From Ferroacidibacillus organovorans (GTDB lineage: Bacteria; Bacillota; Bacilli; Alicyclobacillales; SLC66): DNA of 34,431 bases. Positions 1-34,431 of this stretch are shown here, piece after piece (position 1 is the first letter of the stretch; each line of letters starts with the position of its first letter). The notes under the pieces were generated by a model. It made no database searches. It was not told the origin of the DNA and worked only from the letters and a program-made list of their open reading frames with translations. A program made the position numbers and the translations under genes. The stretch covers positions 1-34,431 of the forward strand of contig NZ_LSUQ01000028.1 in NCBI RefSeq assembly GCF_001642725.1. Reading direction: 5' to 3'.

Positions 1-2
1 CA

Positions 3-272
3 CAGGCAGCGTGGTCACTCACAGGCCCGGTGAATGCCGCCGCGACCGAGGTGTTCGATGAAGAGGTGAACGACATGCATTTGGCGCAGGTGTTTTCGAA
101 CCTGTCGCTGGAAACCAGCATCAGCGGCAATCAGGTGACGGTTACCGTCCGCGGGGATTTTTTGCCGCTCTTTTTGCAGACAGCGGCCGCGCGCGTGCCG
201 GAACTTCGGTCGATGGCGGTGCCGATGAAGGCTGTGGTCCCGGTGGACGATCCGGTCGTGGGAAAGGGGTGA
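3..272 (+). CDS. TadE-like pilus assembly protein, C-terminal fragment
   Basis: The reading frame is open from the left edge and ends at TGA 270-272, so only the C-terminal 89 or so residues are present. A GTG at 30 is in frame but is probably internal. The visible part has a beta-rich stretch (GNQVTVTVRGDFLPLF) and ends in a short basic tail, which resembles the C-terminal part of TadE/TadG-like pseudopilins, where a strand pattern of the form G-VTVTV-G-P-F is common. The next gene starts 7 bases downstream and a prepilin peptidase lies 2 kb further on, which supports a Tad/Flp-type pilus context. No catalytic residues can be seen. The family call rests on weak similarity and on neighbours, and another secreted protein is possible. 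Confidence 0.45.
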   Translation, partial: QAAWSLTGPVNAAATEVFDEEVNDMHLAQVFSNLSLETSISGNQVTVTVRGDFLPLFLQTAAARVPELRSMAVPMKAVVPVDDPVVGKG

Positions 273-279
273 AGAAGAG

Positions 280-1353
280 ATGGAACGAGAAACGCGCATG
301 CTTCTGTGGACGCTGTTCGCGGTCGGTGTTCTGACGGTGGGGCTAATGCCTGCCGCTTTTGGCTCGTTCAATCACGCGGTGGCCATCGGCGTGAAGTCCA
401 ACAACGATATGGCACAGGCCCTGTGGGGGCAGTCTCCACCGTTGTCACCGACAGAGAACACCTGGCTGACGAACACGAATGTCCCGATCCTCCCAGGCGC
501 CGACACTACACATGTCGACTCCGTGTCCTGGAACACATCCACGTGGGGACCGAAAATCGTGATCTCCGGTTACGGTTTTGGGAATCCACCAACGGCGAGT
601 CAGACGGTGCTGCTCATCCAGGATACCCGTCGCGGATGGACGGCAGCGGATGGGTCTTCTTTTTTGGTTCAACCGACAATCACGTCCTGGAAAAATGACC
701 GGATTGTCGTGGACGGATTTGACAGATACGGGGTAACGGGTGTCTCAAATGGATCGGCCGGGCAAGGTAGCGAGGTCTTTGCGCCGGGGGATCCGATCAC
801 CGTGTCAGTGACAAATCCGCAGACAGGCAGTAGTGGATCGTTTCAAACGCAGTATCCCATGAGTGCACCCATGCCGATGGTGACCTTGAATCCTCTCCAA
901 AGTCTCATGGTGGGTCAATCTGAACTGCTGAGCGGTAGGGTGTCTTTGAAAGGGACAGGGTTAGCCGATCAAGCCGTGACGCTGTCGGCCGCTGGCGGGC
1001 AGATTCGTCCGCACGTTGTCGTAACCGATCGTCAGGGAATTTTCACCGCCACCTTCACCGCGCCGGGAACGGGCGGCACGGAGTCGGTGATGGCAAGCTG
1101 CGATGGGGGAATGGGTACGGCCTTCGTCACCGTGCGCGCGTTTACCGTGACGCTGTCGGCGGTGGGCGATCCGACGGACAACCAGGTCACACTCACGGCG
1201 ACGGTCAATCAACCGCTGCGTGGCGCCACGCTGCGCATCCACAATCGGACGACGGGTCAGATCGTTGCACAAACCGACCAAGGGACAACGCTCTCGACGC
1301 GCATCACGATGCAACCGGACATCAGCCAAACCTTTGTGGCGCAAATCGATTGA
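280..1353 (+). CDS. Secreted protein with IPT/TIG-like and Big-1-like Ig domains
   Basis: This 357-residue protein starts at ATG 280 behind a GGGGTGAAGAAGAG leader. An N-terminal signal segment (about residues 7-28, LLWTLFAVGVLTVGLMPAAFG) points to export. Residues of about 75-190 look like an IPT/TIG fold (KIVISGYGFG, NDRIVVDGF, PGDPITVSVTNP). Residues of about 200-285 look like a bacterial Ig-like (Big-1) domain (LADQAVTLSAAGG then GIFTATFTAP), and a further beta-rich domain follows. It sits between a TadE-like fragment and a repeat protein in what appears to be the tail of a pilus operon, so a cell-surface or pilus-associated adhesin-like role is inferred. There is no LPXTG motif and no obvious C-terminal anchor. 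The function is unknown; the domain calls come from reading the sequence and were not searched. Confidence 0.55.
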   Translation: MERETRMLLWTLFAVGVLTVGLMPAAFGSFNHAVAIGVKSNNDMAQALWGQSPPLSPTENTWLTNTNVPILPGADTTHVDSVSWNTSTWGPKIVISGYGFGNPPTASQTVLLIQDTRRGWTAADGSSFLVQPTITSWKNDRIVVDGFDRYGVTGVSNGSAGQGSEVFAPGDPITVSVTNPQTGSSGSFQTQYPMSAPMPMVTLNPLQSLMVGQSELLSGRVSLKGTGLADQAVTLSAAGGQIRPHVVVTDRQGIFTATFTAPGTGGTESVMASCDGGMGTAFVTVRAFTVTLSAVGDPTDNQVTLTATVNQPLRGATLRIHNRTTGQIVAQTDQGTTLSTRITMQPDISQTFVAQID

Positions 1354-1367
1354 AGGGGGTATCCGAA

Positions 1368-1976
1368 ATGTTCAGATGGAAAAGCGCATTCGTGGGTGTG
1401 GCATCACTCTTTTTCGCACCGTCCCCTTTCGCATGGGCGGCGATGGCAAACAGCAACCCGGTGACCATCACGGGTGGCTACGATAGGATCGTGCAAACTG
1501 AAAAATGGGAACAGATCGGTACGACACAGCAAGCGTACACCTACCAAGCCGATGTGACGACGGTCCAAAGTAAACGGGTGCAGACGGGGACCACCACACG
1601 GATGTTTCAAATTGGAACCAAGCAACAGGAAATCGATTCAATCACCAGACGCTATCTAATAGGCACGCAGCGCGTGCAAACCGGCACGACTTCAATCTGT
1701 GACGGCGAATGGATGTACGATGTCCATCTCCGACGCTATGAATGCTCCGGCGGTATGATCCAGAAGCCTGTGTACAAAACGGTTCCCGTTTATCGCACGG
1801 AGACAATTCCTTTGTATCAAACGGTGCCTGTCTATCGCACGCAAACGATTCCGATCTTTACGATTGAATCGGTACCGGTGACTCGCGTGGAGACCTTCAC
1901 TGGGTATCGAAACGTACCCGAATATGGTTGGGTTACCGTGAACACCGAGCAGTGGGTGCCTGTTGTGATTCAATAA
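1368..1976 (+). CDS. Secreted protein with 7-residue YRT/VP repeats
   Basis: ATG 1368 is preferred because GAAGGGGGT lies 7 bases upstream; an in-frame TTG at 1350 has no such site. The 202-residue product has a signal peptide (about residues 1-25, ending FAWA). The N-terminal half repeats a Q-IGT/QTGTT-R pattern. The C-terminal half is built from about seven 7-residue units of the form Y-R/Q-T-x-x-P-V/I (VPVYRTETIPLYQT and so on). At DNA level a roughly 42-base unit is duplicated near 1779-1862. One Cys pair flanks the centre (SICDGEW and RYECSGG). The alternating hydrophobic/polar pattern predicts a beta-solenoid or extended beta structure. No known family was recognised; its place next to pilus genes suggests a surface or pilus-linked role. 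Confidence 0.55.
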   Translation: MFRWKSAFVGVASLFFAPSPFAWAAMANSNPVTITGGYDRIVQTEKWEQIGTTQQAYTYQADVTTVQSKRVQTGTTTRMFQIGTKQQEIDSITRRYLIGTQRVQTGTTSICDGEWMYDVHLRRYECSGGMIQKPVYKTVPVYRTETIPLYQTVPVYRTQTIPIFTIESVPVTRVETFTGYRNVPEYGWVTVNTEQWVPVVIQ

Positions 1977-1983
1977 CGAGCGA

Positions 1984-2311
1984 TGTCAACAAGGAAAAAA
2001 GTGGTTTCCAGTTGGAGGGGCGTTGTTCGGTGCTCAGACGACACGTGGCGGTGAACTGAAAAAAATACGCATGCATTATCCAACTCACAAACCTTTCGCA
2101 CCAAGACACGGCGTTCCCCGGAGACGTTGATTTTATCGAGCGCAGCTTGACGAATCAGACGTTTGTCACAGAAACGGCCACGGATGCGATGCCGGGAGAC
2201 GTTATGAGGGATCGATGGAAACGGTCGGTGGCATTTGGATTTCGCAATGTCACGCTGCCGGGTATCACGGGTGCCTGTCTGTACGGCTGTCCGAAGTGGA
2301 CAAATCATTGA
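1984..2311 (+). pseudogene. Frameshifted relic between the pilus genes
   Basis: This interval has no intact ORF, but two adjacent frames read as plausible protein. Frame 1 (1984-2130) gives WFPVGGALFGAQTTRGGELK. Frame 2 (about 2060-2311) gives FPGDVDFIERSLTNQTFVTE and later GACLYGCPKWTNH before TGA at 2309-2311. A frameshift near 2100-2120 would join them. The small ATG frame at 1983 stops after 23 codons. A short minor-pilin-like or TadE-like gene decayed by indels would fit this location, but the family cannot be named and the stretch could also be noncoding. Confidence 0.3.
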
Positions 2312-2393
2312 TGAAGTGGGAGAGATCCGTTTCGCGGATGGGGGTGGAGGCTTGTATTCGGAGTGGGGTAAGGAAGCATGGTTCGGGTTGGGG

Positions 2394-2837
2394 ATGGCTC
2401 ACGGAGCGTGGGTATGGATCGCGTTCCTTGTCTTTGCGCTAGTTGCAGCGTGGTTTGACATCCGGGAACGGCGGATTCCCAATTGGCTAAACCTGATTGG
2501 ATTGGTGTTCTTCTTGGTGTGGCACGTCGGCAGTGGTTCGGGAGAGGCGGCGGTTTTCGCCTTCGTTTGCACCGGGCTGTTACTCCTTATTCCGACGCTT
2601 CTTGGACTCTGGGGGCAGGGAGACTGGAAGATGGCCATGGTTTGCGGGGCAGCACTCGGAGTGCTGCCCACGCTGTTCATATGGTGGATGGCATTGCTGC
2701 TCGCCAAGATCTACAGTACAGCAGCGAAAAAACACAGGGTACGATGGACAAAAATATGCGCCAATGCGGGCCTGCCCGTGGCGGTCTTCGTTCTGGTGGC
2801 GGCGATTTCCTTCTTTGCAGTTATATTCATTTTCTGA
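2394..2837 (+). CDS. Prepilin peptidase, CpaA/TadV type (A24 family)
   Basis: This is a membrane aspartyl protease that cleaves (and in some members methylates) type IV/Flp prepilins at the cytoplasmic face. Both catalytic-Asp signatures of family A24 are present: AAWFDIRERRIPNWLN near the N-terminus and the GxGD-type motif GQGDWKMA in the middle. About five hydrophobic segments are visible, and the length from ATG 2394 (147 aa) fits the short CpaA/TadV subclass that lacks the methylase domain. ATG 2394 is chosen because it begins just before the first membrane segment. TTG 2352 and codons back to 2235 are in frame but add a non-hydrophobic leader. The upstream secreted genes support an incomplete view of a Tad/Flp cluster lying mostly to the left of the window. 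Confidence 0.75.
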   Translation: MAHGAWVWIAFLVFALVAAWFDIRERRIPNWLNLIGLVFFLVWHVGSGSGEAAVFAFVCTGLLLLIPTLLGLWGQGDWKMAMVCGAALGVLPTLFIWWMALLLAKIYSTAAKKHRVRWTKICANAGLPVAVFVLVAAISFFAVIFIF

Positions 2838-2985
2838 GAGGAGTATGGTTGCATCTTTTGGTTCGCGTTGTGGAAAGAGACCTCTTTATATGATTGACAG
2901 AAGCGTCCAATCGGTATTTGAACCTCAGTGCTCTGGAGGAATATTCGCCCACTACAGTAGGGAGTGTCGTACGGCACAAAATGGC

Positions 2986-3279
2986 CAACCCGGTTTTCTT
3001 TCGGATGATTAAAGAGAGTAGACAGGATTGGCGACAAAAAAGGAACCGTAATTTCCTTTCCAGGTTCATCACCAGCAGTTGAAGGGTAATCACCGTCGCG
3101 CTCGTGTTTGCCAGTCGTGCCTTCATAAGACCAAGCCCGTAGATTCTCTTGCCCTCGCCAAATTTCCCTTCGACAGCATTGCGATCCGCCGCATCAAGCT
3201 TCGCCTGTCGTTTCTGTATCTTTGCGCTCTTTCTTTGCAGGCCATCCAAACGCCGGTCCATTCCATCGAATCCCGTGTG
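2986..3279 (-). mobile_element. IS5-like transposase C-terminal remnant
   Basis: On the minus strand this stretch encodes the end of a DDE transposase: LDAADRNAVEGKFGEGKRIY followed by GLGLMKARL and VITLQLLVMNLERKLR. The RN-x-V/I-E-x-x-FG-x-x-K block carries the third catalytic acid of IS5-like elements. The N-terminal two thirds of the transposase, including the first catalytic residues, are absent. The upstream side ends abruptly at an IS256-type remnant in the opposite orientation near 3280-3290. The open frame runs on to 2827, but residues past the conserved block look unrelated to the family. The element cannot be active. Coordinates mark the recognisable homology, not the element's true ends. 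Confidence 0.7.
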
Positions 3280-3286
3280 TTTTGCA

Positions 3287-3713
3287 GAAGCTGATGTCTG
3301 AAATACAGCAGCAGGTGCGGACGATTTTAACGGCACCTGATGAGGAGACGGCAAGAACGCTGCTAAACCGAGTGCTCCAAGAATATGGAGAGAAGGCACC
3401 CAAGGCGGTCAAGGTGTTGGAAGAAGGATTTGAAGATGCAAAGGCAGTATTGGCGTTACCCGAATCGTTGCATCGGAAGTTGCGGACGACGAACAGCGTG
3501 GAACGGTTAAACGAAGAGATTCGCCGTCGTGAGCGAGTGATTCGCATCTTTCCCAATCGAGAATTTACACTTCGTTTGCTAGGAGCGTTGCTGATGGGGA
3601 TCGATGAGGGATGGTCGTCCCATCGAAAATACCTCGACATGGATGCGTATGCTTCGTGGTGCAAGGAGCAGCAGGAGAAATTGAGGCAGAAGGCCGAGAC
3701 GTGGGCATCATGA
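3287..3713 (+). pseudogene. IS256-family transposase, C-terminal half
   Basis: The frame ending at TGA 3711-3713 encodes the typical C-terminal part of mutator-type (IS256) transposases: a DEETARTLL helix, KAVKVLEEGFEDA, then the hallmark RKLRTTNSVERLNEEIRRR, RVIRIFPN, LRLLGALLM and YLDMDAYASW. The Glu in the VERLNEEIRRR block is the third catalytic acid. The first ~250 residues of a normal ~400-residue transposase, with both catalytic Asp residues, are missing, so the gene is dead. The homology begins close to where the minus-strand IS5-like remnant stops, which suggests one element inserted into or recombined with the other and both were later truncated. Confidence 0.85.
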
Positions 3714-3868
3714 AGCTTTCACCTTGCGCTTGGGTGTCCCGTCTGGCCGGACAAACCAAACCGCATCCATGCAAGGGTGGAGCCACACGAATCGCAAGAT
3801 GAACGGAAGAGCTTCAAGTCGTCGGAAGGCGATGAAAGGACAAGAGCCCCTTTGGACAGAGGAAAAAC

Positions 3869-3895
3869 GAAATTACACACAATTACGGACTTGAC
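3869..3895 (+). repeat. Probable right terminus of the IS256-like element
   Basis: The stretch GAAATTACACACAATTACGG followed by ACTTGAC lies about 155 bases after the transposase stop and resembles the terminal sequence of many IS256-family elements (a motif of the type TTACACA-AATT-GACTTGAC). The left terminus is lost, so inverted-repeat pairing and a target duplication cannot be tested. The 155 bases between the stop codon and this end contain no gene that can be supported. Confidence 0.4.
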
Positions 3896-3952
3896 CCTGC
3901 GTGCTTTCGCGTTCTTATATCTTCATATGGACAATGGATTGATCTCACATTA

Positions 3953-3981
3953 TTGACAGAAAAACATCGCTCACCTATGAT
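3953..3981 (+). promoter_or_regulatory. Sigma-A promoter of the TauE/SafE gene
   Basis: The -35 hexamer TTGACA (3953-3958) is followed by a 17-base spacer and the -10 hexamer TATGAT (3976-3981), a near-consensus vegetative promoter. It lies just outside the IS256-like terminus and 67 bases before the start codon. Confidence 0.75.
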
Positions 3982-3995
3982 ACCCTGGTAGGTAT
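3980..3995 (+). promoter_or_regulatory. CstR/CsoR-like operator over the -10 region
   Basis: A perfect dyad ATACC-N6-GGTAT (ATACCCTGGTAGGTAT) overlaps the end of the -10 hexamer and the expected transcription start. Operators of the CsoR/CstR family commonly have ATACC...GGTAT half sites, and TauE exporters are known members of CstR (persulfide) regulons. A repressor bound here would block the promoter. That the local CsoR or an unlinked CstR binds is inference. Confidence 0.5.
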
Positions 3996-4048
3996 TTGCG
4001 GAGATTGAATTCGTTCGACAAAATTTTATACGTAGGGGAGATTATCTC

Positions 4049-4840
4049 GTGAATATTCATTTAACCGACGTACAGATTGTACTCTCTATATTTTCCGGCG
4101 GTCTTGTTGGGTTTACTCTCGGATTGATCGGAGGTGGAGGTTCAATCCTTGCTGTTCCACTGCTCTTATACGTTGTTGGCATTCATGATGCACATATTGT
4201 TATTGGAACCACAGCGCTTGCGGTTGCCGTTAATGCGTTTATTAATCTTATCCCACATTGGCGTAAGAATCATGTTCGATGGAATGCAGCAATTTTATTT
4301 GCAATACCAGGTGCTATCGGTGCAGTGATCGGTTCGGTGATTGGCAAAAGGCTCGATGGTAAAGCTTTGCTATTTTTGTTTGCTGTTCTCATGTTGGTCA
4401 TTGCGGTAAAGATGCTACGGACAAAACAGTCGGATCAAACAGATGAAAAAGTACATGAAATTAAATTTCTTCGCACGATCGCGACTGGAGCCACTACGGG
4501 AGTCGTTTCTGGTTTCTTTGGAATTGGTGGGGGATTCTTGATTGTTCCAGGGCTAATGTATGCGACGAGTATGTCAATGATCGATGCCATTGGAAGCTCT
4601 CTTTTCTCTGTTGGAACTTTCGGGCTAACAACGGCGATATCGTATTCGATTTCTGGCATGATTGATTGGTGGGTTTTTATTCTCTACGTTCTCGGGGGAA
4701 TTGTTGGCGGCGTTTTGGGAACCATGCTATCGAGTCGACTTGGACAGAACAAGAGAACCTTACAGGTTGTATTTTCATCAATCATCATGATCGTCGCTAT
4801 CTACATGCTATATGACAATCTAATAATCCTTAAATGGTGA
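4049..4840 (+). CDS. TauE/SafE (TSUP) family sulfite/organosulfonate exporter
   Basis: This 263-residue polytopic membrane protein has about eight hydrophobic segments arranged as two homologous halves. Each half begins with the family's Gly-rich motif: GFTLGLIGGGGSILAVPLL (about residue 22 on) and GVVSGFFGIGGGFLIVPGL (about residue 150 on). TSUP proteins export sulfite, sulfoacetate or related sulfur anions. The GTG start at 4049 has TAGGGGAG 8 bases upstream. It is a single-gene unit with its own sigma-A promoter and a CstR/CsoR-like dyad, so derepression by persulfide, sulfite or copper is plausible. It ends convergently against the multicopper oxidase with a strong hairpin between them. 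The exact substrate cannot be told from sequence. Confidence 0.85.
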   Translation: MNIHLTDVQIVLSIFSGGLVGFTLGLIGGGGSILAVPLLLYVVGIHDAHIVIGTTALAVAVNAFINLIPHWRKNHVRWNAAILFAIPGAIGAVIGSVIGKRLDGKALLFLFAVLMLVIAVKMLRTKQSDQTDEKVHEIKFLRTIATGATTGVVSGFFGIGGGFLIVPGLMYATSMSMIDAIGSSLFSVGTFGLTTAISYSISGMIDWWVFILYVLGGIVGGVLGTMLSSRLGQNKRTLQVVFSSIIMIVAIYMLYDNLIILKW

Positions 4841-4901
4841 TCTTAAGTTAACTTCTAAATCGTCATTCATTTTTTGTGTTATTTCTAGGTCAATTGAAGA
4901 C

Positions 4902-4932
4902 CATGCTACTTCCGTTTAATGGAAGTAGCATG
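4902..4932. terminator. Hairpin between convergent genes
   Basis: CATGCTACTTCC (4902-4913) and GGAAGTAGCATG (4921-4932) form a perfect 12-bp stem with a 7-base loop, placed between the TauE stop and the multicopper oxidase stop. There is no long T tract on either side, so it would act as a bidirectional or weak terminator or as an mRNA 3'-end stabiliser. Confidence 0.6.
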
Positions 4933-4942
4933 AATTGTGACG

Positions 4943-6118
4943 TTACATCCCGCTCATATTCCCAATGGCATTGGGCATTCTCGACTTGTCAGTACTTGAT
5001 TTCTGCAGTGGATAATAGGGTTTTCCGTTCGATTTTACGTATTGTAAGATAGACATCATACCTGCTTCTTGTCCGTTGATCCCCATCGTGTGATGGGGTA
5101 AGTGACAATGTAATGGCCAATTCCCAGGATTATTAGCAGTTAGTAAGATGTCATAAGTCTCACCTGGAGCCACATTCACAGTGTTTTCCTGATACTGGGC
5201 AGTCTTCGGAATTTCGTTTCCATCTTTGGATATAATCGTAAAATTGTGACCGTGCAAATGAATGGGATGATTTTCCATGCTCAAGTTGGCGAGACGAATC
5301 AATACACGATCCCCCTTTTTTACAGTTAAAGGCGCTGTTGCCGGGTACTGTTTTCCATTGAATGTAAATACATTCCAACTCATGCTTTCTGGATTAATAT
5401 CATAGTTCCCAGCGGGCACTTGACCTTCACCAAAGGTCATAGTATTAGAGTTTGATGAACCCATTGGCATTCTGTTCTGCTTTGTTCCTGTTTTTTGTAA
5501 GCTCCACTCTTGCAGCAGCAGCGTATAATCGTGTTGTATCGATTTTCCCATAAATGTATCTCTTCCACGTTTAGGGAGGGAAATAAAGACCCCGTCTAAT
5601 CCCATCATCTCTTGAATCGCAGGATTCAAATGGGAGTGATACATGAAAGTCCCAACTTGATTCACCTTAAATTGGTAACTGAAGCTCTTACCCGGTAGAA
5701 TCGCGGGGGATGGCTCTATGCCTGGCACGCCATCCATGGAATTCGGAACGTTTAGCCCATGCCAGTGCACACTCGTTGGGACTGGCAAACGATTTGATAC
5801 TAAGACACGGATCGTGTCACCCTGATGAACAACGATGGTAGGGCCAGGAGTGCCACCGTTATATCCCCATGCATTCATGAAAACACCTTTTGATACCTCT
5901 TGTTTAACCTTCTCCGCGGTTAAGTGGAAGACTTTTACTCCTTGATCGACGGTATATGAGGCGTTTGAGACATTTGGGGAGACAGGATGTGTGGTTGCCC
6001 TGGGTATTGCCATATTCAATCGTTCTGATTGTGCTGAACTTATTTGCCAAACACTAAATCCGGATATTGCAAGGAGTGCCGACGCGGCGAGGATTTGCCG
6101 AGTGAATTTTCTTGGCAT
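4943..6118 (-). CDS. Extracytoplasmic multicopper oxidase
   Basis: This 391-residue multicopper oxidase would oxidise Cu(I), Fe(II) or phenolic substrates outside the membrane using O2. An N-terminal signal or anchor segment (about residues 8-28) precedes two clear cupredoxin domains. The copper ligands are visible in order: HWHG (118-121), HSH (161-163), HPIHLHGH (284-291) and the type-1 site HCHLPHH (337-343, Cys338), with GMM at 353-355 supplying the probable axial Met after a short insertion. The compact length suggests a reduced central domain compared with ~500-residue laccases. The ATG has AAAGGTGG about 9 bases upstream. It lies 47 bases after the histidine kinase gene on the same strand, forming a likely regulator-kinase-oxidase operon. 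A copper-detoxifying cuproxidase role is inferred from context. Confidence 0.88.
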   Translation of the reverse strand: MPRKFTRQILAASALLAISGFSVWQISSAQSERLNMAIPRATTHPVSPNVSNASYTVDQGVKVFHLTAEKVKQEVSKGVFMNAWGYNGGTPGPTIVVHQGDTIRVLVSNRLPVPTSVHWHGLNVPNSMDGVPGIEPSPAILPGKSFSYQFKVNQVGTFMYHSHLNPAIQEMMGLDGVFISLPKRGRDTFMGKSIQHDYTLLLQEWSLQKTGTKQNRMPMGSSNSNTMTFGEGQVPAGNYDINPESMSWNVFTFNGKQYPATAPLTVKKGDRVLIRLANLSMENHPIHLHGHNFTIISKDGNEIPKTAQYQENTVNVAPGETYDILLTANNPGNWPLHCHLPHHTMGINGQEAGMMSILQYVKSNGKPYYPLQKSSTDKSRMPNAIGNMSGM

Positions 6119-6165
6119 TCAGATTGTCCACCTTTCTGAGAATATAAGGATACTCTACAAATGAA

Positions 6166-7266
6166 TTATGAAAAACTGACGAAGGTAGATAACACTTTTG
6201 GCAAAATGACGGTCGCGATGGTACCGATCCCCAACTGACTCTCTATTTGCAAGCTGCCATTTGAATCGATAATGATTTCTTTAGCGATAGCAAGTCCCAA
6301 TCCTGTTCCACCTGTCTTACGATCCCGAGAAGACTCGACACGATAGAACCGTTCACAGATATAGGGCAGATCTTTCATCGGGATGCCGATGCCTGTATCC
6401 CGAATGGTTGTCTTTATATCGCGGGAAGTTACTTCTACCTTTACTTCGATCGAATGATGGGGGAGTGTATATTTGTATGCATTATCCAATAAGTTTACAA
6501 ATACCTGAAGTAATTGATCTGCATCTGTCAGAACGTACTGATCAACAGGTAGTATGCCAACGTGAAAGATAATTTTCTTTTCTTCAATAATAGCTTTTAC
6601 ATGTTCAATCGCTAAATGTAAACAGTTCGAGATGTTGACGGGTACCTTAGCACGCATCGTTGGCTGGGTTTGAATCATACTCCTTTCAAGATCGAGCACC
6701 ATTTTCTCGAACCGCGTTACTTCTGCCATGAGTAAGGCAAAGCGCTCTGGTGTAGGCATCCAGACGCCATCGATGATAGCTGCGAGGCTTGCCTTCAAGG
6801 CTGTTAGTGGTGTGCGGAGTTCATGTGAGACATCTTGGATAAGTCGCTCTCGGAGATTTGCTTGTTGAGCCAATTGTTGTGACATATGGTTGAGTGTAGA
6901 TGAGAGATAAGTGATCTCGTTGTGACTGTTGCTGGGATTGCTATTGTGGAAAAAGTGTCCTTTTGCCAATGCTTCAGCCTGCTCGATCAACGTTCTCAGA
7001 GGGTATGTTAAACGCTTTGATAGCCACCAGGATATCGCGAAGGTCAAAATTACGATGACAATGGCCATCGAAATGAGAGTTTGACTTAAGGCGATCGTGA
7101 GATGCCTTACGAGCATTGTAATGATTTCAGTGTGGCGGGTTTGACCATTAAGAAAAGACCGAAAGTGGTTTGTAGCGACAATTCTGATGACAATTGCGTT
7201 CATAACAGTCATGGATAGAGTGATCGCAAGAAATGAAATAAGCAGTCTACTCTGTAATGGTTTCAC
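6166..7266 (-). CDS. Sensor histidine kinase, HAMP-HisKA type
   Basis: This 366-residue kinase has two membrane segments (about residues 7-30 and 60-82) enclosing a short ~30-residue extracytoplasmic loop. A HAMP linker follows, then a HisKA dimerisation helix with the phospho-acceptor His148 in VSHELRTPLTALK, and an HATPase domain with NLLDNAYKYT, DTGIGIP and GGTGLGLAIAKEI boxes. All catalytic boxes look intact. The loop contains His (HFRSF, RHTEI, RHLT) but no obvious metal-binding cluster. The gene overlaps the response regulator by ATGA, which indicates translational coupling, and the multicopper oxidase follows. The pair probably senses an envelope copper or redox signal and drives this operon. 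Confidence 0.9.
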   Translation of the reverse strand: MKPLQSRLLISFLAITLSMTVMNAIVIRIVATNHFRSFLNGQTRHTEIITMLVRHLTIALSQTLISMAIVIVILTFAISWWLSKRLTYPLRTLIEQAEALAKGHFFHNSNPSNSHNEITYLSSTLNHMSQQLAQQANLRERLIQDVSHELRTPLTALKASLAAIIDGVWMPTPERFALLMAEVTRFEKMVLDLERSMIQTQPTMRAKVPVNISNCLHLAIEHVKAIIEEKKIIFHVGILPVDQYVLTDADQLLQVFVNLLDNAYKYTLPHHSIEVKVEVTSRDIKTTIRDTGIGIPMKDLPYICERFYRVESSRDRKTGGTGLGLAIAKEIIIDSNGSLQIESQLGIGTIATVILPKVLSTFVSFS

Positions 7267-7955
7267 AATGGTTTAACCTCGAATCGATAGCCTACTCCGT
7301 AAACCGTATGCACATATCTTGGTTGCCGAGGATTTTCTTCTAGCTTTTGCCGCAATGTTTTTATAAATGCATCAATGGTGCGAAGATCACCTTCGTACTG
7401 AAAACCAAATGCGCGCACCACGAGTTCGTCCCGTGTCCAAACACGCCCTGGATGTCGAGCTAGCGTAACGAGCAGATCATATTCTCGCGATGTAAGTGAA
7501 AGTTCCTCTCCGCGAGCGAAGACTTTATGCCGTTCATCGTCGATGATTAATTTACCATCGTCCCATTCGATAGAATATGCCAACAATCGATGTTCCTCCG
7601 TGCGACGTAGAACCGTTTTAACGCGTGTGATGAGTTCCCTTGGGTCAAATGGCTTGATCAAATAATCATCCGCTCCAAGCGACAATCCTCGAATTCGTGA
7701 GTTTATAGAAGATTTTGCCGTTACCATAATCACTGCTACATCGGATTGTGCGCGAATGGTTTTACATAAGTCTTCCCCAGAATGGTCAGGAAGCATGAGA
7801 TCAAGGATAACGAGATCTGGTTTATAAAGTATAAATTGCCGCATGCATTCTACGCCATTCGTAGCAGTCACGACTTGATACCCTGCTTTTTCTAAGTAGG
7901 ATTGAATCACATCGATAATCACAATTTCATCATCTACGACAAGTATTTTTTGCAA
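7263..7955 (-). CDS. OmpR/PhoB-family response regulator
   Basis: Receiver domain (about residues 1-118) with acidic pocket DDE at 8-10, phospho-acceptor Asp52 (LVILDLMLP) and the conserved Lys of LIKPFD. It is followed by a winged-helix DNA-binding domain (about 130-228; SLTSREYDLLVTL, DLRTIDAFIKTLRQKL, VYGVGYRFE). TTG at 7955 is the preferred start because it gives MQKILVVDDE and a standard 230-residue length, with GAAGGCGAG upstream. A longer frame from GTG 8033 would start inside the palindrome at 8030-8062 and adds a non-homologous leader. It overlaps the kinase gene by four bases. It is a candidate to bind the palindrome 75 bases upstream. Confidence 0.88.
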   Translation of the reverse strand: MQKILVVDDEIVIIDVIQSYLEKAGYQVVTATNGVECMRQFILYKPDLVILDLMLPDHSGEDLCKTIRAQSDVAVIMVTAKSSINSRIRGLSLGADDYLIKPFDPRELITRVKTVLRRTEEHRLLAYSIEWDDGKLIIDDERHKVFARGEELSLTSREYDLLVTLARHPGRVWTRDELVVRAFGFQYEGDLRTIDAFIKTLRQKLEENPRQPRYVHTVYGVGYRFEVKPL

Positions 7956-8029
7956 GATCGTTATCGCTCGCCTTCTTTTGTTTGGGAAAATAAGGAGAAA
8001 TACATCGCTGCATGGTAGCGCAGGACTCG

Positions 8030-8062
8030 ACACATCACACTACATAGTGTAGTGTGATGTGT
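8030..8062. promoter_or_regulatory. 33-bp perfect palindrome in the divergent promoter region
   Basis: ACACATCACACTACA (8030-8044) and TGTAGTGTGATGTGT (8048-8062) are perfect 15-base inverted arms around TAG. The element lies between the minus-strand regulator operon and the plus-strand His-rich gene. The 13-base piece ACATAGTGTAGTG recurs at 8372-8384 before the next gene. A dimeric regulator site is the most likely role; a bidirectional hairpin is the alternative. Confidence 0.6.
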
Positions 8063-8093
8063 GAGGGACATCAAATCGTGAGGTGAGTATAGC

Positions 8094-8282
8094 ATGACAG
8101 ATTTTTTGCGCCATTTGTTTGGAGAAGGGCACCACGGCCGTCACGAAGAAGAGCGCCACGGCCATCATGAAGAAGAGCGCCACGGTCATCATGAAGAAGA
8201 GCGCCATGGCCATCATGAAGAAGAGCGCCATGGCCATCATGGAGAAGGGCATGGAATTTTGGGCAACATTTTCCGACCATGA
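8094..8282 (+). CDS. Small His-rich tandem-repeat metal-binding peptide
   Basis: This 62-residue peptide begins MTDFLRHLFGEGHH, carries four tandem copies of the octapeptide HEEERHGH, and ends GILGNIFRP. The start ATG 8094 has a good site (GAGGTGAG) 8 bases upstream. About a third of the residues are His and the rest of the repeat is Glu and Arg, so binding of Cu, Ni or Zn is very likely. There is no signal peptide, so it should be cytosolic: a metal sponge or chaperone. The similar N- and C-terminal caps (FLRHLFGEG and GEGHGILGNIF) could be short amphipathic helices. It sits divergently from the copper-type two-component operon, across a perfect palindrome. The opposite strand is also open because of the repeats, but lacks a matching ribosome binding site. 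Confidence 0.65.
   Translation: MTDFLRHLFGEGHHGRHEEERHGHHEEERHGHHEEERHGHHEEERHGHHGEGHGILGNIFRP
8142..8237 (+). repeat. Four 24-base tandem repeats inside the His-rich gene
   Basis: Four head-to-tail 24-base units begin at 8142, 8166, 8190 and 8214, each reading CAY-GAA-GAA-GAG-CGC-CAY-GGY-CAT, with a partial fifth to about 8255. Only C/T changes separate them. They encode the octapeptide HEEERHGH and are prone to expansion or contraction by slippage. Confidence 0.9.
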
Positions 8283-8352
8283 AATGATGGCTGCATGAGA
8301 TTAGGATCAATTAACGTATGACGAAAGTTGAAACTTTTCGAAAGGACTGTGG

Positions 8353-8400
8353 CAAGTCCCACTACCGCACGACATAGTGTAGTGATGGGGGTGGGACTTG
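8353..8400 (+). promoter_or_regulatory. Hairpin covering the ribosome binding site of the next gene
   Basis: CAAGTCCCAC (8353-8362) can pair perfectly with GTGGGACTTG (8391-8400), and CACTAC/GTAGTG offers an alternative inner pairing. The right arm contains most of the Shine-Dalgarno GGGGGTGGG (8387-8395) and the G of the GTG start. The loop region contains the second copy of ACATAGTGTAGTG. An RNA switch limiting translation, or a DNA operator, would both fit. Confidence 0.45.
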
Positions 8401-8783
8401 TGAGTTTTTTTGCCTTAATTACGTTTGTGGCAGGAATATTTCTTTATTCTCGGTCGAGACGATCAAAGTATCGAAATTATCATGGAATGTCTGTTGAAAT
8501 GATGATTTCCATGACTGTTCCATTTGCGATAGCGGTTCTCACAGAATCAGTCTTTAAGAATGAAATCTTAGCTATCTTGGTGGCTGTTATAGGTACTCTG
8601 ATTTTGACGATGATTGAGAAAAGGGTACTGCGCATCGAAGAAATAGGTGAACGTACGATTTCATCTGTCATGAGTGCTATGATGGCTTCGATGATGGTTG
8701 GAATGTCTGATGTGATTGTTGTGAATTTTATTCTCATTGCATTGTCTGTCGTCTCTATATTGGTCGGTAAACTGATTGCTTGA
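8400..8783 (+). CDS. Small membrane protein of unknown function
   Basis: This 127-residue protein starts at GTG 8400, four bases after GGGGGTGGG. An in-frame TTG at 8328 would add residues encoded by the hairpin region. It has four likely membrane segments: about residues 1-17, 35-50, 55-72 and 95-125, the last long one possibly two helices. A basic loop (YSRSRRSKYRNY) follows the first segment and EKRVLRIEEIGERT lies in the middle. Met is frequent in the membrane parts (VEMMISMTVPF, VMSAMMASMMVGMSDV), which may be relevant to Cu(I) handling. No family was recognised. Its neighbours are the His-rich peptide and the BlaI/M56 pair. Confidence 0.6.
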   Translation: MSFFALITFVAGIFLYSRSRRSKYRNYHGMSVEMMISMTVPFAIAVLTESVFKNEILAILVAVIGTLILTMIEKRVLRIEEIGERTISSVMSAMMASMMVGMSDVIVVNFILIALSVVSILVGKLIA

Positions 8784-8883
8784 AAAGATGAAAAATGGAA
8801 TCAATTTTTTCATGGTAACCGATTTTTTTAACTCAAAGAACATTTCACAATAGGAAAATGAACTGGGAAGTGGGAGGAAGACC

Positions 8884-9306
8884 ATGTGGAAGAATGGAGA
8901 ACTACAAGCTTTCCATTTACGTGAACAAGGACTTCAACGCGTTTTGGGACCACTAGAAGCAGATGTCATGGAAATATTGTGGAGAATAAAAAGTGGAACT
9001 GCTCGGGAAGTCCTGATGGAATTGGAACATAAACGTCCTTTTGCCTTTAATACTGTGATGACGATCTTAAAAAGGCTCTGTGAGAAGGAACTTCTTATGC
9101 GAATAGATGAAGGTGTCGCTCGTTTTTCTCCTTGCGTCACAAAAGATGAGCTACTTAGAAGGGTATCTCAAAATGTTTCAGATTGTTTGGTGGAGGAATT
9201 TGGGGAATTGGCCATTGTTCATTTTGTCGATAGCGTTTCGCGACGCGATCCTGATCTCTTAACTGAGTTACGTCGCATTCTGAATGTTTCACAGCATGAA
9301 GAGTGA
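8884..9306 (+). CDS. BlaI/MecI/CopY-family repressor
   Basis: This 140-residue regulator has the winged-helix core of the BlaI/CopY family: LGPLEADVMEILWRIKSGTAREVLMEL, then FAFNTVMTILKRLCEKELL as the recognition region, and a short C-terminal dimerisation helix. BlaI-type repressors are inactivated by cleavage through an M56 partner; CopY-type ones bind Cu(I) or Zn through a CxCx4CxC tail. That tail is absent here (only Cys77 or so and two other isolated Cys), so the BlaI mode is favoured. ATG 8884 has GGGAGGA 6 bases upstream. The stop overlaps the GTG start of the M56 protease gene. It probably controls the downstream TlpA/CcdA genes; no clear TACA-N2-TGTA operator was found in the 100 bases upstream. 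Confidence 0.85.
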   Translation: MWKNGELQAFHLREQGLQRVLGPLEADVMEILWRIKSGTAREVLMELEHKRPFAFNTVMTILKRLCEKELLMRIDEGVARFSPCVTKDELLRRVSQNVSDCLVEEFGELAIVHFVDSVSRRDPDLLTELRRILNVSQHEE

Positions 9307-10163
9307 AAGCAAATCATCACAACGTCCTTTTAGTGGGGTTTTGGCTTTTTATTATCTGGCTCTTGTTGAGCATCGTAATTCTTCTGAGTCCTTTTCTTAT
9401 AAATTGGGTGAGGCATGTCTCATCCTTTGCAGCGTATTGCATAATTTGGTTAAACCAAGGGATTCAGTACTCATCGGAGAATGGTTTTGGAGCCGTCGTT
9501 TTGTTGCTAGTCGCTCAAGGAGCAATCCTATTTATGGTTATTCTACAGAGGATTCGCGCAGCGAAACTGATGGGGCGTTTAAGTTTTAGTGTTCCACCTG
9601 AATCGGTTTCTCAGTTTGCAAAAGAGCACAGTATGGAAAATAGGTTGTCGTACACTCAATCGAAGCAGATTTTTTCATTTACATCAGGATTTTTCCATCC
9701 GCGAATCGTGATTTCACAAGGGATGGTCGAATTACTTAATGAGAAGCAACTTCACGCTGTCTTACTTCATGAGCGGATGCATGCGATTGGACACCATCCG
9801 CTTCTGTTGGCATTAGCTCGCTCATTCGCAAAGGTTTTTTGGTTTTTTCCGATTGTCGGTGAAATTGTACGGCAATACCAAATACTGTTGGAACTTGATG
9901 CAGATCAGTTTGCCATTCGTCATGTGGGAAAAGAACACCTTGCTGCAGCACTTCTTGCTGTAATGGAAGTCGATTTGAAACACGTACATGTTCATGAGGT
10001 CGCTTGGAATGGCTTTGATGATTTCATGAGACCACGCGTATATCAACTGATTGGACAAGAAGCAAGGCGCGACGTAAAACGCAAGTGGATGATCCGATCA
10101 ACGATTCAATCAGGGACGTCTTTCCTTTTGTTTATTCTACTTTTAGTAGCTTCTTGTTTGTGA
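9303..10163 (+). CDS. M56-family membrane metalloprotease without sensor domain
   Basis: This 286-residue protein is related to the BlaR1/MecR1 protease part. It has N-terminal membrane helices (about residues 9-33, 42-52 and 63-82), a cytoplasmic zinc-protease domain with HERMH at 156-160 and a third ligand in ELDAD near 197-201, and a last C-terminal helix (about 271-285). BlaR1 carries an extracellular penicillin-binding sensor of ~250 residues; here nothing follows the final helix, so the input must come through the membrane part or a partner. The GTG start overlaps the BlaI-type stop (GTGA), so the two proteins are translationally coupled. It is likely to cleave or destabilise the repressor on an envelope signal, perhaps metal or thiol stress given the downstream genes. 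Confidence 0.82.
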   Translation: MKANHHNVLLVGFWLFIIWLLLSIVILLSPFLINWVRHVSSFAAYCIIWLNQGIQYSSENGFGAVVLLLVAQGAILFMVILQRIRAAKLMGRLSFSVPPESVSQFAKEHSMENRLSYTQSKQIFSFTSGFFHPRIVISQGMVELLNEKQLHAVLLHERMHAIGHHPLLLALARSFAKVFWFFPIVGEIVRQYQILLELDADQFAIRHVGKEHLAAALLAVMEVDLKHVHVHEVAWNGFDDFMRPRVYQLIGQEARRDVKRKWMIRSTIQSGTSFLLFILLLVASCL

Positions 10164-10191
10164 TCACTTTTAAAGTAAGGAGAAAATGGTG

Positions 10192-10719
10192 ATGCGATTT
10201 CATTCGATTCGGATTTGGATAGTGGCTGTACTTATCCTTGTGATGATTTTAGTTGTAATCGTGAATCAGGTAAAGGGAAATCCAGCAACGTTACCTGAAC
10301 CCGGATATCAAGCCCCTCCCTTTCGATTAATGACTTTTAATGGGGGTACACGGTCATTATCACAATATCGAGGAAAGGACGTATTTATAAATTTTTGGGC
10401 ATCTTGGTGCCCGCCCTGTCAGGCAGAGACTCCTGATTTGGTAAGGATGTATCGTCAATATGGGAAGCAAGTTGTTTTTCTTGGTATCAATTTAACAGGG
10501 AGTGACACCGTGCAGTCGGCGAAGGGATTCATTCAGTATTATCACATTCCTTATACAGTCTTAGAGGATCCCAAAGATGTTATAGCTAAAAAATACGACG
10601 TTATTGCAATTCCGACGAGTCTTTTTATAAACGGTAGGGGGATCATTGTAAACCGTGTAACTGGGGGTATGTCTAAAGCGATGATGCAGGAAAATTTCAA
10701 GGCACTGATTAACCATTGA
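10192..10719 (+). CDS. TlpA/ResA-type thiol-disulfide oxidoreductase
   Basis: This membrane-anchored thioredoxin-fold protein of 175 residues has an N-terminal anchor (about residues 7-26) and the active site WASWCPPCQAETP (Cys73, Cys76). The conserved cis-Pro follows in VIAIPTSLFING. ResA/TlpA proteins reduce disulfides of apocytochromes or copper proteins outside the membrane, using electrons passed by CcdA. Two ATGs are possible; 10192 is favoured because AAGGAG lies 9 bases upstream, while ATG 10186 is only 3 bases from it. Lgt-like and CcdA genes follow in the same direction with little spacing, so this is the substrate-side partner of that CcdA. Confidence 0.88.
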   Translation: MRFHSIRIWIVAVLILVMILVVIVNQVKGNPATLPEPGYQAPPFRLMTFNGGTRSLSQYRGKDVFINFWASWCPPCQAETPDLVRMYRQYGKQVVFLGINLTGSDTVQSAKGFIQYYHIPYTVLEDPKDVIAKKYDVIAIPTSLFINGRGIIVNRVTGGMSKAMMQENFKALINH

Positions 10720-10737
10720 TTAGAGGTGTGAATGGAT

Positions 10738-11451
10738 ATGCTTGCATTGCTCGGAGGTTTCACGATAGGAGAAATTACCATTCCTTATGCATGGATCGGT
10801 GTTTTTCTCGGTGTTTATTTAGGTACACAGTTTATGAAATGGCATGTTCAGCGCACATCGATTCAACAAGGTCAACAAATAAGCGAACTTCTCTTTTCTA
10901 TTGTTTTGGTGGGGGTTCTGGGATGGAAGTTTTCCAATCTCTTGCTTAATCCAATGGATGCCATTCGCAATCCATTGTCAATGTTGGCGATTCCAGGAAG
11001 CACCTATGCAGGAGAGGCAGGTCTTCTCGTTGCGCTCACCTATGGTTCCTATAAGTGGTGGAGACTCAAACTCATCTGGCGTTCTGTCATCGATATTTGG
11101 CCAATCGGACTTGTAGCGGGTGGTGCAGTTACGGAGTTGTTTTGGTTATCTCTAGGTAAGACTACCCATTTGCCTTGGGGCGTTCATGCCTATGGTCAAG
11201 TATATCAACCCACAAATTTTTATGAGTCTATGGTGCTATGGGTTTCTCTTGCTATCGTCTGGAAGATGCGCGTTAGGAATAAAGGAAGTTGGTTACTTAT
11301 ATTTGTTGGAATTGGATCTCTTCTCGTATCGATTACAACTGTAAATACGTGGGTAATCATCGGATTAAGTCCTGGGCAATGGGTGGCTTTAGTGCTTGCA
11401 TTGCTCGGAATAATCAGTGTACGAGAAAATGATCGGAGGCAGATCGTGTGA
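10738..11451 (+). CDS. Lgt-like membrane protein, probably not catalytic
   Basis: This 237-residue membrane protein has about seven hydrophobic segments and aligns by eye with prolipoprotein diacylglyceryl transferase: PGSTYAGEAGLL, then LGKTTHLPWGVHAYGQVYQP and TNFYESM correspond to the Lgt blocks G-S/M-x-F-G, T-x-PWG and HPTQLYE. Two key positions look lost. The GRxGNFxN block that carries the essential Arg reads GGAVTELFW, and the His of HPTQLYE is Gln. It is therefore unlikely to be the cell's true Lgt. ATG 10738 has GAGGTG 9 bases upstream; ATG 10732 is also in frame. It sits between TlpA and CcdA genes and overlaps the latter by GTGA, which suggests a membrane partner in thiol redox. 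Confidence 0.65.
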   Translation: MLALLGGFTIGEITIPYAWIGVFLGVYLGTQFMKWHVQRTSIQQGQQISELLFSIVLVGVLGWKFSNLLLNPMDAIRNPLSMLAIPGSTYAGEAGLLVALTYGSYKWWRLKLIWRSVIDIWPIGLVAGGAVTELFWLSLGKTTHLPWGVHAYGQVYQPTNFYESMVLWVSLAIVWKMRVRNKGSWLLIFVGIGSLLVSITTVNTWVIIGLSPGQWVALVLALLGIISVRENDRRQIV

Positions 11452-12164
11452 ATATGGTCCCGTCCATTTGGCTCGCATTCATAGCCGGCCTGGTGTCTTT
11501 TATTTCACCCTGTTGTCTTCCGCTTTACCCATCGTATATTTCCTACATCTCTGGGGTTTCTTACGGAGCCTATCAAAAAGGGAATATCCCTTCAGAAATT
11601 CGAAAACGGGCATTATCGCACGCAGTCTTCTTTGTGCTTGGTTTTTCTGTCATTTTTGTAGCGCTCGGCGCCTCGGCAAGCCTTCTTGGTCTGTTGTTTG
11701 CACAATATCGATCGGTGCTTAGCCAAGTTGGAGGTGTCATTGTAATTGTCATGGGGCTATTTCTCATGGGAGTTATTAAACCGGGATTCCTGATGAGAGA
11801 ACTTAAGTGGCACGTGGATTCCAAACCGCAAGGTTTTCTCGGTGCATTTGTCATTGGGATGAGCTTTTCTGCAGGATGGACACCATGTATTGGTCCAATT
11901 TTGGCATCAGTCATTACTGTTGCTGCGACCAATCAGTTAAATGGTGCACTTCTCATGCTTTTTTATACGGTTGGATTTGCCATACCATTTCTTATTTTGG
12001 CTTATACACTTGGTTCCGTTCGAAAATTGCATACATACAGTTATCGTGTTAATCAGATTGGCGGAGGAATTATGGTATTCATGGGCATTTTATTGGCAAC
12101 GGGACAGCTGACGTTAATCATTAAGTGGTTGATTGGGCTATATCACGGGTACATTGGCATGTAA
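11448..12164 (+). CDS. ccdA: CcdA-type cytochrome c biogenesis / thiol-transfer protein
   Basis: This 238-residue, six-helix DsbD-family protein carries reducing equivalents from cytosolic thioredoxin across the membrane. The paired active-site Cys lie in FISPCCLPLYPSY (Cys22 with Cys23 adjacent) and GWTPCIGPIL (Cys147), in the expected first helix of each half. Length matches Gram-positive CcdA. The GTG start overlaps the Lgt-like stop by four bases. Its expected client is the TlpA/ResA-like protein two genes upstream. This is the closest of the window's three CcdA-like proteins to classical CcdA; the proteins at 15300-16001 and 32379-33038 carry FNPCG and S-C/GCT motifs instead. Confidence 0.9.
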   Translation: MNMVPSIWLAFIAGLVSFISPCCLPLYPSYISYISGVSYGAYQKGNIPSEIRKRALSHAVFFVLGFSVIFVALGASASLLGLLFAQYRSVLSQVGGVIVIVMGLFLMGVIKPGFLMRELKWHVDSKPQGFLGAFVIGMSFSAGWTPCIGPILASVITVAATNQLNGALLMLFYTVGFAIPFLILAYTLGSVRKLHTYSYRVNQIGGGIMVFMGILLATGQLTLIIKWLIGLYHGYIGM

Positions 12165-12230
12165 CGTATAGGCGATCCTCTTAAAGGGTATATTATGATT
12201 CTTCAAAAATCATAGAAATGAGGATTAAAA

Positions 12231-12974
12231 ATGCAAATTTTCTCTTTAACATGGATCGTAATCTCAGTCTGTTGTACGTTCTGGTTGGTGAAAGATCTTC
12301 GCCACCAACCGGAAATCATGTCCATGATGAAAATCGCATGGATATTAATTACGCTTTACCTCGGATTCATCGGAATTTGGCTATACCACCGTAGTTGTCG
12401 CGAGCCAGAACCGGGCACTCACGATGCATTTGTTGCGCCGATGTGGAAGCAGTCGGTAGGTTCTGTCATGCATTGCGTAGCTGGTGACGCGTTAGGGATT
12501 GTCGCTGCATCGACTGTTGCGACTTGGTTAAGGTTACCCGAGTCTCAGAGCATGGTGGTTGAGTACATCGCTGGCTTTTTAATGGGATGGCTGTTTTTCC
12601 AAACGATTCCTATGATGAAAATGAACGGAACAACATTTAAACATGAATTGAAAACTGCCTTTTTTGCGGAATTTTTATCATTGACCTTTATGGTGATTGG
12701 CATGTTTCCGACGATGGCGTACTTCATGAGGATTTGGCATGTCATGTCTGCTGTAGATCTTCGATTCTGGCTGATCATGTCGATTAGCATTTTGATTGGA
12801 TCGATTGTAACGTATCCAATCAATTGGTGGATGGTTCGCCGTGGAATGAAACACGGAATGGGTAGTTCACATGTATTGGGACATGGCGGAAATCATGGTC
12901 TTCATCAGGAAGTGCACACTTCGGAACATGACAAGGATGTCGCTGTTCATCATAAGTTGTCGCATAAGCACTAA
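12231..12974 (+). CDS. DUF4396-family membrane protein with His-rich tail
   Basis: This 247-residue protein has an N-terminal two-helix part and then the DUF4396 core: WKQSVGSVMHCVAGDALGIV, GFLMGWLFFQTIPMMKMNG and the closing YPINWWMVRRGMKHGM. About six membrane segments are visible. His and Cys placed in the first core helix (MHCVAGD) and the Met-rich MMKMNG suggest metal handling, and this family is often seen beside copper genes. The C-terminal ~35 residues are His-rich (HVLGHGGNHGLHQEVH, then HHKLSHKH), a likely metal-binding tail in the cytosol or envelope. ATG 12231 follows GAGGA by 7 bases. It is 66 bases after ccdA and may have its own promoter. Biochemical function unknown. Confidence 0.75.
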   Translation: MQIFSLTWIVISVCCTFWLVKDLRHQPEIMSMMKIAWILITLYLGFIGIWLYHRSCREPEPGTHDAFVAPMWKQSVGSVMHCVAGDALGIVAASTVATWLRLPESQSMVVEYIAGFLMGWLFFQTIPMMKMNGTTFKHELKTAFFAEFLSLTFMVIGMFPTMAYFMRIWHVMSAVDLRFWLIMSISILIGSIVTYPINWWMVRRGMKHGMGSSHVLGHGGNHGLHQEVHTSEHDKDVAVHHKLSHKH

Positions 12975-13145
12975 TACGAATTCTATCTTTTTGCAGCGGC
13001 GCACCTGACAATACTTGATACTTCGGTTATGCACTTTTTTCGATCGTGAGGATCGATCATTGAATCAATATACGATGCTTTCTGAACACAAAATTGCTTG
13101 GATCATTGTAGAGTTTTGGCTATAGTCATTGTGGAGGCGTTCATT

Positions 13146-13994
13146 TTGCGGTTTGTTCGTAAAAAACGGTGGATTATCATTTTTGCGCTGGTGGTCGTTA
13201 CCGTTATAGGGTATCATCGTTCTCTTTCTCGCTTGATAGAAAACCACGTTTTGCTTGGATTACAAAAAGCGGTTTCGATTCAAAGTTCCAAAAAGGAGGG
13301 GCAAGGGGTAGCCAGTAAATCGATTCGAACTCATACGAAATCGAGTGGAACAGTACATTCCAATTTATTTGGCTCATTGCAAACTGTCAGAGATCCATCG
13401 AGTCAATTGGTTCTTGTAAATAAAGAAAATCGCTTGCCCAGTGGGTATGTACCGAGTGATCTTGTTGTCCCGAGTGTACCATTTCTGTACGGTGCGCGAG
13501 ATGCTGAGTTTCATTTAATGAGGAAAGTAGCGGCACTTGCGCTAGCGAGAATGTTTGCTGCCGCAAAGCAAGATGGCGTCTTTATGGATGGAGTTTCCGC
13601 CTATCGGTCGTATGCGACACAAGCATCCCTTTTTGCACAGTATGTTCAACAGTATGGAAAATTGGCGGCAGAGCAATTTAGCGCGCTGCCTGGAGAGAGT
13701 GAACATGAGACTGGTCTTGCCATTGATGTCTCTGGAAGCAGTGGACGTTGCGCTGTTCAAAGTTGCTTTTCAAAGACCCCGCAAGCCATCTGGTTACAAA
13801 AACATGCGGCGACATATGGATTTATCATTCGATATCCTAAAGGAAAACAAGCGATAACGGGTTATGAATATGAACCATGGCATATTCGTTATGTGGGAAT
13901 TCTTCCTGCAAAATATATCGTGGGGCATAATATAACGTTTGAACAGTACGTAGCCATGATGAATGGTAAGACTCAACCGAATTCATCACTTTGA
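13146..13994 (+). CDS. VanY-type D-Ala-D-Ala carboxypeptidase (M15B)
   Basis: This 282-residue membrane-anchored zinc peptidase trims the terminal D-Ala of peptidoglycan stem peptides. An N-terminal anchor (about residues 8-23) is followed by a Ser/Lys-rich linker and the VanY domain (about 85-265). Motifs are SAYRSY (151-156), SEHETGLAID with ligands His187 and Asp194, and EPWHIRYV with ligand His246. The TTG start at 13146 has GGAGG 8 bases upstream; the frame is open back to 13098 without a good site. It ends convergently 43 bases before the SCO-TlpA stop. Its presence next to a BlaI-M56 pair recalls beta-lactam or glycopeptide responses, but it is 3 kb from that pair and separated by thiol genes. 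Confidence 0.88.
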   Translation: MRFVRKKRWIIIFALVVVTVIGYHRSLSRLIENHVLLGLQKAVSIQSSKKEGQGVASKSIRTHTKSSGTVHSNLFGSLQTVRDPSSQLVLVNKENRLPSGYVPSDLVVPSVPFLYGARDAEFHLMRKVAALALARMFAAAKQDGVFMDGVSAYRSYATQASLFAQYVQQYGKLAAEQFSALPGESEHETGLAIDVSGSSGRCAVQSCFSKTPQAIWLQKHAATYGFIIRYPKGKQAITGYEYEPWHIRYVGILPAKYIVGHNITFEQYVAMMNGKTQPNSSL

Positions 13995-14037
13995 ACCCCT
14001 CGGCGAGTCTTGCCATATCAGTCCGTGAAACGGAGTA

Positions 14038-15261
14038 TTATTTCGACAAGCCTTTTGACATGTTTGCCTGTAGGTTTGATGTAAGGTTTGAAAAAGAGAT
14101 TAATCCTTGATGATACCAAAGGATGTGCCCGGTACCAGATACTAAAACTTGTGTGGGAATCCCTGTGATCCCGTACAAGTCACTCACGCTGCCAGTCGCG
14201 TCTAAAGCAACTGGGTATTGAAGATGGTTTGTGACCATGTATTGTTTTACATGTAGCGTCGATGGCTCAGATTGTCGCAGATCTACGGCGAAAAGAGTAG
14301 GCCATGTGGGATGTCTTTTTGTCCATTGCGCATACTTTTGTAACGTTGGTGTTTCCATTTGGCAATCTGGACACCACGTTGCAAAAAACTCGAGCAGTGT
14401 AGAATGCCCAGTGTGGCCGATTGAAATATTTCGCGTCGTCGGTAGTCCAGACTTGTTGGGAAAAAGTGTTGGAAGCGTAAATGCGCGATCTACAGCTGAG
14501 GAAGGTCCAAGTGAGCTTGGAAGATACTCTAGCTGTCGTGCGGGCGCGAATTGAGAAGGGCTTACATGTCCAGGCAAGAGGGGAGCAATGTGGTTTTCGA
14601 TCTCCTGTACTTGGGCAGAAATCGTCGATGCTTGAGGATCTGTACTGTTTAGGTACAGCCATTTTTCATGACCTTTTGCGTCGATGACAAAAACGGCCGC
14701 GATGTGTTCTACAAGATTGCCGTGAAGGATTTGACTTGAGACGTAGTAATTTTTCCAAACGTTTTGCAAGGAATCGGTAGGGCCTGTGAGGTACTGCCAC
14801 TCATGGAGCATCCCATGCGAAGATGACCAATCATAGACGTCTTTTACCTTGGTTGCGATCGGGTTTGCATTGACCGCAACCAACTGTACATTTTTTCGAT
14901 ACGGACCAAGATCATACATGAGATTTTTTAATACGACTGCAGTAAGCGGGCATACTGTGGTGCATTTGCTATCAATAAATGTCAAAACAACAATTTTACC
15001 CCTATAATTCTTTAGAGAGATCGATTTTCCAAATTGATTGGTCAGTGTGAAGTTGGGGGCCATTTTGTTTCCAAGTGACGCTCCAGGATCGACATTTGGA
15101 TTGGATGCAGGGTTATTCGTATTTGGAGTAGCCGTATTTGACTTGGGAATAGGGTGGATATTTGATACAAACCGCCAAGTAAAGAAGGTAATGGCGAGAA
15201 GAAAAAGAATCGTTACAAATGCAATCGTGATTTCAATCAAATGCTTTATGGATCGATTCAA
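14038..15261 (-). CDS. SCO1/SenC-TlpA two-domain fusion protein
   Basis: This 407-residue membrane-anchored protein joins two thioredoxin-fold domains. An N-terminal anchor (about residues 9-32) and an Asn/Pro-rich linker lead to a SCO domain (about 66-228) with the copper-binding CTTVCP (Cys100, Cys104) and a His at 186 in VEHIAAVF where SCO proteins have their third ligand. After a linker comes a TlpA domain (about 255-400) with FFATWCPDCQMETP (Cys297, Cys300) and cis-Pro in TGIPTQVLV. SCO delivers copper to the CuA site of cytochrome oxidase and TlpA-type proteins reduce the SCO or CoxB Cys, so the fusion would couple chaperone and reductase. TTG 15261 is chosen for AAAGGAGT 9 bases upstream; frames to 15348 have no such site. 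A CcdA-like gene lies 38 bases upstream. Confidence 0.85.
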   Translation of the reverse strand: MNRSIKHLIEITIAFVTILFLLAITFFTWRFVSNIHPIPKSNTATPNTNNPASNPNVDPGASLGNKMAPNFTLTNQFGKSISLKNYRGKIVVLTFIDSKCTTVCPLTAVVLKNLMYDLGPYRKNVQLVAVNANPIATKVKDVYDWSSSHGMLHEWQYLTGPTDSLQNVWKNYYVSSQILHGNLVEHIAAVFVIDAKGHEKWLYLNSTDPQASTISAQVQEIENHIAPLLPGHVSPSQFAPARQLEYLPSSLGPSSAVDRAFTLPTLFPNKSGLPTTRNISIGHTGHSTLLEFFATWCPDCQMETPTLQKYAQWTKRHPTWPTLFAVDLRQSEPSTLHVKQYMVTNHLQYPVALDATGSVSDLYGITGIPTQVLVSGTGHILWYHQGLISFSNLTSNLQANMSKGLSK

Positions 15262-15299
15262 AATGATAAACTCCTTTCGCTTGACCCTCTCGCGATCTT

Positions 15300-16001
15300 T
15301 TATAAGCCTGTAATAAGCAGACCGCGAGGGCCTTCCAGCCAGTACCACAATAAATAAAGTCCTGCGAAGATCATTACGATCGCACTCAACTTCTGGATAT
15401 AAGGAAGCGCGAATCGAATAAAAACCTCAACCGTTTGCCGAGCTGTTGTGGCAAGTATGGATAGGATGGTGATCACAATCCCCATCCCAATACTGTAAGC
15501 TAAAAATGAGATAATCCCGTTACTGAATCCCGTAACGAATCCCTGGGATGCCACGCTGACAAAAACGGGTAAACTACAGCTCAGGGATGCAATGCCAAAT
15601 GCGATTCCAAAGGCGAAAAAAGAACCGGAGGAACCTCGCGCAAAGAGTCCTTCAAGGCGAGTGGTTAGTTTCCCTGTGTGGAATCCAAGATAAAGGTTGC
15701 CACGCCAAACATAGAAGGCCATGATAAACAAGAGTATGGCTAAGAGAATCGACAGTATGGGTGCTGCGCCAAAAAGCCACTGACCTAGGGTAGAGACCAG
15801 GAGACCCGCAACCCCGAACATGAGGATAAACCCTAAGGTCATGAGCATTCCGGCACGCAAGCCGTCCATCCATCCCCACCTTGGCCTATGAATTCGACCA
15901 GAGAGCAAGTACATGAGGTAAGAAGGAAGAAGTGCAATACCACATGGATTAAAAGCGGTAACCATGCCTGCAGTACCAGAAATCAGCCATGAAATAGGCA
16001 A
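15300..16001 (-). CDS. CcdA-like membrane thiol-transfer protein
   Basis: This 233-residue DsbD/CcdA-superfamily membrane protein has six helices and one Cys in each half: TAFNPCGIALLPSY (Cys20) and ASLSCSLPVF (Cys142). The TTG start 16001 follows AGGAGGT by 6 bases; the frame continues to 16076 but would cross the divergent csoR promoter. It is transcribed ahead of the SCO-TlpA fusion (38-base gap), so it probably feeds electrons to that protein's TlpA domain. It resembles the protein at 32379-33038 in the mercury operon (both have FNPCG and a following ALLP/AMLP) more than the classical CcdA at 11448-12164. Confidence 0.82.
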   Translation of the reverse strand: MPISWLISGTAGMVTAFNPCGIALLPSYLMYLLSGRIHRPRWGWMDGLRAGMLMTLGFILMFGVAGLLVSTLGQWLFGAAPILSILLAILLFIMAFYVWRGNLYLGFHTGKLTTRLEGLFARGSSGSFFAFGIAFGIASLSCSLPVFVSVASQGFVTGFSNGIISFLAYSIGMGIVITILSILATTARQTVEVFIRFALPYIQKLSAIVMIFAGLYLLWYWLEGPRGLLITGL

Positions 16002-16069
16002 GATTTTACCTCCTGAAATGATTCGAAAACAGAATTGTTGTGGGGCAACCTTAGCACAATTTTTCGCAT

Positions 16070-16098
16070 TTGACAAATAGGGTGCGGGGGTATACTAT
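16070..16098 (+). promoter_or_regulatory. csoR-copA promoter with candidate CsoR site
   Basis: TTGACA (16070-16075), a 17-base spacer and TACTAT (16093-16098, or TATACT at 16091-16096 with 15 bases) form a sigma-A promoter. The spacer contains GGGTGCGGGGGTAT; its right half GGGGGTAT matches CsoR operators of Gram-positives, but the left half is imperfect. Autoregulation by CsoR is inferred. Confidence 0.6.
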
Positions 16099-16118
16099 CT
16101 GTGTCGGGTGGTGATGAA

Positions 16119-16394
16119 ATGCACGGGTACCAAAAGGATGCAGAAGATTTATTGAACAGGTTGCGCAAAGTGGAAGGTCAGGTGCGTGGCATACAAAAGA
16201 TGATTCAAGAAGATCGCTATTGTGTAGACATTTTGACGCAATTTTCATCGATCAAATCGGCTCTCGCAAAAATCGAGTTGGCGCTCCTTGAGAGTCACAC
16301 GCGCGGATGTGTGGTGGACGCCATTCAAGGTGGCGGCGGGGATGAGAAGATTGACGAATTGATGCACGTGATCCGGGCGAGTATGAAGGGGTAG
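16119..16394 (+). CDS. csoR: CsoR copper-sensing repressor
   Basis: This 91-residue all-helical DUF156 repressor binds DNA as a tetramer or dimer of dimers and releases on Cu(I) binding. The Cu(I) triad is present: Cys35 (RYCVDILTQ), His60 and Cys64 (ESHTRGC). The basic helix KVEGQVRGIQKMI is typical. ATG 16119 is used because the promoter -10 ends at 16098, so an in-frame GTG at 16101 would lie before or at the transcript start; GGTGGTGA precedes the ATG. copA begins 12 bases after the stop, giving a csoR-copA operon. Having both Cys and the His argues for copper rather than the Ni (RcnR) or persulfide (CstR) branch. Confidence 0.92.
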   Translation: MHGYQKDAEDLLNRLRKVEGQVRGIQKMIQEDRYCVDILTQFSSIKSALAKIELALLESHTRGCVVDAIQGGGGDEKIDELMHVIRASMKG

Positions 16395-16406
16395 AGGTGA
16401 TCGCAG

Positions 16407-18623
16407 ATGGCAGAGGCAGTTCTTGAAACGGAGCGCGTCCCTTCCGAGCAGATTCAGATGAACATCACGGGGATGACATGCGCGGCGTGTGCGGCGCGTA
16501 TCGAGAAACAGTTGAACAAAGCACCGGGTGTCGTGCGGGTGAACGTCAATCTCGCGAGCGAAAAGGCGGTTGTGGAGTACGCGACGGGGACACTCACACC
16601 GGATGCGATCATTCGTGTCATTGAGAAGACAGGGTACGGCGCGGAACCGGTTACGGAGGCGTTGGGCGAGGAGCGCGAAGATCAGCGCATTGCGTATCGC
16701 AACTTGCGCGTCGCGTTTTGGGCGGGCGTTGTGTTGACGCTGCCCCTCGTGGTTCAGATGATCAGTGGTTTTATTCCACACGCGTCCTTTATGCTCCCTG
16801 TGTGGCTGCAAATCGCGCTTGCGACACCAGTTCAGTTTGTGGTGGGCTGGCGCTTTTACAAAGGGGCGTATCACGCCCTGCGCGGCGGCGCGCCAAACAT
16901 GGATGTGCTCGTCTCTTTGGGGACATCGGCCGCCTATTTGTTCAGTTTGGCAGTCGTCATCTGGCGCATCCCGTCTGGTCTCTACTTTGACTCGGCGGCG
17001 CTGATCACGACGCTCATTTTGATGGGCAAACTGCTTGAGCATAAGGCGAAGGCGCAGACGTCGCGCGCGGTGCGGGCGCTCGTAAAGTTGCAGGCAAAAA
17101 CGGCGCGCGTGATTCGCGACGGTCAAGAGATGGACATTCCCACAGAGCAGGTGGTGACAGGGGATGAGCTGCTCGTGCGGCCGGGGGAGAGCCTCCCGGT
17201 GGACGGGATCATCCTGTCGGGGCGGACGTCGATTGATGAATCGATGCTGACGGGAGAGAGCATGCCTGTGGCAAAAGAGGCGGGCAGTGCGGTGTTTGGC
17301 GCGACACTCAACAAGGAAGGCGCATTTCACATGCGGGCGACCAAGGTGGGGCGCGACACGGCGCTGGCGCAGATCATTCGCATGGTGGACGAGGCGCAGG
17401 GGTCGAAGGCGCCGATTCAACAGCTGGCAGACAAGGTGTCGGGGATCTTTGTGCCGATTGTGCTTGTTGTATCACTCGTGACGTTTATCGGGTGGTATTT
17501 TGCGGCCGGGTTCACGCACGCGCTGATCAATGCGGTGGCGGTTCTGGTCATCGCGTGCCCCTGTTCGCTTGGTCTTGCGACGCCGACGGCGATCATGGTG
17601 GGGACAGGAAAAGGCGCCGAGAATGGCATCCTGATCAAGGGCGGCGAAGCACTCGAACAGGCACATCGACTGACGGCGGTGATCCTTGACAAGACAGGGA
17701 CGATTACGAGCGGTCGCCCGGAGGTGACAGACGTGGCTGCGCTGTCTGATCGCGTGTGGGAGCGGGATCTGCTCGCATTGGCAGCCTCTGTTGAGCGCGA
17801 GTCGGAGCATCCGCTGGGCGCGGCGATCGTTTCTCATGCGCAAGCGCAGGGTCTGATTTTGCCGACGGCGAAAGATACAACGGCCATTCCGGGTTATGGC
17901 GTGCGCGCAACGGTGGAGGGCATGCTCGTGTTGATTGGCAACCGCGCCTTCATGGAGCGCGAAGGCGTTGCACTGGAGGACGGGGCTGACAGACAGGCGA
18001 TAGGCTTTGAAGCGATGGGCAAGACGGCGATGTGGGTGGCGCGCGATCGTGAGCTGCTCGGGATCATCGCGGTGGCGGATGGGGTCAGAGAGACGTCGCG
18101 GCAGGCGATCGCAGAGATGACTTCGCTCGGGCTTTCGGTGTACATGCTGACGGGAGATAACCACAAGACAGCACAGGCGATCGCCCAATCGGTGGGGATT
18201 GCGGCAGAGCGCGTTTTTGCGGAGGTGCTGCCTCAGCAAAAGGCGGAGATGGTCAAAAAGCTGCAAGGGGAAGGAAATGTGGTTGGCATGGTGGGCGACG
18301 GGATCAACGATGCCCCGGCGCTTGCCTCCGCAGAGATCGGTTTTGCCATCGGATCGGGTACGGACGTAGCCATTGAGACGGCGGACATCGCGCTTTTGCG
18401 CGGGGATCTGTTGAGCGTGGTCACCGCGATCCGTCTCTCGAACGCGACCATAAAAAAAATCCGGCAAAACCTCTTCTGGGCATTTGGCTACAATTCGCTC
18501 GGCGTACCGCTGGCCGCACTCGGGTTCATCAGCCCGGTGATTGCCGGCGCCGCGATGGCGCTCAGTTCGGTGAGTGTTGTGAGCAACTCTCTGTTGTTGC
18601 GGCGTTTTCGCTCGACAGTGTGA
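16407..18623 (+). CDS. copA: Cu(I)-exporting P1B-type ATPase
   Basis: This 738-residue ATP-driven Cu(I) exporter has one N-terminal HMA domain with [13 protein letters not shown] (Cys25, Cys28), an eight-helix membrane region with the transport motif CPC (384-386), and a phosphorylation site DKTGT starting at Asp428. The hinge [10 protein letters not shown] is present, as are the late-helix residues YN (FGYNSLGVP) and [12 protein letters not shown], the Met/Ser signature of Cu(I) pumps. ATG 16407 has GAGGTGAT 7 bases upstream. The base composition is clearly more GC-rich than the genes to its left. It is co-transcribed with csoR and followed 101 bases later by copZ, a standard Gram-positive copper efflux set. 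Confidence 0.96.
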
Positions 18624-18724
18624 GTTATGGCAGCGCGTTCGTAATGCGAATTCGGCGGCCAGCGTATTCTCGTGATGCCATCGGGTGTGCGCACAGGAAA
18701 GCCATTTGAAGGGAGGTGAGGGAG

Positions 18725-18931
18725 ATGGCGGTGGCAACGATTGAGGTGCAGGGGATGACCTGTCAGGGGTGTGTCAAATCGGTCACGAAGGCGCTGCAGG
18801 CGGTTGACGGGGTGACGTCGACGGACGTGAGTCTTGAGAAAAACCAGGCGACGGTGACCTATGAAGAAGGTAAAACAACGGTTTCGGATTTGAAGTTGGC
18901 GATTGAAGATGCCGGATATGATGTGGCGTAA
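18725..18931 (+). CDS. copZ: Copper chaperone CopZ
   Basis: This 68-residue HMA-domain chaperone carries Cu(I) to CopA in the cytosol. The metal site is GMTCQGCVKSV (Cys13, Cys16), with the ferredoxin-like pattern closing at LKLAIEDAGYDVA. ATG 18725 follows GGAGGTGA by 5 bases; an in-frame GTG at 18716 lies inside that ribosome binding site and is rejected. It lies 101 bases after copA and ends in a terminator hairpin. Confidence 0.94.
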   Translation: MAVATIEVQGMTCQGCVKSVTKALQAVDGVTSTDVSLEKNQATVTYEEGKTTVSDLKLAIEDAGYDVA

Positions 18932-18949
18932 GTGCAGTTTAAAACCGGA

Positions 18950-18992
18950 GTGGGCGTGCAGGTTCTCACGAATCTGTGCGCTCACGTTTTTT
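18950..18992 (+). terminator. Rho-independent terminator after copZ
   Basis: GTGGGCGTGCAG (18950-18961) pairs with CTGTGCGCTCAC (18974-18985) as a 12-bp stem with three G-U pairs, followed by G and a run of six T. It closes the csoR-copA-copZ unit. Confidence 0.75.
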
Positions 18993-19078
18993 ATGTCTGC
19001 CGATCCTGATTGTCTGATAAACTAGACGTAGTTTTACGATTGCGATGTGTGGCACGAAAAAGGGGCGGAGGAAAACCT

Positions 19079-20167
19079 ATGAGCATTTTGAACCGGATTC
19101 GCACCATTTTGGCGGGCGAACGATATTGCTCTGATGAGCACTTGGAAGGTTATCACAGGATCGGGCAAGATGTGTACGTTCTTGAGATGGAGCTTTTGGA
19201 CGCGACAGAGCCGCATGCAAAAGCCATTGCGCGCGCCGCGCGCTGTTTTCAAGTGATTGGGGATGCGCTTTTGCAGGATGCGCGGGAGGATGATCAGAAG
19301 CGCTCGGTGGCGAGCATCACGCATGAGCAGGCGGAGGTATTGTACGGAAGGATTCCTGATCTCATGGTTGCCGCCAGACAGGAGGCTGCGTTTGCGGGGA
19401 GTGCCCGCGTGAGTTTGCCGATTCGACTTGGGAAACGGGTAGAATCTGGCCATACTGGTCCGTTGGAGCATTTAATTGGGTTGCAGCGCGCGGCGGATGA
19501 TCTGGAATCTCTACTGTCGTCGAAGATCCAGTTGGCGAGGTTGGAGGGTGACAAATTTAAAGAATCCATTCTTTTAGCAGAAGAGGCGCGAACGCGAAGA
19601 CGGACAGGGGATTCGACGGTAGGGAGACTGACGGAGGGGAAAAAGGTTCCGGCTGATCTGCACGAAGAGGCAGAAGAATCCTACTGGACGGCACTGTCTT
19701 CCTATTTGCTGGTTGCGCAAGGGCTCGAAGATCCGAGCGTTTTGTCGCATCCGGCGCGCGTGAGCAGCGTCAAAAGCAAATTAGACTCGGAGGATCGCTG
19801 GCGCATAACGTCTGAGTCGGCGAAACGAGAGATTCGCAGAAGTGGAGAATGGCAGATTGCAGAGCGGGATCTTGACGAATTTTGGGAGTCTCACCGCCTC
19901 ACGCAAGAAGAGCGCGAGTATGAAGCGACCGTAGAAAATCTGCTGCGCTCAGGCGATATCGTGGAAAATGGATACTGGTACTGTTGCCCATTCCAGTCTT
20001 GTTATCGTGTGGTGCAAGGTCCTGTGCATGTCGTGGGACATACCGTCAAGCAGCATCACGCATTTGTGTGGGAATACGGTGAAGATGGAGCGCGGGGCCA
20101 TTTTATTCAGGTGGAATCCTTCAATCGCGCAGACTCCCGGCAGTACTGTGGCGATGAGGATGAGTAA
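19079..20167 (+). CDS. Unknown protein with a C-terminal C2H2-type zinc finger
   Basis: This 362-residue protein has no signal peptide or membrane segment and is mostly helical and charged (Glu/Arg-rich), with likely coiled-coil stretches near residues 150-210. ATG 19079 has GGAGGAAAA just upstream; the frame runs back to 19010 without a site. Near the C-terminus, residues 303-326 fit the classical C2H2 pattern exactly: Cys303-x4-Cys308-x12-His321-x4-His326, with a hydrophobic residue four after the second Cys. A further Cys302 and a terminal QYCGDEDE are nearby. No family was recognised for the body of the protein. It lies between copZ and the cupredoxin cluster, each side closed by a terminator, so it is a single-gene unit. 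Nucleic-acid or protein binding through the finger is possible. Confidence 0.7.
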   Translation: MSILNRIRTILAGERYCSDEHLEGYHRIGQDVYVLEMELLDATEPHAKAIARAARCFQVIGDALLQDAREDDQKRSVASITHEQAEVLYGRIPDLMVAARQEAAFAGSARVSLPIRLGKRVESGHTGPLEHLIGLQRAADDLESLLSSKIQLARLEGDKFKESILLAEEARTRRRTGDSTVGRLTEGKKVPADLHEEAEESYWTALSSYLLVAQGLEDPSVLSHPARVSSVKSKLDSEDRWRITSESAKREIRRSGEWQIAERDLDEFWESHRLTQEEREYEATVENLLRSGDIVENGYWYCCPFQSCYRVVQGPVHVVGHTVKQHHAFVWEYGEDGARGHFIQVESFNRADSRQYCGDEDE

Positions 20168-20214
20168 ACCGTCAATCCTTGCAATTTCTCTCTCGTGATA
20201 AACGAACAATCCCG

Positions 20215-20265
20215 TCGCGATCCAGAGCGAGTGATCTAGCGCTCTCAGGATCGCGAACCATTTTT
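20215..20265 (+). terminator. Rho-independent terminator, two-step stem
   Basis: TCGCGATCC-AGAGCG pairs with CGCTCT-CA-GGATCGCGA (stem of 15 bp with a 2-base bulge, 10-base loop), followed by ACCA and five T. It closes the zinc-finger gene and insulates the next promoter, 14 bases further on. Confidence 0.8.
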
Positions 20266-20278
20266 AGCATGACGTGCA

Positions 20279-20308
20279 CACACTTTCTTCACACTTGCGC
20301 GCTAGGAT
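20279..20308 (+). promoter_or_regulatory. Regulon promoter 1: CACACTT-TCTT-CACACTT box with -10
   Basis: Direct repeats CACACTT (20279-20285) and CACACTT (20290-20296), period 11, are followed after 6 bases by the -10 hexamer TAGGAT (20303-20308). There is no proper -35; the box sits where one would be. It drives the SHOCT protein and the first cupredoxin. One of five such promoters in the window with identical geometry. Confidence 0.7.
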
Positions 20309-20338
20309 GAAGCCAACAATTGAAAGGTGGGCTCTGAA

Positions 20339-20536
20339 ATGGGATGTTGTGGTGGAGGGATTTTCTCGCGTGGGTATCGTCAATCCTCTCAAAGGGCATC
20401 TGCGCCGATCAAGCAACAGGCGGATTCTCCGGTCGATACGTTAAAGAAACGTTTAGCGAATGGTGAAATCAGTGTCGAAGAGTATCAGAAACTTTTAGTC
20501 ATTCTTCAGCAAGAAGATGTACCCATGCGTCTGTAA
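20339..20536 (+). CDS. Small SHOCT-domain protein with Cys-Gly N-terminus
   Basis: This 65-residue protein begins MGCCGGGIFSRGY and ends with a SHOCT domain (DTLKKRLANGEISVEEYQKL), a short helical oligomerisation module. ATG 20339 has AAGGTGG 8 bases upstream; a GTG at 20327 is in frame but lies in that region. The two N-terminal Cys could bind metal or be lipid-modified only if exported, and no signal peptide is seen. It is the first gene behind regulon promoter 1 and is followed 20 bases later by a cupredoxin gene. A second SHOCT protein (27332-27598) heads the regulator operon under the same promoter type. Confidence 0.7.
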   Translation: MGCCGGGIFSRGYRQSSQRASAPIKQQADSPVDTLKKRLANGEISVEEYQKLLVILQQEDVPMRL

Positions 20537-20556
20537 TTGAAACGGGGTGTCACGCA

Positions 20557-21219
20557 GTGAAAATGGGACGATCCATTTGGCTGTGGGGGTTGATAGCCCT
20601 CGCAGGGTTTATCGTGTTGGCGGGCGTTTTCATGGTTGCCTTCAGAATGTACAGTGGGCAAGGCTATGGAGGCATGATGGGAGGCGGTTATGCAGCAACG
20701 GGGCCGATAGGATCATCCGTGGGAGGCGTGACCCGCCGAACGTCCTGGCTATCGAGTGCAGAACTCGCTACAACGATTCGCGTGGGGGAGCAGGCTGCAA
20801 GGATCGACAAAAAGACAAATCGCATCGTTTATCGCGGAAAAAACGTGAATCTTGTTGCGCTTGCCTCTCCGCACGGTGTGCCGAATATGACGTTTGAAGT
20901 CGATGGGTTGGTGAATCCAACTCTTGTCGTGCCTGCCCATGCGCGCATCACCATTGAACTTGTCAATACGGACTGGGGATACATGCACGGCTTTGAAGTG
21001 ACGGAGACGCCGCCGCCATACTCATCCATGGTGATGATGGGGATTCAAAATGACTTTATTTTGATGCCATTGCCGCCGCGCACGACGCAAAATCTCCAAA
21101 CCGCACAGTATGCAACCCGCACGGAGACGTTGACGCTGCCCGCAGGGACGTATCACTATTTATGCCCGGTTCCAGGACATGCGGCGACAGGGATGTACGG
21201 TCGTCTGATCGTAACCTAA
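20557..21219 (+). CDS. Rusticyanin-like blue copper protein (cupredoxin)
   Basis: This 220-residue membrane-anchored cupredoxin has an N-terminal helix (about residues 6-29), a Gly/Met-rich linker (GYGGMMGGGY) and a type-1 copper domain (about 75-220). Ligands are His144 (GYMHGFEV), Cys203, His208 and Met213 in LCPVPGHAATGMYG; the Cys-x4-His-x4-Met spacing and the PGHAATGM text match rusticyanin of Acidithiobacillus as remembered, as does the upstream FEV-NPT-VP-A pattern. Rusticyanin carries electrons from Fe(II) toward terminal oxidases at low pH. GTG 20557 follows GGGGTG by 7 bases. It has a close paralogue at 22978-23775. Sulfocyanin or another acid-stable cupredoxin is the alternative; an iron-oxidation role is inference. 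Confidence 0.82.
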   Translation: MKMGRSIWLWGLIALAGFIVLAGVFMVAFRMYSGQGYGGMMGGGYAATGPIGSSVGGVTRRTSWLSSAELATTIRVGEQAARIDKKTNRIVYRGKNVNLVALASPHGVPNMTFEVDGLVNPTLVVPAHARITIELVNTDWGYMHGFEVTETPPPYSSMVMMGIQNDFILMPLPPRTTQNLQTAQYATRTETLTLPAGTYHYLCPVPGHAATGMYGRLIVT

Positions 21220-21277
21220 CGTCAACTACCCACCACGGTAAATTCGTTGAATGTTTTTCTGAAGGGGGGTCTCTTCC

Positions 21278-21874
21278 GTGTGTGTCAATCACCCGCGCTT
21301 TACACGTTTTTATGTTTGGGGGCAGCGGTACGTAGAACAGGCTGTTGGGGAAATCAGGGAAAAGCAGAACAGCAAAGCCTACGGGAGAACGCTCATTGTA
21401 GGTGCGGGTACGGGTTTAGACATTTCCACACTCGGTTCAAAGGTGAGCGAAATTACGTTGCTTGAGCCAGATGCACACATGCGCACCTACTTAAAACAAA
21501 CCTATGATTCTCTCCCTTTGATTCCATCGACGGCCGAAAACATGGATGTGGGGGACGGGCAGTTCGATACAGTGATAACCAGTCTCGTACTGTGTTCTGT
21601 GACAAATGTGCGGCAAGTCTTATCTGAAATTTACCGCGTGCTAAAGCCCGGTGGACAGTATCTTTTCATGGAACACGTGCAGCACAATGAGGCTGTTTCC
21701 CGCATGGTACAAAATTCATTGAACCCCGTTTGGCAACACATTGCAGGCGGCTGTCAGCTAAATCGGAAGATTGCTGATGACATAAACGCCTCTGCCTTCA
21801 CCACCATCGAATGCAGTCTTGTAAAACCCCATTTCCTCATTCCGATCATCGCGGGACAGGCTATACGCATTTGA
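21278..21874 (+). CDS. Class I SAM-dependent methyltransferase
   Basis: This 198-residue protein has the Rossmann methyltransferase motif I TLIVGAGTGLDI (about residues 39-50), the acidic end of strand 2 (LLEPDAHM), motif II/III FDTVITSLVLCSV and the YRVLKPGGQYLFMEHV block. GTG 21278 follows GGGGGGT by 7 bases. It resembles the UbiE/phospholipid N-methyltransferase-like group (PF08241 type), in which EHV before the C-terminal part is common. The substrate is unknown. It lies 58 bases after the cupredoxin and may be co-transcribed from regulon promoter 1. Confidence 0.85.
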   Translation: MCVNHPRFTRFYVWGQRYVEQAVGEIREKQNSKAYGRTLIVGAGTGLDISTLGSKVSEITLLEPDAHMRTYLKQTYDSLPLIPSTAENMDVGDGQFDTVITSLVLCSVTNVRQVLSEIYRVLKPGGQYLFMEHVQHNEAVSRMVQNSLNPVWQHIAGGCQLNRKIADDINASAFTTIECSLVKPHFLIPIIAGQAIRI

Positions 21875-22136
21875 TCGCGCCGAGCAAACCCTCCTCATGA
21901 CCACTGACCCAGCATCGAACCTGGGCGATCTGTTTGATTTGTCTTTGTCAGGATGTACTGGATTTTCAAGGGGGTTGAATATGCCGCACGCTATGGAGAA
22001 CTAGGCCAAGATTTATAAGGCGAAGCTAAATCGCAAGCGGTCCATGTTGTCTTTTGAGTACATTGGGTACCTTGAATTTGCTACCTAACCTCAATGTAAA
22101 TCGCTTTAGAGAGGCATCTTACATCGGGGATAACAG
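21875..22136. other. Intergenic stretch without a supportable gene
   Basis: 262 bases between the methyltransferase and spoIIR stop codons. CCCAG (21908-21912) and CTGGG (21921-21925) make a short hairpin without a T run, and two short broken frames are visible near 21980-22085. Nothing firmer can be claimed. Confidence 0.5.
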
Positions 22137-22820
22137 CTATAGCGTACGTTGCAAATGAACCCACAGAAGATGGATCTGTAGTTCTGCGATGGATAGCCAT
22201 TGCTGACCGTAATCGACAATGGCTAAACGGAGCTGCACAGGGATTCGCTTTCCGTTAGGTTCTGTGATACTCGTGACTGCCAGCGGAGGAGTTTGAGGAA
22301 ACGCACCTGTTCGTGGAATCGCGTGGGCATTCATGGCAACGTAGCACAGTTGGGGAAAGATTACACACCACCAATTATGTCCTTGCCCTTTTCCTAGAAC
22401 AATGCGCAATGCCTCATAATTACCAGCTGGGAAGACGTGATTGCCATAGAATTTTCTTGGAAACCATGTCATTCCAAAGGTCGTTGTGCTGTTGTAAGTG
22501 ATCCCCATATGATTTAGATCGTCATGAATCAACGGATTGATCTTTGATATGTCGCGCTGAATTTCTAGTGCGGTTTGACTGTATGTGAGATGTTTCGGAA
22601 GATGTTGAGACAGAAAGGTTAATACGTGATCGCGTATCGCCAGTTTAACACGTTGATCGTGTGGGGTATTGCTATTTGCGATGATGCGAATCCGAATGGC
22701 ATTCGCAGGCAGAGGGGATGACGGGAGAGAAGCAAGGGCAAAGAGTGGACGAAACGAAAATTGATGGAGCAGCCCGAACAGACATACGCCAACAAATGTG
22801 AAAATCACCCCCCGCCTCAT
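22137..22820 (-). CDS. spoIIR: Stage II sporulation protein R (SpoIIR)
   Basis: This 227-residue secreted signalling protein, made in the forespore under sigma-F, triggers SpoIIGA to process pro-sigma-E in the mother cell. The signal segment (about residues 3-22) is followed by the family's IRIRIIANSNTPHDQRVKLA and the GHNWWCVIFPQLCY block with its conserved Trp and Cys. ATG 22820 follows GGGGGGTGAG; an in-frame ATG at 22844 sits upstream of that site. It is the only gene on the minus strand in this region and separates the two cupredoxin units. It is good evidence that the host is an endospore former. Confidence 0.92.
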   Translation of the reverse strand: MRRGVIFTFVGVCLFGLLHQFSFRPLFALASLPSSPLPANAIRIRIIANSNTPHDQRVKLAIRDHVLTFLSQHLPKHLTYSQTALEIQRDISKINPLIHDDLNHMGITYNSTTTFGMTWFPRKFYGNHVFPAGNYEALRIVLGKGQGHNWWCVIFPQLCYVAMNAHAIPRTGAFPQTPPLAVTSITEPNGKRIPVQLRLAIVDYGQQWLSIAELQIHLLWVHLQRTL

Positions 22821-22922
22821 GTTCTCACCCCCCTTTTCATTCAAAAAAACCTGGTAGGTGGAAGTGTGGCCAGTTCAGGAGCTAGATATACGTGAGAGTC
22901 ATAGGAAACTCAATTGGATCTG

Positions 22923-22952
22923 CATACTTTCTTCACAGTTGGTCTCTATGAT
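22923..22952 (+). promoter_or_regulatory. Regulon promoter 2: CATACTT-TCTT-CACAGTT box with -10
   Basis: CATACTT (22923-22929), TCTT and CACAGTT (22934-22940) are followed after 6 bases by TATGAT (22947-22952). The start codon of the second cupredoxin is 25 bases after the -10. Same geometry as the promoters at 20279, 24212, 26063 and 27245. Confidence 0.72.
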
Positions 22953-22977
22953 GACTGTGAAAGGGAGGAATGCAGTG

Positions 22978-23775
22978 ATGAAAAGAAAAGGTTGGATCAT
23001 TCCTGTGATCGCTGGTTTGTCTGTGTTGATGATTGGCAGTGGGGCGTTTGCGGCGACGGTTTCGCAAACAAACCGCATGACTTTTCAGGGAACACATACG
23101 AGCCATGGATTAACGGGTACTGTGGGTGTGATGGGTGACAGAAGCAGCGGAAGTGGCGCCGCGAGCGCGCTGGGCGGCGGATACGGCATGATGGGCGGCG
23201 GAAGTGGCGCCGCGGGCAGGATGGGCGGTGGATACGGTAGGATGGGTGGCGGAAGTGGAACTGCGAGTCGGATGGGCGGTAGGATGAACGCTTATTCTTC
23301 ACTTGACAGTAGTGCCTCGCTGAATCAACAGATTGCGCTGGGAAAGCAGGGAGCCGTGATCGATCAAAAGACCAATACGATCACGTACAGCGGTGGGTCG
23401 ATTAACCTGGTTGCGCTCGCATCGCCGCACGGGGAACCGAATATGACGTGGGAGATCGATGGATTGGTGAATCCCACAATCATCGTGCCTTCCAGTGCAA
23501 ATGTTCAAGTTACCTTGGTGAATACGGACTGGGGATATATGCACGGATTTGAGGTGACGTCAACCGCACCACCGTATGGCATTATGGCGATGATGAGTGT
23601 GAATAGCGATTTTCTATTGATGCCGCTGCCTGAACGAACAACCAAGGCGCTTGCCACAGCGCGTTATGATACGCGATCTGGGCAGTTGCATTTGAGTAAA
23701 GGGACGTATCACTATCTATGTCCGATGCCCGGTCACGCCAATCAGGGTATGTACGGAACACTAAAAGTCGTTTAA
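22978..23775 (+). CDS. Rusticyanin-like blue copper protein, Gly/Met-rich form
   Basis: This 265-residue paralogue of the cupredoxin at 20557 has a cleavable-looking signal peptide (about residues 1-26, ending GAFAA), then a ~50-residue low-complexity region of GGGYGMMGGGSGAAGRMGG type repeats, then the copper domain (about 115-265). Ligands are His189 (GYMHGFEV), Cys248, His253 and Met258 (LCPMPGHANQGMYG). Long identical stretches are shared with the first copy (INLVALASPHG/VNLVALASPHG, LVNTDWGYMHGFEVT, GTYHYLC). ATG 22978 follows GGGAGG by 9 bases; codons back to 22858 precede the mapped promoter and are rejected. The Gly/Met tract may tether it at the surface or bind Cu(I). Electron transfer outside the membrane is inferred. 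Confidence 0.82.
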   Translation: MKRKGWIIPVIAGLSVLMIGSGAFAATVSQTNRMTFQGTHTSHGLTGTVGVMGDRSSGSGAASALGGGYGMMGGGSGAAGRMGGGYGRMGGGSGTASRMGGRMNAYSSLDSSASLNQQIALGKQGAVIDQKTNTITYSGGSINLVALASPHGEPNMTWEIDGLVNPTIIVPSSANVQVTLVNTDWGYMHGFEVTSTAPPYGIMAMMSVNSDFLLMPLPERTTKALATARYDTRSGQLHLSKGTYHYLCPMPGHANQGMYGTLKVV

Positions 23776-23795
23776 TTTTTGCTCCATCGCATAGA

Positions 23796-23856
23796 GAACC
23801 GCGCAGGGACGGCAAAGGCACATTCGTGTCCAGTCCGCTTGCGCGGTTCGAATTTT
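23796..23856 (+). terminator. Long-range hairpin after the second cupredoxin
   Basis: GAACCGCGC (23796-23804) pairs with GCGCGGTTC (23841-23849), with an inner GGAC/GTCC pairing in the 36-base loop, followed by GAATTTT. This is probably a factor-independent terminator. Confidence 0.55.
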
Positions 23857-23887
23857 AAAAATGCATCTTTCTTAGGGGGGAGTGAAC

Positions 23888-24199
23888 GTGAGACGTTTGG
23901 ATTGGATGATTGCCAGTGGATTTGTTCTGTTGGGTCTTTTGTGTTTGATGATCGCCGGTGAAATCTTTGTAAGCGATCCAATGATGGCTGGAATGATGGG
24001 AGCGAATCCTAAGAGCAGCGCGCTATTTATCGTTATTCTCATACTATTTGTCATGATGGTTATGGTCTTGTTGGTGCGAATGAATCTTGATAAAAAGAAC
24101 GCTCCATCGGTGCGCTGTCTACATTGCAGTCAACGCTTAAAGTCGGAATGGCGTGTGTGTCCTTATTGCGGTCAGCATCGATCGCAGATTTGGGAATAG
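23888..24199 (+). CDS. Small membrane protein with C-terminal zinc ribbon
   Basis: This 103-residue protein has two membrane helices (about residues 8-24 and 42-62) with a Met-rich loop between them (DPMMAGMMGA), then a cytoplasmic zinc ribbon: CLHC...CPYC (Cys-x2-Cys-x10-Cys-x2-Cys). GTG 23888 is preferred over GTG 23882 because of its distance from GGGGGGAG. It is a clear paralogue of the protein at 29400-29708, which closes the two-component operon: same two helices, Met-rich loop and ribbon. Sensing or buffering of a metal at the membrane is possible; function unknown. Confidence 0.75.
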   Translation: MRRLDWMIASGFVLLGLLCLMIAGEIFVSDPMMAGMMGANPKSSALFIVILILFVMMVMVLLVRMNLDKKNAPSVRCLHCSQRLKSEWRVCPYCGQHRSQIWE

Positions 24200-24211
24200 A
24201 TCAGGCTTCTC

Positions 24212-24241
24212 CATACATTCTTCACAGGTAGGCGATAAAGT
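24212..24241 (+). promoter_or_regulatory. Regulon promoter 3: CATACAT-TCTT-CACAGGT box with -10
   Basis: CATACAT (24212-24218), TCTT and CACAGGT (24223-24229) are followed after 6 bases by TAAAGT (24236-24241). It precedes the peroxiredoxin gene and is the most divergent of the five boxes. Confidence 0.62.
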
Positions 24242-24273
24242 ATGTACAAACGAAGACAGGAGAGATGTTGTTT

Positions 24274-24921
24274 ATGTCAGAAGTGCAGCAATTGCCGAGA
24301 TTGAATGAATTAGCACCAGATTTTGAAGCGAACACGACGCAAGGAAAACTAAAATTGAGTGATTTTCACGGGAAGTGGGTGGTTCTTTTTTCCCATCCAG
24401 CTGATTTTACGCCTGTGTGTTCGACGGAGTTCGGATCATTCGCTTCGAAAACGGAAGAGTTTGCAAAGCGCAATGTCCAATTAATCGGGCTGTCTGTAGA
24501 CGGTGTGCAGGCGCATTTGGCATGGATTCGCGACATTGAAGAGATTTTTTTACACAAGGTTACGTTTCCGGTGATTGCTGATTTGGATATGAAGGTATCA
24601 AGCTTATACGGAATGATTCATCCTGGTGCAAGCAGTACGGCGGCGGTTCGCTCGGTGTTCATCATGGATGACAAAGGGATCATGCGAGCGATGATTTACT
24701 ACCCGATGAATGCGGGACGCAATATATCAGAGATCATCCGTGTCATTGATGCGCTGCAAACGGCGGATCAATACGGCGTCTCGACACCTGCGGATTGGAC
24801 GCCTGGGGGAGAGGTCGTCGTGGCTCCCCCTGCGCAACAAGGCGCGATCAAGACACAGGAGGAAGAAGAAGCTCAAGGCTACGATTATAAACGTTGGTAC
24901 CTGCGCTTTAAAAATCTTTGA
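24274..24921 (+). CDS. 1-Cys peroxiredoxin (Prx6 type)
   Basis: This 215-residue cytosolic peroxidase reduces H2O2 and organic peroxides. The peroxidatic Cys49 lies in HPADFTPVCSTE, and no second Cys exists anywhere in the protein, which fixes the 1-Cys class. The C-terminal arm typical of Prx6/AhpC2-type enzymes is present (YYPMNAGRNISEIIRVIDAL, then DWTPGG). ATG 24274 lies 11 bases after AGGAG; the in-frame ATG 24265 is only 2 bases from it. It is a single-gene unit between regulon promoter 3 and a strong terminator, so it should be induced with the cupredoxins. Confidence 0.9.
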   Translation: MSEVQQLPRLNELAPDFEANTTQGKLKLSDFHGKWVVLFSHPADFTPVCSTEFGSFASKTEEFAKRNVQLIGLSVDGVQAHLAWIRDIEEIFLHKVTFPVIADLDMKVSSLYGMIHPGASSTAAVRSVFIMDDKGIMRAMIYYPMNAGRNISEIIRVIDALQTADQYGVSTPADWTPGGEVVVAPPAQQGAIKTQEEEEAQGYDYKRWYLRFKNL

Positions 24922-24941
24922 TTTAAGAGGGGACATCGATC

Positions 24942-24975
24942 GCCCACCTGTCGCTTTGGAGACGGGTGGGCTTTT
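24942..24975 (+). terminator. Rho-independent terminator after the peroxiredoxin
   Basis: GCCCACCTGTC (24942-24952) pairs with GACGGGTGGGC (24961-24971) with one G-U pair and an 8-base loop, followed by TTTT. Confidence 0.85.
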
Positions 24976-25023
24976 GTATGTTCTAAAACGTATGCCCATT
25001 GTGGATGTGGCACATTCGTGATA

Positions 25024-25055
25024 CCCTTCATTCAAACCGATGTTTGAATGAAGGG
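25024..25055. promoter_or_regulatory. CadC-like operator, perfect 14-bp inverted repeat
   Basis: CCCTTCATTCAAAC (25024-25037) and GTTTGAATGAAGGG (25042-25055) are perfect arms around CGAT. The core TTCAAAC-N4-GTTTGAA resembles CadC/ArsR-family operators. The right arm contains the ribosome binding site (AAGGGG) of the repressor gene, so bound repressor or a folded mRNA would cover it. Confidence 0.7.
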
Positions 25056-25063
25056 GAATGATG

Positions 25064-25435
25064 ATGAATAAGCGGGACATGTGTCAAGTCGAATGTGTGG
25101 ATATGTCAAAGGTGGAGAGGCTTCGCTCTGTCATTCCGGAGACCGCTTCACCGTCTATGGTTTTCAAAGCCCTTGCAGATGGCACACGTCTCAAAGTGGC
25201 CTATGCTCTGGCAGAGGATGAACTGTGTGTCTGTGAGGTTGCAGCATTACTCGATACGACAGTTCAAAACGCGTCGCATCACCTCCGGCGGCTTAAAAGC
25301 GCAGGGCTCGCATCCTATCGGAAAGAGGGGAAACTCGTCTACTACAGACTGTCACCAGCGGCGTCTCTCGTTTTGAATTCAGTAAAGCAAGGTCAAGGGG
25401 GCGAAAAGGTTGTCAGTGAAAGCGTTGCAGGTTAA
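25064..25435 (+). CDS. ArsR-family metal sensor, CadC type
   Basis: This 123-residue winged-helix repressor has the metal site of CadC: an N-terminal Cys pair (Cys7, Cys11) and Cys55, Cys57 in the ELCVCEV motif of the third helix, which together form the alpha3N Cd/Pb/Zn site. The recognition helix TTVQNASHHLRRLKSAG follows. Three ATGs stand in a row; 25064 is favoured (7 bases from AAGGGG). A perfect inverted repeat sits directly upstream, so it represses itself and the overlapping transporter gene. The usual partner of CadC is the CadA ATPase; here it is a CDF-like protein instead. Confidence 0.88.
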   Translation: MNKRDMCQVECVDMSKVERLRSVIPETASPSMVFKALADGTRLKVAYALAEDELCVCEVAALLDTTVQNASHHLRRLKSAGLASYRKEGKLVYYRLSPAASLVLNSVKQGQGGEKVVSESVAG

Positions 25436-26048
25436 AAAAGGAATCAACATTGAGATTGTCAGCATTCTTTGGATGCTGGTTGAAGCGGCGGTGGCCATCC
25501 GCGCTGGAATCATTGCTCATTCATTGGCACTTAAGGCGTTTGGGGCAGATAGTATCATTGAATTGGTGGCAAGTGCGATCCTTCTCTGGCGGCTCTATGT
25601 TGAGTCAAGTGGTGCAAGCCTTGCACGGGTAAAGCAGGCCGAGAAGAGGGCTTCATGGGTTGTCGGAGTCGCTTTGCTTGCACTGGCTGGTTACATCGTT
25701 GTCTCAGCCGCATTCGACCTGTGGACACGTTCCGGCTCGGAAAAAAGCATGCTAGGTCTCGCACTTGCCATCGCTTCGGGGATGATTATGCCGTACTTGT
25801 CACGTGAGAAAAAAAGAATTGGTACGGAAATCGGCAGCAAAGCCCTTCGCGCCGACGGCTCATGTAGCATCGTATGTGCGTACATGGCGTGGACATTGAT
25901 CGTAGGACTCGTTTTGACCGCTCTGGTCGGCTGGTGGTGGCTGAATGCCCTGGCTGGCTTGGCATTGGTTTATTTTGTGGTCAAAGAGGGGATTGAAGCC
26001 ATTCAAGAGGCGCGCGGCGTCGAGGATGCCTGTGGGTGTGGTCATTGA
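25410..26048 (+). CDS. CDF-like cation transporter
   Basis: This 212-residue membrane protein has about five to six helices and a CDF-like layout: LKAFGADSIIELVAS in the second helix and KALRADGSCSIVCAY in the fifth occupy the places of the two A-D-x-x-x-D/H metal sites. Compared with classical CDFs (HxxxD) the His/Asp ligands are partly replaced by Glu and Cys, which would suit soft metals such as Cd or Pb. There is no cytoplasmic C-terminal domain, and the protein ends in a CGCGH metal-binding tail. The TTG start (25410) overlaps the CadC-like gene by 26 bases, with AGGGGG 8 bases upstream. Cd(II)/Pb(II) efflux is inferred. Confidence 0.7.
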   Translation: MSVKALQVKKGINIEIVSILWMLVEAAVAIRAGIIAHSLALKAFGADSIIELVASAILLWRLYVESSGASLARVKQAEKRASWVVGVALLALAGYIVVSAAFDLWTRSGSEKSMLGLALAIASGMIMPYLSREKKRIGTEIGSKALRADGSCSIVCAYMAWTLIVGLVLTALVGWWWLNALAGLALVYFVVKEGIEAIQEARGVEDACGCGH

Positions 26049-26062
26049 TCGAGAAGTTCCTC

Positions 26063-26092
26063 CATACTTTCTTCACAAATTCCGGATATGCT
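26063..26092 (+). promoter_or_regulatory. Regulon promoter 4: CATACTT-TCTT-CACAAAT box with -10
   Basis: CATACTT (26063-26069), TCTT and CACAAAT (26074-26080) are followed after 6 bases by TATGCT (26087-26092). It precedes the large membrane protein gene, whose start is 30 bases after the -10. Confidence 0.7.
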
Positions 26093-26122
26093 CCTGCTAT
26101 TGTCTAAAAGAGGTGTATGCAT

Positions 26123-27271
26123 ATGAACATGACTCCCTATATTGATCCCGCGGTTGTTCACTCCTTTCACGTGATGCTCTTTCAGTGGAGCCTCATGACG
26201 CTCGCGTCTGTTCTGTTGATGTCTGCGGCGTGGTGGCTTTTAGGCTATTTCAATGAGGATACGGATGCCCCTCGGCGCATCACGTTTGACACACATCATC
26301 CTTTTCGACAAATCTGGATGCTGATCCGCCACCGCGTCGGGCATACTCCAAAGGCGCGTGTCGTACTAGGGTGGGGTTTGGGAACATTCTGGCTCATCGA
26401 TGGAATTCTTCAAGCGCAGCCCGCCATGCCCAATAATGGATTTGTCCAGGACGTGCTTGCCCCCTCAGTGATAGGGCAGCCGCCGTGGTATCTTCGCATT
26501 CTCGGATGGAACATCCAGTTTTGGTCAGACTATCCTGTTGGCGCAGACGTGTTTTCCGTGATTTTACAGGTGGGCATCGGGCTGTGCCTTTTGCTCGCGA
26601 TGGATCGGGTCTGGGGACGGATTGGGTTGTGGGTATCCATCGTATGGGGTCTTGGCATTTGGTTTTTGGGAGAAGGGATGGGCGGCATCTTGACGGGCAG
26701 CGCGACATGGCTGTCAGGATCGCCTGGCTCCGTCCTGTTCTATGTGTGTGGCGCGATCTTTTTACTGCTTCCAGAAAGCGTGTGGAGAGATGGACGGGTC
26801 ATTCGACTCGGAAATCGCGTGATCGGAGGGATCTGGATCTTGGCCACGTTCGCCCAAGCGTTACCTACGGCAGGGTACTGGACAGGGCAAGGTCTCAGCG
26901 GGCCATTTATAACCGCAGCCAGTATGCCGCAACCAAGCTTTTTTTCAGATCCGATCCATGCGATGGCGGTGAGTACGCTTCGTCATCCGTGGCTTTGGAA
27001 TGCCGTTTTTGTTGCCTTTATGTTTACCTTGGGTGTCTTCTTCTGGTTTCAAAGGGTACACTCATGGGTGTTGGTCTCGGCATTTGTATGGCTCTTTTTC
27101 AGTTGGTGGATGGGGCAAGATTTTGGGGTCATGGGTGGGATTGGAACCGATCCAAATTCAGCGCCCGTGTTCGCTTTGTTCATTGTGACGATCCATCTCG
27201 ATCGGTTCGCGCGTCGCAAGCATGCACCTATAGAACGACATACACAAACTTTCTTCACACTTGAGCGGTAA
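26123..27271 (+). CDS. Multi-helix membrane protein of unknown function
   Basis: This 382-residue integral membrane protein has about nine helices. ATG 26123 is chosen (7 bases after AGGTG); ATG 26117 is too close to it. Conserved-looking motifs are FWLIDGILQAQPAMPNNGF, ILGWNIQFWSDYP, IWFLGEGMGGILTGSATWLS and the late SWWMGQDFGVMGGIGTDPN; many Trp, Gly and a few His (VVHSFHVM, THHPF) line the helices. It recalls a family of actinobacterial membrane proteins with LGEGLGGLLTG-type motifs, but no function is known to me. It is under regulon promoter 4, and its 3' end overlaps regulon promoter 5. A partner of the cupredoxins in membrane electron transfer, or an unlinked stress protein, are both open. 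Confidence 0.65.
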   Translation: MNMTPYIDPAVVHSFHVMLFQWSLMTLASVLLMSAAWWLLGYFNEDTDAPRRITFDTHHPFRQIWMLIRHRVGHTPKARVVLGWGLGTFWLIDGILQAQPAMPNNGFVQDVLAPSVIGQPPWYLRILGWNIQFWSDYPVGADVFSVILQVGIGLCLLLAMDRVWGRIGLWVSIVWGLGIWFLGEGMGGILTGSATWLSGSPGSVLFYVCGAIFLLLPESVWRDGRVIRLGNRVIGGIWILATFAQALPTAGYWTGQGLSGPFITAASMPQPSFFSDPIHAMAVSTLRHPWLWNAVFVAFMFTLGVFFWFQRVHSWVLVSAFVWLFFSWWMGQDFGVMGGIGTDPNSAPVFALFIVTIHLDRFARRKHAPIERHTQTFFTLER

Positions 27272-27274
27272 GGT
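27245..27274 (+). promoter_or_regulatory. Regulon promoter 5: CAAACTT-TCTT-CACACTT box with -10
   Basis: CAAACTT (27245-27251), TCTT and CACACTT (27256-27262) are followed after 6 bases by TAAGGT (27269-27274). The box lies inside the 3' end of the preceding gene and drives the operon that encodes the response regulator and kinase, implying autoregulation. Confidence 0.7.
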
Positions 27275-27331
27275 CTAAGCAGTAAGAAGAAGTGCTGATA
27301 CGTGCCTGTCATTGAAAAGGGGTGTTATACC

Positions 27332-27598
27332 ATGTGGTATGGAAATGGTGGAATTGGGTTTGGGTCGATGATGGGAGCGATGGGGATCATGGGATTTGTC
27401 ATGATTCTGTTTTTCGGGATCTTGATCTTTGCCGTCGTTTTTGGGGTGAGAATGTTCACGCGAACGGAGCGCGGTTATTCAGGCGGAAATTCGTCTCATG
27501 ATTCGGGCAGGGCGCTTCACATCGTTAAAGAACGCTATGCCAAAGGGGAAATCAGCCGCGATGAGTACGATCGGCTGCGCGATGAGTTGAAAGACTGA
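27332..27598 (+). CDS. Membrane-anchored SHOCT-domain protein
   Basis: This 88-residue protein begins MWYGNGGIGFGSMMGAMGIM, has one membrane helix (about residues 14-42) and ends in a cytoplasmic SHOCT domain (IVKERYAKGEISRDEYDRLR). ATG 27332 follows AAAGGGGTG by 7 bases; an in-frame GTG at 27302 has no site. It is the first gene of the SHOCT-regulator-kinase-zinc-ribbon operon. The Met/Gly-rich N-terminus recalls the linkers of the two cupredoxins. It may modulate the kinase or form membrane oligomers; this is inference. Confidence 0.72.
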   Translation: MWYGNGGIGFGSMMGAMGIMGFVMILFFGILIFAVVFGVRMFTRTERGYSGGNSSHDSGRALHIVKERYAKGEISRDEYDRLRDELKD

Positions 27599-27631
27599 TC
27601 GGTTACGTTTGCATCGAAAGAAGGGGAGAGG

Positions 27632-28321
27632 ATGCAGCGCCATATCCTGATCGTGGACGATGAGGCGGCAATGCGGCAATTGGTGCGCATCTATCTGGCG
27701 CACGCGGGGTTCTCCGTCTCTGAAGCAAAGGACGGTGTTTCGTGTATGGAGGAACTGTCTGCGGGCGTCTATGACATGGTGATCCTCGACATGATGATGC
27801 CAGGCATGGACGGTGTGGAAGTGTGTCGGAGGATTCGCGAGCGTCTTCCTGAGATGCCAGTGCTTATGTTGACCGCGCGCGACGAGGTGGAGTCGCGCGT
27901 AAAGGGGCTCACGGCTGGTGCGGATGACTACCTGACGAAACCGTTTGACTCGCGGGAACTGGTCGCGCGTGTCAAAAGTTTACTGCGAAGAACGCAACCT
28001 CGCGATGAGGTGGAGTACGCGATTCCGGAATATCATTTGCGCATGGATGTCGAGACGCGAAATGCGACGGTGCGCGAGGAACGGCTCGCGCTTACTCCCA
28101 AGGAGTTTGATTTGCTCGCATTGTTCGTCAAGTGGCCCGGCCGCACGTACACGCGTGATGAACTGCTGGATCGGGTCTGGGGACCAGAGTATGAGGGAGA
28201 CACGCGCACGGTGGATAGCCACATCAAAAACATCAGAGAAAAGCTGCGGGACGCGGGCCTTTCGGCGAGCATCCTCGCCACCGTCTGGGGCATCGGCTAT
28301 CGGTTTGAGGTTCCCAAATGA
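27632..28321 (+). CDS. OmpR/PhoB-family response regulator (probable activator of the box regulon)
   Basis: This 229-residue protein has a receiver domain with DDE pocket (9-11), phospho-acceptor Asp53 (MVILDMMMPGMDG) and Lys of LTKPFD, then a winged-helix DNA-binding domain (about 130-228; ALTPKEFDLLALF, DTRTVDSHIKNIREKL, VWGIGYRFE). All switch residues appear intact. ATG 27632 follows AGGGGAGAGG. Its gene overlaps the kinase gene by ATGA. The 11-bp direct-repeat boxes before five transcription units, including its own operon, are the kind of site this family binds as a head-to-tail dimer, so it is the prime candidate regulator. Confidence 0.92.
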   Translation: MQRHILIVDDEAAMRQLVRIYLAHAGFSVSEAKDGVSCMEELSAGVYDMVILDMMMPGMDGVEVCRRIRERLPEMPVLMLTARDEVESRVKGLTAGADDYLTKPFDSRELVARVKSLLRRTQPRDEVEYAIPEYHLRMDVETRNATVREERLALTPKEFDLLALFVKWPGRTYTRDELLDRVWGPEYEGDTRTVDSHIKNIREKLRDAGLSASILATVWGIGYRFEVPK

Positions 28322-29403
28322 TTCGCTCACGCATCGCCGTCAAACTCGGGGCATCCATCCTTGGGCTTATGCTCGTGGTGCTTTCAGCGCTCTATCTCTC
28401 GCTTGAACAGTTGATGGTTCATGTGGCGCAATTTCGTGACATCAGCCACGCCGCCTCGAGTCGTGTAGAACAGATGCTCGTGCTGGCCGCAGTCGGGGCG
28501 ATCCTGTTGACGGCAGGTCTGGCGATCGTTCTCTCACATCGCCTCGCGCAGCCCCTGCTCGCGATGAGAAGGGCCACGCGCGAGATTAGTCGCGGGCAGT
28601 ACCACATTCGCGTGCCTGCGTCAGGTCGCGATGAGGTCTCCCAACTCGGTCAGGCCATCAATGATCTCGCGAAACATCTGGATTATCTGGATAAAACGCG
28701 CAAGCAATTTCTCGCCGATGTCGCGCATGAATTGCGTACACCGCTCACGTACATTAAAGGCTATAGTGAAGTGGTGTACAAGGGAATGGCGGAGTCACCG
28801 GACGCGGTCAATCGCTATTTGGCGCTGATCTATGAAGAAACGCAACGCGTCGAACGCTTGATTCAGGATTTGTTTACCCTCGCGCAAGCGGATGAAGGGG
28901 TGCTCTTGCCCATACACCGGGAGAAAATTCAGGTCAATGAGTGGATTTGCAACCTGGTTGATCGGGTGAGCGCGCGGGCAGCCACCAAGGATGTTACGGT
29001 GGATGTGCACATCGCGCAAACGTTCTGCGTTGAAGGCGATCCTGTGCGACTTGAACAGGCATTGATCAATGTGCTTGACAATGCGGTGCGCTACACGTTG
29101 TCCGGTGGGATGGTATCGGTCGCGGTCGCGCAAGAGGGAGACTTCCTCCTGCTCCAGGTGAGCGATACGGGCATCGGCATTCCGCGTGAGGAACTCCCCT
29201 ATATCTGGGAACGCCTCTATCGCGTCGAGAAGTCGAGGTCGCGCGGGGGCGGCGGAAGTGGGCTTGGTTTGGCGATTGTCAAACAGATTGTCGAGTCGCA
29301 CGGGGGATACGTTTCCGCGAAGAGTGAAGAAGGAAAAGGGACGGTCATTACGCTCGGCGTGCCGCTTCATGCAGGCGTCGACACGGGAGGGGATCGGGCG
29401 TGA
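28318..29403 (+). CDS. Sensor histidine kinase of the box regulon
   Basis: This 361-residue kinase has two membrane helices (about residues 8-28 and 53-73) around a short loop of ~24 residues (LEQLMVHVAQFRDISHAASS), then HAMP, HisKA with phospho-acceptor His137 (VAHELRTPLTYIKGY) and an HATPase domain with NVLDNAVRYT, DTGIGIP and GGGGSGLGLAIVKQIV. The loop contains His35 and His44 but no larger sensor domain, so the signal may be read in or at the membrane. It overlaps both neighbours by four bases, so the three proteins are made in fixed proportion. It is GC-richer than the kinase at 6166-7266 and only moderately similar to it. Confidence 0.92.
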   Translation: MIRSRIAVKLGASILGLMLVVLSALYLSLEQLMVHVAQFRDISHAASSRVEQMLVLAAVGAILLTAGLAIVLSHRLAQPLLAMRRATREISRGQYHIRVPASGRDEVSQLGQAINDLAKHLDYLDKTRKQFLADVAHELRTPLTYIKGYSEVVYKGMAESPDAVNRYLALIYEETQRVERLIQDLFTLAQADEGVLLPIHREKIQVNEWICNLVDRVSARAATKDVTVDVHIAQTFCVEGDPVRLEQALINVLDNAVRYTLSGGMVSVAVAQEGDFLLLQVSDTGIGIPREELPYIWERLYRVEKSRSRGGGGSGLGLAIVKQIVESHGGYVSAKSEEGKGTVITLGVPLHAGVDTGGDRA

Positions 29404-29708
29404 ATAAAACGCCGTGGATCATCGCCTCCATTTTGATTTTTTTAGGGATACTCTGCCTCTTCATGGTGGGGAGTGGCGCGACCGTTAGGCCGATGGGTTC
29501 AATGATGGGGCCCATGATGATGTTTGGGATGCTCTGGATGATCGCATTTCTTTTTTTAGCGGTTCTTCTCTTGGTATTCCTCTATTTACAGATGAAAAAA
29601 TGGAGAGAGCGGGAAAATTCCTGCCGATCGTGTGGACAGCGTCTCCACCGTGAATGGAAGGTCTGTCCGTACTGTGGTGAGAGGATCGAGAAATTTCCAG
29701 ATCGGTAA
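29400..29708 (+). CDS. Small membrane protein with C-terminal zinc ribbon
   Basis: This 102-residue protein has two membrane helices (about residues 6-24 and 42-66), a Met-rich loop (PMGSMMGPMMMFGM) and a C-terminal zinc ribbon CRSC...CPYC. The GTG start overlaps the kinase stop (GTGA), tying it to the two-component system. It is a paralogue of 23888-24199. An accessory that senses metal for the kinase, or a target of the same regulon, would fit. It ends 18 bases before the convergent CDF gene. Confidence 0.75.
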   Translation: MNKTPWIIASILIFLGILCLFMVGSGATVRPMGSMMGPMMMFGMLWMIAFLFLAVLLLVFLYLQMKKWRERENSCRSCGQRLHREWKVCPYCGERIEKFPDR

Positions 29709-29726
29709 GGCGTGTCAGGCGGCTCT

Positions 29727-30692
29727 TCAGTGACTGTGAGGTTGACTGTCGTCATCTCTACACAGCACAGAGTCATCGTGCGGGTGATCGCCGTCCTCAA
29801 TTTGTACGGTGACGTGGCCAATGTTTTTATGCGCCAGCGCCTGCTCTACGTCGCGCAGGATGTGCTGGCTCTCGCGGATCGTTAGGCCGCCGTCGAGCAC
29901 AGCGTGACAAGACAGCGCATTTTTTCCGCTGGTGATACTCCAGATGTGGACGTCGTGGACGTCGTGGACGCCGCCTACTGCGCGAATCGTCTCTACGATG
30001 TCACCTACTTCGATGCCAGTTGGCGTGCCTTCCATCAGAATGCTGACCGTTTGCTTTACGATGCGCCACGCGCCGAATGCGATGAGCAGCGCGATGAGAA
30101 CGCTCAGGATGGGGTCGATCAGATTCCAGTGCGTGAATGCGATGATCAGACCACCGAGAATGACAGCGGCCGAAGCGGCAGCGTCTCCCAGCATGTGCAG
30201 CACCGCGCTGCGCACGTTGATGTTCTCATCGTGGCGCATGCCGAGTCCGAGATAAAGGTTCATGAGCAACCCAACGCCGGCGCTGATGAACATCCATGTG
30301 GGGGTCACGTTTACCGGATGATGAAAGCGACTGTACGCTTCCCACAGGATGACGAGTGTGATGAGGATCAATGTGATGCCATTGATGAGGGCGGCGAGAA
30401 TGCCCGATCGATGGTACCCAAACGTCATTGAACCGCTCGGTGGCTTTTCTGACTGCTTTAGGGCGAACCATGACAGGCCGATCGCCGCGATGTCGGTCAG
30501 AACATGGCCGGCGTCTGACAGCAGAGCGAGACTGTGGGAAAGCATGCCGCCGATCAGTTCTACAACGAGGATCAAAAAGGTGAGAAAGAATGCCTTTTTC
30601 ATCTGGCCTGTCGGCGCGTGCGAGTGGAACACGCCGCTGTGATCGTGATCGTGCGTTTTTGCGTGGCCATGATGATGCGCGTGTTCAGCCAT
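29727..30692 (-). CDS. CDF-family Zn/Cd exporter (CzcD/ZitB type)
   Basis: This 321-residue proton-driven exporter has a His-rich N-terminus (MAEHAHHHGHAKTHDHDHSG), six helices with both metal-site motifs (LLSDAGHVLTDIAA, ligands near Asp60, His63, Asp67; and HMLGDAAASAAV) and a cytoplasmic ferredoxin-like domain (GVHDVHDVHIWSITSG, LSCHAVLD). It ends in another His/Asp-rich tail (DDDSQPHSH). ATG 30692 follows AAGGAG by 7 bases; the frame extends to 30761 inside the preceding gene. The start overlaps the stop of the ArsR-family sensor gene by 8 bases, forming a sensor-exporter operon for Zn(II), possibly also Cd(II) or Co(II). Confidence 0.93.
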   Translation of the reverse strand: MAEHAHHHGHAKTHDHDHSGVFHSHAPTGQMKKAFFLTFLILVVELIGGMLSHSLALLSDAGHVLTDIAAIGLSWFALKQSEKPPSGSMTFGYHRSGILAALINGITLILITLVILWEAYSRFHHPVNVTPTWMFISAGVGLLMNLYLGLGMRHDENINVRSAVLHMLGDAAASAAVILGGLIIAFTHWNLIDPILSVLIALLIAFGAWRIVKQTVSILMEGTPTGIEVGDIVETIRAVGGVHDVHDVHIWSITSGKNALSCHAVLDGGLTIRESQHILRDVEQALAHKNIGHVTVQIEDGDHPHDDSVLCRDDDSQPHSH

Positions 30693-31086
30693 GAGAATTC
30701 TCCTTTTGTAGATGATCGATGTGATCGATCGCCATTTGTAGCAGCCCCAACGTGTGCGCATCGTCGTGCGTATAATAGATGGTGTTTCCGTCGCGGCGAT
30801 TCTTCACGAGTCGCAAGGTGCGCGAGTAGCGCAACTGGTGGCTGATCGCGGATTGCGTCATTCCGAGCGCTTCTGCCAAGTCACAGACACACAACTCACG
30901 CTGCGCTAAGATGGAGAGAATGCGAATTCGGGTAGGGTCGGAAAGCGCCTTGAACCACTCGGATAACTGTTTTACGGTGTCGTCTGCCAAAGCGCTTGAC
31001 GCGCAAGGTTCTACAGCGTTCAGGTGTGCGCCTGATCCGCCACAACATGATTCGGCGTTCAAGTTTATAAGTTTTGACACTTGCAC
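30685..31086 (-). CDS. ArsR-family Zn/Cd sensor with both alpha3N and alpha5 sites
   Basis: This 133-residue winged-helix repressor carries two complete-looking metal sites. ELCVCDLAEAL gives Cys66 and Cys68 of the CadC-type alpha3N site, with extra N-terminal Cys14, Cys15 and Cys28. In the last helix Asp109, His111, His122 and His125 have exactly the D-x-H-x10-H-x2-H spacing of CzrA/SmtB alpha5 zinc sites. GTG 31086 (or the second GTG at 31080) follows AGGTGG. The gene leads the CDF exporter operon and has a promoter with a TATATG...CATATA dyad just upstream. Confidence 0.9.
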   Translation of the reverse strand: MQVSKLINLNAESCCGGSGAHLNAVEPCASSALADDTVKQLSEWFKALSDPTRIRILSILAQRELCVCDLAEALGMTQSAISHQLRYSRTLRLVKNRRDGNTIYYTHDDAHTLGLLQMAIDHIDHLQKENSHG

Positions 31087-31092
31087 ACCACC

Positions 31093-31142
31093 TATATGCG
31101 TTGTTGTTCATATATTGTATTCTAGTGTCACATCTTTTGCAA
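31093..31142 (-). promoter_or_regulatory. Promoter and operator of the Zn sensor/CDF operon
   Basis: On the minus strand TTGCAA (31142-31137), a 17-base spacer and TACAAT (31119-31114) form a sigma-A promoter. Immediately downstream, TATATG (31093-31098) and CATATA (31109-31114) make a dyad with 10 bases between the arms, including the SmtB/CzrA-like ATATGAACA half site on the minus strand. Repressor bound there would cover the transcription start. Confidence 0.65.
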
Positions 31143-31168
31143 CTGGGATCACTTGAAGAAGCTTAACG

Positions 31169-31203
31169 TTGACGAATCATATATTTAGATATATAAATAT
31201 ATG
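31169..31203 (+). promoter_or_regulatory. mer operon promoter with ArsR-type operator between -35 and -10
   Basis: TTGACG (31169-31174), a 17-base spacer and TATAAA (31192-31197) form the promoter. CATATATTTA (31178-31187) and TAAATATATG (31194-31203) are perfect 10-base inverted arms around GATATA, covering the spacer and the -10. This is a classic steric-block arrangement for the ArsR-family regulator two genes downstream. Confidence 0.72.
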
Positions 31204-31235
31204 TAATTGGTTTGCGATGAGATGGAGATGATTTT

Positions 31236-31532
31236 TTGGTTGAACGACCTTATTTTTTAAAGGTAACTAATCTCGCTTTGGCTGGCATACCTGTTGTGTT
31301 TTTTCTTTGCTGTGGGTTACCTCTGATCTTAGGTGCGATTGGTCTGACTGCAGCTGGCGCATTCATGGTTGGTATGAAAAATTGGATCGTTGGAGGATTT
31401 GTCGTGATGATAGGCATCGTCGCGTTGATCGCTGCCATTCGTCGGCGTGGTTCGATCAAACAGGCTTGCCGCGTTACGAAAATGGGTCAGGAGGTGCCGG
31501 ATTGTGAATCCAATCCAGAAACAAGACACTGA
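31236..31532 (+). CDS. MerF-like mercuric ion transport protein
   Basis: This 98-residue inner-membrane protein has two helices (about residues 11-42 and 47-67) and a vicinal Cys25-Cys26 pair in the first (VVFFLCCGLPLILGAIGLTAAG), the arrangement used by MerF/MerT to take up Hg(II). A further Cys pair on the cytoplasmic side is only partly present (Cys78 in KQACRV, Cys90). TTG 31236 follows GGAG by 8 bases. It is the first gene of the mercury operon, and its 3' end overlaps the regulator gene start. Role: delivering Hg(II) to the cytoplasmic reductase. The sequence diverges from classical MerF, so the call rests on topology, the Cys pair and merA downstream. Confidence 0.7.
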   Translation: MVERPYFLKVTNLALAGIPVVFFLCCGLPLILGAIGLTAAGAFMVGMKNWIVGGFVVMIGIVALIAAIRRRGSIKQACRVTKMGQEVPDCESNPETRH

Positions 31533-31839
31533 AATTCAGAATGAATTATACGCGAAATTTTTTCACGGTTTGTCTAATCCGACACGTTTTCGCATCGTGG
31601 AGATTCTGTTAGATGGCGAAAAAACAGTAAGTGAATTGGTAGATATGCTTTCTGTGACTCAGGGGCAAGTATCCAACCATTTGGCGTGCCTGAAATGGTG
31701 CGGATATGTTTCATCAAAGCAAGACGGAAAATATGTGATCTATCGAATGACGGATGAACGTGTACGAACAATTGTGCAACTTGCCAAGGAAATGGTGTCA
31801 GACAATGCAGCGCATATCAGTCAATGCACAAGAATGTGA
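31504..31839 (+). CDS. ArsR-family regulator of the mer operon, CmtR-like
   Basis: This 111-residue winged-helix repressor has the Cys layout of mycobacterial CmtR: Cys62 and Cys66 in the recognition-helix region (LACLKWCGYV, Cys-x3-Cys) and a C-terminal Cys108, rather than the ELCVCD site. The DNA-binding helix TQGQVSNHLACLKWCG therefore contains the metal ligands itself. GTG 31504 follows AGGAGGT by 8 bases; an upstream frame to 31447 lies inside the transporter gene. It takes the place of the usual MerR-family activator and probably represses the promoter at 31169-31203 until Hg(II) (or Cd/Pb) binds. Confidence 0.85.
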   Translation: MNPIQKQDTEIQNELYAKFFHGLSNPTRFRIVEILLDGEKTVSELVDMLSVTQGQVSNHLACLKWCGYVSSKQDGKYVIYRMTDERVRTIVQLAKEMVSDNAAHISQCTRM

Positions 31840-31848
31840 GGGTTGACC

Positions 31849-32379
31849 GTGAATAAATGGGTTTTGTCGCTGGGATTGGTCGTCATTGTCGGGATTGGTA
31901 TTTCTGCGGTGAATGCAGTTGGGAGACAGGCTCAAGTCTCCAATGTGAATGCCCCGCCAACGACGAGTCAGACTCATTCAACAGCTACCGGAAATGTGGG
32001 GTACCAGTCCCTCTCGTTCCATACAGTTTCAGGACAAGTACTTCACGTGAACCCAAACAAGAAAACCGTGTTACACTTTATGACATCGACGTGTGCTTCC
32101 TGCGTGCCGACAGAACGGATGCTTACGAAATTTTCAAGTATGCCCGGGGTTCAGATCATCTCCGTCGACATCAATCCGCAAAACGACAATTTACGCACGA
32201 TTCAACAATTTGAACGCACGGCGCATTCAAATTGGCCGTATGTCATGGAGACGACGCCATACTTTATTGATACGTTTCATGTCACTGAACTTGATACGGT
32301 GGTTGTTCTCGAACACGGCCATGTGATCTTTAATAAGGTTCTCCCATCTTTCGCTCAGTTAAAGAAGGTATTAGCCTAA
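31849..32379 (+). CDS. Membrane-anchored thioredoxin-like protein of the mer operon
   Basis: This 176-residue protein has an N-terminal anchor (about residues 4-24), a Ser/Thr/Pro-rich linker and a thioredoxin fold with the active site TSTCASCVPTE (Cys82, Cys85). It is shorter than TlpA proteins and has TCASC rather than WCPPC, so its redox potential or role may differ; binding Hg(II) outside the membrane in place of MerP is an option. GTG 31849 is chosen (6 bases after GAGGG); TTG 31843 is in frame. The stop overlaps the CcdA-like start (TAATG), so the two gene products act together. Confidence 0.78.
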   Translation: MNKWVLSLGLVVIVGIGISAVNAVGRQAQVSNVNAPPTTSQTHSTATGNVGYQSLSFHTVSGQVLHVNPNKKTVLHFMTSTCASCVPTERMLTKFSSMPGVQIISVDINPQNDNLRTIQQFERTAHSNWPYVMETTPYFIDTFHVTELDTVVVLEHGHVIFNKVLPSFAQLKKVLA

Positions 32380-33038
32380 TGACTGGGTCATGGATTATTC
32401 TTGGGGCAGGGATTATGGCTGCTTTCAACCCGTGCGGTGTGGCGATGTTGCCAGGGTATATCGTGCGCCTGCTCGGCGAGCAAAATCATTCGCTCAAAGA
32501 TGGTTTATGGGCTGGCGGCGTCATGACGCTCGGATTTTTCTTTGTGTTTAGTATCGGCGGTATCGGCGCTGCTCTTTTCGCCTCGTTACTGGGTGCAATC
32601 GCGTCTTGGGTAGCATTTTTTGTTGGTGTTTCGTTTGTTGTCGCGGGATTTTTGATGTTTTTTGGAAAGTCGCTTCTTCAATTCCACATTCGCGGACCAA
32701 AAGCTGGATCTGCAAAATCCAATCGAACCTTTTTCGTTTACGGGATCGCGTATGCGCTAGGTTCACTTGGATGTACATTTCCGCTATTCTCCCTACTGGT
32801 GTTGTCCTCGTTCGCATCACAAGGGTGGATCGGAGGAATGATGGACTTTTTGCTTTATGCGTTCGGCATGGGCTTTATGGTAACTCTATTATCGCTTGCG
32901 TCCACCATCTCTCAACAACTGATTTCAACGTGGATGCGCAAAGCAGCAGTTTGGATGAACCGTTTCAGTGCCGCGATTACAGTCGGCACTGGAATCTACC
33001 TGATGTTCTATTGGTGGCCCTATCTTACGCTAAAGTGA
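32379..33038 (+). CDS. CcdA-like membrane protein of the mer operon
   Basis: This 219-residue six-helix DsbD/CcdA-superfamily protein has one Cys per half (Cys19 in AAFNPCGVAMLPGY, Cys132 in LGSLGCTFPLF). It overlaps the upstream thioredoxin-like gene by one base, and merA begins 12 bases after its stop. It most likely re-reduces the extracytoplasmic thioredoxin using cytosolic electrons, keeping mercury-binding thiols reduced. It resembles the protein at 15300-16001. Confidence 0.83.
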   Translation: MTGSWIILGAGIMAAFNPCGVAMLPGYIVRLLGEQNHSLKDGLWAGGVMTLGFFFVFSIGGIGAALFASLLGAIASWVAFFVGVSFVVAGFLMFFGKSLLQFHIRGPKAGSAKSNRTFFVYGIAYALGSLGCTFPLFSLLVLSSFASQGWIGGMMDFLLYAFGMGFMVTLLSLASTISQQLISTWMRKAAVWMNRFSAAITVGTGIYLMFYWWPYLTLK

Positions 33039-33050
33039 GGGATTGAAATC

Positions 33051-34431
33051 ATGACGAGCATACAGATTAAACTAAACATTGAGGGCATGACGTGCACAGA
33101 CTGTGAGAAACATATTGTCAAAGCGCTGTCCGAACTGGGCGTCGCCCAAGCAAACGCCGACTTTCGGCGTAGCGAGGCAGTTTTTACGGCGCCTTCAGAC
33201 ATCAGTCTTGATCGGTTGTTTAAGGCAATTCGCGACGCTGGATACACACCGACAGGCGTTGAGTTGCGCGATGACCCTCACGTAGAGCCACCCAGCACAC
33301 AGGCGCGCGAGTACGACTATGATTTTTTGATCATCGGGACGGGCGCCGCCGCATTCTCGGCGGCGATTGAAGCTGCGAAGTTTGACGCACGCATCGCACT
33401 CGTCGAGCGTTCGGTCATCGGCGGAACATGCGTGAATGTCGGCTGCGTACCCTCAAAAGCGCTGCTGCGCGCGGGGGAAGTCTACCACCAAGCGGGGGGT
33501 CATCCGTTTGCGGGGATCTATACCTCTGCTCAGCGGGTGGATTGGCAGGCGCTTGTCGATCAAAAGGACGCGCTGGTGAAAGAACTCCGCAAACACAAAT
33601 ACGAAGATTTGATGGATGCTTACGGATTCACGCTGCTTCAGGGCGATGCAAAATTTATCGACGGTCACACCGTGATGGTGGAAGATCAGAGGATCACTTC
33701 GGCGAAATTCCTGATTGCGACAGGTGCGTCACCACAGATTCCAGAGATTGAAGGACTGTCTGATGTCTCTTATTTGACAAGCACGAGCGCACTCGAACTT
33801 TGCGCAGTTCCGGATCATCTCGTTGTAATCGGATCGGGGTTTATCGCGCTTGAGATGGGACAATTGTTTCGCAACGCCGGAGCGCGCGTCACCTTGATCA
33901 AGCGTGGTGATCGCCTGCTCCCATCCTATGAACCAGAAGTTTCTGAGGCGGTTGCACAGGTTTTGAAGCGGCAAGGCATTGACGTGATTTATGGGGCAAC
34001 CTGCGAGCGTGTCAGTGAGGAAGATGGAATCAAGTCTGTGTATCTCATCGCGCAGGGGGAGGAGGCGCGTGTCATTCGCGGCGATGCGCTCCTTGTCGCC
34101 GCGGGCCGCAAGCCGAACACGGCAGGGCTTGACCTCGAAAAAGCGAATGTGCGCGTCGGTGAAAAGGGTCAGGTTTTGGTGGTCGATGGCATGCGCACGA
34201 GCAATCCAGACGTCTATGCGGCGGGCGACGTGACACTCGGACCGCAGTTTGTGTATGTGGCGGCCCATCAAGGGGCGATTGCGGCGAGCAATGCGGTCGG
34301 AAAAGAAGGGCGGAAAGTCGATTTGCGGGCGGTTCCAAGTGTGATTTTCACACACCCGGCCATTGCCTCGGTAGGAATGACGGAAGAGGAAGCCAAAGCG
34401 CACGGACACGAGACGCGCGTCTCGATCCTTT
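33051..34431 (+). CDS. merA: Mercuric reductase, 3' end beyond the window
   Basis: This cytosolic flavoprotein reduces Hg(II) to volatile Hg(0) with NADPH. The first 460 codons are present and the frame is open at the right edge. An N-terminal HMA domain (about residues 5-68) has GMTCTDCEKH (Cys15, Cys18). The FAD domain starts DFLIIGTGAAAFSAAIEA, the redox-active pair is Cys127 and Cys132 in GGTCVNVGCVPSK, the NAD(P) fold is VVIGSGFIALEMGQLF, and the second FAD motif is DVYAAGDVTLGPQFVYVAA. The start of the dimerisation domain (PSVIFTHPAIASVGMTEEEA) is visible. The C-terminal Cys pair that binds Hg(II) lies beyond the edge. ATG 33051 follows GAGGGA. Confidence 0.95.
   Translation, partial: MTSIQIKLNIEGMTCTDCEKHIVKALSELGVAQANADFRRSEAVFTAPSDISLDRLFKAIRDAGYTPTGVELRDDPHVEPPSTQAREYDYDFLIIGTGAAAFSAAIEAAKFDARIALVERSVIGGTCVNVGCVPSKALLRAGEVYHQAGGHPFAGIYTSAQRVDWQALVDQKDALVKELRKHKYEDLMDAYGFTLLQGDAKFIDGHTVMVEDQRITSAKFLIATGASPQIPEIEGLSDVSYLTSTSALELCAVPDHLVVIGSGFIALEMGQLFRNAGARVTLIKRGDRLLPSYEPEVSEAVAQVLKRQGIDVIYGATCERVSEEDGIKSVYLIAQGEEARVIRGDALLVAAGRKPNTAGLDLEKANVRVGEKGQVLVVDGMRTSNPDVYAAGDVTLGPQFVYVAAHQGAIAASNAVGKEGRKVDLRAVPSVIFTHPAIASVGMTEEEAKAHGHETRVSIL

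Follow-up and report, generated by a model that had tools for sequence, protein, structure and literature searches.

The 34,431-nucleotide stretch of the Ferroacidibacillus organovorans draft genome that we analyzed (the window) encodes two paralogous cupredoxins. Their sequence, copper-ligand residues and predicted fold support their classification as rusticyanin-type proteins, and the closest solved relative of both is rusticyanin. We give an even chance to the reading in which these proteins are type-1 electron carriers that feed AcoP-CuA oxidases, three of which are encoded elsewhere in the same genome.

Two rusticyanin-type cupredoxins

Both genes are found on the forward strand where the first-pass annotation had proposed two paralogous copper proteins, at 20557-21219 (copy 1) and 22978-23775 (copy 2), and their products share 63% identity over 158 aligned residues. 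Copy 1 (220 residues) consists of an N-terminal hydrophobic stretch, a short Gly/Met tract and the cupredoxin domain. Copy 2 (265 residues from ATG 22978) has a signal-peptide-like N terminus followed by a long Gly/Met tract, part of which is encoded by a 51-bp tandem repeat (2.7 copies, 23147-23285, forward strand), and then the cupredoxin domain. The mechanical open frame of copy 2 begins at 22858 (305 residues); a GGGAGG ribosome-binding-like site and the signal-peptide-like N terminus point to a probable start at GTG 22975 or ATG 22978. Judged by eye, the N termini predict an anchored copy 1 and a secreted copy 2. The Gly/Met tract that had been ascribed to the secreted protein is indeed present there, but copy 1 carries one as well. 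Between the two copies lies the sporulation gene spoIIR, as annotated and in keeping with a spore-forming host (22137-22844, reverse strand; 135.6 bits with PF09551 against a cut-off of 25, and 138.5 bits with TIGR02837, below its cut-off of 151.9), together with a class I methyltransferase gene that adjoins copy 1 on the same strand as the copies (21278-21874). The four type-1 copper ligands claimed for both proteins are H144, C203, H208 and M213 in copy 1 (residue 1 being GTG 20557) and H189, C248, H253 and M258 in copy 2 (residue 1 being ATG 22978). At the level of residues, their Cys-x4-His-x4-Met spacing is that of rusticyanin, and both proteins would be expected to bind copper.

In the HMM comparison that the annotation had recommended, rusticyanin is the nearest family. 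TIGR03095 (rusti_cyanin) matches with E-values of 2.3e-28 (copy 1) and 7.4e-27 (copy 2), and the best sequence matches in the PDB are rusticyanin (E-values of 6.9e-23 and 2.4e-22, respectively). As for sulfocyanin (SoxE), the two proteins score 25.9 and 22.7 bits with PF06525, above the cut-off of 21, but only 25.7 and 15.6 bits with TIGR03094, far under its equivalog cut-off of 168.4. Kinship with CopC-type cupredoxins, which had been named as an outcome that would count against the annotation, did not emerge from a Pfam scan, where the matches listed for either copy at E ≤ 1 include no CopC-type family (HMMER filters drop most weak matches). Structural comparison, carried out for copy 1 only, strengthens these findings. 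The predicted model (mean pLDDT of 76.4, low for the first 60 residues) adopts the whole rusticyanin fold, superposing onto 1rcy (5-155) with a Z-score of 22.8 and an RMSD of 1.9 over 150 residues, N-terminal extension included, while the best non-rusticyanin cupredoxin among the 998 chains compared reaches a Z-score of 11.8. Foldseek matches the same model to 1a3z with an E-value of 5.8e-16. E-values of 1e-22 to 1e-28, together with the predicted fold, rule out a chance motif. However, the two proteins are not rusticyanins in the strict sense, which is ruled out by TIGR03095 scores of 99.3 bits (copy 1) and 94.4 bits (copy 2), lower than the curated equivalog cut-off of 146.7 that is reached in none of the 59 genomes of the order, by their position in a separate clade and by a Gly residue in place of Ser86.

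We aligned 71 non-identical cupredoxin domains with a minimum length of 120 residues, each with a match reaching profile position 255 of 265, leaving out identical copies and shorter fragments (e.g., L025, L047 and L048), and built a tree. Its rows, all rusticyanin-like, comprise clade A (26), clade S (4), clade B (17), the Acidithiobacillus type (17), Chloroflexi (3), Gemmatimonadota (2) and two others. The four copper ligands are kept in all 71 sequences, a set selected for coverage of the copper loop. The window copies fall in clade A (support 100/99), which sits on a long branch and has clade S, including Sulfobacillus thermotolerans (L022), as its sister (98/88). The Acidithiobacillus rusticyanins form a clade of their own (100/100), with the window copies outside it. 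The tree that the annotation had called for thus places the copies beside Sulfobacillus-type rusticyanins but apart from those of Acidithiobacillus, within a sampling of rusticyanin-like sequences only, and by this sequence-based placement the window proteins are a separate Gram-positive branch of rusticyanin-like proteins. The position of Ser86, which adjoins the first His ligand, is occupied by Gly in both copies and throughout clades A (26/26) and S (4/4), while Ser is kept in 17/17 Acidithiobacillus-type sequences. In rusticyanin, a high potential and stability in acid have been associated with Ser86, and its replacement in clade A counts against the electron-carrier reading set out below.

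Gene neighborhood and copper handling

The nearest characterized operon to the cupredoxin genes is one for copper efflux, which counts against an oxidase-linked role. It encodes, on the forward strand, a CsoR/RicR-type regulator that is probably copper sensing (16101-16394; closest model RicR, 90.5 bits, below the cut-off of 175), a CopA-type copper-translocating P-type ATPase (16407-18623; TIGR01511, 622 bits, above the cut-off) and a CopZ-like copper chaperone with an HMA domain (18716-18931). Linkage to cytochrome c and cox genes, as in a rus operon, is not seen at this locus. The earlier remark that the window has no oxidase gene holds for heme-copper oxidases, but a multicopper oxidase is encoded at 4943-6118 (reverse strand); a Sco-like protein is also encoded in the window. 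Behind copZ, a terminator-like hairpin (18950-18985, forward strand; 16 pairs and then a T run), found by a consensus scan only, suggests that the copper operon ends before the cupredoxin genes. It is the strongest of 12 terminator-like sites between 18600 and 24300, where 5.5 are expected (SD 2.8); a promoter scan of the same interval gave one site versus 4.9 expected.

The remaining neighbors are also on the forward strand. A conserved protein without Pfam family (19010-20167) recurs near rusticyanin-like genes, at 5/26 clade A, 0/4 clade S and 8/17 clade B loci, and is followed by the gene for a SHOCT-like small protein immediately ahead of copy 1 (20327-20536; 24.4 bits, below the Pfam cut-off of 27). 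Copy 2 is adjoined by the gene for a small membrane protein, one end of which resembles a zinc ribbon (23882-24199); a relative of this protein is encoded at 29400-29708. Further downstream lie genes for a multi-helix membrane protein of 384 residues that we call DoxX-like (26117-27271), a small SHOCT-domain protein (27302-27598; 30.4 bits, above the cut-off), and an OmpR-type response regulator (27632-28321) with its partner sensor histidine kinase (28318-29403), a kind of pair that recurs near rusticyanin-like genes. The proximity of CsoR-CopA-CopZ and of this two-component system could tie the cupredoxins to copper supply, and perhaps to regulation by copper, a tie that is weakened by the hairpin behind copZ.

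It is possible, if somewhat doubtful, that the two proteins primarily handle copper, binding the metal exported by CopA so that less of it is free outside the membrane, or handing it on to copper enzymes, with electron transfer secondary or absent. This would fit the upstream CsoR-CopA-CopZ operon, which is kept in the sister species, the multicopper oxidase and Sco-like protein of the window, and the Gly/Met-rich tracts. It would also fit reports that a copper-sensitive Escherichia coli became copper resistant with Rus and AcoP of A. ferrooxidans and that rusA rises with copper (both in PMC7463520, citing earlier work), and that a copper role was considered for S. thermotolerans (PMC6803676). 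Copper genes occur within 6 kb of 5/26 clade A, 1/4 clade S and 5/17 clade B genes, the nearest being 16 to 1038 bases away in the five clade B cases. However, four of the five clade A cases represent a single island shared by two sister species, and no copper gene lies in the 6 kb around 21/26 clade A genes (with some short flanks), so that proximity to copper genes is ruled out as a clade A rule. The hairpin separating copZ from the next genes likewise speaks against copper handling, and so does the retention of the full type-1 site, axial Met included, and of the entire rusticyanin fold, since a copper sponge could do with less. Copper handling would, moreover, leave the association with CuA oxidases described below without explanation.

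Oxidases, cytochromes and electron transfer

The annotation had suggested that the proteins might transfer electrons in a Gram-positive Fe(II)-oxidation pathway. This gains from the presence of oxidases elsewhere in the genome, in AcoP-cox clusters, and from a search for class-I cytochrome c that found none, but loses from the location of the genes near a copper operon rather than an oxidase operon. Three COX2 subunits with a CuA motif are encoded on contigs other than that of the window, each beside AcoP-like genes, in clusters that resemble the Acidithiobacillus rus cluster: the AcoP-like protein and COX1 are 35% and 43% identical, respectively, to neighbors of an Acidithiobacillus-type rusticyanin gene (L033). 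As determined by a pattern search and from the sequence ends, all 19 SoxE-like proteins found in AcoP-cox clusters lack the Cys ligand, including the two of this genome (C62 and C23 clusters), which weakens the case for sulfocyanin as its carrier. A full type-1 site is therefore confined to the window copies among the four proteins of SoxE/rusticyanin type that the genome was found to encode. On the opposing side, the AcoP-like proteins also retain type-1-like ligands.

No class-I cytochrome c was detected with PF00034 (E ≤ 0.01) or PF13442 (E ≤ 0.001) in this genome, which is 96.8% complete, or in that of the sister species; as a control, hits to the two families were obtained in 8 and 7, respectively, of 14 known genomes. 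A strong bc-type cytochrome b was not found in the genome either, PF00033 giving 34.7 and 21.1 bits compared with 184-191 bits in five relatives.

Within the order, an AcoP-type oxidase is present in 7/8 genomes with a clade A gene versus 12/51 others (Fisher p 0.0009), a test that ignores shared descent and counts as non-clade A one genome with a clade A-like frame without the copper loop (G012). When counted by genus, the difference (5/6 versus 6/19) is not significant (p 0.056). One genome (G011) has a clade A gene and no AcoP-type oxidase. The oxidase also occurs in ten genomes of the order that lack a TIGR03095 match at E ≤ 1e-10, so that these proteins cannot be its general donor. PF13442 cytochromes c are found in four of the nine order genomes that have both gene types. 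Outside the order, this oxidase type occurs in 0/13 clade A genomes (all labeled as MAGs, completeness not given), which rules out an oxidase partnership as a clade A rule everywhere; another COX2 with a CuA motif is present in 9 of these 13, in one case (L194) with a CxxCH heme motif in the same protein.

As electron carriers, the window proteins would be extracytoplasmic type-1 (blue) copper proteins of rusticyanin fold, copy 1 tethered to the membrane and copy 2 exported and endowed with a flexible Gly/Met linker. They would relay electrons one at a time, with Fe(II) at the cell surface as the ultimate donor, to AcoP and the CuA centers of the three oxidases. Since neither a class-I cytochrome c nor a strong bc-type cytochrome b was found, the cupredoxins may do the job of both rusticyanin and cytochrome c in Acidithiobacillus, and they could also buffer copper outside the membrane.

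A fuller scheme, which we consider unlikely, is a Gram-positive Fe(II) chain devoid of cytochrome c and bc complex, in which the cupredoxins would carry electrons from Fe(II) to the AcoP-CuA oxidases and the DoxX-like protein would replace bc as the link to the quinone pool. The DoxX-like protein, whose relatives also favor the electron-carrier reading above, shares 39% identity over 285 residues with a protein of the C62 AcoP-CuA oxidase cluster; relatives occur in 13/23 AcoP-cox clusters examined, and in one case such a protein is fused to a SoxE domain. Its name is a loose one and its link to quinones a guess, since it has no Pfam match, a shorter relative (L005) matches DoxX only weakly (E-value of 0.19), and Foldseek found nothing below an E-value of 0.41 for its model (mean pLDDT of 65.7), the top row being NACHO/TMEM35A. 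We regard as very unlikely an anaerobic reduction of Fe(III) by quinol electrons, routed to the cupredoxins perhaps via the DoxX-like protein encoded in the same stretch: Ferroacidibacillus species are reported to both oxidize and reduce iron (PMC11123200), rusticyanin has been implicated in Acidithiobacillus Fe(III) respiration (PMC8790237) and the replacement of Ser86 by Gly could lower the potential, but the association seen across genomes is with CuA oxidases, which consume oxygen, and just 5/26 clade A genes have a DoxX-like gene within 6 kb.

The route of electrons from Fe(II) to O2 in Gram-positive acidophiles appears unsettled in the part of the literature consulted. The parts that this genome contributes are few and open to testing: a pair of cupredoxins with the rusticyanin fold and three AcoP-CuA oxidases, the searches above having found no class-I cytochrome c. 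The answer would be useful whether it is an iron respiratory chain that dispenses with heme c or the use of a rusticyanin fold for copper.

Comparison with known systems

The window proteins are like Acidithiobacillus rusticyanin (RusA/RusB) in their fold, including the N-terminal extension, in the four ligands and their spacing, and in the PGHA-x2-GM loop. They differ from it by their N-terminal hydrophobic stretch or Gly/Met linker, and by their location near a copper operon rather than in a cyc-acoP-cox-rus cluster, of which we have seen the acoP-cox-rus part while cyc is taken from published descriptions. AcoP of Acidithiobacillus is described as a cupredoxin partner of the CuA oxidase (PMC4059628), and AcoP-like genes are present in this genome; the window proteins are distinct from AcoP, since rusticyanin is the family nearest to them and their genes are located elsewhere in the genome. 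Gram-positive rusticyanins are already in print, having been reported in Sulfobacillus thermotolerans Kr1, a Gram-positive iron oxidizer (PMC6803676), against a published statement that Sulfobacilli lack rusticyanin (PMC6315122). The clade S protein of S. thermotolerans shares 45% identity with copy 1 over the best segment, and its gene, present in one copy in the 20 kb examined, lies near CopA and CopZ genes and is followed by a relative of the methyltransferase gene that adjoins copy 1.

Two rusticyanin-like cupredoxins in a Gram-positive clade

As for the two copper proteins, their first-pass description as a paralogous rusticyanin-like pair is borne out. Copy 1 (20557-21219, forward strand, 220 amino acids) and copy 2 (22978-23775, forward strand, 265 amino acids) are 63% identical across 158 residues, and alignment places the type-1 ligand set, His and Cys-x4-His-x4-Met, in both. 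In the proposed HMM check, the rusticyanin model TIGR03095 matches both copies, but at 99.3 bits (copy 1) and 94.4 bits (copy 2), below its cut-off of 146.7. Rusticyanin is the top PDB match of each (phmmer). An AlphaFold2 model of copy 1 has a mean pLDDT of 76.4; from residue 61 onward the value is 86-98 per block of ten, with 62-78 in residues 101-110 and 151-180. The predicted fold superposes on rusticyanin 1rcy with a Z-score of 22.8 (150 residues aligned), versus 11.8 for the best non-rusticyanin cupredoxin.

A tree of 71 cupredoxin domains groups both copies into clade A (support 100/99), whose 26 rows come from Bacillota (members of the window's order plus two additional MAGs) and, in 12 cases, from Actinomycetota MAGs. 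The Sulfobacillus type, clade S (four rows), is the sister of clade A (joint support 98/88). Members of another Gram-positive clade, B (17 rows, support 93/90), occur in 12 of the order's 59 genomes. Acidithiobacillus-type rusticyanins form a separate clade (17 rows, 100/100), and the window copies lie outside it. The residue following the first His, Ser86 in Acidithiobacillus rusticyanin, is Gly in all clade A and S rows and in 15/17 of clade B, Ser in 17/17 Acidithiobacillus-type rows and Asn in three Chloroflexi rows. Published statements on the effect of Ser86 conflict in the passages available, and we give this difference little weight.

Each window copy pairs with its own counterpart from the sister species, with support of 100/100 and 100/99, which dates the duplication to before the split of the two species. 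The sister's copy-2 frame is interrupted in the region of the Gly/Met tract (L111:6356-7325), either by a genuine frameshift or through an assembly error. Another frame (L116:5306-6577, equal to L020:9833-11104) resembles a decayed clade-A copy: its first part matches the cupredoxin, though not over the copper loop, and the frame then continues as a response regulator.

The copper operon and the genomic neighbourhood

Upstream of the two genes lie a CsoR/RicR-type regulator, CopA and CopZ and, farther upstream, a multicopper oxidase and a Sco-like protein. Downstream are a CDF transporter, a multi-helix membrane protein loosely called DoxX-like (26117-27271, forward strand), a SHOCT protein and a two-component system, in a gene order identical in the sister species. 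The copper operon is readable as a mark of the proteins' true function, i.e., copper handling, or as a tie to copper supply. Since rusticyanin and AcoP are said, in the portion of the report available, to confer copper resistance on Escherichia coli (PMC7463520), copper handling stays a strong rival, which we hold to be possible rather than probable. Against copper co-transcription stands a terminator-like hairpin behind copZ (18950-18985; 16 pairs, then a T run), which probably leaves the cupredoxin genes outside the operon's transcript. The hairpin and the conflicting Ser86 statements point in opposite directions, and our weighing of the readings is unchanged. A function in Fe(III) reduction seems quite improbable.

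Within 6 kb of the cupredoxin gene, we counted copper genes in at least 5/26 clade A, 1/4 clade S and 5/17 clade B loci, SHOCT proteins in at least 14/26, 4/4 and 11/17, and histidine kinases in at least 10/26, 2/4 and 3/17, all lower bounds because several MAG flanks are short. A 385-residue protein of an unnamed family (19010-20167 in the window) is encoded equally close to rusticyanin-like genes in 13 of 47 loci of the three clades. The stretch 4001-16000, with a G+C content of 42-46% vs. 49-58% elsewhere in the window, carries the multicopper oxidase, a two-component system, a BlaI/BlaR-like pair and the Sco-like protein, and was possibly acquired; part of a Mutator transposase occupies 3222-3713. 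The 436-residue product of 14038-15348 (reverse strand) has two thioredoxin-like domains, one Sco1-like and one ResA-like.

AcoP-linked oxidases and the candidate electron carrier

COX1 gave seven matches on seven contigs of the draft genome, two of them partial pieces resembling one assembly-split gene, which makes about six oxidases. Three have no CuA motif (contigs C58, C55 and C9) and are presumably of the quinol type. The other three have the motif and lie in AcoP-cox clusters, where CuA oxidase genes adjoin an AcoP-like cupredoxin gene: SoxE-like, AcoP-like, COX2, COX1, COX3 and DoxX-like on C62 (L106); the same without DoxX-like on C23 (L107); and AcoP-like, COX2, COX1, COX3 and DoxX-like on C27/C39 (two pieces counted as one cluster; L109). 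Among 23 such clusters selected through COX2 (these and L216-L235), all have the AcoP-like gene, 19 a SoxE-like gene, its Cys ligand missing in 19/19, and 13 a DoxX-like gene nearby. The DoxX-like proteins of the window and C62 are 39% identical. In a Sulfobacillus-type MAG, a gene adjoining a rusticyanin-like gene encodes a DoxX-like membrane part joined to a Cys-less SoxE domain (L024:2512-4227, 571 amino acids).

A CuA oxidase requires a protein electron donor. Neither PF13442 nor PF00034 detected a class-I cytochrome c in the draft genome or that of the sister species, and PF00033 (cytochrome b) gave two weak matches in the draft genome (34.7 and 21.1 bits, vs. 184-191 in five relatives). 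Since the searches turned up neither a cytochrome c nor a strong bc-type cytochrome b, and the SoxE-like proteins lack the Cys ligand, the window proteins are this genome's best candidates for the mobile carrier that would link Fe(II) to AcoP/CuA: electrons would pass from Fe(II) to these cupredoxins and on to AcoP/CuA. The proposed role in a Gram-positive Fe(II) pathway gains from the AcoP-cox clusters and the undetected cytochrome c; the copper operon nearby weighs against it. We give electron transfer an even chance.

Across the order, 15/59 genomes have a rusticyanin-like gene (E ≤ 1e-10) and 19/59 an AcoP-linked COX2 (E ≤ 1e-50; listed E-values leap from 9.8e-56 to 6.8e-20). This oxidase occurs in 7/8 genomes with clade A and 12/51 without (p = 0.0009; at genus level 5/6 vs. 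6/19, p = 0.056), and in 7/12 with clade B and 12/47 without (p = 0.042; genus level, p = 0.24), the values being uncorrected for shared descent. It is also present in 2/3 clade-S genomes and in G075, which is not in the tree because its cupredoxin fragment is too short. Outside the order, 0/13 clade-A genomes have it; nine have a different COX2 with a CuA motif, and three have no COX2 match. In one clade-A genome (G063), a single COX2 protein combines the CuA motif with a CxxCH haem motif (L194). Within the order, a rusticyanin-like gene and the AcoP-linked oxidase occur together in nine genomes; five of these give no PF13442 match and four do (G035, G037, G047 and G058).

Comparison with known iron oxidisers

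Gram-positive iron oxidisers with rusticyanins are already in print. In the parts of the reports available, Sulfobacillus thermotolerans carries two such proteins, of which one is encoded in a region that also contains copper genes, and the nearest homologues of its rusticyanin-like protein, an S. thermosulfidooxidans protein aside, are from Acidibacillus ferrooxidans (PMC6803676); Rus groups with Bacillales including Alicyclobacillus (PMC10654088). For S. thermosulfidooxidans, the accessible text describes a sulfocyanin gene strongly expressed on ferrous sulfate (PMC4062416), and two soxE and several cox genes whose levels dropped jointly in the presence of Leptospirillum (PMC6315122). In two iron-oxidising Firmicutes, a-type cytochromes dominate the in situ spectra, according to the sections available (PMC5143472); these spectra neither show nor exclude a blue copper protein.

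What this analysis adds is a separate Gly86 clade that Bacillota and Actinomycetota have in common, rusticyanin-like genes in a copper-operon neighbourhood, and a link of cupredoxins to AcoP-cox clusters where class-I cytochrome c was not detected in the genome. The AcoP-like-COX2-COX1-COX3 order of these clusters resembles the arrangement of the Acidithiobacillus rus cluster, and in a Proteobacteria MAG (L033) the AcoP-like and COX1 proteins encoded next to a rusticyanin gene of the Acidithiobacillus type are 35% and 43% identical, respectively, to the versions in our genome.
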